Source: Cymodocea nodosa (taxonomy: Eukaryota > Streptophyta > Magnoliopsida > Alismatales > Cymodoceaceae). From it: a DNA stretch of 64,000 nucleotides. The position numbers were made by a program, and so were the translations under genes. Shown here in pieces: positions 1 through 64,000 of the stretch (positions are counted from its first letter, which is position 1; each line of letters opens with the position of its first letter). Below the pieces are notes generated by a model that saw nothing but the letters and a program-made list of their open reading frames with translations, had not been told where the DNA came from and did not search any database. The stretch spans positions 19,227,501-19,291,500 of the forward strand of contig CM072335.1 of NCBI GenBank assembly GCA_036874045.1, in the 5' to 3' direction.

Positions 1-663
1 TTTATTAGTTGCAGTTCAAGTAAATCTAAGACTAAAATTCCTTTTATTATGAAACAAGGTAATAAATATGTAGAAGTAGGTATTTCAAGGGATGAATCAT
101 GCAGTAATAATTTAAATCAATGTGATTTGTCAAATTGTACTTCTAACATGACTATAAATGTTTCTAAAAATCTTGTTTCTTGTTCTGGAAATTCAGTTTC
201 TAATAATTCTAAAATTTCAGACAAATGTAGTAAACTGAAAATTCAGAAACTTGAGCATGTAATTCAATACACTAGTATTAGACCAATTACTCATTTTGCA
301 TGTGATAAAGCTAAAAATTCTTATGCAGAAAAAGATTTTGTATGTACGGAAAATGTTAATACAAGTACAAAATCTTGGTATGAACTTACTAAAATGTATA
401 AGCATGACCAAAATAAATTAACATCTGATAAAAATCTGTTTGGTCTTGATTATACTACATCAGAAAACAAAAAGAATGATTATAAAAGCAATAATGCTAT
501 ATGTGAGTATGAAGCTAATGATAAATCAATAGTACTTACAACTAATAAGAATATAAATAATAATGTTAAACTATTTTTAAACAAAAAGAAGAAATATGTG
601 TTTAATGAACTTGGTCCTCAACAACATTGGTACCAAGAAAAAGTTTTTCTTAATTTGTGTTGA
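1..663 (+). pseudogene. gag C-terminal tail of element A
   Basis: The frame is open from base 1 and ends at a TGA at 661-663. It is low-complexity and rich in Asn, Lys and Ser. Near its end is GPQQHWYQEK, matching the GPxxxWVPK motif that precedes the protease in Sirevirus polyproteins (family knowledge). The protease continues in another frame, so a one-base frameshift lies near 650. No capsid domain is visible in this part. The protein would be the C-terminal part of the structural polyprotein. The assignment rests on position and the short motif only. Confidence 0.6.
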
Positions 664-920
664 TGGAGGAAACAACATCAAAATGGATCTTGGATAGTGG
701 AGCGTCAAGTCACATGACCAGACAAAAAGGTCTATTACAAAATTTTACAAATACCATGAAAGGAAGTGTAACATTTGGAAACAAAAGCAAAGATAAAATC
801 ATAGGTATGGGCAATGTTCAAATAACTCCTACTTGTGTTATTTCGAATGTACTATATATAGAAAACCTAGGATTTAATTTGGTGAGTGTCACAAATGGAT
901 AAAGGTATTTTTTTAAATTA
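663..920 (+). pseudogene. aspartic protease of element A
   Basis: This encodes the pepsin-like retroviral protease of a copia polyprotein. The catalytic motif reads WILDSGASSHMT, typical of copia PR, and is followed by VTFGNKSKDKIIGMGNV and LGFNLVSV. The expected QxDKGY continuation appears only after a one-base frameshift near 890-900. The reading frame is lost by 920, where the sequence jumps to the end of RT. The active-site Asp is intact but the domain is truncated. GTG at 657 and ATG at 663 are not real starts, because the domain is part of a polyprotein. Confidence 0.85.
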
Positions 921-921
921 G

Positions 922-1713
922 GAAAAATATGCAGATAAAATGCTTAAGAAATTTAATTTTAATGATACAAGGATTCGAGGAACTCCTATGAGTACTACTT
1001 TAAAGTTAGATATTGATGACATAGGAAAATCTATAGATCAAAGAAAATACAGAAGTAGGATTGGTTCTTTACTTTATTTGACTGCTAGTAGACCTGATAT
1101 TACGTTTGTTGTGTGTGTTTGTGCTAGATTTCAATCTAATCCTAAGGAATCACACTTAGTTGCAGTTAAAAGAATATTTAGATATGTACAAGGAACTAAA
1201 AATTTTGAACTGTATTATTCTAAGGATAGTTCAATAGATCTTATAGGATATACTGATGCTGATTATGCAGGATCTAAATCTGATAGAAAGAGTACCAGTA
1301 GCACATATCAATTATTGGGAAATAATTTGGTGTCATGGTTTAGTAAAAAGCAAAACTATGTAGCACTTTCTATTACAGAAGCTGAATATGTTGCTGCTGC
1401 ACTGTGTTGCACTCAGATTCTGTGGATAAGGCAAACTTTAGAAGATTTTGGATTATCTTATGATACAACTGAGATTTATTGTGACAATAGTTCTGCAATA
1501 AATCTTTCCAAAAATCTTGTATTACATTCAAGAGCAAAGTATATAGAGGTTAGACATCATTTTCTAAGAGATAACGTAATTAAAGGAAAAATTAAATTAG
1601 AATTTGTGTCTAGTAAAAATCAATTAGTTGATATATTTACAAAACCTCTAGACGAAAATACATTCTGCAACATTAGATTAAATTTAAGTATTTGTAGGCT
1701 ATGTGATGTGTAA
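922..1713 (+). pseudogene. RT end and RNase H of element A
   Basis: The frame is open from 922 to a TAA at 1711-1713. It begins in the last part of copia reverse transcriptase (LLKKF and TPM-like motifs, YRSRIGSLLYLTASRPDI) and continues through RNase H. Typical copia RNase H landmarks are GYTDADYAG, DRKSTSS, ALSITEAEYVAA, CDNSSAI, HSRAKYIEVRHHFLRD and VDIFTKPL, so the catalytic acidic residues are present. This part has no stop codon over 263 codons, in contrast to the deletion just upstream. It would degrade the RNA strand of the RNA-DNA hybrid during reverse transcription. Confidence 0.92.
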
Positions 1714-1844
1714 AATGCTTAAACTCCACATAAAAAGATAAATATTATTGATGATGCTGTTCACTTCATAGATATTATATATTTATTATAAATATCTAAA
1801 GTAATATCTAAACTGATGCTTAAGATACTATGTATTTATTGTAA

Positions 1845-2790
1845 AATCATAGTAGTATCTTACTGATTTTAAGTAGTTTATCAATTTTAATGGTTTTTAC
1901 GATTTTAAGTGGAAATGTAAATGAAAAACATTAAATACTTCTGACATTCTAAAATTTTGATTAAATGTTTTCTTTGAATCAAGGAAAATGCATATGATCA
2001 TGCATAAATTTGACTTAATTGATTAAACTTGTAGAATAAGTTATATGTAACTCATCTTAAATTGTTAATCAAAAGTATAAGCTTATTGAAACTGATTCAT
2101 ATTCTCAGTACAATCATAGAAGTAAAAATTATATGAGATTTGTGTTTTATTGTATCTGTATTAATGGAATACATATATATTGTGTTTAAAATGAAAAGTG
2201 CTTACAAAGTGAAAATCTTTGAGAGTTTATTGATTAGTTTGATCACGAGCCTTTTGTACTTGAGCAGATAGGTATGTAAGGATTGTTGTCCTCAAAAAGG
2301 ATTCTTTAAATCTGGCAACCTAAGGTCCTGATCAGATCTAGGATTGTTGACTGAAAACTCATTACATAGGTACATTAGAAAGCTCTTGTATGATTCAAGC
2401 TTTTCAAACTAACTTTTAAAGAAAATTACCAATATTTACTGTTTCGAAAAGAAAAAGTTGTTTCATTAATTACAAATATCTTTGAATTGCATATAGTTTC
2501 TACCAATATGACTACTGATTTATTGAATCAACATTAGTATTTTTGAAAATGTTTATTTGAGATACATTCTTTTATTCTCCTTGAATTAATCACATTGAGT
2601 TCAAAGTTGTGTTTTGATTCATATACAGTAGGAATTGATTCTGGAAATCATTTTTGATGATGTCAAGATAACAGAAGTCTCTGAAAAGAAAATTTAAAAG
2701 TATAGCTATACTTAACATCCATTGTCACTACAAGTATATTTTGTATTTTGATTGAATATATTTGAAGTATATTTGTAGGGGGAGGATTAA
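1845..2790 (+). repeat. 3' noncoding module shared with gypsy D/E
   Basis: This stretch is clearly related to 29880-30960 in gypsy element D and to the matching - strand part of E (47207-50060). Long matching blocks include the one around GAGAGTTTATTGA at 2219 (30308 in D), AGATAGGTATGTAAGGATTG, CCTGATCAGATCT and TGTATGATTCAAGCTT. Similarity fades near 2770, just before a purine run (GTAGGGGGAGG). It encodes no protein I can recognise. In A it lies between RNase H and the extra ORF; in D/E it lies between capsid and the terminal PPT. Its role is unknown. Confidence 0.85.
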
Positions 2791-3308
2791 CATTGTCGAA
2801 AACATATTAATATAATTTAGAATACAAATCTCAGTTAATCTGAATTACTGTCCTCTTAAAAATCTTGATGAAATAATTTTTTTTTTTAAAAAAAAAAACT
2901 ATTTTAGATTCAAAGGACAAAATGATCAAATAGTTTACAATGTCTCAAGATAATGTTAAGTTTAACATGTGAGTTGTTTTCGAAACGTTTCAGTTGGAAG
3001 CATCCGAAAATTATTTTTTTTGTGTATTAACTAAACGTTATGTTAGATAAGGTAACGTGTAAAACTACCTCTAGATAATGTTTTTACTCGTTAGGTTAGT
3101 TAACTCAACGAGTTATACTTGAATATTTCGAGTACTTTGATTGAATAAACTTTATTCAATATTTATTTTATTTCTAAACCCGACTTCTCTTCACATTGAG
3201 TTATATGCCTAAAAACCCTATTTAAACACTTATTGCACGGGCACTTAGTTTACTTATAAACTTTGTCAAGAAAATCTTTCCTGCTTGTTGCTGCTACAAC
3301 CTGTGACG
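2791..3308 (+). other. spacer with small inverted repeats
   Basis: This is a noncoding leader upstream of the extra ORF. It contains an 11-T/11-A self-complementary tract (2877-2898) and an inverted repeat at 3086-3113 with ACTCGTT and AACGAGT arms. The second one uses the same words as the hairpins in the LTR of this element. No gene is seen. Confidence 0.6.
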
Positions 3309-5572
3309 ATGGTCTCCAAGTTCTACAAAGGTCATGGCAGAGGAAAAGACAAAAGTAGAAGAGATGCAAAAGGAAAAGAAATAGAGAATGATGAAATTCT
3401 ACGTACTTGGTTCAAGAAAATACTTTGAGTGGATAGAAGGTTAGCTGAAATTTATAAAGATTACTTCTTTCCTGAAGGTATACTAAATGAAGTTAGACAA
3501 GAACTTCAACATACTGATGCAAATATTACGTACATGGGTATTCGTAGTAAATTTGATAGAGAATACAAAATGAAATGTGCTGAGATTGCATTTTTGGAAC
3601 AGTATGCAAAATATTTGGAAAAAGGTGTAGGTTCATCAAATAGAACTCCTCAAACTCCTATAAACGGTACAAGACTACATGCATTTGAGGAAGAGCATGA
3701 ATCAGCTATCCCTACTCCTTTATATTCAAAACAAGTAGAATTAGATATTGCTGTAGACAAAACAAAAGTTGACAGTCTTCGAAAGGCTGTTGCAATAGAA
3801 AGTGCCTTAGAAGAATTAAAGCAGAAAACTTTTATGGAGTAATTTGAAAAGAAAACAGCAATACTTGAAAAGGAGAAACAGAAATGTTATAAAAGACGGA
3901 AAGTTAGAAAAATTATGTCTAAGGAAACAAAGTCTATTGAAGAAGGAAAATCAGATGAAAATTTATTTCCAAAGGACAATGTATGTCTAGACATTGTACC
4001 TTATTGTGCATCTGATAAACTCATCAATTTCGAGCATACTGACACTGATGAAGATAATGAGACTTTATTTTCCCTTGCTAGAAAGCTTGAGAAGAAATCC
4101 AAGTCAAATATGAGCTCAAGTTTTTCTATTAGTACAAGTCCTGATGATGTAGAAATTAACAAATTAGAGCATCAGGCACCTAACATTGAACAAGTTATTG
4201 CAGATATAATTGACAATGTTGAAGCATTAACTAGTTCACAGTCTGAATTGTCTAGAGTAGTAGATATTGAAAATGTTAAGACTCCAGAAGAGCTAAAAGT
4301 TAACCAGCCTTCTACAGAATCTATAGAAGCAGAGTCTGAGAATTCACAGCATGAATTAATGGAATTATCTATTGAACAAAATGAACAATTACAGACAGAT
4401 ACACCGACTATAGAATTTGTGGAAAAATTGAACTCTGAACATTCTATAGAGACTGAAAAGATGAATGTTGAGCATATTGACAATGTTCCTAACACTGTTG
4501 AAGCGGAAGAATCAAGCTTACCTGAGCAGCTTCAAGATAATATTTTGGAAGAGGAACAACATGACATTCATTTTGAAGAAGAGGTTCCTGAAGATGAATT
4601 AAACTCTGAATCACGGCTGCAAGTATCACCCTCTTTGTGTACAATATTAAACATTCAAGGTAATGCAATTCATTTTAGATCTGAAGAACATTGCAGAAAT
4701 ACAATAATCATTTTACATGTTAGATTTTGCATGCTCGTCCAATAAAATTCAGAAATTTGATGGAAATAAGAGATCTATTTGAGTTTCAAGGCCTCATTAA
4801 ATTCTTCCCAGTAGGAACGAAATGGAAGCAATACACAGAGCTTATTGCAGCTTTTTATAGCAATCTGGTCAAGAATGGAAATTTTCTGAAAATTCAAATA
4901 AATGAACAGGAGTTTCTATTGTCTCCTGAGTTAATTTTTGAAGTTTTAGGATTAAAGAATGAAGGTGTTGTTACCAACAGATTTGACATGATAAGACAAC
5001 TAGAATGGAACATTCAGTCTTTATCAAAAATTCCAGATGTATATTCTAAAATGAGATTAATGGAAAATCTGAATGTAGAGGTAAGGTTTATTGCAAATAT
5101 ATTGCATGCAAATTTATTTCAGAGAGTTGGACACAATTTGGAAGTGAGCAGAAGCTGTTTATATGCAACTTATGGCTTACTGAATAGAATTCAAATAAAT
5201 TGGTTTGATGTATTTATGTCTCAACTACAACATATGAGTTCAAAGTTATTTTATGGTGATGCTATATGTAGAGTCCTTGCAAGCCAATTGACTTTATCCA
5301 ACTGGCCCTCTAAAACTAAAGGCATGAGAGCATTTAGTGTCAAAGATTTGCAAAAATTCCAAGCCATGCATAAACCTCAACGACAACAACAACAACAACC
5401 TGATACAGACCATATACAATAACAACAACAAAGTTATTCAGTTCAAGCAGAACAGCAAACCCAGTTACCTCTTGACTTAGATGTAGTGCTTAACGACATC
5501 AGAAATGATATTAGGCATCTAGGAGATAAAATATGTAATGCTATAAGTGATATACTTAGGAGGGGTCGATAA
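3309..5572 (+). pseudogene. extra 3' ORF with transposon-protein-like domain (A)
   Basis: This is the second gene of element A, roughly 750 codons with a few breaks. The start ATG is at 3309; in-frame stops lie at 3429 and 3840, a frameshift lies near 4740 and a late stop at 5420. The first part has basic and coiled-coil-like stretches. Residues encoded by 3915-4700 are very acidic (Glu/Asp-rich). The region from 4750 (LFEFQGLIKF, AFYSNL, LGLKNEG) resembles the 'putative plant transposon protein' domain (Pfam family recalled from memory). A poly-Gln tract follows near 5390. Related domains occur in D at 27130-27820 and in E. In Sireviruses an ORF here is often called env-like; I see no membrane segment, so that name would be weak. 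Confidence 0.75.
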
Positions 5573-6068
5573 CTATTTTTGTTTGTTTCTGAATACAAAA
5601 TGTACTGTTTGTATTACTTGTTTGATTCATTGAACAATACATTTTTCTGTAAATGTGTTCAATTATTATTCTTGTTTACAGAAATTGTTGTTGTAATTCT
5701 CTTATATAAGTATATATATTCTCTGTAATTATCTTTTTGATTAATGACAAAAAGGGGGAGAAATATTATAAAAAGATGATTATGATCTTAATTGCATATA
5801 TATATTATAAAAGGAGATGCTATTTAAATGGTTATTGTAATCTGACAGATGATAATTAGAAAACTGATACTTATATAATTATTGACATTTGAGAGTTTTA
5901 GTTCTGAGAGGTAAAATTTGCACAAACAATAGAAATAAGCTTAAGTGAACTTAAGTTAACAAACAAGTTTGTTGAATTAAAAGATAACCCAACGAAGGTG
6001 CTTTGTTGAGTTAAACATATTTCATAATTGATTTAATATGGTTTTGTCATCATCAAAAAGGGAGAGAT
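5573..6068 (+). promoter_or_regulatory. 3' spacer with two polypurine tracts (A)
   Basis: The noncoding stretch after the extra ORF ends in the polypurine tract AAAAAGGGAGAGAT (6055-6068), directly against the LTR. That is where plus-strand DNA synthesis would be primed. A second, stronger-looking purine run, AAAAAGGGGGAGAA, lies at 5749-5762. Multiplied PPTs are a reported Sirevirus trait. No gene is seen between them. Confidence 0.75.
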
Positions 6069-7851
6069 TGTTGAGTATTTTTGTTTTGATGATGTGTGCT
6101 GAATGAAAATAATCATATTTGCTCAATTACTATTGCTTGTGAAAAGAAATTAAAATCGTCAATTAATATAGAAAAATCTTATTGATATAAATACTTGTCT
6201 ATATTGGATCTGAAGTTAATAACTAGTCATTTCGTTGCATTAATTTCTCATTTAGCTAAACGTTAAGTTAACGTGTGTTTTTATTGAAAAGCATGATATG
6301 TTTTAAAGTTATATCTTCTGTATCATGAACAGTGCACGTTAGACAACTCGTTAAGTTAGAGTTTTGTTTGTATAGAGGTCACGTGAGAACTCGTTAAGTT
6401 AGAGGCTTAAAGGTTAAAGTAGGTCACGTGATAACTCATTAAGTTAGTGAGTAAAAGAAGAGAGGAACTCGTTAAGTTAGTATTATACACATAGTGAAAT
6501 TATAAGTTACGAATGCTATATTGTATCACGTGAGGTGCACATGTTTAACTCGTTAAGTTAACATAACTAAACGCGTTGAGTTGCTATATTGAACACTAAG
6601 GCAACGCGTTACGTTAGCGTTATAAACTTAAGTTGTTATTTTTGCACGTGGTAAAATTCTTATTATAAAAACATTTGTTTATTACTTAATCGGTGAGTTG
6701 AAGTTTTTCGGAGACTTACAGTCATAACTATCTGAAAGGTAACTTAAGTCATGTTTTCAGGTCTTGACACGTGTCTCACTAGTTTTATAATATAAAGAGT
6801 TTTTCGGTGACTTACATCTATAACTATCCGAAACTTAAACTGTTTTTGGTGAGTTATCGTTTAACCTTCCGAAAGAAAGGTTAAGCTGGTTCGTTGAGTT
6901 ATCATAACACAACGGAGATGGTTCGTTGAGATAGCATAACACCACGGACTTAGTTCGTTGAGTTAGCTACAGTACTTGTCACGTGAAATGGCACATGGTG
7001 AACTCGTTAAGTTAGAAACGTTAAGTTATATATATATACTTGTGTTACTCGTTTAATTAACATTAAAGTAACGACTTCTTATTACACTAATGAAAAACTT
7101 TTGGACGAGAAAGTTTATTTTGCAGGAAATTTTTCAGAGATTCAAGACTGATGATTAAAGGAAATTCGAAATATAAACATGGGTTAGAACGTGTGTGTTT
7201 CGATGAAGGAAAAAGAAAAGACGTGGAGAAGTGGAAAACTAGTAGTGATTAAACGTGGAGGATATGCATGAAATGAAGATACAATATAAAAGGCATAGAG
7301 TTCTCATTGATCAAACCATCCTTGCACACAAAAAGAAAAATCTTTTCAAGGATCAAACCATCCCTGCACACCAAAAGAAAAATCTTTTTCAAGGATCAAA
7401 AACATCTTCTCGGGGAAAATCTCTCAAGTGGAAGAAAATTCAGTGAAGCAGAAAATATCAGATTTATGTCGCTGAAGAGTTGAAGTATCAGAAGAAAGCA
7501 AATTTGGTGAAGTAGAGAAAGACAAGATATTCGTCACTGAAGAATTGCTGAAGAAGAAGAAAGAAGAAGATGAAAGATCTCAGACAGGGAGAAATATTTT
7601 AAATTTCGCAAATTAGTTTTCTCTGTTTGTAGTTATGAAATTGTATAGATGAAACATGGTATCGAAATATAATTGCATCTACAATTTATGAGGAAAATTG
7701 AATTGTATATTGTAATTGAAACCTTGAATAAAAATGATTTTATGAAAACATTGTCTCGACTTGTTTTTGAGTTTTAAAGTTTCAATTATATTTCAGAAAA
7801 TATTAAATATACACAATTCACCCCCCTCTTGTGTAGCCATACGATCCTACA
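6069..7851 (+). repeat. 3' LTR of element A
   Basis: The LTR starts TGTTGAGTATTTTTG and ends GATCCTACA (TG...CA). Two further copies of the same LTR stand alone at 41891-43532 and 47585-49167 and confirm both ends. The U3-like part (about 6200-7030) is filled with CACGTG motifs, repeats of AACTCGTTAAGTTAG and hairpins. One hairpin lies at 6802-6833, with arms TTTCGGTGACTTA and TAACTATCCGAAA. A TATA box is at 7285 and an AATAAA at 7727-7732. This copy holds about 200 bp of hairpin sequence (6684-6893) that is largely missing from the copy at 41891. Confidence 0.93.
7285..7291 (+). promoter_or_regulatory. LTR A TATA box
   Basis: TATAAAA followed by GGCATAG. The same box occurs at 42946 and, on the - strand, near 48106 in the two solo LTRs, so it is preserved in all three copies. 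The U3/R border should lie shortly downstream. Confidence 0.6.
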
Positions 7852-8310
7852 AGCTGTTCCTACACCTTCTGCCCAAAGAAATTTAGGTAGATCCGTGGCA
7901 TTTAACATAGTTCTAGCCATTTCTTGTAATGTCCTATTTTTCCTTTCCACAACTCCATTTTGAGTAGGAGTTCTAGGACAATAGAATTCATGCAAAATTC
8001 CAAATGAATTGCAGAGGTTTTCAAATTCATAGTTTTCAAATTCACCTTCATGATCACTTCTAATTTTCTTCACTGTTAGTTCCTTCTGATTCTGAACTCT
8101 TATGTAGAAATTCCTGAACTCATTGCAAGTTTCATTTTTATGTGTCAATAATATCACCCAAGTTAATCTGGAGAAATCATCAACAATAACAAAGGTATAT
8201 TTTCGACCCCCAAGACTTGATACTTGAGAAGGACCAAACAAATCTAGATGTAGCAATTCTAATGGCCTTTTGGTAGAAACAACACTTTTGTTGTGAAGAG
8301 TAATTCTCTT
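7852..8310 (-). pseudogene. integrase core of element B (interrupted)
   Basis: Copia integrase catalytic core. The motifs in order are HLDLFGPSQVSSLGGRKY, VDDFSRLTWV, RSDHEGEF, FYCPRTPTQNGVVERKNRTL and LPKFLWAEGV. The two catalytic Asp residues and the Glu of VVERKN are intact. The frame then runs into the LTR of A, which replaces the rest of pol. It is in frame with the protease ORF upstream, separated by one TAG at 8311-8313. The enzyme would join cDNA to chromosomal DNA. Confidence 0.92.
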
Positions 8311-8865
8311 CTACTTCCCTAGCATACACTCACTACACACTCTATCCTTCTTAAAAGTGAGTTTAGGTAGACCCCTAACAAGATCACCCGTGGATAGCTT
8401 TCTGATATTCTTCATACTGATGTGACCAACTCTTCTATGCCACATCCAATCGTCTTCACCAGTTGCTACCAAATAGGAATTGCTTGCAGAATTTTCACAT
8501 GGAAAGTTTAATGTATATATTGAGCAATGTCTAATACCAGTAAATTTTGTTTTATTTGTGGTAGGATCAATAATGTAGCAGTTTTTAGCATTAAAAGAAA
8601 CAGTATAGCCTTTATCACATAATTGTCCTACACTTAACAAATTTTGTTTTAATCCATTTACATGCAAGACATTCTCAATTATACCATTTTCAGATGTAAT
8701 ATTTCCTATTGTAGTTATTTTACACTTTTCATTATTTCCAAACTTAACAGATCCTGAACTTAAGTTTTGAACTAAGTCAAGAAAGCTTTTCTTACCTATC
8801 ATATGCTTTGAGCATCCACTGTCCACAATCCATTTAGTTGAACGTGCTTGAAACTCATTGTCATC
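8311..8865 (-). pseudogene. protease and pre-integrase domain of element B
   Basis: This starts around TKWIVDSGCSKHMIG, the Sirevirus form of the copia protease active site. It continues with VKFGNNEKCKI, LKQNLLSVGQLCDKGY and the gag-pre-integrase zinc-binding part (MWHRRVGHISMKN, VCSECMLGK). The protease Asp is intact. One stop separates it from the integrase core. Upstream (8866-9091) the sequence is a frameshifted gag-PR linker, where motifs such as RPKKMWVPK-like words appear in another frame. Confidence 0.9.
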
Positions 8866-9091
8866 CTACAAATTATACTGAAATTAAAGCTTTTGGTACC
8901 CACATCTTCTTGGGTCTAATAGAGTTAGTCCTTAAAACATTAAATCTATTGCCTCTTGGCAGCCATATATGACTTGATCTTCGTTTGATGGCAAACACAA
9001 TGGTGCCATCTCTATAAGATCGAATCACTCCACCATAATAAGGTATTTCCTATGGTGTAGCATACCCTAGGCTATATTTATTCCCATTTGA

Positions 9092-10423
9092 TCATTGAGA
9101 TCCTATTATTTTATTTAATCCTTTTTGTCCTTGAGTAAATTTACATATAGTATTTTTTAAATCTAATATAGTAGTTGATAGATTTTTATTTTCATCTTTT
9201 AATTCACAATTATCACAACTATACTTATCTAAATTTGATTTTAGATTCCTATTTTCAACTATAGTTGATTCTAATTCAGCAAATGAATTTTCTAAGCAAT
9301 GATTTAATCTTTTAATTTCTTTCTTAAAATCTCTACACTTCACATATAAATTATCTACAGTAGATAAAAGACTGTTTATGTCCAAATCATCATGCTCATT
9401 TTCTGAACTAGAGGAAGTAGGGCATACCTCTTGTGCTGCAAAACAAACATTTGCTATAGCTTCTTCTTCAGAATCTGATGAACAGCTGGAAGAGCTACTG
9501 TCATCCCACGTAGCTTTGAGAGCCATCTTCTTTTTGTCCTTCAATCTCTTCTTCTTATCTCCTTGATCCTCTTCTGTTTGAAATGGACAGAAGGTCTATA
9601 TGTGCCATTGCCTTTTACATTTGAAACATGCAGGAACAGTTCTTTTAGAGTAGCTGGGCTTATTCTTTTTCTTCATGAATTTTCTGAAATTTCTAGCCAA
9701 CAACATGATCTCATCATCATCTGAGCTTGGAACTTCTTCTATAGATGGAAATGCTATATCCTTTTTCTTTTCAGCTTTCTTTTCAACAGTTCCTTCTTGC
9801 TCTTTCCAGTCCTTCATCTGAACTTCGTGGGCCAGAAGATTGCCTAACAATTCTTCAACTGTATAGTTGTTAAGATCGTTGGAATCTTGAATAGATGTGG
9901 ACTTCTGTTTCCACTCAACAGTTAAGCTCCTCAGGATCTTCTGTACCTGTTCACATGAAGAGAACTCCTTTCCCAAGCCTTTCAGACTGTTAGTGATTTC
10001 AGTAAATCTAGTAAACATTTCAGTTATGTTTTCATTATCATTCATTTTAAACAGTTCAAGTTTTCTTAAAAGAATATTGATTTTTGTATCCTTAACTTGG
10101 CTTGTACCTTCATGAGTAACTTGAAGGATTTTCCAGGCCTCATGAGCAGATTTACATGTAGATACTTTATTATATTGATCAGTAGTTAGTTGACAATAAA
10201 TGGCATTCAACCCTCTAGCATACAATTGGATGATTTTCTCATCCTCCTCAGACTAGTCCATAACATTACTGGTTGGAAGTGTAGTTCCAAGAACAACAAT
10301 CTTCCAGAGTTTAACATTAGAACTCCTAAGGAAACACTCCATTCTATTCTTCCAATAGTTATAATTGGAGCCATCGAATAGGGGAGGTCTGTGGATGTTT
10401 TGTCCCTCAGCAAATTGAGCCAT
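9092..10423 (-). pseudogene. gag of element B (UBN2-type)
   Basis: The start is ATG at 10423-10421, 38 bases after the PBS. N-terminal words PPLFDGSNYNYWK, then LYARGLNAIYCQLT and KDTKINILLRKLELF, identify the UBN2/retrotran_gag_2 capsid family. One stop falls at codon 57. A zinc knuckle reads CFKC....H....C but has a stop inside it (about 9596). It is followed by an acidic Ser-rich segment (SSSSSCSSDSEEE) and a long coiled coil (LLSTVDNLYVKCRDFKKEI onward). The two stops lie in one continuous frame, so the gene died by point mutation. It would form the virus-like particle. Confidence 0.9.
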
Positions 10424-10460
10424 AAATCCTGATGGTTAAATCTTATGAAGGATTAACCTT

Positions 10461-10474
10461 GCTCTGTTACCAAT
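10461..10474 (-). promoter_or_regulatory. primer-binding site of element B
   Basis: On the - strand this reads ATTGGTAACAGAGC, immediately after the LTR. It is one base from the usual initiator-Met tRNA complement TGGTATCAGAGC used by plant copia elements. Confidence 0.8.
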
Positions 10475-12312
10475 TGTTAGGATCGGTAGACTCACCAGAG
10501 GGGGGGTGAATGGTGAAAGTGTGTAATTTTTAAGTTCTTTTGAATGTTGAAACAAATGATTCAAATAGAAGTGAAATGAGAAGAATTTAAACGAATGCAA
10601 AGCAATAAAGAAAGATAACACACAACAAGTTTTAGGTGGTTCACCAACTTGGCTAGTCCACCCCCAAGATTCACTTGAGCTTCACTAAGTGTTTCAACAC
10701 TTACACACTTACTTTCAGGTCAAAGCAAGAACCAACAACATAGAAGTTTTCAGGTAAAAACTTCAGTAAACCAACCTCTAAAGTTTTTAGGTCAAAACTC
10801 AAACCAACAACTGAATGTAGCTTTCAGGTTAAAGCCACAAACCAACAGCTTGAATCTTTCAATCAAAGTTGGACGCATAGAGCTTTTTCTGCAGTAAGTC
10901 TTTAGAGTATGCTTCACTGTTTGCAGACTTGAGTATATTTGAAATTGAGGTGTAGCTCACTGTATATGTTATATCTGTTGTGTGTCTTCTTCTCTTAAAC
11001 TCCTCATATATATGCTAAAGGCATAACGATCATATTTTTCTTTCAACGGATGTATTCTGCTGTACTTGGTAAATAATTAGACCTAAAAAAGGTAAGTTAC
11101 TGTTCTGTCTGATATTCAGTAAATAACCTTCCAAAAATCTCAAACTTTCAGATGGTTATAAAAATAATTTACTAAAAAGCATCCATAACTTACCGATTCA
11201 TCACTCATGTTTTGTTCTCTAAGTCACGTGAGGATTTAAGTTGCTCACATGTAAAGTTAAGTGTTCAGAGTCTTGTATTTAACTTACCGAAAGAGCTCCT
11301 GATTTTCAGATAGTTAACTACTGTAACTTACCAAACTTTCATTTAAGCCTCTAATAGTTGTTCCTTCAAAACTGCATGTGCATAAAAACATAACTTAAGT
11401 TTCGGATAGTTAAGCCATAACTCACCGAAATTCTCTTGAGATTTCGGATAGTTATCTTTCTAACTCTCCGAAAAATCCATCTGAACATCTGTCTGGAATT
11501 CTGCACGTGGGAAAATCACTAACTTAAGTTTCGAATAGTTAAATCATAACTCACCAAAATTCTCTTAAGATTTCGGATAGTTATCTTTCTAACTCTTCGA
11601 AAACTTAAATGATCTTCTTTCTGAAATTCTACACGTGCCAATTTCAATAACTTAAGTTTTGGATAGTTAAACTGTAACTTACCAAAACTCTTCTTTGAAA
11701 TTTCGGATAGTTAACTAACTCTCTGATTTTTCTCTTTTAATCTTTCAACTGCCGGCATCTCCAATTTGCACGTGCATAATAAAATGACTTAAGTTTCAAA
11801 AAGTTATGCCTGTAACTTACTAAAAAACTCGAATAGTTAACTCTCTGAAAAGAAAACTCGGATAGTTATCTAACTCTCCGATAAGTCCTTTAAGATTCCG
11901 TTCTATATTTCTGCACGTGATTTATTGAATGACTTAAGTTTCAGATAGCTAGCCTTTCTAACTTTTCGATTTTCCTTTTTCTTTCGGATAGTTAACTCCA
12001 TAACTCTCCGATCATTCAACCAAATTAACTATCTGATAAAATAACTCTCTGAATGCTTTGTAAAATTCAGATAGTTATCGTTCTAACTGTTCGAAAGTCT
12101 TGCCGCTGTTTTATTCTTCGGATACTTGAACCTGTAACTGTCCGATTTTACTGTAACTTGAAAGTATTATCATCTGGAGCCTTCTCAATCTGTTCGTCTA
12201 CTTGGAAATTGTTCTAACAGCCTTCTGAACTAAAGCAGTACAGACTTAATTGTGAAATACAATATGTTTCCTCACATAGGTTTTGCATTATTAAAATACT
12301 CGGGTTCTAACA
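10475..12312 (-). repeat. 5' LTR of element B
   Basis: 1838 bp, starting TGTTAGAACCCGAG and ending GATCCTAACA on the - strand. The right half is a dense array of imperfect hairpins. One is at 11401-11429, with TTCGGATAGTTA and TAACTCACCGAA arms and a 5-base loop. They recur about every 60-120 bases from 11030 to 12150, spaced by TGCACGTG and ACTTAAGT words. A possible TATA element (TATATAT, about 11008-11015) lies on the - strand side facing gag. Confidence 0.88.
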
Positions 12313-13616
12313 ATAATAACAAGTAAAATAACTACCAAATTGAAAAGTAATATTTTAAATAATATAATATATGTTAACAATATATTAAATACCAATGTAA
12401 CATGTTAAATAACTTATATAAAATATGCATATGTGAAATAACCTATCATCATAAGTATAATTCATTACAAGTAATCTTCAACAAAATAAAACATACTACT
12501 TTTTTTTTTCCCCACATAGAATACATAATTTATTCTCATTTCCCATTAACTATTCTTTTTCTTTGTTATACACTTAGATTACTAGTACAACATATGTTTT
12601 TTTCTTCAATAACATTATGAACAGGTTCATTATTTATATTAACAATTTCTTCAACTAATTCATCTATTAGATTTTCAAATAAATCTTCTCGATCTACTCT
12701 TCTAATGAAATTGTAGAGAAAAAATATATTAAAATAATCTTAACTTGTGTCTCAAATAGATATAACATGTAACCTCGTAAAATTGTAAAATAATAATTGA
12801 TCACTACAAATGTACATTCAATTACATTTCTCAATTATGAATATCTATAATTGAAATTCTGCACTACATTATTTGAAACTCGATTCTAATCATATTTTGA
12901 TAGATAATATTGAACACCTTAAAATAGAGAAATAAATTCTAGGTGATTTGGAAAGTTTGCATCTACCAAATTATACTTACCTATACAATATACACAACAT
13001 TTAGTACTTCATAGAATTCAATATTAATTTTAAAAAATAAAGTGAACTAAAGTAATGTCATACCAAGTGAGACTTGAAGCTCATGTGGTCAAGAAGTAGC
13101 ATCTTGTAATATCCTAGCATCTACAGTTAATCATTCCCATCTTACAATAACGTATGTGTTTTTCATGTCAAAATTGCAAGTCACTAATACATTCTTTGTA
13201 AAATTTCCTTTTCTATTCATATATCTAGCATTTTCTTATCCATAAATTGTAGCATTGATATGTGTACCATCAATAGCATCAATGCAATCCTAAATTGAAA
13301 AGATGTTAGAATGTCAATAAAATAATGTCAACTTTATAAAAAAATAGTATGAATGAAACAAAAGAGACAACATAATATAATTCACATTTTACCTTAAAAT
13401 ATGAGAAGATGTTTGGATCATTTCAAATTCTTTTTGGTGTTGACAATTAAGGCTTCACTATAAATATATCATGTAATTTGATAATAATATTTACAATCTC
13501 ATTGAAATATGTCCTAACTATCCAAGTAGATCGATGAAAACACTTAGTTGTAACCTCATATTATTGGTTCTAACCAACTATAACAAGAAAAATTGTCAAT
13601 TTCTCTTCAACACTTA
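12313..13616 (-). mobile_element. PIF/Harbinger remnant H1, C-terminal part
   Basis: A decayed DDE_Tnp_4-type transposase on the - strand. Readable pieces include DCIDAIDGTHINATIYG (about 13290), NRKGNFTKNVLVTCNFDM, VDARILQDATS and, near 12690-12900, the last exon related to 63387-63757. Several codons are stops. The N-terminal part continues at 40359 after the insertion of element H2. The left side (12313-12500) is AT-rich and shows no clear terminal inverted repeat (TIR). Confidence 0.82.
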
Positions 13617-13870
13617 GGGGGGGCGTTAGTGCTTGATGGAATTCAGTTGACGGAAAGGAAAATCGTTGAATTTCGTTAGAATGTTATTAGTGTGTATTAA
13701 ATTTGATAGAAAGGAAAGTCAGATTTTACCGTTGTATAAAATCCAAAAATTTCCTTTACCATCAAATCCTTTCCAATCGCCCCTTGTCGGAAAATTTTTT
13801 TTACCTCTCGCGACACCCTCAACCATCGAGACTTCTCTTTCACCTATGCAACAACGTTTGCCCAACTTCT

Positions 13871-14853
13871 TGTTAAGGCAAGAAGTTCAGGTTTAATTGG
13901 AATCTTATTAATAGTAAGTATTCGGTAGATTTATATTTTTGGTTGGTTATTAGACCTAAGTATCCGAAAATAAAATTTTAGTTGGAGGCTTTGAGTTAAC
14001 TATCCAAAAGTAAGAAGATTTCGAAGGGTTACTGGCTGTAACCATCTAAAATGACTTAAAGGACACTTAAGTAGACGTTCAGACAATTAAGAAGCTAAGT
14101 ATCCGAAAGTCAGACACCTAAGTGGATCTTTGGATAGTTAAGAAGCCAAGTATCCAAAAAGTAGAGACTTAAGTGGATCTTCGGATAGTTAGGCAGTAAC
14201 TATCTGAAAATCATAAGTTTTCGGAAGGTTAACTGCAAAACCTTCCAATATGACTAAAGAGACACTTAAGTGAGTTTTTGGATAGTTAAGACAATAACAA
14301 TTTGAAAGACATGCAGTTTTCGGAGAGTTAACGGCAGAACCTTCCGAAAGGACAGAGAGAGAGAAGTAAGTGGGTTTCTAGACAGTTAAGTCTATAACTT
14401 TCTGAAATACTGAATCTCTCTAGATAGTTAGCCTGCTATAGTACCGCTTGTTAGAAAGAAGAATTTCTTCGGATAGTTAAGTCTGTAACTATCCAAAATG
14501 TTGCAGATTTTGGTAAGTTAGGAAGATAATGCTCTGAAATTGAGAATCCCATCTCCGAAACATTATTTCTCTACTGTAATGGCTTGTATGTAATTAAAGG
14601 TTTATAAACCCTAAGTTGGGTAGTATATAAACCATTATGATATTGTAAAACATTGCGGTTGATTGTGCCGAAGCTCATAGAAGAACTCCCAACTCTTCGT
14701 GGACGTAGGCCGTTGCTGAACCACGTAAATCCTATGTCTTCATTGTGTTATTTCTTCTTTTACTCTTCACCCCCAATTTCGGTGAGTTTAGAGGTGAGTG
14801 TTTCTGTATCGTGCCATAGAAAGTTGACTAAACGATTCGTTCCAAACCTAACA
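13871..14853 (+). repeat. 5' LTR of element C
   Basis: 983 bp. It begins TGTTAAGGCAAG and ends CCAAACCTAACA. Compared with the 3' LTR it lacks a short block just after the start, where the 3' copy reads TATAGGTGTGGAGTATGCC. From 13920 to 14530 it is a ladder of hairpins with GGATAGTTA/TAACTATCC arms, with ACTTAAGTGGATCTT words between them. TATATAA at 14624-14630 is a candidate TATA box. Confidence 0.92.
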
Positions 14854-14855
14854 AC

Positions 14856-14869
14856 TAGTATCAGAGCCA
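14856..14869 (+). promoter_or_regulatory. primer-binding site of element C
   Basis: TAGTATCAGAGCCA, two bases after the LTR. It matches the initiator-Met tRNA complement TGGTATCAGAGCCA with one change. Confidence 0.85.
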
Positions 14870-14890
14870 AAGGTTCTTTAGTTTAATAGA

Positions 14891-15660
14891 ATGGCAGACG
14901 ATAGAAAAATCAGGATCGAGAAGTTTGATAGTAAAGATTTCGAATACTGAATGTCTTAGATTGAAGACTGTTTGTATCAGAAAGATCTTCATTAACCTCT
15001 ATTTGGAAGAACACTAGAGAAGATGGATCAAGAAGAGTGGGAGTTACTAGACAAAAAAGTTCTAGGTCTCGTCAGGTTGTCACTGGCAAGGAACGTTCAT
15101 TCTAACGTTGCCAAGGAGAAAACAACGGCTAACTTGATGAAAGTTTTGTCCAACATGTATGAGAAGCCATTAGTCACCAACAAGGTATTTCTCATGCGTA
15201 GATTATTTAATCTGAAAATACATGAAAGTGGAAATGTAACAGACCATGTTAATGAGCTAAATACTATTTTGAATCAACTGCATTCAATAGATATAGTATT
15301 TGATGATGAAGTCAGGGCCTTGATTTTATTATCCTCATTACCAAAAAATTGGTCTCCTGTTGTGACTAGTGTAAGTAGTTCACTAGGTCATGAGAAGCTC
15401 AAGATGAGTGACATCCGAGATTTAATTTTGAGTGAAGACATTCATAGGAAAAGTGAATTTTCAGCTTCAACTTTTGCCCTTAGTGTTGAAATTAGAGGGA
15501 GAAGTAAATCAAAATAATCTAAATCCAAAGGAAGGTCAAAGTCCAGAGATACTAGTAAAGTGAGATCAGATATCAAATACTGAAATTGCAATCAATGGGG
15601 GCACTTCAAGTCATAGTGTAAGGCTCCCAAAAAAGACAATAGAGGGAAAGAATCAAAAGG
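14891..15660 (+). pseudogene. gag of element C
   Basis: ATG at 14891 opens MADDRKIRIEKFDSKDFEY, the usual start of Tnt1-like gag. Stops at about 14948, 14957 and 14996 follow. A long clean stretch (15023-15514) holds the UBN2 capsid signature WELLDKKVLGLVRLSLARNV, KTTANLMKVLSNMYEK, LFNLKIHESGNV and LSSLPKNWSPVV. A basic Ser/Arg tail precedes a ruined zinc knuckle near 15580: the first Cys is Tyr, and two codons of the knuckle are stops. Several stops fall at expected Trp codons. Confidence 0.9.
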
Positions 15661-16319
15661 AGCAGTTGCAAATGTTGTCTCCTACGATTTAGATGATACC
15701 CTAGTATGCTATGTAGACAGTTTAATTAACTCATGGGTACTAGACTCAGGAGCTTCATTCCACACTACCTATAGAAAGGATTTGTTGCACAATTATCGTG
15801 CAACTCCTGTGAAAAAGGTGTACCTAGCTAACAACACAAGTTTGGATGTGTTGGGAATAGGAGAGGTACACATAAAAAAAAAAAAGGGATATGGAAATTA
15901 CAAGAAGTCAGATATGTTCCTGATCTTGCAAAGCAATTAATTTTCATAAGTTCCCTAGACAATGATGGTTATCAGATTGCCTTTAGTGCAGGCAAATGGA
16001 AGGTAACCAAAGGTGCAAGAATTATTACCTCAAGACAAAGGACTAGCACCTTATATCTAACATCAGATCAAGATGACTCTATTGCAATAGTTAGTGATAC
16101 TGAAGACACTGACTTATGGCATAAAAGACTAGGACACCTTAGTGAGAATGGACTGAAAGTTTTAGTGGCAGAAGGGAAAATCCTTAAGCTGAAAAATGTC
16201 AATTTAGGGATATGTGAGGACTACATTAAGGGAAAGCAGAAGAAAGTCAACTTTGCTAGGACTCCTCATGATCCTAAGTCACAGAAATTGGAGCTGGTTC
16301 ACACGGATGTGTGGGGGCC
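15661..16319 (+). pseudogene. protease and integrase start of element C
   Basis: The protease motif WVLDSGASFHTT (about 15735) is intact and is followed by VYLANNTSLDVLGIGEV. A run of A (about 15874-15885) coincides with a frameshift, after which IWKLQEVRYVPDL is read in another frame. The pre-integrase part follows, DLWHKRLGHLSENGLKVL and KGKQKKVNF. The first integrase words are LELVHTDVWGP. Element D inserts right after these, so the catalytic core is absent on this side. Confidence 0.88.
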
Positions 16320-18566
16320 TGTTTAGAATGAAAAAGTGCATATTATTAACGGTTAAATGATGGTTAATTGCATAATATTTAGCTTATCATATAAGAATTA
16401 AGCCATTATGTTATAATTGCATTGTTATATGCTTTAATTAGAATTACCACTTAATTTTAGGGAATTAATGTCAATTTAGTACATTTCTGAACTGTCGGTA
16501 AGTTGCAGGATGTGAAATTCTTAAGTATCCGAATTTTTTGATATTTCAGACAGTTATGTTTAACATACTGAACATATTTCGGACAGTTATGTTTAACAAA
16601 TCGAACATGTCAGATAGTTATGTTTAAATTGCCGAACAGTTATGTTTTGAAAGAATATTTTATTATTTCCTAAAGTACACGTGTCAAAACTATAATGCAT
16701 GACTTAAGTGAACTTTCGGTGAGTTATCTCTAACTATCCGAAATTGCAGCTTGGCATCAGAGAGTTATATATGTAACCCTTCAAAATCTCTTTTATTTAT
16801 AAAATAGCTGAGGACACGTGTCATGTTCTGGTAAAGTGACTTAAGTGGACTTTCGGTGAGTTAGCTGTAACTATCCGAAATGTATTTAAGCATCGGATAG
16901 TTAGACATGTAACTCTCCGAAATATGTATTTTATTATTAAACTGCTGCTGACACATGTCGAGATTTGGTAGATTTACTTAAGTTATATATCGGTGAGTTA
17001 TCTGTAACTATACGAAATGCATCTAAGCATTGGATAGTTAAGTTTGTAAGTATCCGAAATGCACTTGAGCATCGGATAGTTAAATTTATGCACGTGTTTT
17101 ATAGTTAAATCAACGAAGAAAGTCCGTTGAGTTATCTGTAACTCCACAGACTATTATTTTCTAATATGCCACTGTAGCAGTTGTAGAAACAGGACAGTTG
17201 GAAGAAAAACCACGATTGCATGTATTGCGCAAGGAGAAGAAATCATCGTCGTTGATATGAATGAAGGAAATCCAACCGACCATTCAAGCAGAAGCAGTTA
17301 CTACTAAAGAAATATAAAAGAAAAGAAGAAAAAGAAGTAAAGTGTGTGTGGGTGATTGATGAACGGCCAGTGTGTACAGAGGAGGAACACCGAGCTTTCT
17401 ACAAGCAGTATCGGTAATTCTCCAAAGTACCACACCAACCATTGTTACCACCACCATATCCACCTTAATCACCAACCATCGGAGGTTTGTGAGAATATTT
17501 TCTTGATGTCGGGTCGATTCTGAGTAAAACACAGTGCGTGACAACCACTATGAGGAGTGATCACGTCACGGGAAGGGAAGCCATTTTCACCAAGCACCGA
17601 CTCATATTTCAGGAGATCGTAAAGCTTCTAGCTTGGACTTCAGGTTGATGCCTGTATGCTGAAAAGGAGATTATCTTGCAATTCTGGACTCACAATTCTA
17701 TAGGGAGAGAAGATAGGATTGTAAGTGGTTTAATTTTCAGTGGTGTAATCGTGTCGTATGTGGTGATGAAAGTATTTGCTGTTGATTGAGATTACTTTAC
17801 ATTTCACCTTTCACCCATTTCCATGTTCATATTAAACCAAAAATACCAAAAACAACTTATCTGCTATTGTATGTTGTATTTGAGTGTTGTATTGTTTGTG
17901 TTGTATCGTGATTAATGTTATCTTTGTCAGTGTTGTGATTGTTTTATGTTTGTTTTAGTTTTATAGTTTACTGAAATTGGTTTGTTCAAAAGACTTAAAG
18001 ATTTTAATGGTTACTATTTGAATTATCTGAATGTTAGTATTGCTTAATGATAAATCCAGTGTTTACTAACATTAAAGAGCTTAATTGATGTTATTTACAA
18101 TCTGTGGAATTGCCCAATGGTTGGCCGAATTCCTCTGTAAATAGCAGTATTAAAAAGAAAAGACAGGCTCGTGGAGTTAAGTTAAGTCCACAAGGTTAGT
18201 CCATTGAGTTAGCTATAACTCAACGAACTTTATCCCTTGAGTTAATTGTAATTCAATAGAGAGCTTATTGAATATATAAATTTGATTGTTAACAAATAGA
18301 CAGTTCTAAACTTTTAAGTAATTCCCTATGGGATCGACCTGTACTTGCACATTGATACAATAGACACTGTGCATTTGTAGTTAAAGTACAAATTGGAATT
18401 AATATCTAAATTGTATTAAAGGTTGTTTGTTTACTTCTTAAAGAAAAAGAATAGGCATAAAGATAAATTAACTAAGTAAAAACAGAAGTAACAAATCCAA
18501 GTTTTTCTGGTACGTTATTGGAGATCTAATTAGATATTCTGGTGTCGTGCTGGGAAAATCTAAACA
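16320..18566 (+). repeat. 5' LTR of element D
   Basis: Starts TGTTTAGAATGAAAAAGTG and ends GGGAAAATCTAAACA. The hairpin array runs from about 16490 to 17160. One hairpin at 16714-16743 has arms TTTCGGTGAGTTA and TAACTATCCGAAA around a 4-base loop and follows ACACGTGTC and ACTTAAGT. TATAAA at 17313-17318 is a candidate TATA box. A second type of hairpin, built on GTTGAGTTA/TAACTCAAC, occurs near 18200-18245. An open frame on the - strand (17284-17544) has counterparts in other LTR copies. Confidence 0.93.
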
Positions 18567-18573
18567 AGTTTTA

Positions 18574-18593
18574 TGGCACCATTGCCGGGGAAT
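18574..18593 (+). promoter_or_regulatory. primer-binding site of element D
   Basis: TGGCACCATTGCCGGGGAAT lies 7 bases after the LTR. It is close to the TGGCGCC-type site described for Athila/Tat elements (complement of an Asp-tRNA, from memory). In copy E the site has drifted further (59901-59920). Confidence 0.75.
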
Positions 18594-18642
18594 TGAATTG
18601 AATTGACTAGAATTGAATTGAATTAATATAAACAACTGTTAG
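18590..18642 (+). repeat. (AATTG)n microsatellite beside the PBS
   Basis: Repeated GAATTGAATT words directly follow the PBS. The same pentamer is longer in copy E (59860-59905, - strand), so the tract is variable within the family. Confidence 0.85.
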
Positions 18643-18695
18643 AGCTGTTTTGTTTTAATAGCCAGAGTGTTGTGTTTTCTTCTGTAATTGAGAAT

Positions 18696-20245
18696 ATGGC
18701 ATACGCTTATGCTCAAAGATTTCTGAAACCTGTAATTAGCATATGTGAATTCTGCAATTCTGAAAGACATGACATTTCTAACTATTTGAAACTAAGACAT
18801 TTGCAGATGGTTAGCTCCCATGAACAACAAATGAATTATCCTCAATATAATAGAGCTGAGTACGAGAATCCTATAGTTTAACCAACTGATGGTCAGTATA
18901 GAATGTGTAATATGTTGAGAGACACAGAAGTTTAAGATAGGTATGACAGACTAGAGCGTAGGATAGAATAAAACCTGGACAAACTAGAATACTTTATGTG
19001 TTTGCAACAAGAAGTCAACCAATTAAACTATAAGGAATCATATTCAGAACCTAAAATGGATATAATTTACGAAACTGAAAAAACCATAATGAAAATTGAT
19101 CAAAAATTGAATGCAATGAGATTAGATGATCTAGAAAGAAAACTAAAAGCATTGGATGAATATACAATGAAAATACAAGTTATGCAACAGGACAATGAAA
19201 ATTATAATGTTATAAACTTGCATAATTTGCAAAATATACAGCAAATAAAAAATATTAATGCAAGAAAATTTAAAGAATGTACTTTAAAACTAAAAACAAT
19301 TGAAGATCATAATTACGAAAATGATATACAAAAACATCATGAGAGTAACGAAAATTTGGAAGATGTTTGTGTAACATTAAAATCTGGAACTGATATACCA
19401 CCAAGAACTCAAAATAAAAATGATATGAAGGTGGATAAGAGTAAAAATCAAAATGATAATGAAAATGTAATAGTTGAAAATCTAGAAATCACTGAAGAAC
19501 AATCCGAATCTGCTAATGAAGCTAAAAATGATCAAACAAATCAAATGAAATAAAAAGAATCTATTGTAGAAAAAAAAATCAGAGAAATTTTTGAAAAAGT
19601 ATAAGTCAACATTCCTTTGTTAGATCTATTGAAGAAAATGTCACCTTGTGCTAAATTTCTGAAGGATTGGTGTACTAAGAAAAGAGAGCAAAAAATTCTT
19701 AGAAATGTCTTTTTAACTGAGCAAAGTAGTTCCCTATTTCCGCCACAAATTCCAAAAAAGTTATCTGATCTTGGAATCCCTGTTATATCATGTACCCTAG
19801 GAAATACCATTCTAGATAGAACCTTAATAGACTTAGGTGCAGGTATAAATGTTATACCAAGTGATATATTTGCATCCTTAGGATTAGAAGGCTTAACTCC
19901 TACTAGTACAGTTATTTAATTAGCTGATAGAAGTATAAGATACCCTAGAGGAAAAATAGAGGATGTGTTAATTAAAATCAAAAACTTTATATATCTTATT
20001 GATATTGTAATTTTGGATTCCCAACAAATTAAGCATAAAAATAGTGATACATCTTTAATTTTGGGAAGGCCATTTTTTGCAACATCAGGGGCTGTTATAA
20101 ATTGTAAAACTAGAGTAATGAAGTTAACATATGGTAATGAGGATACTCAATTAAATATTTTCAAACCAGAAAGGTTTGAGGAGTTAGAAATGTCCTTACA
20201 TACCATAGACTTTTTAGAGGATGAAGGAGATATGTTGAAGATGTG
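18696..20245 (+). pseudogene. nucleocapsid-protease ORF of element D
   Basis: ATG at 18696 is the first good start after the PBS (MAYAYAQRFLKPV). Only about 12 residues later comes the zinc knuckle, CEFC....H, whose last Cys is Tyr here but intact in copy E. A long charged coiled-coil segment follows (19000-19550). The retroviral-type protease comes next, with active site LIDLGAGINVIP at about 19830 and later SLILGRPF. There is no capsid domain in front. In-frame stops include about 18880, 18933, 18970, 19551, 19602 and 19917, and a frameshift near 20235 leads into RT. Confidence 0.85.
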
Positions 20246-21460
20246 ATTCAAGAAGAATTAAATAGGCAAATCAATTCTGAAACTTTAGAGGAAAGTGAAA
20301 GCATAGATATAGAAGGAGATCAGGAAGAAATTAATTTAGAAAATGATGATGTTCAATTAGGAGCTCTAGTTTCTGATGGGCAACATTTAGAATTAAAACC
20401 TTTACCTCCTGAATTAACCTATATATTTCTGGAAGAAAAACGAACCTGTCCAATCATTATTGCTTCAGATTTAAAAGAGGATCAAATAGCTAAATTAAAA
20501 GATGTAGTAAAAAGTTATAAAGAAGCAATAGGATAGACTATGACTGATATAAAATGGTTAAGTTCAACTTTATGCTGTCACCACATATATTTAGAAGAGA
20601 ATGCTAAACCTGTTAGAATTCTTGAGAGGAGATTAAATCCAAACCTTAAAGAAGTAGTCAAGAAGGAAATAGTGAAATGGTTAGATAATGACATAATTTA
20701 TCCGATTTCTGATAGCTCGTGGGTTAGCCCAATCCATGTAGTTCCCAAGAAATCAGGATTAACGGTTATTAGGAATGAAAGTCAAGACTTGATACCTACT
20801 AGAATTCAATCAGGCTAGAGAGTATGTATAGACTATAGAAAGCTGAATGTTGTGACTAGGAAAGATCATTTTCCCTTACTTTTTATAGATCAAATGTTGG
20901 AAAGATTAGTAGGGCAAGAATATTTTTGTTTCCTAGATGGGTATTCAAGTTATAATTAAATTCCAATAGCATTAAAGGATCAAGAGAAAATAACTTTCAC
21001 TTGTCCTAATGGAACTTATGTTTTTAAGAGAATGCCATTCAGATTATGCAATGCGCCAGCTACCTTTCAAAGATGTATGCAGGGCATATTTACTTGAATG
21101 ACTGAAGATTTCTTAGAAATATTTATGGATGATTTTACTATATATGGCAACTCATATGAAGTTTGTTTAAGCAATTTAGACCAAATATTAAAACGCTGTG
21201 TAGAAAAAAATTTGGTTTTAAATTGGGAAAAATGTCACTTCATGGTTAAACAAGGAATAGTCTTAGGGCATGTTGTTTCTAAGAAAGGGTTGGAAGTAGA
21301 TAAAGCTAAAATAGAAGTAATTTCTAATCTACTAGAACCTAAATCAGTAAAAGATATTAGATCATTTCTAGGACATGCTGGTTTTTATAGAAGATTTATT
21401 AAAGGCTTTAGCAAGATAGCAAGACCTTTAACTAACCAATAAAAATATGTTCCATTTAAC
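20243..21460 (+). pseudogene. reverse transcriptase of element D
   Basis: An acidic linker (20243-20500) is followed by gypsy RT. Motifs are NPNLKEVVKKEIVKWLDN, SSWVSPIHVVPKK, RVCIDYRKLN, GYSSYN.IPIAL, TFTCP-like, LCNAPATFQRCM, EIFMDDFTIYG (catalytic Asp pair at 21128-21133) and FLGHAGFYRRFI. The catalytic residues survive. Stops at about 20816, 20957, 21096 and 21440 break it; two of these replace expected Trp and Gln codons. Confidence 0.92.
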
Positions 21461-21930
21461 TTTGATAAAAATTGCAATGAAGCATTTTTCAGACTTAAGA
21501 CTAGCTTAATTTCAACTCCTATAATTCAAGCACTTGATTGGAACCATCCATTTGAATTAATGTGCGATGCATCTGATTTTGCTGTAGGAGCAGTGTTGGG
21601 ACAAAAGATAGAAAAATCTACTAGAGTGATTCATTATACAAGCAAAACCTTAAATGATGCTCAAGTTAATTACACAACTACTAAAAAATAACTATTAGCT
21701 GTTGTGTTTGCCTTAGAAAAGTTTAGATCATATTTGATTGGAGCTAAAGTGATAGTATACACGGATCATTCAACTTTAAAACATCTAATAAAGAAAAAAG
21801 AGACTAAACCTAGATTGATTCGATGGATATTATTATTACAAGAATTTGATCTAGAAATTAAAGATAAAAAAGGTTGTGAGAATGTAGTAGCAGATTATTT
21901 ATCAAGATTACAAATAGAAAAATCAAATAT
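21461..21930 (+). pseudogene. RNase H of element D
   Basis: Gypsy RNase H. Words seen are [39 protein letters not shown], then a stop near 21689, then [25 protein letters not shown] and [10 protein letters not shown]. The domain closes at VVADYLSRL. The first catalytic Asp and the TDH Asp are present. It is continuous with RT in the same frame. Confidence 0.9.
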
Positions 21931-23286
21931 TGAAATTAAGTATAATTTTCCTAATGAACAATTAATGACCATCAACACAATGCCTTGGTATGCAAACTTA
22001 GTTAATTACTTAGTAACTGGTTTAACACCTAAGGATTGGAATAGACAGGATAAGAAATTGTTTTTCTTGAGAGTAAAATATTACTATTGGGAAAACCCAT
22101 ACTTATTTAAGAAATGTCCTGATCTGGTTTTAAGGAGGTGTGTTCTAGAAACTGAATATGCGAGCATATTGTCTTTCTATCATGACCAAGCTTGTGGAGG
22201 GCATTTTGGTTCAGGGAAAACTACTGCAAAAATTCTGCAATGTGGGTTTTATTAGCCAACACTATTCAAAGATGCTCATAAATATTGCTTAAGTTGTTTA
22301 AGATGTCAACAAATAGGAAGAATATCAAAGAGGAATATGATGTCTCTTAATCCTATTGTTGAGGTTGAAATCTTTGATGTGTAGGGAATAGATTTTATGG
22401 GTCCATTTCCTATGTCTAATCAATTTAATTATATATTTTTAGGGGTGGATTATGTATCTAAATGGATAGAAGCTATTCCTACAAAAACTAATGATAACAA
22501 AGTGGTAATACAATTTATAAGAATAAATATATTTGCTAGATTTAGAATACCTAAAGCTATTATCAGTGATAGAGGAACTCATTTCTGTAATAGAAGTTTT
22601 GAAACCTTAATGAAGAAATATGGAATAAACCACAAAATTGCAACATCATATCATCCGCAAACAAGTGGACAAGTAGAAAGTGCTAACAAACAAATTAAGT
22701 TAATCTTAGAAAAAGTAGTAAATCCTACTAGAACAGATTGGGCTAATAGATTAATAGATGCACTTTAGGCTTATAGAACTGCTTATAAAACAAGCTTAGG
22801 TATGTCACCTTTTAGGCTAGTATATGGAAAAAGTTGTCATTTACCAGCGGAAATAGAACATAAAGCTTATTGGGCATTAAAAACTCTGAATACTAATTTA
22901 AATCAAGCTTTTGAAAATAGAAAAATGCAACTAATTGAATTAGAAGAATTTAGAAATGAAGCTTATTCGAAGACTGTAAAAGAAAAAGAGAAAATAAAAT
23001 TCTGGCATGATAGGAAAATTATTCCAAAAAGCTTTGAAATAGGACAAGAAGTATATCTTTATATGGCTAGACTCCATAACCATCCAAGAAAATTAAGATC
23101 TAGATGGCAGGACCTTACATAGTTCGAAATATTTATCCTTATGGAGCTATTGAAATTGAAAATCCTAAAAATCAGAATATATTTAAAGTAAATGGACAAA
23201 GACTTAGACCTATTCTGAAAACACCAAAAAGCTCCTTTGGAATTATAGAAGAAGTCAGAGTAGAGGATTACTCGAGCTTTACTTAG
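21931..23286 (+). pseudogene. integrase of element D
   Basis: A zinc-binding region ([10 protein letters not shown], then CLSCLRCQQ) is followed by the catalytic core: [30 protein letters not shown] and HPQTSGQVESANK. The D, D, E residues are all present. The C-terminal part reads [13 protein letters not shown], then LRSRW. A frameshift at about 23100 moves the end ([12 protein letters not shown]) to another frame. Stops at 22254, 22382 and 22766 all replace expected Trp codons. No chromodomain is visible, as is usual for Athila-type elements. Confidence 0.92.
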
Positions 23287-23827
23287 TAAGAAATTAGTTT
23301 TTATGTTTATATATAAAAAAATTTATAAATAAAAAAAACACATTAAATATATATATATATATATAATATAAAAATCGTTATGGATTAACCGACCGGATCC
23401 ATCGATCTGACCGGAACATAAAAAAATATGTATATTAATTTTCAGAAAAAAATGTTGGTTTTACCGAAACATAGTATCGGTTAAATCGGTAAAAAAAAGA
23501 AGAAAGTATTATCTGTGGTATTTTTATTATTATATCTGTTTGTACGGGGAGTCCGTTGAGTTACGCTTAACTCAATGAGCTTACTCCGTTGAGTCTTGAG
23601 TTAGTCAACGTACTTATTCCATTAAGTTAACTGTAACTCAATGGAATACTGTAGCTAAGACCGTGGAAGAGATAGTAATAGTTGGTTCGGGAAATGACCT
23701 GTTTACCCGCCTAAACTTAGGGCTTATTTATCTTAAACCTAGGGTTTTGGGGGTATTGTTTGGTAAATCATTTAGAATCTAGAACAGTAGAAATCAGAGC
23801 GATTCCATGCTGTTGAGTAACTCCACG
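23287..23827 (+). other. spacer with inverted repeats in element D
   Basis: Noncoding. It contains a TA run (23347-23366) and an inverted repeat built on TTACCGAAACATAGTATCGG (about 23460). It also has hairpins of the GTTGAGTTA/TAACTCAA type (23550-23650). The same spacer in copy E (54603-55135) has an extra ACCGAAACATAG unit. Confidence 0.65.
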
Positions 23828-26800
23828 ATGAGGAAGATGACACTTAAATTCTAGGAAGAGGTTGTTGGTATATCAGAATTTCTAAAGGAATTAGAAGAAA
23901 GGCACACGCGGTAGAAGATCAAAAATACGACGAGAGAAAAAGAGATGCAGAAGGTATAATATGAACTTTTTAGACTAAGAAGAATATTAGTAGATTGTGG
24001 TATACAAATACCCTAGATAATGAAGACATGTTTGGAATGAAAAAGTGCATATTATTAACGGTTAAAGGATGGTTAATTGCATAATATTTAGCTTATCATA
24101 TAAGAATTAAGCCATTATGTTATAATTGCACTGTTATATGCTTTAATTGAAGAATTTGCTTAATTTGGGAGAATTAATGTTAATTTAGTACATTTATGAA
24201 CTGTCGGTAAGTTGCAAGCTGTGAAATTCTTAAGTATCTGAATTTTCTGATATTTCGGACAGTTATGTTTAACATACCAAACAAATTCGGATATTTATGT
24301 TTAAATTGCCGAATAGTTATGTTTTGAGAGAATATTTTATTATTTCTTGAAGTACACGTGTCGAAACCATAATGAATGACTTAAGTGGATTTTCAGTGAG
24401 TTAGCTGTAACTATCCGAAATTGCAGTTGGGCATCAGATATTTAGACCTGTAACTCTCCGAAATGTTATTTTATGATTAAACTGCTGCTGACACGTGTCG
24501 AGATCTAGTAGATTTACTTAAGTTATATATCGGTGAGTTATTTGTAACTATCTGAAATGCATCTGAGCATCAGATAGTTAAGTTTATAAGTATCCGAAAT
24601 GCACCTGAGCATCAGATAGTTAAATTTATGCACGTGTTGAATTTAAATGCTTTAGAATATCACGTGAGATGCATATGTTTAACTCGTTAAGTTAGCATAA
24701 CTATACGCGTTGAGTTACATGAATATTACACTAAGGTAATGCGTTATGTTAGCAGCTTATTTCTTTATATTTTCTAATATGCCACTGTAGCGGTTGTAGA
24801 AACAGACAGTTGGAAGAGAAAAACCACGTTTGCACGTATCACGCAGGAATTCAATTGCGTAGGGAGAAGAAAGCATCGTCGTTGATATGAATGAAGGAAA
24901 TCCAACTGACCATTCAAGCAGAAGCAGTTACTACTGAAGAAATCTAAAAGAATAGAAGAAAAAAAGAAAAGTGTGTGTGATCGATGGGCGGACAGTCTGT
25001 GCAGAGGAGGATCAGCGACGCAATTCTCTGAAGTACCACACCAACCATCATCATCACCATCAGCACACCATAATCACCAACCATCGGAGGTCTGTGAGGA
25101 TACTTGCCTGATGTCGGGTCGATTCCGAGCCAAACATAGTGCCTGACAACCACTGTGAGGAGTGATCATTCTATGTTTGTATGTTGTATTTGAGTGTTGT
25201 ATCGTGATTAATGTTATCTTTGTTAGTGTTGTGATTGTTTTATGTTTATTTTAGTTTTACAATTTACTGAAATTGGTTCATTCAAAAGACTTAAAGACTT
25301 TAGTGGTTTCTGTTTGAATTATCTGAATGTTAGTATTGCTCAATGATAAATCCAATGTTAACTAACATTAAAGAGCTTAATTGATGTTATTTACAATCTG
25401 TGGAATTGCCTAATGGTTGTCTGAATTCCTTTGTAAATAGTAGTATTAAAAAGAAAAGACAGGCTCGTGGAGTTAACTTAAGTCCACAAGGTTAGTCCGT
25501 TGAGTTATCCATAACTCAACGAACTTAGTCCATTGAGTTAGCTGTAATTCAACGGAGAGCTTATTGAATATATAAATTTGATTTTTAACAAGCAAACAAT
25601 TCTCAAGTTCGTCAGCAATTTACCTATGGGATCGACCTGTACTAGCACACTGATACAATAGACACTGTGCACTTGCAGTTAAAGTACAAATTGGAATAAA
25701 TATCTAAATTGTATTAAAGGTTGTTTGTTTACTTCTAAAAGAGAGAATAAGCATAAAGATAAATTAACTAAGTAAAAATAGAAGTAACAAATCGAAGTTT
25801 TTCTAGTGTAGAGCTAGGAAAACACAAACAAGACATGAATCAGAGTAGCAACAGAAATTACAGTTAGTAAAGAAAGAAGAATCAGGCTGAATAATGAAGT
25901 AGCCCTAGAGCTAATCCAGCGCAAGGCCAAATTATGGTTCAAAAGGTGCATTGCTGATCGTGGAAGTTGGGAAATATGGCGGTAGGAACAACAAGAGGCA
26001 ACTGAAGAATGAGACGAGCCGACTGCTGAAAGACCTGTTCCTGAGGAACAACAGTGAAGACCTTCAGTTCCACCATTTAAGCTGTTGGCACGAGCAGAAA
26101 TGATGGGGCCTTCAACTAAATAAGAGTTTAAGGAATTTCAAGCACTAGTTCATGTTGGGAAAAACCAAGGAGAATTAGAAGATTTGGTAGTGGCTAAAGC
26201 ACACCTAGTGTTTGATGCACTTTACAAAAAGAGGGCTGTAGAAAAGTTGAAAGCCCAATATAAAATTAAAATGGAACAGCATCAAGAAGCTACTACCAAA
26301 CCTGCTGCAAAAGGAGATGAAGCTGGTGCTTCGAGACCAGTAATTATAGAAAAAGTTAAACAGGAAGAGCCAGTACCTGTGGCTCGAAGGCCTGCAGAGC
26401 CTACTTTTGTAGGTTTAATCTCAAAAGAAGAAGAGGAAGAACAGGCACAATTAATTAGAAAAAGGAAAGGAAAAGAGATAATGCCTAACTATCAAGAAGA
26501 GATTAAATCTAAAGCACTAATAGCAATAGGGCCTGTGGAGTCAATTTTTATAAACCTGCTATCCGATTCTAAGGAGGAGTAGCAGTAGGATGAGCAAAGA
26601 TAAGAAGAAAATTAGGTTGAAATTAATCTACACCCTGTACAAGAAGAAAAAACAAAAATTAGGGTAGAAACAGAATTGCCCGTGACTCCATCCCAATCTG
26701 TTACATAATCAGAAGGAATAGTAACAGAACAGATTGGTAGTTAGGAGGAAGAAGAAAGAGTAGAAAATGAAGAGGTTGAAAGAAGCCATTTGGACAAAAA

Positions 26801-27854
26801 TAACTTCACAAATTCTACTGAAGAGAAAGAAACTCTTCAGTAATTTCTAGAAAGAATTCAAGACGGAGTGGAGAGTTCTGCCGGCTCACCACCACAGACA
26901 TAAGCAAAAGCAAAAATTCAGGAATCTATAGAGAATGTTCAAATGCATCCTATAGAAGAAGAAGAGCAAGAACAAACCCCTCTAGAACAGCAAAGTCACA
27001 TTCCTGACCCGACTGAAACAACAATTTTGAATGAAGTACATTTTTATAGTCAAGAAGATTATATCATATACCAAGAAATAAGGGGTTACGATATCATTTA
27101 CAGTAGACAAGTAAATTGGGATGGAATGTAAGAAATCAAAGATTTATTTGAGTTCCAAGGTCTAGTGAAGTTCATTTCTCAAGAAAGAGGGCATGCGGTA
27201 TATGAGAATTTAGTGCCCTGTTTCTATGCAAATTTAAGAGAAGGAGAAGAAGGATTAATTTCCAACGTGGAGGAAGCTGATGTACAGATAACACCAAAGC
27301 TTCTCCACAACATTTTTGGATTGAAGAATGAAGGACTAAAAATTTTAGAAGACACAACTACCGTCGAGTGGACTGAACAGGAAATCAAAGATTGTTAAGC
27401 TAGCAATCCTAGTGTACCTTTATTAAACAAATTGAAGCATTTAAGTGGTAAAGCACACATGGTAGCTAACATTCTGATTAAAAATGTCTATCAACGATAG
27501 GGCCATGACATAGAATTTAGTCAATTTGTCAAATGAGCCACATATGCAGTTGTAAATAGGATTCAAATAAATTGGTTTGCAGTTTTTATCTCTAAGCTGA
27601 AAGTAGTAAAGAAAAAATTGTTTTATGGAGATTTGATTCCACTACTGATGGTGGATTGTATTGATTTCACGAAATGGACATCAAAAAGGATCAGATCAAG
27701 AACCATTTCAGTGAAAGAATATAGAAATTTTGTAGCTGTAGAGATAGTTGTATCTTCTAGAGGTATTACAGGAGCTGTAGAAAGAATTAATCAATTAGAA
27801 CTTCAATTAGAAAAACTCTAGAAGGAAGTAGATGAACTTAGGAATAGAGATTAA
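23828..27854 (+). pseudogene. extra ORF with transposon-protein-like domain (D)
   Basis: The reading frame starts at ATG 23828 (MRKMTLKF), is interrupted by a solo LTR (24029-25830) and resumes at 25836. It continues in one frame to a TAA at about 27854 despite many stops. The middle is Glu/Gln/Pro-rich. The C-terminal domain (27130-27820) reads LFEFQGLVKFISQERG, CFYANLREGEEG, IFGLKNEG, KKLFYGDLIPLL and KWTSKRIRSRTISVKEY, related to the A element domain at 4750-5360. It ends in a short coiled coil. Copy E has the same ORF with fewer stops. Its function is unknown, and I see no signal peptide or membrane helix. Confidence 0.75.
24029..25830 (+). mobile_element. solo LTR of the D family
   Basis: 1802 bp, from TGTTTGGAATGAAAAAGTG to AAAACACAAACA. 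It is flanked by the perfect TSD AGACA (24024-24028 and 25831-25835). It is homologous along its length to the LTRs of D, with internal deletions. It shows that a second D-family element landed in D and then lost its interior by LTR-LTR recombination. Its TATA region is altered (ATCTAAAAG near 24942). Confidence 0.94.
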
Positions 27855-28520
27855 ATTGTATTGTTCGTCTACTTGTATAAAATTATATGAAATTGTATGA
27901 TGTACTTGTAATGTAATTGATTCATATTAATGAATATAATTTTTCAGATGCAATTTTCATACATGTTTTGGATGTGAAATGAATGAAATTTATTGAATAT
28001 TATGTAATTTGTGGAACTTTATGAATGAATATGTAATAGATTTACAATTTGCTGAATGACAGGATAAATGCTTAAAAATTTCTATATGTTGCAAGGTAAA
28101 ATGTAAATTTTGTATAATATCAAATGACCTGCAAGTTAAATCTTTATATAATATTCAGATTTAAACGAATTTTGATTAGAATGATGCATTAATGACATAG
28201 ATTTAACTTTATTTCAGTTAAAAAAAAAAAAAAAAATAGAGAGGAACTTACGTGGAGTAAAACATAGAAGTTGTCAAGTGTTAACTCAACGAAGTAAGTT
28301 CGTTGAGTTAACCGTAACTCCACGAGGTCAGTAATATAATATAAGGTCACTCCATTGAGTTATCTGTAACTCAACGAAGTTAGTTTGTGGAGTTAGCAAC
28401 AATAATCGATTGTGTTCCGTTGAGTTATCTGTAACTCAACGAGGTTAGTTCATGGATTAAGCAGAACGGTTATTCTTTTAACCACGAACGAAACTTCGTC
28501 AATTTAGCGATTACTAAAAT
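27855..28520 (+). repeat. spacer with GTTGAGTTA hairpin array
   Basis: AT-rich noncoding sequence, then a 17-base A run (28220-28236), then at least three hairpins. One at 28418-28441 has perfect 10-bp arms, CGTTGAGTTA and TAACTCAACG, around a 4-base loop. The same array occurs in E at about 51740-51950. Hairpins of this kind are otherwise a feature of the LTRs here. Confidence 0.75.
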
Positions 28521-28772
28521 TTGAAATTAATAGTGGCACATATACCCATAAAAACAGGAACCACGATGCATGTTGCAAGACACGTTCTTGCAATGAGATT
28601 CATTCACTTTATGGATGTACATTATATATATAAATTAGAATGTTATTTACGAGTTTCCAGCACTTTTAAAAGAAAGGAGAATGCATTGGAAAAACTGGAA
28701 GGAGAAGTAGCTGATTCAACTTAATCCGACAACAAATATTTACTAAATGGAAAGCTTCAGACTGGTATGTAA
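28521..28772 (+). pseudogene. small conserved ORF of the D/E family
   Basis: About 80 codons (MKLIVAHIPIK at the start, YYLRV-like and KRKENALEKLEGE later), with one stop at 28722. Copy E keeps a closely similar frame at 51447-51686 with no internal stop. I do not recognise it. It lies just upstream of the capsid ORF and may be only a leader that happens to be open in both copies. Confidence 0.4.
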
Positions 28773-28949
28773 TTAATCTTCTGCTATTTATTTATGAGCA
28801 CATGAGCTCGTTCTCTAAGCACTAAACGATTAATAAGAACACCTACCTAGGAATTTTCATCGTAGAGGAGTATTGAAAAATTTTCTGAACTAAACTTTAA
28901 CGAAATTCTTTGGGGTGTAGCTAACTTTTCTTTAAAAGAGAACGCAGAA

Positions 28950-29579
28950 ATGGTTGTTCCAGTAGAAAAACCATTAGGAGAAATTCTGTATCTGGAATTA
29001 GTTGATGAACCTTCATGTATTCGATTGCCAAACTTTGAGGGAGATAGGTTTGAACTGAAATCTAATTATATTAGTCAATTGCCACATTTTCATGGATTAG
29101 AAAGAGAGGATGCCTATTATTTCCTTAGAGAATTTAATGAAGTTTGTCAAACAATGAAAATGCCAAACATGAGTATAGATGCTATTAAACTTAGATATAT
29201 CCCTTTTTCTTTAAAAGACACAGTTAAGAGATGATTATATACTCTGTCACCTGATTCAATTTCTACATGGACTAAATTTTGCTCTATTTTTTTGGAAAAA
29301 TATTATTCAACACATCAAACAATTAAAAAGAAGAAAGAAATCTTAATGTGTAGCCAAAAACAGGGTGAATCATTCTGGAAATATTTTGAAAGATTTAAAG
29401 ATTTACTGACTCAATGTCCACATCATGCAATGAGTAAAGCACAATTAATCGGTATAATTTATGAAGGCATAGATGTTTCAACGAAATCTTTATTAGAATC
29501 TACTTGTCAAAATGGATTTTTAAAATTATGTAGTGAAGAAGCATGGGCATATTTAGAAAACTTCCCAAAACAGAATTAA
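28950..29579 (+). pseudogene. capsid-only gag ORF of element D, 3' of pol
   Basis: ATG at 28950, 210 codons to a TAA, with one TGA at 29232 where copy E has Trp. It matches the Athila-type Retrotrans_gag capsid domain: LPNFEGDRFELKSNYI, QLPHFHGLEREDAYYF, IKLRYIPFSLKD, LSPDSISTW, FLEKYYSTHQTI, GESFWKYFERFKDLLTQCPH, YEGID and AWAYLENF. It stops where the capsid domain ends, before any zinc knuckle; the knuckle opens the ORF 10 kb upstream. A normal gypsy gag lies at the 5' end with the knuckle after the capsid, so this is a displaced half-gene. It would build the particle shell. Confidence 0.9.
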
Positions 29580-29689
29580 TAGCAAGAAGAACTATGCCTA
29601 AAAAGTTTAATTTTAATCAACAAAACTGTATTCATGCCTGCTACAATTACTGTATTTATTGTCAAATCTTTTACATTGAGGACAATGCA

Positions 29690-29712
29690 AAATGTAGGTA
29701 TGGGGGGGAGGT
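29690..29712 (+). promoter_or_regulatory. internal polypurine-like tract (D)
   Basis: GAGGACAATG words lead into GTATGGGGGGGAGG. This GGACAATG-plus-purine signature is what one usually sees just before the 3' LTR of plant Athila/Tat elements. Here 1.3 kb of noncoding module still follows. E has the same site at about 50096-50110. Confidence 0.55.
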
Positions 29713-29879
29713 AATTAAAGTAACAGCCATGTAAGTTTGTTAATTAAAAAAATTAAAATGGTACTGCAAAGTTTTGTGGAAATTGAAAATTTTTATGAAC
29801 TTGCTGTAACTATCCGATAATTGAGACTGTAAAATTTATAATCTGTAACTGCTTGAATGTTTTATTTAGAAGGCTATAT

Positions 29880-30960
29880 ATGATGCTATAGAATTTACTA
29901 TTTATGCAAATCTAGATATAGTATCTTATGTTTTTTCTGAATTTCATAAGTTTAACAGTTTCACGATTTTAAAATGAAATCAGAATGCTTAATGAAAAAT
30001 CAGTAAATTATCTGAAGTCCTGAAGGAGCTGAGATGTGAATTCTAGATTAAATGAAACACATATGATTAAAGATACATTTAATTTGATTGATTGAACTTG
30101 TAGAATGATTTATGTGTAGATCTTATTAAACTATAGAAAAAGTATGAGCTCACTTTTATGGATTCATATTTTCAGTAAATGATAGAAGCAGGACTATATG
30201 AGATTGGTGTTTTACTTCATCTGTATTAATGAAATACGTACATATACAGTATGCGATTAATGCTTTGTTTTGTGTGTATTTAAAAAAAAAAAAAGGAAAA
30301 AAGAGAAAAAAAATTGAGAGTTTATTGACTTGTTTGGTTACGAGTCTTTTGTACTTGAGTAGATAGGTATGTAAGGATTGTTACCCTAAAAAAAAAGGAC
30401 TTTTGAAATCTGGCAACCTAAGATCCTGATCAGATCTGAGATTGTTGACTGAAAGCTCGTTACATGGATACATTAAAAAGCTCCTGTATGATTCAAGCTT
30501 GTCAAATTAACTTTTAAAGTATAAAAAAATATATATACTATTCTGAAAGGTATAAGTATTTTGTGAAATATAGATATTTTATGAATCGAGTATATTTTCT
30601 ATTATATAGAATTGCTGAAATATGAATCTGGAATTGACTTTTGAAGTTGTTTTAATGGAGATACAATTCTTTATTCTACTTGTCTTAATCATATTGAATT
30701 AGATTGTACTTTGATTCGTATGTTGTTGAAATTTCTTCTAGAAATCTTATTGGAAAATTCAGGATGACAGATGATGAAAAGAACAAACGATAATATAATT
30801 AACACTTATGTAATGATGATATATTTCGTATGTAATTTGCATATATTCTAAGTATATTTATAGGTTGATTACTGAAACATACAGAATATATATTTTTATG
30901 CTGAACAGAAGGAAAAAAAAGAAAAAAAAGAGAGGAGAACTAATTCTAGCACTTTTTGAA
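29880..30960 (+). repeat. 3' noncoding module of D shared with copia A
   Basis: Related to 1845-2790 of copia A over most of its length, in the same order and strand. Matching blocks include GAGAGTTTATTGA at 30308, GTACTTGAG, AGATAGGTATGTAAGGATTG and CTGTATGATTCAAGCTT. No coding potential is seen. It lies between capsid and the terminal PPT. Confidence 0.85.
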
Positions 30961-31005
30961 AGACTAATTAATTAGATCTTAGTTTGCTAAGGGACTAGCA
31001 AAATT

Positions 31006-31020
31006 TAGGTATAGGGGAAG
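31006..31020 (+). promoter_or_regulatory. terminal polypurine tract of element D
   Basis: TTAGGTATAGGGGAAG immediately precedes the 3' LTR. Copy E has GTATGGGGGAAG in the same place, so the D tract is slightly worn. Confidence 0.8.
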
Positions 31021-32677
31021 TGTTTAGAATGAAAAGGTGCATATTATTAACAGTTAAATGATGGTTAATTGCATAATATTTAGCTTATCATATAAGAATT
31101 AAGCAATTATGTTATAATTGCACTGTTATATGCTTTAATTAGAATTACCGCTTAATTTTGGGGAATTAATGTCAATTTTGTACATTTCTGAACTGTCGGT
31201 AAGTTGCAGGCTGTGAAATTCTTAAGTATCCGAATTTTCTAATATTCGGACAGTTATGTTTAACATACCGAACATATTTCGGACAGTTATGTTTAACAGA
31301 CCGAACATGTCGGATAGTTATGTTTAAATTGCCAAACAGTTATGTTTTGAAAGAATATTTTATTATTTCCTAAAGTACACGTGTCAAAACCATAATGCAT
31401 GACTTAAGTGAACTTTCGGTGAGTTATCTCTAACTATCCGAAATTGCAGCTAGGCATCGAATAGTTATATCTGTAACCCTCCGAAATCTCTTTTTATTTA
31501 TAAAGTAGCCGAGGACACATGTCATGTTCTAGTAAAGTGACTTAAGTGGACTTTCGGTGAGTTAGCTGTAACTATCCGAAATGTATCTAAGCATTGGATA
31601 GTTAGACCTGTAACTCTCCGAAATCTGTATTTTATTATTAAACTGCTATTGACACGTGTCGAGATTTGGTAGATTTACTTAAGTTATATATCGGTGAGTT
31701 ATCTGTAACTATCCGAAATGCATCTACGCATCGGATAGTTAAGTTTGTAAGTATCTAAAATGCACCTGAGCATCGGATAGTTAAATTTATGCACATGTTT
31801 TATAGTTAAATCAACGAAGAAAGTCCGTTGAGTTATCTATAACTCCACGGACTATTTATTTTCTAATATGCCACTGTAGCGGTTGCAGAAACAGGACAGT
31901 TGGAAGAAAAACCACGATTGCATGTATTGTGTAGGGAGAAGAAATCATCGTCGTTGATATGAATGAAGGAAATCCAATCGACCATTCAAGCAGAAGCAGT
32001 TACTATTGAAGAAATATAAAAGAAAAGAAGAAAAAGAAGTAAAGTGTGCGTGGGTGATTGATGGACGACCAATGTGTATAGAGGAGGAACATCGAGCTTT
32101 CTACAAGCAGTATCGGCAATTCTCCAAAGTACCACACCAACCATCGTTACCACCACCATATCCACCTTAATCGCCAACCATCAGAGGTTTGTGAGAATAC
32201 TTTCTTGATGTTAGGTCGATTCCAAGCAAAACACGGTGCTTGACAACCACTGTGAAGAGTGATCGCGTCGTGGGAAGGGAAGCCATTTTCATCAAGCACC
32301 GACTCATATTTCAAAAGATCGTAAAGCTTCTAGCCTTGACTTCAGGTTGATGCCTATATGCTGAAGAGGAGATTATCTTGCAATTCTAGACTCGCAATTC
32401 TATAGGGAGAGGAGACAGGATTGTAAGTGGTTTAATTTTCAGTGGTGTAATCACGTCGTATGTAGTGACGGAAGTATTTGCTGTTGATTGAGATTACTTT
32501 ACATTTCACCTTTCACCCATTTCCATGTTCATATTAAACCAAAAATACCAAAAACAACTTATCTGCTATTGTATGTTGTATTTGAGTGTTGTATTGTTTG
32601 TGTTGTATCGTGATTAATGTTATCTTTGTCAGTGTTGTGATTGTTTTATGTTTGTTTTAGTTTTACAGTTTACTGAA
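31021..32677 (+). repeat. 3' LTR of element D (truncated)
   Basis: Starts TGTTTAGAATGAAAAGG and follows the 5' LTR closely to the words GTTTTACAGTTTACTGAA. It then switches to copia C coding sequence at 32678. About 590 bp at the 3' end of the LTR are missing. The hairpin array (31190-31850) and TATAAA (32015-32020) are kept. Confidence 0.92.
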
Positions 32678-33790
32678 TCCGTGCAAAAGATGTCATGTTT
32701 ATTGAATCCAAGATGTACAAGCATAGAGAAAGTGTAGATGAACAACAGTTAGAGCTTCAGTTTGAAAGTACTATTGAAATCAGTCTAGATAATGATGCTG
32801 AATAACCTCAGAAGGAACTTGTAGAAGAAATTCAGCTTCTAGAGGCTGAACATCAAGAACATCTAGATGATCAAGAAGATGAAGTTGTCACTAGACAACT
32901 TAGAAGATCTGGAAGAGTTTCCAAACAACCTGAAAGGTATGTACCATCATTCAATTATCTGTTACTAACAAATGATGGTGAACCTGAAACATATTAGGAA
33001 GCAATCTGTGCAAGTGATGCACACAAATGGGAGTTAGTAATGAAAGAAGAAATGAAGTCCCTAGAGAAGAATAATACATGGGAGCTAACTTCATTACTAG
33101 AAGGAAAGAAAATCCTAAGAAACAAGTGGGTGTTTAGGATGAAAGAACAATTAGATGGCAACAAGAAATATAAAGCCAGACTTGTCGTCAAGGATTTTCA
33201 GGAAATTCAAGACATAGACTATATAGAAGTATTTTCTCCTATTGTGAAGATGAATACTATAAGAATAGTCTTAAGCATTGTTGCTGCAGAAAATTTGCTT
33301 TTAGAGCAAATGGATGTAAAGATAGCATTCCTACATGGTGACTTACAGGAAGAACTCTACATGATGCAGCTAGAAGGATTTGCAGTAACTAGCAAAAAAA
33401 GAAAGATAGTATGTAGATTGCTGAAAAGTCTGTATGATTTGAAGCAAGCACTACGACAATGGTACAAGAGATTTGATACCTTTATCTGTACCCTAGGCTT
33501 CAAAAGATGTAATACAGACTATTGCTGCTACATAAAACTGTTTAATGATTGCTTCATTATTCTACTGATTTATGTAACTGATATGTTAATTGCTTATTCT
33601 AGTATGGAACAGATTAAGCAATTAAAGAGACAACTGTCAAAAGAATTTGACATGAAGGATATGGGAGAAGCCAAGCAAATCTTGGGTATGAGAATTATCT
33701 GAGATAGAGTGGTAGGCACTTTGAGATTAAATCAGAAGAAGTATCTAGAAAAGGTACTAAGGAGATTTAATATCTCAAATGAGAGGAAGA
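32678..33790 (+). pseudogene. reverse transcriptase of element C
   Basis: One frame with stops at about 32803, 32995 and 33700. It starts in the variable end of integrase (RRSGRVSKQPERY), then enters copia RT: WELVMKEEMKSLEKNNTWEL, KWVFRMKEQ, YKARLVVKDF, FSPIVKMNTIRIVL, LEQMDVKIAFLHGDL, SLYDLKQALRQWYKRF and LLIYVTDM. The catalytic YVDD box reads YVTD, so the first catalytic Asp is lost. An AKQILGMRI motif closes the domain. The integrase core that should precede it is deleted. Confidence 0.92.
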
Positions 33791-34536
33791 CTGAACTACC
33801 TCTCGGACCCCACTTCAAGTTGTCCAAAGATTAGTCAGCTAAGACTGAAGAAGAAAGGACAAGAATGTCCAGAATACTATATGCTTCAGTAGTGGGAAGT
33901 TTAATGTATGCCATGATATGCACAATACTTGATATATCTCATGTAGTGGGAGTAGTCAGTAGATATATGGCAGATCTAGGAGCTGAGCATTGGTCTGTAG
34001 TACTGTGGATACTCAGATATCTTAGATATTCCCTAAATGCATATCTGAATTTCAAGAAAGGACCAGTTGAATTGATTGGCTACTGTGATGCTAATTTAGT
34101 AAGAGAGTTAGATAAAAGCAAAAGTACTTCAAGCTATGTTTTCTACATAAGAAGTACTGCAATTAGTTGAAGATCCAAGCTGCAAAGTATTGTTGCACTC
34201 TCGACCATAGAAGCTTAATATGTTGCAGTAGCAGAGGCAGCTAAAGAATGAATCTGGCTAGAGAATGTACTAGCTGAATTAGGGCACAAATAGAATAGAA
34301 GCATTCTGTTTTGTGACAATCAAAGTGTCATTTATTTAGCTAAAAATCCAAAGTTTCATTCAAGGTCCAAACATATGAGAATGAGATTTCATTTCATAAG
34401 GGAAGAGATAAAGCAAAACAGGTTAGATCTGCAGAAGATTGCAAGAGCTAAAAATGCTACAGATATGCTAACTAAAGTTCTGAATCTACAGAAATTAAGG
34501 TTTTGTATGGCCTTAATTGGTCTCTTGAATAATTGA
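33791..34536 (+). pseudogene. RNase H of element C
   Basis: Same frame as RT. Motifs are SVVGSLMYAMICTILDISHVVG, LRYLRYSLNAYLNF, LIGYCDANL, KSTSSYVFYI, then stops near 34168, 34219 and 34290, then ILFCDNQSVIYLAKNP, SKHMRMRFHFIRE and ATDMLTKV. It ends at TGA 34534-34536. Some stops fall at expected Trp codons. This is the end of the copia polyprotein. Confidence 0.9.
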
Positions 34537-34639
34537 AAAGAAGAAGGAGATGAAGAGTTGATTATTTGAGCAGCTGTTGCAATAATCTGTAAGCCAAGTG
34601 TAGAGATTGATTTTTCTTTCAATCATTGTGTCAAACTCC

Positions 34640-34650
34640 AAGTGGGAGAT
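34640..34650 (+). promoter_or_regulatory. polypurine tract of element C
   Basis: AAGTGGGAGAT lies directly against the 3' LTR start at 34651, the classic Tnt1-type arrangement. Confidence 0.85.
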
Positions 34651-35685
34651 TGTTAGGGCAAGTAGTATAGGTGTGGAGTATGCCACAAGATGTCCAGATT
34701 CAATCGGAAGCTTATTAACAATAAGTATCCGACAGATTTATATTTTCGGTAGGTTATCAAACCTAAGTATCCGAAAATAAAGTTTCAGTCGAAGGCTTTG
34801 AGCTAACTATCCGAAAGTTAGAAGATTTCGGAGGGTTACTGGTCGTAACCATTCGAAATAACTTAAAAGACACTTAAGTAGACGTTCAGATAGTTAAGAA
34901 GTTAAGTATCCAAAAGTCTGACACTTAAGTGGATCTTCAGATAGTTAAGAAGCCAAGTATCCAAAAAGCAGAGACTTAAGTGGATCTTCGGATAGTTAGG
35001 TAGTAACTATCCGAAAATCATAAGTTTTCGGAAGGTTAACGGTAGAACCTTCCGATATGACTAAAGATATACTTAAGTGAGTTTTCGGATAGTTAAGATA
35101 GTAACTATCTGAAAGACATGCAATTTTTGGGGAGTTAACAGTAGAACCTTTCGAAAGGACAAAGAGAGAGAAGTAAGTGGGTTTTCAGATAGTTAAGTCT
35201 ATAATTGTTTGAAATACTGAATCTCTCCGAACAATTAACCTGCTACAGTACCGCCCATTAGAAAGAAGAATTTCTTCGGATAGTTAAGTCTGTAACTATC
35301 CGAAATGTTGTAGATTTTGGTAAGTTAGGAAGATAAGGCTCCGAAATTGAGAGTCCCTTCTCCGAAGTATTATTTCTCTACTGTAATGGCTTGTATGTAA
35401 TTAAAGGTTTATAAACCCTAAGTTGGGTAGTATATAAAAACCCTAAGTTGGGTAGTATATAAACCTTTATGATGTTGTAAAACATTGTGGTTGATTGTGC
35501 CAAAGCTCATAGAAGAATTGTCAACTCTCCGTGGACGTAGGCTGTTGCTAAACCACGTAAATCTTGTGTCTTCATTGTGTTATTTCTTCTTTTACTCTTC
35601 ACTCCCAATTTCAATGAGTTTAGAGGTGAGTGTTTCAGTATCGTGCCATAGAAAGTTGACTGAATGATCTGTTCCAAACCTAACA
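34651..35685 (+). repeat. 3' LTR of element C
   Basis: 1035 bp, TGTTAGGGCAAG to CCAAACCTAACA, followed by the TSD CTTCT. It carries the hairpin ladder, including a perfect one at 34987-35015 (12-bp arms TTCGGATAGTTA and TAACTATCCGAA, 5-base loop). The promoter region has a short tandem duplication at about 35409-35462 that doubles CCCTAAGTTGGG plus TATATAAA. The 5' LTR has it once. Confidence 0.93.
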
Positions 35686-35702
35686 CTTCTTCTACCTATG
35701 CG

Positions 35703-36060
35703 ACGACATTCGCCTGCTCCTTTGCCATTGCTGCTTCTTCTGGTGCGACGACGTTCACCCAACTTCTTCTGCCTACATGACGATGTTTGCCCGCTCCTTT
35801 GCCATTGCTACTTCTTCCAGCACGACGACATTCGCCCAACTTCTTCCGCTTGTGTGACGACATTTGCCCGCTCCTTCGCCATTGCTGCTTCTTCCAGCAT
35901 GACGACATTCGCCCAACTTCTTTCACCTGCGCAACGGCGTTCACCTGCTCCTTCGGTGATGCCACGACTTCTTTTGCTGCTTCTTCCATTGCGACTTTCG
36001 CCCAACTTCTTCTGCCTACGCAACTACAACTTTCGTCTGCTCCTCTGCCTTCTTCCATCA
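35703..36060. repeat. 77-bp GC-rich tandem repeat in H2
   Basis: Units start with GCTCCTT at 35716, 35793, 35870 and 35947, exactly 77 bases apart, with a looser fifth unit near 36039. The words GACGACATTCGCC and GCTGCTTCTTCC recur. It is much richer in G+C than its surroundings. A diverged single unit lies at 13830-13870 on the other side of element C, so the array belongs to H2. Open frames on both strands here follow from the repeat. Confidence 0.88.
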
Positions 36061-37411
36061 CGATCACTTCGTGGCGCTGAGTCCGTCCCCATGTGGCTCC
36101 TGTGACCTCCCATCCTCAAGAAGGAATCGTCGCACACTCACGCCACCTTCCTCATGGTAAGGTATCATTCTCAGTTCATCTTTTGATGTATAGAAAATCG
36201 TCGCCCTCCTGTCCCAGAAAATGTAAGGAATCGTTTTCCGATGTATTAGAAAATTGAATGGTTCGGTTATTGCAAAGGTTCGGTTCTTGCAAGTCAATCC
36301 TTACTTGCATTTATTTTGCAAACTATATCAGTATTTTGTGTAAATAGCTTAAAGATTAAAACTACACTACTTGTGCACAATTTTTTTCTTGAAATAATCC
36401 TTTTGCTAATTTGCTTCATATTATGCTTCTGATTTAGGTTCTCTAAGCACGAACCTCATGAATCATGAAACAAAATAATAAAATGAAATCAATTTAGTTG
36501 TAGAAGCTCTCACAACTTTTGATGCATTCACTTATCCAAAATAAAAAATGAAGTAAGTGAGCTTCTAGCTAGAAGTTAAATTCCTTTAAAAAATTGTAAA
36601 TCATAATCTGAATGATCGACAATATTGGTAAATCTGTTTGACTGGCTTTAGAGTTACATGGACCAATGGACTCAAGTTGGATGTTGCATCATGCAGCCAT
36701 GTATCTGTGTTTTTGACCTGATTGGGAGTTGATAGGGTCCCTTGTCATAAACTCTATATTCGCACCTGTGATCCAAATCCAACAAATATGATTTATTTGT
36801 ATGCGACTCATGTTTCAGAGAAATAAGATATAATATGAATGATTTCTTTCATGGTGGTATGTATACTACCATGAATTTAAAGTGCAAAAAATTTGCACAT
36901 AACTTTAGTGGATATTTTTATTCACTGAATTCTAGTGGATATTTTGTAGTTATGTTCTATCATTGATTCATCTCTATAATATTTCAACATACTGCCATGC
37001 AGGCTCATGCAATAAAATGTAGGAAATCCAGTACTACAAGAGCAGTCTTTTCTTTACAATCTTCATTTAAATGGGTTTTGTGAACATTAAGTTTTAAGAG
37101 TATAGTCATTGTTAGAATTTTCATATTATAAGATGTTCCTATTTTGATTTTTTTGCAGCTATAGTTTATTTGATCTTATGATTGTGTTATTTTGTCATTT
37201 CTTATATTTTATTGATATCATATTCTTCTCTACAATATGGTTGAGCAAGTCATCCTCTTTTAAAACTATAGTATCATTGCATTAGGCTTTAGTTGTTATT
37301 ATTTAACTTTCATTTTCTATAATTGAGTAGATTGACAAAATATGTTATGTTTTTGCAAATCTCATAATCTTCTATTGGAGCAGTTAATTAATATTTGTTC
37401 TTATGTAGTAA
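36061..37411 (+). other. 5' noncoding region of H2
   Basis: A GC-moderate stretch (36061-36300) passes into AT-rich DNA without an open frame I trust. By position it is the leader or promoter of the Harbinger genes that begin at 37412. No other feature is seen. Confidence 0.5.
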
Positions 37412-38482
37412 ATGACTACTCCTGATAGAGGAAGGGGTAATGGAGGATGAAGTTATATGACTTGGAATGATGATGCATTCTTTTTAAATATTTTGTCAGA
37501 AGTATTAAATGAGGGAAACAAAAAAACCCAAGATGGAAAGATAAAAGGGAGCACTTGGGATGAAGTAGTTGAAAAATACAATAATAGAAGAAGTACATGT
37601 ATTACAAAGAAGAATGTAGAAAGTCACTTAAAGACATGGAGACAAATTTATCGTAACTACTCCAAAATTGCAAATCAGAGTGGATGGGGATGAAATTTCA
37701 TACAACAAGGGTATACTGACATAGATGAAGAGATATGGAAGGAGTTTAGTAAGGTTTGATTTCTATTTACATACTTTAAGATTATGGTAATTGTAATATA
37801 TTTTTTTAATATATATTGTAATTTTTTGTAGGCACATCCAAAGTGTGAAAGTTGCAAGGGAAAACCATGTTTGATTTATGAGCAATTGTAGGTAATTTTT
37901 GAAGGTACTAGGGCTAGTGGAAATATGTCTAGACAGGTAGAAGAAGTAGATATTGTATCAAACACTCAAGTTCCAGATACATTTACTCCAAACATTACAC
38001 AAGATGGAATGAACATCAATTCTGACATACCTCCTAGTTCAGGAGGAAGTGCACATGCTCCATTGGAGTAGAGGAGAAAGGGGAAGTGAGCATGCCCTCA
38101 TGCAGAATCTCAACAAATGATAGCAGAATGTTTGAAAGATACATCACGAGCTTTTCTTACTTTGTGTGAACAAGATATTGTTAATGGTGAGGTACGTAAT
38201 GAACAAATGAGAGAGATGGTTAGCATACAAAAGGAGATGGTTGGCATACGAAAAGAAATGTTTTCATGGAAGAAGGAAATGTTTGCATGGAAAAAGAAGT
38301 CTAAGTCTTTTTTAGATGAAGTTATTGCAGCAATATTTGAGATTGAAGATCTCTTTGTGACTGATCGATATAAAACTACTCAATTATTCCAAAAGCAAGA
38401 AATCAGTAAAATATTTCTATCAATTCCAGAAGAAATGCGGCAAGGATGGTTAAAATTTCACTTAAAAAAGATGGAAGACTAA
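37412..38482 (+). pseudogene. Myb/SANT-like ORF1 of H2
   Basis: This is the DNA-binding partner protein of PIF/Harbinger elements. ATG 37412 opens MTTPDRGRGNGG, then a stop, then the Myb/SANT-like domain: MTWNDDAFFLNIL, KGSTWDEVVEKYN and VESHLKTWRQIY. A second stop lies at 37692. An intron with GT...AG borders (about 37756-37831) separates it from AHPKCESCKGKPCLIY. The C-terminal part (38117-38479) is helical and repetitive (SIQKEMVGIRKEMFSWKKEM) and ends EEMRQGWLKFHLKKMED. In related elements this protein helps the transposase bind TIRs (family knowledge). Confidence 0.82.
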
Positions 38483-38661
38483 AGATGATTTACATGTCTG
38501 TTTTTTGTATTAGATGTATGATGTAACTATTTTTGGTTTGGACTTGAAATGTAGAATGATATTATGTCGGATGTTTGTTTATTGTGGAATGATTTCATGT
38601 AGTATGTTTATTTATATTACAACCTTGTAATATGTTTGAACATGAAATTTTGTAGGTGACG

Positions 38662-40044
38662 ATGAATTTTGAGGAGGATTTTGACGAACTAGTAAATGAT
38701 GCATTGATGTTATTTGAAGAAAAGGAAGAACATGCTAGAAGAAGGCGAAGATGTCTACTTGCTTTTTGGAATATTTTAGTAGGGATTACAAGTACCTCAA
38801 CTTTGTTTTCAAGTACAAGTCGTATTTATAGTAAAGAATGTGCATATTATATAAGAAGATTACTAGATCCTTCTTTACCACATCAAGTTTACAATTGTCG
38901 AAAAATTTATACAATGAGTCAAAGTGTTTTCAAGGGTTTTTGTGAATTAATGAGGAGGGAAGAAGTCTTGAAAGATACCGACAATATCAGTGTAGAAGAG
39001 AAGTTTGCCATGTTCCTTGTGACAGTTGGGCAAAATCAAAGGTATGGAGTAACTACAAAATGATTTAGTCGATCAAGTTGGACAGTTAGTAAATACTTTA
39101 ATGAATTCTTGAATGCTGTATTACGACTAAATCATGTTCTTCTAGCAAGACCTTCATCTGAAACACCAAGTCAAATTCATCAAGACTCAAATGTGTACCC
39201 ATATTTTAAGGTACATTTCCACACCTTTGTAGTTTCCTTATCTTTAATGTTATTTTAATCAATATCAAAATAAAATTGCGTGTTTATTGGATTGTATTGG
39301 AGCTATTGATGGTACACTTATCAAAGTAACTATTTATGGACAAGAAACAATAAGATTTAGGAACAGGAAAGGTGAATTATCTCAAAATGTAATGACAACA
39401 TGTAATTTTGATATGGAATTTACATATATGTTAGCTAGTTGGGAAGGATCAGCTGCTGATGCTCGTATTCTCCAAGATGCAATTACTAGACTTAATGGTT
39501 TTCAGGTTCCACCAGGTAAATGTGTTTTCCACTTCTAGAAGTTATGAAGACATCACCATACTAATATTTTTTTTATACAGGTAAGTTTTACTTAGTTAAT
39601 GTTGGATATCCAAATCGACCATAATATATTTGTCCATCTCGAGGTGTAAGATAACATCTATCTAATTATGTTAATGATAGAGTTCCTCGTAATGCTGTAG
39701 AAAATTTCAACTACAGACATTCACAACTAAGAACAGTCATTGAGCGTACATTTGGAGTTATGAAACATCGATTCTCAATATTACGTGGTCAAATGCCATA
39801 TCCATATGAAACACAAGTGAAGATTGTCATTGCATGTTTTTTGCTTCATAATTTTATTCGTAAGACTGATAAAGAAGATTTACTTGAAGGCATGTAAGAT
39901 GAGTTAGAAGAGTTAAATATTATTGATGACATACAACCAATAGGAGAGATACATATGGAAAGCAATGCATAGGTTCGAATGACTCAAGAACAAAGAAAAG
40001 AAATGGCAGATAAGATGCGAGAAGATATGATGATGGCAATGTGA
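38662..40044 (+). pseudogene. DDE transposase of H2
   Basis: A Harbinger-type (DDE_Tnp_4) nuclease in three exons. Exon 1 from ATG 38662 contains YNCRKIYTMSQSVFKGFC and VEEKFAMFLVTVG, with a TGA at 39061. Intron 1 is about 39211-39289, with a damaged acceptor. Exon 2 has DCIGAIDGT (first Asp at 39308-39310) and AADARILQDA (second Asp at 39458-39460). Intron 2 runs 39516-39580 with clean GT...AG. Exon 3 has FYLVNVGYPN and VIERTFGVMKHRF (Glu at 39742-39744) and ends at TGA 40042. The catalytic triad is intact, but several stops make this copy inactive. Confidence 0.9.
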
Positions 40045-40358
40045 GATAGAAAAAATGCTTGATATTATTTAGTATTGTAATATTTCAATTAAGATGTATT
40101 TACATTTTTTGAATATTAGTTGTAATAAATAATTGAATTTCTTTTTTTCTAAGATTTTTTTTTTTGAATATTAGTTGTAATAAACCTTCGTTAGAATTTC
40201 CATCAGAACTTTCCATCATGCACTAACCCTTCATCAAAATTTCCATCAAAACTTTCTGTCCTGCACTAAACCCTTCTTAGAATTTTCCTTTTCCTTTCCA
40301 TCAGAATTTTCCTTTTCCTTTCCCTTAGAATTTTCTGTCATGCACTAACAACCCCTTA

Positions 40359-40640
40359 TATGTCAACTATCTTGTATTACACTTTCTCGTCTAAGAAAGT
40401 CACATAATCGCAAAAATACATGTTAACTCATGTGATATATTTTCTGACAATTATTGATGAATCTAACAATCTCATGATATAATGTTGTCATTCTCTACTA
40501 TATATTTGTTTCATTGCTTAAGGAATAATATCTATAATAGAATGTGCATCAATTCCACACATTCGTATAATTAATTGTAAAAACCTACATCATCTTCATT
40601 GTCACCTTTCTAATCGTCATTGTGAATTTTCATGGTTGTT
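40359..40640 (-). mobile_element. PIF/Harbinger remnant H1, N-terminal part
   Basis: - strand coding remnants resemble exon 1 of the H2 transposase: VRFINNCQKIYHMS, FLRLCDFLRRESVIQDS. The next words (VEEKLTIFLVIVG) are recovered by joining to the piece left of 13617. So H2 inserted within this exon. Confidence 0.78.
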
Positions 40641-41344
40641 AGCCTTATGAACAACAACTACTTACACAAAAGGACAAGCATATAATATAATAACATGTTA
40701 AAACATTTCAACCACTCACAAATACATAGAGAATAACAATAGAAACATTCAACAATAGAAATAACATTCTAGAGAATTCAACATGAATATTCTACTTTCA
40801 TATAATAACTAACATTCAATAATGAAATAGCATGAGTTCCATAACAAGGGAAATAACATAATAATAGAAATAACATGAGTTTTATAACAATCATGACTTC
40901 AACACAAAACATAAATTCACTTATTCTTAAAATTGTGGTGTAACTACTTCACTCAATATTCATCACTCTTTAGAGATAAATAAATTACTCTTTTCATTTC
41001 TATTTATGTGGGTTTTTTCCTCCTTTTTGCTCAACATCACAAAGGTGGATTTGGTATCTAATTTTATTTGTTATTTGAGAGACCTCTCAAGAGTTGATGA
41101 CTAACTCCACACCTTACACCTTCTTTTTGAGAATGAGGCCTCATTTATGTCATGTTAGATATGATCAAACGTGCAAAGAAATATGCAATTTAAAAGTATA
41201 TTTCATTAATGATTGAGAAAGTACACAATCTGGAGTACAATTCATATAGAAACAAATTAAGACATAGAATATGAAGGATCTACCTAAGCTCTCAACCACA
41301 ACTCATAAGACAACTTTGCTGATGTCAAAGAGATTATCTAATAG
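40641..41344. other. AT-rich stretch, nothing recognised
   Basis: No open frame of note. ACATGAGTT- and AATAACAT-like words repeat between 40740 and 40900. It may be the 5' side of H1 or older intergenic DNA. Confidence 0.4.
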
Positions 41345-41890
41345 TTTAAGCTCATATCTAAGAATGTTCAATGGTTGAATTCAGTTTAGCAGATATTTCC
41401 TACGCTTTAAACGAAGAACTTGGATAGTTTAGGCTCATATTCCTACGCTTTAAACGAAGAACTTAGATAGTTTAGGTTCATATCTAGGAGTATTTGATGG
41501 TTTAATTTAGTTTAGCAAACCTTTTCTACACTTTAAACAAAGAACCTAGATAGTTTAGGCTCATATCTAGGATCATTTGGCAATTCAATTTAGTTTAGCA
41601 AACCTTTTCTATGCTTTAAACGAAAAACCTAGATAGTTTAGGCTCATATCTAGGAGCATTTGGCGGTTCAATTTAGTTTAACAAACATTTTCTATACTTT
41701 AAACGAAGAATCTAAATAGTTTAGGCTCATATTTAAGAGCATTTGGTGATTCAATTCAGTTTAGCGAACATTTTCTATATTTTAAACAAAGAACCTAGAT
41801 AGTTTAGGCTCATATCCAAGAGCATTTGGTAGTTCAATTTAATTTAGCGAACATGTTCTATGCTTTAAACAAAGAACCTAGATAATTTAT
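41345..41890. repeat. 83-bp tandem repeat, left block
   Basis: AGATAGTTT-type words start at 41465, 41548, 41631, 41714, 41797 and 41880, an exact 83-base period, with a short unit (43 bases) before them. Each unit contains an inverted repeat, CCTAGATA and TATCTAGG arms around GTTTAGGCTCA, in its better-kept copies. The array is cut by the solo LTR at 41891 and continues at 43533. Confidence 0.92.
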
Positions 41891-43532
41891 TGTTGAGTAT
41901 TTTGTTTTGATGATGTGTGTTGAATGAAAATAATCATATTTGCTCAATTACTATTGCTTGTGAAAGGAAATTAAGTACATCAATTAATATAGAAAAAGTT
42001 TACTAATATAAATACATGTCTGTATTAGATCTGAAATTATACTAAGTTAATAACTAGTCGTTTCATTACATTAATTTCTCATTTAACTAAATGTTAAGTT
42101 AACGTGTGTTTTTATTAAAAAACATGATATGTTTTAAAATTATATCTTCTGTATCATGAATAATGCACATTTAGACAACTCGTTAAGTTAGAGTGTTATT
42201 TGTATAGAGATCACGTGAGAACTCATTAAGTTAGAGGCTTAAAGGTTAAAATAGGTCACATGAGAACTCGTTAAATTAGTGAATAAAAGAAGAGACGAAC
42301 TTGTTAAGTTAGTGTTGTACACGTGGTGAAATTATAAGTTACGAATGTTATATTGTATCACGTGAGGTGCACATGTTTAACTCGTTAAGTTAACATAACT
42401 AAACGTGTTGAGTTCTATATTGAACACTAAGGCAACGCGTTAGGTTAGAGTTATAAAACTTAAGTTGTTATTTTTGCACGTGGTAAAATTCTTATTATAA
42501 AAACATTTGTTTATTATTGGTTCGTTGAGTTATCTGTAACACAACGGAGATGGTTCGTTGAGTTATCATAACACCACGGAGATGGTTTGTTGAGTTAGCG
42601 TAACACCACGAACTAAGTTCGTTGAGTTAGCTACAGTACTTGGCACGTGAGTTGGCACATGAGGAACTTGTTAAGTTAGAAACGTTAAGTTACATATCTA
42701 CTTGTTTACTCGTTTAGTTAACATTAAAGTAACGACTTCTTATTACACTTGATGAAAGATTTTGGACGAAAAAGTTTATTTTGCAGGAAATTTTTTAGAG
42801 ATCTATGATTGATGATTAAAGAAAATTTGAAATGTAAACGTGGGTCAGAACGTGTGTATTTCGATGAAGGAAAAAAAAAAGACATGAAGAAGTGGAAGAC
42901 TGATAGTGATTAAATGTGGAGGATATGCATGAAATGAAGATACAGTATAAAAGGCATAGAATTCTCGTTGATTAGTTATCCCTACACACCAAATGAAAAA
43001 TCTTTTCAAGGATCAAAAACACCTCTTCGGGGAAAAGCTCTCAAGTGGAAGAAAATTCAATAAAGCAGAAAAAGGTGAGATATATGTCACTGAAGATTTG
43101 AAGTATTAGATGGAAGAAAATTCAATGAAGCAGAAAAGGTTAGATTTATGTCACTGAAGATTTAAAGTATCAGAAGATAGCAAATTTGGTGAAGCAGAGA
43201 AAGACTAAATATTCGTCACTGAAGAATTGTTGAAGAAGAAAGAGAAGAAGAAGAAGAAAGATCTCAAATAGGGAGAAATGTTTTAAATTCTGCAAATTAG
43301 TTTTCTCTATTTGTAGTTATGAAATTGTATAGATGAAACATGGTATCGATATATAATTGCATCTACAATTTCTGAGGAGAATTGAATTGTATATTGTAAT
43401 TGAAACCTTGAATAAAAATGATTTTATGAAAATAGTGTCTAGACTTGTTTTTGAGTTTTAAAGTTTCAATTATAATAAAAAATGTTGAAAAACACAATTC
43501 ACCCCCCTCTTGTGTAGCCATACGATCCTACA
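41891..43532 (+). mobile_element. solo LTR of the A family
   Basis: 1642 bp, TGTTGAGTATTTTG to GATCCTACA, with perfect TSD TTTAT (41886-41890 and 43533-43537). It is homologous to the LTR at 6069-7851 but lacks about 200 bp of the hairpin array. The TATA box at 42946 and an AATAAA near 43414 are kept. It inserted in the 83-bp repeat. Confidence 0.95.
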
Positions 43533-43740
43533 TTTATGCTCATATCCAAGAACATTTCTTTGATTCCCTCTAGTGACCATTTCTTACACTTAAATGAAGA
43601 GTTGGATAGTTTAGGCTATTATCCTAGAGCATTTGGTTTTATTTCATTTCGACGACTATTTCTAACACTTAAATGATGAGTTGGATAGTTTAGACTCTTG
43701 TCTAAGAGAATTTGGTTTTACTTTTCTTTTAGATGTGTTT
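43533..43740. repeat. 83-bp tandem repeat, right block
   Basis: The array goes on after the solo LTR in diverged form. GGATAGTTTAG words lie at 43612 and 43683, now 71 bases apart. The repeat decays into AT-rich DNA. Confidence 0.75.
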
Positions 43741-43874
43741 GTGTTTTATATTTTAGAATTTGGGTTTATTTTATTCTCGAACTAGAAACATATCTTTTCT
43801 TTAAGTTCAAAGTCTTGATTTTAAGTTTAGGTGATTATATCCTATAATGAAGTGATAAGGTTTACTTAATTTGA

Positions 43875-44090
43875 AACTTAGATATTTGTATTTTACTAAT
43901 ATCCAAGTTATAGGGTGAATTTAATTTTAAACTTAGATTTTTTTATCCAAGCTATGACTTAATTTGATTATTTAACTTAGATATTTTCCTATTATATCTA
44001 AGTTACGATTTGATTTAATTTATTTTAACTATATATATATATATGATATCTAAGTTACAGTTTGGTCTAGATTTTTAAATTAGATATTGT
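43875..44090. repeat. hairpin cluster on AACTTAGATAT
   Basis: AT-rich DNA with several inverted repeats. A perfect one spans 43974-44004 (11-bp arms AACTTAGATAT and ATATCTAAGTT, 9-base loop). Another at about 43875-43909 has one mismatch. Between 43741 and 43875, and from 44090 to 44160, nothing is recognised. Confidence 0.7.
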
Positions 44091-44161
44091 CATATAACCC
44101 TTCATAAAGCACTTAGCATTGCTTAGACTTAAGCAAGCCATGATTTGGACATCTTGCCAAT

Positions 44162-44617
44162 AATTTATTAAAATGCTTAAAATACTTCTAGAAAGGTTCA
44201 TTTGTACGTTGGTAGACACTAACTATGGCATTTTTGGCCTGGATAGTCTTATATAATGGGTGAAACTTCTTAACAAGCAATCCATAGAACTCAGTCCAAG
44301 TATGAACAAAGTTTGCTGGAAGGGTCTGTAACCTAGTTTTGCATCATCGCAAAGAGCAAAAGGTATGAATCTTAATTTAATAGCATCTACTGGCACATCA
44401 AGTAGGTTCACCATATTACAAATATCATTAAAGTCATTTAAAAATGCATAAGCATCTTCCTTATCCAACTTGTGAAATCTTGGCAACTAACTCACATAAT
44501 TCATATGCAAATCAAATTTTATTCTATCTACCTAAGGTAGGGAGAGACAGCAACGACGACTATGAACTTGAGAATAATAGATATCCTCAAGAGACTACAA
44601 TTGTTAGTTTCTACTTT
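44162..44617 (-). pseudogene. Athila-like capsid remnant (element F)
   Basis: - strand frame with IKFDLHMNYVS, LPRFHKLDKEDAYAF, FNDICNMVNLLDV and DAIKLRFIPFALCDDAK; after a frameshift, words like FVHTWTEFYGLL appear in another frame. This is the Retrotrans_gag capsid domain of another Athila-type gypsy element, distinct from D/E. Its upstream part lies at 62486-62766, beyond the solo LTR that splits it. Confidence 0.82.
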
Positions 44618-45074
44618 AATCTATTAGGGCAAGTAGTTTAGGTGTGAAGTATGCCACAAGTTGTCTAAGTCTACTCGGAAGCTTGCCAGTTGTAAGTCTC
44701 CGGCAAGTTAAATATTTTCGGAAGGTTATCAATTTGAAGTATCTAAAAATAATAGAATAGTTGGAAGGCTTTGTTCTAACTATTCAAAAGTCAGGAGATT
44801 TTGGGAGGTTATAGCCAGAACCTTCCGAAATGACTTAAAAGACACTTAAGTGAATCTTTGGATAGTTAAGAAGCTAAGTATCTAAAAGTCAAGGACCTAA
44901 GTGGATCTTCAGATAGTTAGAAAGCTAAGTATTTGAAAGTCAAAGACTTAAGTGGATCTTCAAATAGTTAGGACAACAACTATTCGAAATTCAAGAGTTT
45001 TTGGAAGGTTACAGCTAGAACATTCCGAAAGGACTTAAGAGAGATTTAAGTGGGTTTTCAGATAGTTAGGATTG

Positions 45075-47194
45075 TGTTTGGATTTACCCAGCACGACACC
45101 AGAAAACTAGTTTGGATCTCCAGCAACATACCAGAAAAACTTTGATTTGTTAACTTTTGTTTTTACTTAGTTAATTTATCTTTATGCCTATTCTTTTTCT
45201 TTAGAAGTAAACGAACAACCTTTAATACAAATTAGATATTAATTCCAATTTGTACTTTAACTGCAAGTGCACAATGTCTATTGTATTAGTGTGCAAGTAT
45301 AGGTCGATCCCATAGGGAATTGCTTAAGAGTTGAGAACTGCCTATTTGTTAACAATCAAATTTATATATTCAATAAGCTCTCCATTGAGTTACAGTTAAC
45401 TCAACGAACTTTGTTCGTTGAGTTATGGTTAACTCAACAGACTAACCTCGTGAACTTAAGTTAACTCCACGAGCTTGTCTTTTCTTTTTAATACTACCAT
45501 TTAAAGAGGAATTCGGCCAACCATTGGGCGGTTCCACATATTGTAAATAACATTAGTTAAGCTCTTTAATGTTAGTAAACACTAGATTTATCATTAAGCA
45601 TACTAACATTCAGATAATTCAAACAGTAACCATTAAAATCTTTAAGTCTTTTGAGCGAACCAATTTCAGTAAACTGTAAAACTAAAACAAACATAAAACA
45701 ATCACAACACTCACAAAGATAGCATTAATCACGATACAACACAAACAATACAACACTCAAATACAAAATAAAATAGCAGATAAGTTGTTTTTGGTATTTT
45801 TGTTTTAATATGAACATGGAAATGGGCGAAAGGTGAAATGTAAAGTAATCTCAGTCGACAGTAAATACTTCTATCACTACATAAGACGCGATTACACCAC
45901 TGAAAATTTAACCACTTACAATCCTATCTCCTCTCCCTATAGAATCGCGAGTCCAGAATTGAAAAATGACCTCCTCTTCAACATACAGGCATCAACCCGA
46001 AGCCAAGGCTAAAAGCTTTACGATCTCCTGAAATATGAGTCGGCGCTTAGTGAAAATGGCTTCCCTTCCTGCGACGCGATCACTCCTCACAGTGGTTGTC
46101 AGGCATTGTGTTTGGCTTAGAATCGACCCGACATCAGAAAAGTATCCTCACAGACCTTCGAAGGTTGGTGATTATGGTGGTTATGGTGGTGGTAACGATG
46201 GTTGGTGTGGTACTTCAGAGAATTGCCGACACTATCTGTAGAAAGCTCGGTGCTCCTCCTCTGTACACACTAGCCATACCCATCGATCACACACATTTTA
46301 CTTCTTTTTCTTCTTTTCTTTTATATTTCTTCAGTGGTTTCTGCTTGAATGGTCGGTTGGATTTCCTTCATTCATATCAACGACGATGATTTCTTCTCCC
46401 TTCGACAAGTGAATTCCTACGTGATATGTGTGATTGTGGTCTTTTCTTCCAACTGTCTATTCCTGCAATCCCTATAGTGGCATATTAAAAAATAAACAAT
46501 CCGTGGAGTTACAAATAACTTAACAAACTTTCTTCATTGATTTAACTATAAAACACGTGCATAACTTTAACTATCCGATGCTGAGGTGCATTTCGGATAC
46601 TTATAAACTTAACTATCTGATGCCTAGATGCATTTTGGATAGTTACAAATAACTCACCGATATATAACTTAAGTAAATCTACCAGATCTAGACACGTGTC
46701 AACAACAGTTTAATAATAAAAGAAACATTTCGGAGAGTTACAAGTCTAACTATCCGATGCTTAGATGCATTTCAGATAGTTATAGATAACTCACCAAAAA
46801 TCTACTTAAGTCACTTTCCTAGAACATGACATGTGTACTTCAGAAAATAATAAAATATTCTTTTAAAACATAACTGTTAGGCAGTTTAAACATAACTATC
46901 TGATACATGTTCGGTCTATTAACATAAATGTCTGAATTATGTTCGGTATGTTAAACATAACTGTTTGAAATTTCAGAAAATTCGGATACTTAAGAATTTC
47001 ACAGCCTGCAACTTATCGATAGTTTAGAAATGTACTAAATTAACATTAATTCCCCCAAATTAAGCAAATTCTTTAATTAAAGCTTATAACAGTGCAATTA
47101 TAACATAATGGCTTAATTCTCATATGATAAGGTAAATATTATGCAATTAACCATCATTTAACCGTTAATAATATGCATTTTTTCATTCTAAACA
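45075..47194 (-). repeat. 3' LTR of element E
   Basis: 2120 bp, the left LTR on the + strand. It is close to the 5' LTR at 59928 but keeps a block near 45890-45945 that the other lacks, and it has one fewer GTTGAGTTA hairpin near 45400. The hairpin array lies at 46500-47000. Confidence 0.93.
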
Positions 47195-47206
47195 CTTCCC
47201 CCATAC
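47195..47206 (-). promoter_or_regulatory. terminal polypurine tract of element E
   Basis: On the - strand GTATGGGGGAAG, directly before the 3' LTR. Confidence 0.85.
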
Positions 47207-50060
47207 CTAAATTTTGCTAGTCCCTTAGCAAACTAAGATCTAATTAATTGGTCTTTCTAAAAGTGCTAGAATTAATTCTTCTTTTTCTTTTCTTTTCTGT
47301 TCAGCATAATAACTAGTATTATCATATAGATATTCTGTATGTTTCATTAATCAACCTGCAAATATACTTAGAATATATGCAAATTACATACAAAGTATAT
47401 CATCATCACATAGGTGTTAATTATATTATCATTTGTTCTTCTTTTCATCATCCATCAGCCTGAATTTTCAAATAAGATTTTTAGAAGAAATTTCAACAAC
47501 ATACGAATCAAAGTACAATCCAATTCAATCTGATTAAGACAAGTAGAATAAAGAATTGTATCTCCATTAAAACAACTTCAAAAGTGTAGGATCGTATGGC
47601 TACACAAGAGGGAGGGTGAATTGTGTATCTTTAATATTTTCTGAAATATAATTGAAACTTTAAAACTCAAAAACAAGTCGAGACATTATTTTCATAAAAT
47701 CATTTTTATTCAAGGTTTCAATTACAATATACAATTCAATTCTCCTTAGAAATTGTAGATGCAATTATAACTCGATACCATGTATCATCTAAACAATTTC
47801 ATAACTACAAACAGAGAAAACTAATTTGCGGAATTTAAAACTTTTCTCCCTATTTGAGATCTTTCTTCTTCTTCTTTTTCTTTTTCAGCAATTCTTCAGT
47901 GACGAATATCTTGTCTTTCTCTGCTTCACCGAATTTGCTTTCACTTGATACTTTAAATCTTCAGCGACATAAATTTAACCTTTTCTGCTTCACTGTATTT
48001 TCTTCCACTTGAGAGATTTTCCTCGAAGAGGTGTTTTGGATCCCTGAAAAAGATTTTTCTTTTGGTGTGTAGGGATGGTTTGATCAACGAGAATTCTATG
48101 CCTTTTATACTGTATCTTCATTTCATGTATATCCTTCACGTTTAACCACTACCAGTTTTCCACTTCTCTACGTCTTTTCTTTTTCCTTCATCGAAACACA
48201 CACGTTCTAACCCACGTTTATATTTCGAATTTTCTTTAATCATCAGTCCTGGATCTCTGAAAAATTTCCTGCAAAATAAACTTTCTCGTCCAAAGAATTT
48301 TCCATCAAGTATAATAAGAAGTCATTACTTTAATGTTAACTAAACGAGTAACACAAGTATATATATAACTTAACGTTTCTAACTTAACAAATTCCTCATG
48401 TGTCATTTCACGTGACAAGTACTATAGCTAACTCAATGAACTAAGTCTGTGGTGTTATGCTAACTCAACGAACCAGGTTAACCTTTCTTTCGGAAGGTTA
48501 AACGATAACTCATCGAAAACAGTTTAAGTTTCGGATAGTTACGGTTGTAAGTTACCGAAAAAACTTTAACTTATCGATTCAATAATAAACAAATGTTTTT
48601 ATAATAAGAATTTTACCACGTGCAAAAAATAACAACTTAAGTTTATAACGCTAACCAAACGTGTTGTCTTAGTGTTCAATATAGCAACTCAACGCGCTTA
48701 ATTATGTTAACTTAACAAGTTAAACATGTGCACATCACGTGATACAATAGAACATTCGTAACTTATAATTTCACCACGTGTATAACACTAACTTAACGAG
48801 TTATCATGTGACCTATTTTAACCTTTAAGCCTCTAACTTAACGAGTTCTCACGTGACCTCTATACAAACAAAACTCTAACTTAACGAGTTGTCTAAACAT
48901 GCACTGTTCATGATATAGAAGATATAACTTTAAAACATATCATGCTTTTCAATGAAAACACACATTAACTTAACGTTTAGTTAAATGAAAAATTAATGCA
49001 ACGAAACGACTAGTTATTAACTTCAGATTCAATACAGAAAAGTATTTATATCAGTAAGCTTTTTCTGTATTAATTGATGATTTTAGTTTCTTTTCACAAG
49101 CAATAGTAATTGAGCAAATATGATTATTTTTCATTCAGCACACATCATCAAAACAAAATACTTAACAAAAAGTCAATTCTAGATTCATATTTTAGCGATT
49201 TTAGATAACAGAAAATATACTCGATTCATAAGATATTTATATTTCACAAAACACTTGTATCTTTTCAGAACATTATATGTTTTTTTTTTTTGTACTTTAA
49301 AAGTTTATTTGACAAGCTTGAATCATACAGGAGCTTTTTAATGTACCCATGTAACGAGCTTTCAGTCAACAATCCCATATCTGATCAGGATCTTAGGTTG
49401 CTAGATTTTAAGAGTCCTTTTTTAGATCAACAATCCTTACATACCTATCTACTCAAGTACAAAAGGATCGTAATCAAACAAGTCAATAAACTCTGAAAGT
49501 TTTTTTTTCTTTTTTTTCTTTCAAAGTACAAAAACAAAACAAAACATTAATCACATGTTGTATATGTACGTATTTCATTAATACAAATGCAGTAATCACC
49601 AATCTCATATAGTCCTACTTCTATCATTTACTAAAAATATGAATCCATAACAATAGGCTCATACTTTTTCTGTAGTTTAATAAGATCTACACATAAATCA
49701 TTCTACAAGTTCAATCAGTCAAATTAAATGTATCTTTAATCATATGTGTTTCATTTAATCTAGAATTCACATTTCAGCTCCTTTAGGACTTCAGATAATT
49801 TACTGATTTTTCATTAAGCATTCTGATTTCATTTTAAAATCGTGAAACTATTAAACTCATGAAATTCAGAAAAAACATAAGATACTATATCTAGATTTGC
49901 AAAAATAGTAAATTCTATAGCATCATATATAGCCTTCTAAATATAACATTCTAGCAGTTACAATTTATAAAAATTTTACAGTCTCAATTATCGGATAGTT
50001 ACAGCAAGTTTATAAAAATTTTCAATTTCCGCAAAACTTTGTAATACCATTTTAATTCCT
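47207..50060 (-). repeat. 3' noncoding module of E (split)
   Basis: The same module as 29880-30960 in D and 1845-2790 in copia A, read on the - strand and interrupted by the solo LTR at 47585-49167. The GATCAGGATCTTAGG block lies near 49383. No coding potential. Confidence 0.85.
47585..49167 (-). mobile_element. solo LTR of the A family, - strand
   Basis: 1583 bp, TGTAGGATCG to ACTTAACA on the + strand, with perfect TSD AAAAG (47580-47584 and 49168-49172). Hairpin content is intermediate between the other two A-type LTRs. Confidence 0.95.
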
Positions 50061-50095
50061 TTAATTAACAAACTTACATGGGTGTTACTTTAATT

Positions 50096-50115
50096 ACCTC
50101 CCCCCATGCTTACAT
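50096..50115 (-). promoter_or_regulatory. internal polypurine-like tract (E)
   Basis: The + strand shows CCTCCCCCCATGC, i.e. GCATGGGGGGAGG on the - strand, next to GGACAATG. It sits 2.9 kb before the 3' LTR (1.3 kb without the solo LTR), like the D site at 29690. Confidence 0.55.
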
Positions 50116-50627
50116 TTTGCATTGTCCTCAATGTAAAAGATTTGACAATAAATACAGTAATTGTAGCAGACATGAATACAGTTTCGTTGATTTAAAATTC
50201 AGGATAAGTAATCAGTTACATACCTTGTTTCATTTGTATCTCCTTTGCATATTCTGATTTTTGATTCTGAAAAACTTTTCATTCACAGATAAAAGCAAAA
50301 TATATAACAAAATAACATTTAACAAATATTGATAAATCATTGTCTTATGTGAAACCTAGACTCCTATGCCTTTGGTGGCTCACAAGCAAGCCAGTTGGTT
50401 TCCCAAAATAGATACCAACAAACTAGATTGATATTTTTTTTTCTTTTATAAAATAAGAATGAAAACTACATTTTTCTCTTTTTTAAAAAAATAAAATAAA
50501 ATAAATGCAGAATACACACAACATTAAACACACAAAATCACAGCTTAAGAACATGATTGAAAAGTAGAAACAAATGGAATAAACATGTCAGTCCTAACAA
50601 ACTTTTTAGGCATAGTTCTTCTTGCTA
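50116..50627 (-). other. spacer after capsid ORF in E
   Basis: Noncoding and A/T-rich. It contains a stretch around 50340-50440 not seen in D (words such as GTGGCTCACAAGC), which looks like extra sequence relative to D. No gene recognised. Confidence 0.4.
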
Positions 50628-51257
50628 TTAATTCTGTTTTGGGAAGTTTTCTAAATATGTCCATGCTTCTTCACTACATAACTTTAAAAATCCATTTTGA
50701 CAAGTAGATTCTAATAAAGATTTCGTTGAAACATCTATGCCTTCATAAATTATATCGATTAATTGTGTTTTACTCATTGCATGATGTAGACATTGAATTA
50801 GTAAATCTTTAAATCTTTCAAAATATTTCCAAAATGATTCACCCTATTTTCAGGTACACATTAATATTTCTTTTTTCTTTTTAATCATTTGATGTGTTGG
50901 ATAATATTTTTCCAGAAAAACAAAGCAAAATTCAGTCCATGTAGAAATTGAATCAGGCGATAGAGTATATAACCATCTCTTAGCTGTGTCTTTTAAAGAA
51001 AAAAGGATATATCTAAGTTTAATAACATCTATACTCATGTTCGACATTTTCATCATTTGACAAACTTCATTAAATTCTCTAAGGAAATAATAGGCATCCT
51101 CTCTTTCTAATCCATGAAAATGTGGCAATTGACTAATATAATTAGATTTCAGTTCAAACCTATCTCCCTCAAAGTTTGGCAATCGAATACATAAAGGTTC
51201 ATCAACTAATTCAGGATACAGAATTTCTCCTAATGATTTTTCTACTGGAGCATCCAT
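50628..51257 (-). pseudogene. capsid-only gag ORF of element E, 3' of pol
   Basis: ATG at 51257, TAA at 50630-50628, 210 codons. Two stops lie close together near 50850. The domain is the same as in D (LPNFEGDRFELKSNYI, QLPHFHGLEREDAYYF, KRWLYTLSPDSISTW), with the Trp kept that is a stop in D. It again lies after integrase and the extra ORF, and it ends before any zinc knuckle. Two copies with identical order make an assembly or local rearrangement artefact unlikely. Confidence 0.9.
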
Positions 51258-51436
51258 TTCTACGTTCTCTTTTAAAGAAAGGTTACCTACACCCCAAAGA
51301 ATTTCGTTAAAGTTCAGTTCAGAAAATTTTTCAGTACTCCTCTACGATGAAAATTCCTAGGTAGGTGTTCTTACTAATCGTTTAGTGCTTAGAGAATGGG
51401 TCCATGTGCTCATAAATAAATAGCATAAGATTAATT

Positions 51437-51686
51437 ACATACCAGTCTAAAGCTTTCCATTCAATAAATATTTGTTGACAGACGAAGTCGAATCAGCTGC
51501 TTCTCCTTCCAGCTCCTCCAATGCATTCTCCTTTCTTTTAAAAGTGCTGGTAACTCGTAAATAATATTCTAATTTATATATATAATGCACATCCGTAAAG
51601 TGAATAAATCTCGTTGCAAGAACGTGTCTTGCAACGTGCATCGTGGTTCCTATTTTTATGGGTACGTGTACCACTATTAATTTCAT
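51437..51686 (-). pseudogene. small conserved ORF (E copy)
   Basis: 79 codons, MKLIVVHVPIK at the start, with no internal stop before 51447. It is the counterpart of 28521-28772 in D. Differences are mostly single residues. No family recognised. Confidence 0.4.
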
Positions 51687-51739
51687 ATTTTGGTAACCGC
51701 TAAACCGACGAAGTTTCGTTCGTAGTTAAAAGAATAACT

Positions 51740-51950
51740 GTTCTGCTTAATCCACGAACTAACCTCGTTGAGTTACAGATAACTCAACGGAACAAAGTCG
51801 GTTACTGTTGCTAACTCCACGGACTAACTTCGTTGAGTTACAGATAACTCGATGGAGTGACCTTATATTATATTACTGACCTTGTAGAGTTACGTTTAAC
51901 TCAATGAACTTACTTCGTTGAGTTAACACTTAGCAACCTCTAAGTTTACT
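51740..51950. repeat. GTTGAGTTA hairpin array in E
   Basis: Repeated TCGTTGAGTTACAGATAACTC-type inverted repeats, matching 28261-28460 in D. They lie between the extra ORF and the small ORF. From here to 52361 the sequence is AT-rich and noncoding. Confidence 0.75.
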
Positions 51951-52361
51951 CCTCGTAAGTACCTCTCTGCTTTTCTTTTCTTTTCATTCTACTAACTAAA
52001 ATAAAGTTAAATGTATGTCATTAATGCATCATTCTAATCAAAATTTGTTTAAATCTGAACATTATATAAATATTTAACTTGTAGGTTATTTTATGTTATG
52101 TAGAATTTACATTTTACGTTGCAGCATGCATAAATTTTCAAGCATCTATCCTATCATTCAGCAAATTGTAAATCTGTTAAACATTCATTCATAAAGTTCC
52201 ACAAATTATATAATATTCAATAAATTCCATTCATTTCACATTCAAAACACGTATGAAAAGTACATCTGAAAAATTTATATTCATTAATATGAATTAATTT
52301 ACATTACAAGTACATTAGACAATTTTCATACAATTCTATATAAGTAGACGAACAATACAAT

Positions 52362-54602
52362 TTAGTCTCTATTCCTAAGTTCATCTACTTTCTTCTGAAG
52401 TTTTTCTAATTGTTGCTCTAATTGATTAATTTTTTCTATAGCTCTTGTAATTCTTCTAGAAGGTACAGCTATTTCTGCAGCTACAAAACTTCTGTATTCT
52501 TTCACTGAAATGGTTCTGGATCTGATTCTTTTTGATGTCCATTTCGTGAAATCAATACAATCCACCATCAGTAGTGGAATCAAATCTCCATAAAACAATT
52601 TCTTCTTCACTGTTCTTAGTTTGGTGATAAAAACTGCAGTCCAAGTGGTTTGAATTCTATTTACAACTGCAAACGTGGCCTATTTGACAAATTGACCTAG
52701 TTCTATGTCATGGCCTTGTCGTTGATAGACATTCTTAATCAAAATGTTGGCTACCATGTGTGTTTTACCATTTAAATGCTTCAGTCTATTTAATAAAGGC
52801 ACACCAGAATTGATAGCTAAACTGTCCTTGATTTCCTATTCTGTCCAGTCAACGGCAATTGTACTTTCCAAAATTTCCTGCCCTTCATTCTTTAATCCAA
52901 AAATGTTGTGGAGAAGCTCTGGTGTTATCTGTACATCAACTTCCTCCACGTTGGAAATTAATCCTCCTTCTCCTTCTCTTAAATTTGCATAAAAGTAGGG
53001 CACTAGATTCTCATATACTACATGCCCTCTTTCTTGAGAAATAAACTTCAGTAGACCTTGGAATTCAAATAATTCTTTGATTTCTTGCTTTCCATCACAA
53101 TTTACTGGTTTACTGTAAATAATATCATAACCCTTAATCTCTTGATATTTGATATAAGCTTCCTGACTCCAAAAATGTACTTCATTCAAAACTATTGTTT
53201 TAGTCAAGTCAAGAATGTGACTTTGTTGTTCTAGAGGGGTTTATTCTTGATCTTCCTCTAACATAGGCTGCACTTGAACATTCTCTACAAATTCCTGAAT
53301 TTTTCCTTCTGCTTCTATCTATGGTGGTGAGCCGGTAGAACTCTCCACTTTGTCTTAAATTCTTTCCATAAATTGCTGAAGAGTTTCTTGCTCTTTAGTG
53401 GAATCTGTAAAGTTATTTTTGTCCAAATGGCTTCGTTTAGCTTCTTCATTTTCTACTCTTTCTTCTTCCTCCTAACTACCAATCTGTTCTGTCACTATTC
53501 TTTCTAATTCTGTAATAGATTGGGATGGAGTCACGGGCAATTCGGTTTCTACCCTAATTTTTGTTTCTTCTTCTTGTATAGGCTGCAGACTAATTTCAAC
53601 CTGTTTTTCTTCTTCTCTTTGCTCTTGCTGTTCCAGCTCCTACTCCTCAAAATCGGATAGCAGGTTTATAAAAATTTTCTCCACAGGTCCTGTTAAAATT
53701 GGTACCTTAGATTTAATCTCTTTTTGATAGTCAAACACTTTCTCTTTTCCTTTCCTTTTTTTGATTAATTGTGCCTATTCTTCCTCTTCTTCTTCTGAGA
53801 TTAAATCTACAAAAGTAGGCTCTACAGGCCTTCAAGCCACAGGTACTGGCTCTTCTTGTTTAATTCTCTCTATAATTACTGGTCTCGAAGGACCAACCTC
53901 AGCTTCTCTTGCAACACTTGATTTAGCTGCTGCCTGATGTTGTTCAACCTTTATTTTATACTGGGCCCTCAACTTTTCTTCGACCCTTTTTTTCTTAATG
54001 GCATCATATAAAATATGTGCCTTAGCTGTAGCAATTTCTTCGTTATCACCATAGTCTCTTGTTGTTTTGACCAAGCTAGTAAACTCTTTCTCTTCTTTAT
54101 TAGTTCTCAACCAAGCAAATGCTACTCGTGGCAATGGCTCTGTTGGCTGAACTAGAGGTCATGACTGTTGTTCCTCAAGAACAAGTCTTTCAACAGTCGG
54201 CTCGTCTTGTCCTTCAGTTGCCTCTACTTCATTTTCTTTCCTTTCTTGCTCCCAAATCGCCCATTTAGCTCATCTACAGATTCATCTTTTGAACCAGAGC
54301 CGGGACTTACGTTGGTTTAATTCTAGGGCAACGTCGTTGTTTGGCCTTATTTTTCTTTCCTTGCTTACAGTAATTTCCGTAGCAAACTTTATTTTTGTTT
54401 CCATTATTTAAGGTATTTGTATACCCAAATCTACTAAAACTCTTCTGAAGTTGAAAAGTTTTGATTCTACCTTCTGTAGCTCTTTTTCTCTTGTTGTATT
54501 TTGAATCTTTTACCGCATGTGTCATTCTTTTGATTCCTTCAGAAACTGTGCTGTGTCAACTGCCTCTTCCCAGAATTTAGGTGTCATCTTCCTCATCATG
54601 GA
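52362..54602 (-). pseudogene. extra ORF with transposon-protein-like domain (E)
   Basis: One frame of about 745 codons from MMRKMTPKFWEE at 54600 down to a stop at 52362, with roughly ten in-frame stops and a likely frameshift near 54300. The middle is Glu/Gln-rich (KQEEPVPV, ISEEEEEE). The C-terminal domain (53110-52370) reads LFEFQGLLKFISQERG, YFYANLREGEGG, LLHNIFGLKNEG, KKLFYGDLIPLLMVD and RTISVKEYRSF. A coiled coil (INQLEQQLEKLQKKVDEL) ends it. Unlike D, it is not interrupted by an insertion. Function unknown; the same kind of domain is in copia A. Confidence 0.78.
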
Positions 54603-55135
54603 GTTACACAACAGCATAGAATCGCTCTGATTTCTACTGTTCTAAATTCTAAATGATTTACTGGATAATGCCCCCAAAACCCTAGGTTTTAGTTTAAATA
54701 AACCCTAAGTTTAGGCAGGTAATCGGGTCATTTCCCGAACCAACTATTACTCTCTTATCCGTAGTCTTAGCTACAGTATTCCGTTGAGTTACAGTTAACT
54801 CAACAGAATAAGCTCATTAAATAACTCAAGATTCAATGGACTTCCCGTACAAACAGATATAATAATAAAAATACTTAGGATAAAAGTTTTTCTTTCTTTT
54901 TTTTTACCGGTTTAACTGATATTATGTTTCGATTAGACCTATTTTTTTTTTCTGGTTGAATCGATACTATGTTTCGGTAAAACCAACATTTTTTTCTGAA
55001 AATTAATATACATATTTTTTATGTTCTGGTCATACCGATGGATCCAGTCGGTTAAACCGTAACTATATTTATATTTTATAATTTTTAATATATATATATA
55101 TATATTATATATCAACATAAAAACTGATTTCTTAC
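54603..55135 (-). other. spacer between integrase and extra ORF in E
   Basis: Noncoding. It has the ACCGAAACATAG inverted repeat twice (54905-54985), a TA run (about 55088-55104) and GTTGAGTTA-type hairpins near 54780-54840. Confidence 0.6.
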
Positions 55136-56500
55136 TAAGTAAAGCTCGAATAGTCCTCTACTCTGACTTCTTCTATAATTCCAAAGGAGCTTTTTAGTGT
55201 TTTCAGAATAGGTCTAAGTCTTTGTCCATTTACTTTAAATATATTCTAATTTTTAGAATTTTCAATTACAATAGCTATCTATAAGGGTAAATATTTCGAA
55301 CTATGTAAGGTCCTGCCCATCTAGATCTTAATTTTCCTGGATGGTTATGGAGTCTAGCCATATAAAGATATACTTCTTGTCCTATTTCAAAGCTTTTTGG
55401 AATAATTTTTCTATCATGCCAGAATTTCAATTTCTCTTTTTCTCTTACAATCTTCGAATAAGCTTCATTCCTAAATTCTTCTAATTCAATTAATTGCATT
55501 TTTCTATTTTCAGCAGCTTGATTTAAATTAGTGTTCAGAGTTTTTAATGCCCAATAAGCTTTATATTCTATTTTAGTAGGTAAATAACAACTTTTTCCAT
55601 ATACTAGCTTAAAAGGTTACATACCTAAGCTTGTCTTATAAGCAGTTCTATAAGCCCAAAGTGCATCTATCAATCTATTAGCCCAATCTGTTCAAATAGG
55701 ATTTACTACTTTTTCTAAGATTAACTTAATTTGTTTGTTAGTACTTTCTACTTGTCCACTTGTTTGCAGATGATATGATGTTGCAATTTTATGGTTTACT
55801 CCATATTTCTTCATTAAGGCTTCAAAACTTCTATTACAGAAATGAGTTCCTCTATCACTGGTAATAGCTTTAGGTATTCCAAATCTGGCAAATATATTGG
55901 TTCTTATAAATTATATTACTATTTTGTTGTCATTAGTTTTTGTAGGAATAGCTTCTATCCATTTAGATACATAATCTACCCCCAACAATATGTAATTAAA
56001 TTGATTAGACATAGGAAATGGACCCATAAAATCTATTCCCCACACATCAAAGATTTCAACTTCAACAATAGGATTAAGAGACATCATATTCCTCTTTGAT
56101 ATTCTTCCTATTTGTTGACATCTTAAACAACTTAAGCAATATTTATGAGCATCTTTGAATAGTGTTGGCCAATAAAATCCACATTGCAGAATTTTTGCAG
56201 CAGTTTTCCCTAAACCAAAATGCCCTCCACAAGCTTGGTCATGACAGAAAGACAATATGTTCGGATATTCAGTTTCTGGAACACACCTTAAAACTAGAAC
56301 AAGACATTTCTTAAATAAGTATGGGTCTTCCCAATAGTAATATTTTACTCTTGAGAAAAATAATTTCTTATCCTGTCTATTCCAATCCTTAAGTGTTAAA
56401 CCAGTAACTAAGTAATTAACTATGTCTATATACCAAGGTGTTGTGTTGATGGCCATTAATTGTTTATCAGGAAAATTATCCTTAATTTCAATATTAGATT
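55136..56500 (-). pseudogene. integrase of element E
   Basis: Matches the D integrase. It has a zinc-binding region with [10 protein letters not shown] and [11 protein letters not shown], then [10 protein letters not shown] (Trp intact, a stop in D), [11 protein letters not shown] and, after breaks near 55910, the DRGTHF and QVESTNK-like parts. The end is [21 protein letters not shown]. Frameshifts lie near 55500 and 55910. The D, D, E residues are recoverable by reading across frames. Confidence 0.9.
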
Positions 56501-56880
56501 TTTCTATTTGTAATCTTGATAAATGATCTGCTACTACATTCTCACAACCTTTTTTATCTTTAATTTCTAGATCAAATTCTTGTAATAATAATATCCATCG
56601 GATCAATCTAGGTGTAGTTTTTTTTTTCTTTATTAGATGTTTTAGAGCTGAATGATCCATGTATACTATTACTTTAACTCCAATTAGATATGATCTAAAC
56701 TTTTCTAAAACAAACACAACAACTAATAATTCTTTTTCAGTAGTTGTGTAATTAACTTGAGCATCATTTAAGGTTTTACTTGCATAATGAATCACTCTAG
56801 GAGATTTTTCTATCTTTTGTCCCAACACTACTCCTACAGCAAAATCAGATGCATCGCACATTAATTCAAATGGATGGCTT
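56501..56880 (-). pseudogene. RNase H of element E
   Basis: Clean over its length: [62 protein letters not shown] and VVADHLSRL. It shares one open frame of 316 codons with the start of integrase (56861-55911). Confidence 0.92.
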
Positions 56881-57881
56881 CAATCAGGTGCTTGAGTTAT
56901 AAGAGTTGAAATTAAGCTAGTTTTAAGCCTGAAAAATGCTTCCTTGCAATTTTTATCAAAGTTAAATGGAACATCTTTTAATAGATTAGTTAAATGTCTA
57001 GCTATTTTGTTAAAGCCTTTAATAAATCTTCTATAAAAACCAGCATGTCCTAGAAATGATCTAATATCTTTTACTGATTTAGGTTCTGGTAGATTAAAAA
57101 TTACTTCTATTTTAGCTTTATCTACTTCCAACCCTTTCTTAGAAACAACATGTCCTAAGACTATTCCTTATTTAACCATGAAATGACATTTTTCCCAATT
57201 TAAAACCAGATTTTTTTCCACACAGCATTTTAATATTAAGTCTAAATTGCTTAAACAAACTTCATATGAGTTGCCATATATAGTAAAATCATCCATAAAT
57301 ATTTCTAAAAAATCTTCAGTCATTCCAGTAAATATACCTTGCATACACCTTTGAAAGGTAGTTGGTGCATTGCATAATCCGAATGGCATTCTCTTAAAAG
57401 CATAAGTTCCATTAGGACAGGTGAAAGTTGTTTTCTCTTGATCCTCTAATGCTACTAAAATTTGATTATAACCTGAATACCCGTCTAAAAAACAAAAATA
57501 TTCTTACCCTGCTAATCTTTCCAACATTTAATCTATAAAAGGTAAGGGAAAATGATCTTTCCTAGTCACAACATTCAGTTTTCTATAGTCTATACATACT
57601 CTCCAGCCTGATTGAATTCTAGTAGGTATCAAGTCTTGACTTTCATTCCTAATAACTGTTAATCCTGATTTCTTGGGAACTACATGGATTGGACTAACCC
57701 ACGAGCTATCAGAAATCGAATAAATTATGTCATTATCTAACCATTTCACTATTTTCTTCCTGACTACTTCTTTAAGGTTTAGATTTAATCTCCTCTCGGG
57801 AATTCTAACAGGTTTAGCATTCTCTTCTAAATATATGTGGTGATAGCATAAAGTTGAACTTAACCCTTTTATATCAGTCAT
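56881..57881 (-). pseudogene. reverse transcriptase of element E
   Basis: The - strand pieces 57881-57528, 57389-57168 and 57131-56880 give SSWVSPIHVVPKK, GWRVCIDYRKLN, MPFGLCNAPTTFQRCM, EIFMDDFTIYG and FLGHAGFYRRFI. The catalytic MDD is intact. Breaks near 57500, 57165 and 56880 are single stops or short shifts. Confidence 0.92.
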
Positions 57882-59780
57882 AGTCCATCCTATTGATTTT
57901 TTATAACTTTTTACTATATCTTATAATTTAACTATTTGATCTTCTTTTAAATCTGAAGCAATAATGATTGGACAGGTTCGTTTCTCTTTCAGAAATATAT
58001 AGGTTAATTCAGGAGGTAAATGTTTTAATTCTAAATGTTGCCCATCAGAAGCAAGACCTCTTAATTGAACATCATCATTTTCTAAATTAATTTCTTCTAG
58101 ATCTCCTTCTATATTTATGATTTCACTTTCCTCTAAAGTTTCAGAATTGATTTGCCTATTTAATTCTTCTTGAATCACATCATCTAACATATCTCCTTCA
58201 TCCTTTAAAAAGTCTATGGTATGTAAGGACATTTCTAACTCCTCAAACCTTTCTGGTTTGAAAATATTTAATTGAGTATCCTCATTACCATATGCTAACT
58301 TCATTACCCCAGTTTTACAATTTATAACAGCACCTGATGTTGCTAAAAATGGCCTTCCCAAAATTAAAGATGTATCACTATTTTTATGTTTAATTTGTTG
58401 GGAATCCAAAATTACAATATCAATAGGATATATAAAGTTTTTAATTTTAATTAACACATCCTCTATTTTTCCTCTAGGGTATCTTATACTTCTATCAGCT
58501 AATTGAATAAACGTACTAATAGGAGTTAAGCCTTCTAATCCTAAGGATGCAAATATATCACTTGGCATAACATTTATACCTACACCTAAGTCTATTAATG
58601 TTCAATCTAAAATGGTATTTCCTATGGTGCATGATATAATAGGGATTCCAAGATCAGATAATTTTTTAGGAATTTGTGGTAGAAATAGGGAACTACTTTG
58701 CTAAACTAAAAAGACCTTTCTAAGAACTTTTCGCTCTCTTTTCCTAGTACACCAATCCTTCAGAAATTTAGCACAAGGTGACATATTCTGCAATAGATCT
58801 AACAAAGGAATGTTAACTTGTACTTTTTCAAAAATTTCTCTGATTTTTTCTTATTTTTCAGGTATTGTTTGTTGTAATCTTTCAGGATAGGGTGCTAAAG
58901 ATTGTGATTTAAAATATTCTTTTTCTTTCATTTGATTTGTTTGATCATTTTTAGCTTCATTAGCAGATTCAGATTGTTCTCTAGTGATTTCTAGATTTTC
59001 AGCTATTACATTTTCGTTATCATTTTGATTTTTACTCTTATCCACCTTCATATTATTTTCATTTTGAGTTCTTTGTGGTATATCAGTTCCAGATCTTAAT
59101 ATTACACATACATCTTCCAGATTTTCGTTACTCTCATGATGTTTTTGTATATCATTTTCGTGATTATGATCTTCAATTGTTTTTAATTTTAAAGTACATT
59201 CTTTAAATTCTCTTACATTAATATTTTCTGTTTGCTGTATATTTTGCAAATTATGTAGATCTATAACATTATAATTTTCATTGTCCTGTTGCATAACTTG
59301 TATTTTCATTGTATATTCATCCAATGCTTTTAGTTTTCTTTCCAGATCATCTAATCTCATTGCATTCAATTTTTGATCAATTTTCATTATGGTTTTTTCA
59401 GTTTCGTAAATTATATCCTTTTTAGGTTTTGAATATGCTTCCTTATAGTTTAATTGGTTGACTTCTTGTTGTTGACACATAAAGTATTCTAATTTGTCTA
59501 GGTTTTTCTCTATACTACACTCCAGTCTGTCATACCTATCCCAAACTTTAGTGTCTCTCAACATATTACACATTCTATGCTGACCATTAGTTGGGTAAAC
59601 TATAGGATTCTTGTACTCAGCTCTATTATATTGAGGATAATTCATTTATTGTTCATGGGATCTAACCATCTGCAAATGTCTCAATTTCAAACAGTCAGAA
59701 ATGTCATGTCCTTCAAAATTGCAAAATTCACATATGCTAATTACAGGTTTTAGAAATCTTTGAGTATAAGCATATGCCAT
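57882..59780 (-). pseudogene. nucleocapsid-protease ORF of element E
   Basis: ATG at 59780 (MAYAYTQRFLKPV). A complete CCHC knuckle, CEFCNFEGHDISDC, follows within about 30 residues. Then comes the charged coiled-coil segment (59645-58851), the protease (LIDLGVGINVMPSD at about 58570, SLILGRPFLATSG) and an acidic linker. Stops lie at about 59646 and 58850 and in 58570-58850. As in D, no capsid domain precedes the knuckle: the coding region begins inside what would normally be the second half of gag. Confidence 0.88.
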
Positions 59781-59859
59781 ATTCTCAATCACATAAGAAA
59801 ACACACAACTCTCTAGCTATTAAAATAAAACAGCTCTAACAGTTGCTTATATTAATTCA

Positions 59860-59905
59860 ATTCAAATACAATTCAATTCAATTCAATTTAATTCAATTCA
59901 ATTCC
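59860..59905 (-). repeat. (AATTG)n microsatellite beside the PBS (E)
   Basis: ATTCA/AATTC repeats, longer than in D (18590-18642), directly next to the PBS. Confidence 0.85.
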
Positions 59906-59920
59906 CCAGCAACGACACCA
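59901..59920 (-). promoter_or_regulatory. primer-binding site of element E
   Basis: - strand TGGTGTCGTTGCTGGGGAAT, 7 bases after the LTR. It differs from the D site at several positions, each of which looks like a C/T or G/A change. Confidence 0.75.
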
Positions 59921-59927
59921 TAAAACT

Positions 59928-62036
59928 TGTTTGGATTTACCCAGCATGACACTAGAAAACTAGTTTGGATCTCCAGCAACGTACCAGAAAAACTTTGATT
60001 TGTTAACTTCTGTTTTTACTTAGTTAATTTATCTTTATGCCTATTCTTTTTCTTTAGAAGTAAACAAACAACCTTTAATACAAATTAGATATTAATTCTA
60101 ATTTGTACTTTAACTGCAAGTGCACAATGTCTACTGTATTAGTGTGCAAGTACAGGTCGATCCCATAGGGAATTGCTTAAGAGTTGAGAACTATCCGTTT
60201 ATTAACAATCAAATTTATATATTCAATAAGCTCTCTGTTGAGTTATAGTTAACTCAACGAACTTTAACGGTTAACTCAATGGACAAAGTTCATTGAGTTA
60301 TGATTAACTCAACGAACTAACCTCGTGGACTTAAGTTTACTCCACGAGCTTGTCTTTCCTTTTTAATACTGCTATTTACAGAGGAATTCGACCAACCATT
60401 GGGCAGTTCCACATATTGTAAATAACATCAATTAAGCTCTTTAATGTTAGTAAACACTAGATTTATCATTAAGCATATTAACATTCAGATAATTCAAATA
60501 GTAACCATTAAAATCTTTAAGTCTTTTGAACGAACCAATTTCAGTAAACTGTAAAACTAAAACAAACATAAAACAATCACAACACTAACAAAGATAGCAT
60601 TAATCACGATACAACACAAACAATACAACACTCAAATACAAAATACAATAGCAAATAAGTTGTTTTTGGTATTTTTGTTTTAATATGAACATGGAAATGG
60701 GCGAAAGGTGAAATGTAAAGTAATCTCAATCGATAGTAAATACTTCCGTCACTACATACGATGACCTACTCTCCCTATAGAATCACAAGTCTAAAATTGC
60801 AAGATGACTTCCTCTTCAGCATTCAAGCATCAACCTGAAGTCAAGGCTAAAAGCTTTACGATCTCCTGAAATATGAGTCGGCGCTTAGTGAAAATGGTTT
60901 CCCTTCCCACGACGCGATCACTCCTTACAGTGGTTGTCAAGCACTGTGTTTAGCTTGAAATCGACCTGACATCAGAAAAGTATCCTCACAGACCTCCGAT
61001 GGTTGGTGATTATGGGGGTTATGGTGGTGGTAACGATGGTTGGTGTGGTACTTTAGAGAATTGCCAACACTGTCTGTAGAAAGCCTAGTGCTCCTCTATA
61101 CACACTGGCCATACCCATCGATCACACACACTTTACTTCTTTTTCTTCTTTTCTTTTATATTTCTTCAGTGGTAACTACTTCTACTTGAATGGTCGATTG
61201 GATTTCCTTCATTCATATCAACAACGATGATTTCTTCTCCTTTCGACGAGTGAATTCCTGCGTGATACGTGCGATCGTGGTCTTTTCTTCCAACTGTCTA
61301 TTCCTGCAACCGCTATAGTGGCATATTAGAAATTAAACAGTTCGTGGAGTTACAGATAACTCAATAGACTTTCTTCGTTTATTTAACTATAAAACACGTG
61401 CAAAACTTTAACTATCCGATGCTCAGGTGCATTTCAGATACTTATAAACTTAACTATCCGATGCCTAGATACATTTCGGATAGTTACAAATAACTCACCA
61501 ATATATAACTTAAGTAAATCTACCAGATCTCGACACGTGTCAACAATTGTTTAATAATAAAAGAAACATTTCGAAGAGTTACAAGTCTAACTATTCGATG
61601 CTCAGATGCATTTCGGATAGTTATAGATAACTCACCAAAAATCCACTTAAGTCACTTTCCCAAAACATGACATGTGTACTTCAGAAAATAATAAAATATT
61701 CTTTTAAAACATAACTGTTCGACAGTTTAAACATAACTATCTAATACATGTTTGGTCTATTAAACATAACTATCCGAAATATGTTCAGTATGTTAAACAT
61801 AACTGTTCGAAATATCAGAAAATTCGGATACTTAAGAATTTCACAGCTTGCAACTTATCGATAGTTCAGAAATGTACTAAATTAACATTAATTCCCCCAA
61901 ATTAAGTAAATTCTTTAATTAAAGCTTATAACAGTGAAATTATAACATAATGGTTTAATTCTCATATGATAAGCTAAATATTATGCAATTAACCATCATT
62001 TAACTGTTAATAATATGCACTTTTTCATTCTAAACA
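59928..62036 (-). repeat. 5' LTR of element E
   Basis: 2109 bp. The hairpin array lies at 61380-61860, a GTTGAGTTA hairpin series at 60230-60350, and a TATA box (TATAAAAG on the - strand) near 61157. Small insertions and deletions distinguish it from the 3' LTR. Confidence 0.93.
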
Positions 62037-62485
62037 GATTGTAACTATCCGAAAGACAAAATCTCTCCGGATAGTTAGTCAACTACAATATCTTCTCGTT
62101 TTAACAGATGTAGAGAGAAAAAATTTCTTCAAATAGTTAAGGCTACTGACTATCTGAAATACTGTAAATTTCAGAGAATTAGGAAGAAAGGCTCTGAAAT
62201 TCTTATTTGCTACTGTAATGGCTCTGTTGTAATTAAAGGTTTATTAACCCTAGATTTAGGTAGTATATAAACTTTTATGATGTTGTAAAAACATACGATT
62301 GATTACGTCAAGAGCTCATAGAAGAACATTCCCTCCTCATGGACGTAGGCAATTGCCGAACCACATAAATCATGTATTCTTGTGCATGTTGTTTTTCCTC
62401 TACTTCTCTTTACTTTACTATTTCAGTGAGTTATAAGAATCATGCCATAATGTCATTATTGAACAATCAAGTTTTTACTCTAACA

Positions 62486-62766
62486 TAGTCTTCCACATTA
62501 AGTTGTTGCAAACATGCTTGAACCTTACCTAAATCCTTATCAAAATCATTCTCATGATTTTCAAGAGCTCTATCTAGCTTATAAAATGGGCACTCACTAT
62601 CTTCATGGTCAAACAACAAGCATTTGCTACAAGTAGGTATGAAAGGTTCTTTAACAGGGGGTTTGTGCAAGGGAGAAACCATGGGAAATGAAAGGAAAAT
62701 AAATAGAGGGAAATCATTTCCCATAGTCTCCCCTATTTGTGCATAAAGGAAATAGGAGAAAAACAT
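62486..62766 (-). pseudogene. CCHC zinc-knuckle remnant (element F?)
   Basis: - strand frame with a perfect CCHC knuckle, CSKCLLFDHEDSEC, then a segment KDLGKVQACLQQLNVEDY that runs to the solo LTR. Removing the solo LTR puts it in frame with the capsid remnant at 44162-44617, with stops between. The knuckle thus precedes the capsid here too. The upstream part (62640-62766) looks like non-gag sequence, so the true start is unknown. Confidence 0.5.
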
Positions 62767-62785
62767 TTCCCCCTGTTACCTTAAT
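62652..62785. repeat. short inverted-repeat segment
   Basis: TAACAGGGGG at 62652 and CCCCCTGTTA near 62776 are inverted copies. Between them lie partly symmetrical words (CATGGGAAATG, CATTTCCCATAG). It could be a small MITE or the terminus of H3, and no clean TSD was found. GGAAATGATAGGAAATGACA words repeat from 63060 to 63150. Confidence 0.45.
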
Positions 62786-63386
62786 ATAAAAACTCATCTT
62801 CTTTTTGTTTCCCCCCTCCCTCCCTTTGAAACATCCAGAAAAATCCGCTCGAAACTAGAAAATCTCATCGTCGCCCCTAAAACTTGCTCATCATCACCTC
62901 CAAAATTGTTGTCGTTTGAAACTCACTCATCATCACCCCTAAAACTATTGTTGCTAAAATAGTGTGAAATGAAACAATGGGAAATGAAACAACGAGAGAT
63001 CCAAGAAATTGTGTGAAATGGAAAGAAAAAGAAATGACAGGAAATAAAATGATGTTTGTGTACACTAGGAAATGATAGGAAATGACAGGAAAGTTTGAGC
63101 TATTTGTGCATACCAGGAAATGATAGGAAATGACAAGAAATTTTTTTAAATGGTTTAAATTTACCTTTATAAATCATATTAAATATATATTATGAATATT
63201 TCTAAATTTTTAATGTATTAACTTCAAATAACTATACAAAATGCACATATAAAATAACTTTTTCATCAAAAGTAAAATTCACTAGAACTACATTGAATAA
63301 TTTTTTTTACATATTATCCCTCTCCCACATGGAATACATAATTCTTTCATGCATTACATTAGCTACTACTTTCCTTCGTTCCATGC
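62786..63386. other. low-complexity and AT-rich stretch
   Basis: GGAAATGA-type simple repeats (62930-63150) are followed by AT-rich sequence. It is probably the 3' end of H3. No gene is seen. Confidence 0.45.
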
Positions 63387-64000
63387 TCAAATTAACAGAA
63401 AAATGTCTTCATTTAATACAACATTTTCTTCACGCAATTCATCTGCCAAATCTTGTAATAAGTCTTCTCGATCTGCTCTTCTAATGAAATTATGGATAAG
63501 AAAACATGCTAAAACAATTTTAACTTGTGTTTCAAATGGATATGGCATGTAACCTCGTAAAATTGCAAACCGATGCTTAATCACTCCAAATGTACATTCT
63601 ATAACATTTTTCAATTGAGAATGTCTGTAATTGAAATTCTCTACCGCGTTACTTGGAACTCGATTTTGATCATATTCTGATAAATGATATCATACACCTC
63701 GAAATGGAGAAATAAATTCTAGACGATTTGGGAATCCTACATCTACCAAATAATACTTACTTGCACAATATACATAGCATTTAGCACTTTCTATTATTTA
63801 CATTTATATAAACAAATAATCTGAATGACAATAGTGTTGTCATACCAAGTGGTACTTCAAGCTCATGCAGTCGAGAAGTCCCATCTTGTAAAATCCTTGC
63901 ATCTATAGTTGATCCTTCCCAACCAGTAAGTACATACATGATTTCCATGTCAAAATTACAAGCTGCCAATACATTTTGTGTTAATTCTCCTTTCCTATTC
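63387..64000 (-). pseudogene. DDE transposase of PIF/Harbinger H3 (C-terminal part)
   Basis: The last two exons of a Harbinger transposase entering from the right. Exon 63846-64000 has AACNFDMEIMYVLTGWEG and TIDARILQD (second catalytic Asp). An intron of about 90 bp follows. Exon 63387-63757 has YYLVDVGFPNR, VIECTFGVIKHRF (catalytic Glu) and LACFLIHNFIRRADREDLL, with one stop (about 63690). It is closer to intact than H1. H1, H2 and H3 are recognisably related to each other. Confidence 0.88.

Follow-up and report, generated by a model that had tools for sequence, protein, structure and literature searches.

An Athila-like Ty3/gypsy lineage in Cymodocea nodosa with a probable relocation of gag behind pol

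Two elements in the window

The window, a stretch of 64,000 nucleotides of Cymodocea nodosa (GCA_036874045.1, contig CM072335.1), harbors two LTR retrotransposons of one family, D on the forward strand and E on the reverse strand (Table 1). Both read LTR, PBS, zinc knuckle, protease (PR), RT, RNase H (RH), integrase (IN), extra ORF, capsid, LTR. The D LTRs are 94.3% identical between the 5' and 3' copies (1658 aligned columns). As an earlier note on this DNA had claimed, the first ATG ORF start past the 5' LTR (which ends at 18566) and the PBS of D is at 18696, and this ORF opens at the knuckle without a capsid. The D knuckle (18744-18785) has its final cysteine replaced by tyrosine; that of E is intact (59732-59691, CX2CX4HX4C), with one in-frame stop between it and the long open part of the 5' ORF region. 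The claim that E repeats the order of D, with a knuckle start at 59780, was likewise borne out, and the capsid lies 3' of integrase and the extra ORF in both elements. The second D capsid piece matches PF03732 (E=1.3e-15). Although the capsid-only ORF had been described as complete, in-frame stops interrupt it in both elements.

Table 1. Features of elements D and E, in positions of the window
Feature	Position	Strand	Remark
D 5' LTR	16320..18566	+	TGTTTAG...CTAAACA ends
D PBS, TGGCACCATTGCCGGGGA	18574..18591	+	
D 5' ORF region, from zinc knuckle on	18696..19553	+	frame interrupted
D protease region	19605..20246	+	87-93% amino acid identity to E pieces
D RT, RNase H, integrase to IN tail FKVNGQRLRP	20537..23286	+	Pfam run on E counterparts
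Solo LTR nested in D, TSD AGACA	24029..25830	+	foreign to element D
D extra ORF	26124..27821	+	weak PF20167, under curated cut-off
D capsid part of 3' gag	28950..29576	+	in-frame TGA 29232-29234
Deletion junction in D, capsid end / F-box ORF end	29556..29583	+	
D 3' untranslated region, GAGGACAATGC...GGGGG motif and PPT	29609..31020	+	
D 3' LTR	31021..32677	+	3' part missing
E 5' LTR	59928..62036	-	TSD CAATC at 62037-62041
E PBS	59903..59920	-	
E 5' ORF region from knuckle on	58851..59780	-	start 59780
E protease region	57921..58601	-	
E RT, RNase H, integrase pieces	55275..57503	-	
E extra ORF pieces	52362..54158	-	
E capsid part of 3' gag	50628..51257	-	two in-frame stops within 50844-50852
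Deletion junction in E, same as that of D	50624..50651	-	
E 3' LTR	45075..47194	-	TSD CAATC at 45070-45074

E is a single complete insertion: it has two LTRs, one PBS and one PPT, and a 5-bp TSD flanks it as a whole. An order of this kind could be an illusion produced by misassembly, by nested insertions or by tandem elements with LTRs in common, and nested and adjoining LTRs are frequent here (for example at L010, at L022 and as the solo LTR in D), yet the arrangement is found again at many sites, its spacing unchanged, which makes an illusion extremely improbable. For E as assembled, a tandem or nested origin of the order is ruled out by the single PBS, PPT, LTR pair and TSD.

The D/E family across the genome

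D and E have in common a 1.8-kb deletion that fuses the end of the capsid to the end of the F-box ORF, and because of this deletion their capsid ORF stops where it does. With up to two mismatches allowed, the deletion junction is matched twice in 374.6 Mb, at D and E themselves, against 3,235 matches for the undeleted capsid/gag-C junction (controls 0 for both). D and E are deleted members of a family with thousands of copies. In members without the deletion, the 3' ORF is a longer gag that has the NPNWRNHPNLSW region besides the capsid but no knuckle, and the F-box ORF follows it. The clean cut of gag at the capsid/knuckle border that the earlier note had proposed is rejected: the border is a deletion artefact private to D and E, and the usual 3' ORF is a longer gag. 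What survives of the accompanying claim, that the capsid is translated apart from the polymerase, is the separate ORF behind pol.

The layout of the family is regular. The capsid is followed, after about 1.6-2.2 kb, by the 3' untranslated region of D and an LTR in 17 of 20 copies (the exceptions are L016, L020 and L022), and because it holds the same place before the same 3' sequences, it is not an unrelated insertion with termini of its own. Among the 5' ends of 10 fetched fragments, five read LTR-PBS-knuckle, two start inside the element and three have no usable 5' end. Each of nine PBS sites (fetched loci and window) is followed by the same GAATT-rich leader. The PBS core stands 80-110 nt ahead of the knuckle ATG at 322 exact genome sites (control 0), and a gap of this size leaves no room for a capsid between the two. 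No capsid was found between PBS and protease in the D/E-family copies and sites examined; far from most members carrying a capsid before the knuckle, these sites place the knuckle ORF directly past the PBS.

Gag-last order and constraint in several gag groups

The gag-last order is common to several families and not peculiar to one. In four further gag groups (A-D; six loci read), gag lies downstream of pol. The integrase tail VNG(Q/H)(R/H/C)LK stands just upstream of gag in five of the six non-D/E loci, L042 having a possible tail end only, and the GAGGACAATGC motif follows gag in all six, differing at 4-8 of 32 positions (at 11-13 in the best of 30 shuffles). None of the six has a PBS in the stretch inspected, which does not extend to the 5' ends of the four groups. 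The knuckle is inside the 3' gag in some other groups. Coordinate pairing covered the best 150 of 4,640 gag, 150 of 4,714 H2C2 and 150 of 5,460 RNase H candidates. Within these best-150 lists, same-strand gag neighbours were found for H2C2 (6) and RNase H (10) at 15 distinct gag loci, with gag downstream of RNase H or integrase at 15/15 loci and upstream in 0/16 pairs.

These pairs bear on the alternative that a second gag arose behind pol, that some families keep a canonical 5' gag and that the D/E family lost its own and may borrow Gag in trans. Such a gag-pol-gag arrangement draws on duplication as a natural intermediate, on the missing knuckle of the D/E 3' gag and on the stretches inspected in the four other groups, which stop short of the 5' ends. 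It is nevertheless unlikely, given the absence of an upstream gag from the pairs among the 150 best matches per domain and a D/E family that lacks a 5' gag at the 322 sites yet numbers thousands of copies.

In the gag tree, nine 3' gags form one clade (100/99) apart from a canonical gag-PR protein; branches are long, and the clade may partly mirror the host because all nine sequences come from one genome. Between groups, identity is 0.33-0.42 at codon position 3, 0.50-0.67 at position 1 and 0.56-0.82 at position 2. Judging from these identities, the 3' gags of five groups are constrained as proteins, with third positions near saturation. Within the family, substitution ratios from shared variants are 0.43 for gag (off-frame 0.52 and 0.58) and 0.42 for the F-box ORF (off-frame 0.40 and 0.79). 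The gag frame is not separable from the off-frame controls in these within-family ratios, and such counts were dropped as proof of constraint. Fixed differences between two subfamilies give 0.42 for gag against 1.36 and 1.38 off-frame, on small counts, and 1.07 for the F-box ORF against 1.79 and 1.69. Neither gag (about 395 codons) nor the F-box ORF (379 codons) is open to full length in any of 20 copies.

The 3' gag might instead be an unused passenger ORF from another element, with particles built from a canonical Gag that other loci of the genome supply. Additional ORFs 3' of pol occur often in the group (PMC6317226, PMC7264820), some Retand clusters are without GAG (PMC11963269), BARE-2 is gag-less (cited in PMC11963269, PMC4535378), and the within-family ratios carry no sign of constraint. 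The conservation of the 3' gags of five groups as proteins, the frames of 357-428 codons still open in five copies (L012, L046-L049) and the absence of any 5' gag from the material seen all speak against a passenger, which is decidedly improbable. A stand-alone gag of group A, used as a query, retrieved one protein, from Gastrolobium bilobum, at 30%.

The best explanation is an Athila-like Ty3/gypsy lineage with pol first and gag last, in which gag was relocated once and the 3' gags form one constrained clade; its probability is put at roughly 0.8. Gag would have moved behind pol once, in the distant past and before the families split, possibly by a template switch to gag-pol-gag with later loss of the 5' gag, and the lineage would have continued to depend on it in its new place. 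The circular permutation suggested earlier is not needed, as gag relocation, or duplication and loss, is simpler. Genomic RNA would be translated into PR-pol, with the knuckle in the D/E family, and Gag would come from a separate, probably spliced, RNA starting in the LTR, its candidate splice sites having been picked by eye. Foamy viruses likewise make Gag and Pol from separate messages, but in them it is Pol that a spliced RNA encodes, and their genes stand in the canonical order, the reverse of the one seen here. A 2005 paper, which states that introns ahead of gag had not been described for LTR retroelements (PMC1142308), counts against a spliced Gag RNA.

Affinities of the lineage and its F-box ORF

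RT and RNase H precede integrase, as in Ty3/gypsy. An Athila-lineage feature is the tRNA-Asp-type PBS of copy L034 (TGGCGCCGTTGCCGGGGA, a form that presumably pairs with tRNA-Asp), and the 5-bp TSD of E (CAATC) matches the Athila-lineage value of 5 bp. A published figure legend names tRNA-Asp for Diaspora and Calypso (PMC1142308), and in most lineages the TSD is given as 4 or 5 bp (PMC6317226). The Ty3/gypsy domain order, GAG-PROT-RT-RH-INT (PMC6317226), is departed from in that gag lies behind INT. Athila, Calypso and Diaspora resemble the present elements in the tRNA-Asp-type PBS, CX2CX4HX4C and the PR-RT-IN order (described for Diaspora, PMC1142308), but Diaspora holds gag, zinc motif, PR, RT and IN in one ORF of 1892 codons (PMC1142308), whereas here gag is separate and behind IN. 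The 3' gags group near P0002, in a comparison set without a named Athila reference. P0002, a canonical gag-PR protein with 39-40% identity to the D/E-family 3' gag, runs from gag through knuckle and LRSGK into PR in a single ORF, unlike the elements here. The motif YNPxWRNHPNxSW past the knuckle is common to the D/E family and database gags. Athila ORF-1 (PF03078), a domain that just 16% of Athila elements are reported to carry (PMC6317226), has no match in the pieces scanned, and PF20167 matches only under its cut-off.

SIRE, Ogre and Retand share with this lineage an accessory 3' ORF or domain, possibly host-derived, and an orchid gypsy has an added, possibly host-derived m6A demethylase domain (PMC9289625); the excerpted accounts of these elements describe neither gag behind pol nor an F-box. 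A literature search with limited word combinations found no title or abstract opening on gag behind pol in plants or on an F-box ORF in a retrotransposon. The description and classification of LTR retroelements rest in part on gag preceding pol. A clade spreading against this rule would show Gag-Pol fusion to be dispensable and would make the question of the Gag:Pol ratio testable by plain RNA mapping. The present elements suggest that pipelines expecting the standard order may discard gag-last elements; a reference survey of plant elements removed unexpected domain orders as likely mispredictions (PMC6317226).

The F-box ORF, a gain seen in this one family, matches PF00646 in all three copies tested, at 35.1-41.1 bits against a curated cut-off of 20.5 (best E=1.4e-10), and an F-box match is present in 20/20 family copies. 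Its protein might serve as an accessory protein that uses the host SKP1-cullin ligase, and on sequence grounds the ORF is a candidate retrotransposon counter-defence gene. Polerovirus P0 turns a host ubiquitin ligase against silencing. By analogy, a whole clade of plant LTR retrotransposons could be pictured with reversed gag/pol order, in which a spliced Gag message replaces tuning of the Gag:Pol ratio by frameshift, readthrough or proteolysis and, in the most successful family with its thousands of copies, an added F-box protein directs ubiquitin ligase against silencing as P0 does; this picture is speculative and rather doubtful. No outside F-box homologue was found at E<=0.001 among 752 candidates. 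The genome holds 2,106 F-box starts (<=2 mismatches; controls 0). The span from ATG to stop is exactly 1140 nt in 14 of the 16 copies with both ends found, and an AG lies ahead of the ATG in 21/25. In D and E the F-box ORF is mostly deleted and hence not visible.

Elements D and E and their interrupted capsid ORFs

The window carries two Ty3/gypsy elements in opposite orientation, D and E, which belong to an Athila-like family, the D/E family (Table). In both, the first ORF past the PBS opens with the zinc knuckle (at 18696 in D and 59780 in E), followed by PR, RT, RH, IN, an extra ORF and finally the capsid, bearing out the gene order proposed in an earlier note. LTR-LTR identity is 94.3% for D, measured on a partial LTR, and 90.6% for E with gaps counted. 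By eye, copia coding sequence lies on both sides of D. A dispersed LTR-like repeat occurs three times in the window, one copy sitting between the capsid and the 3' LTR of E.

Table. Features of the window and gag groups outside the D/E family
Feature	Position or locus	Strand	Remarks
D 5' LTR	16320-18566	+	
D 3' LTR, truncated	from 31021	+	
Solo LTR nested in D, D's own LTR family	24029-25830		TSD AGACA
E LTRs	62036-59928 and 47194-45075	-	TSD CAATC either side
Dispersed LTR-like repeat	6067-7851, 41866-43532, 47585-49168		
Fragment of another gag	44591-44095	-	adjoins apparent copia LTR
Another element family	1853-5422; L016:4745-8297; L036:45-1639		
Gag group A	L039, L041, L044		
Gag group B	L040		
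Gag group C	L042		
Gag group D (distinct from element D)	L050		

The capsid ORF had been described as complete and cleanly ended, a description that fails in both elements. It is interrupted by a TGA at 29232 in D and by two stops within 50844-50852 in E, and its end is not natural. Among the 15 of 20 other family copies in which both ends can be placed, the interval from the capsid end to the point where D and E resume is 1186 nt long in L027 and 1780-1815 nt long in the other 14; about 400 bp more is missing from D than from E. Allowing up to two mismatches, the undeleted junction between capsid and gag C-terminal part has 3,235 matches in the genome (374.6 Mb, 28 contigs; controls 0), and the deletion junction has two, D and E themselves. 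E, with its gag C-terminal and F-box parts deleted, is a complete insertion with two LTRs and a target-site duplication on both flanks. The missing parts may be provided in trans, or local conversion may have produced the two copies; both readings are compatible with a junction found in these two neighbours alone. The junction itself, common to two oppositely oriented elements that are its sole known places in the genome, probably arose locally, for instance by gene conversion or a jump over a short distance.

The undeleted family and its F-box ORF

Twenty of the 40 best matches to D's capsid were fetched, a sample biased towards D-like copies. The succession of capsid, gag C-terminal part with F-box, 3' UTR and LTR is found in 17 of them, and an F-box match in all 20. 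In L012 and L046-L049, five copies in all, at least 357 codons of the 3' gag follow the start of the capsid. This gag contains NPNWRNHPNLSW and no knuckle, whereas P0002, a database protein with canonical gag-PR in one ORF, and most other aligned database relatives have a knuckle between the capsid and NPNWRNHPNLSW.

The F-box ORF matches PF00646 with up to 41.1 bits (E=1.4e-10), and its starts number 2,106 in the genome. From ATG to final stop it measures exactly 1140 nt in 14 of the 16 copies with both ends found; the remaining two carry deletions (694 and 563 nt). Some 10 nt upstream of the ATG, 21 of 25 copies have a T-rich stretch and an AG, which by eye would suit a splice acceptor. Both the gag and the F-box frames contain a premature stop in 20 of 20 fetched copies. 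Gag codon 210 past the capsid start is TAG in 12 of 26 D/E-family copies and CAG or CAA in 14; the TAG may reflect decay of C to T where a CHG site is methylated, or it may be an amber stop that is read through, regulating capsid versus longer gag. At L045:431-2461, a single open frame of 677 codons runs from gag on into the F-box protein, the two having been fused in frame by an apparent deletion.

A capsid before the knuckle, which the earlier note set against its own reading should most family members have it, is excluded by spacing at the sites covered here. LTR, PBS and knuckle follow one another directly in five of ten upstream fragments inspected (L029, L033, L034, L037, L038), with 104-129 nt from PBS to knuckle ATG in the five measured; two fragments start within the element (L035, L036) and three have no usable 5' end (L030, L031, L032). 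Genome-wide, TTGCYGGGGA lies 80-110 nt upstream of the knuckle ATG at 322 sites (exact matches; control 0), a gap that leaves no space for a capsid.

Gag behind pol in other groups

A genome search with PF03732 yielded 4,640 candidates, the best 150 of which were scored. Twelve of these 150 were read: six belong to the D/E family (L043, L045-L049) and six to gag groups A-D. An integrase tail like D's FKVNGQRLRP lies directly upstream of gag in five of the six non-D/E loci, L042 showing merely a possible end of one. The GAGGACAATGC...GGGGG motif, 3' of the capsid in D, recurs past gag in all six with 4-8 mismatches in 32; the best of 30 shuffles per locus reach 11-13. No PBS was found in these loci, each of which reaches about 0.4 kb upstream of gag. 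The 3' gag keeps its knuckle in groups B and C and is without one in group A (L041, L044); the group D ORF is broken off inside a knuckle. The other gag fragment in the window is about 65% identical to group D.

Coordinate pairs agree with the loci read. Among the best 150 matches per domain, gag and H2C2 lie within 15 kb of each other in six pairs, all of them on one strand. For gag and RNase H, taken up to 20 kb apart, ten pairs share a strand and two do not, the latter being separated by about 14 and 17 kb. Together, the pairs that share a strand represent 15 distinct gag loci, two of which, on contig C1, resemble one duplicated stretch, and gag is downstream in every one. Canonical copies may still occur outside these lists of 150.

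In a tree of 22 gag sequences (nine from this genome and 13 of 21 database matches), the 3' gags form a single clade with support of 100/99, all nine coming from one genome and the tree having long branches. The database proteins P0001 and P0003 branch next to it at a fork short of full support (94/93), and P0002 branches after them. Identity between groups is 0.50-0.67 at codon position 1, 0.56-0.82 at position 2 and 0.33-0.42 at position 3; because positions 1 and 2 are more alike than 3, the 3' gags were preserved as proteins during group divergence. The common order suggests that gag relocated before the groups split, in which case Gag has been needed from its new location. Tests within the D/E family are weak: shared-variant ratios are alike on and off frame, and fixed differences between two subfamilies are 10 nonsynonymous to 7 synonymous in gag (off-frame 14/3 and 14/3) and 11 to 3 in the F-box ORF (off-frame 12/2 and 12/2).

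Known elements and proposed expression

The standard Ty3/gypsy order is GAG-PROT-RT-RH-INT in a survey of plant lineages, which discarded elements of unexpected order as likely mispredictions (PMC6317226). Diaspora, an Athila relative, has the canonical order in one ORF (PMC1142308), whereas the D/E family has gag behind pol. The available part of a review of additional ORFs places env-like and antisense ORFs behind pol and does not name gag there (PMC7264820). No paper describing a plant element with gag behind pol, or a retrotransposon carrying an F-box, came up in a literature search whose coverage mostly excluded subscription papers.

Gene order, separate ORFs and conservation are direct observations. 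In the proposed scheme, genomic RNA would be translated from the 5' ORF into protease and pol, the knuckle included in the D/E family, and Gag would be made from another RNA, in the simplest case a spliced one; splicing would then fix the Gag:Pol ratio. The predicted F-box protein probably works via a SKP1-cullin ligase; that it counters silencing is no more than conjecture.

Another element family, with one copy in the window and two elsewhere, resembles D's 3' UTR at about 72% over one stretch. Past this stretch, the window copy has three ORFs (3429, 3915 and 4727), of which the last is about 35% identical to the extra ORF of D and E. This family is perhaps a non-autonomous partner having the UTR and the extra ORF in common with D and E.
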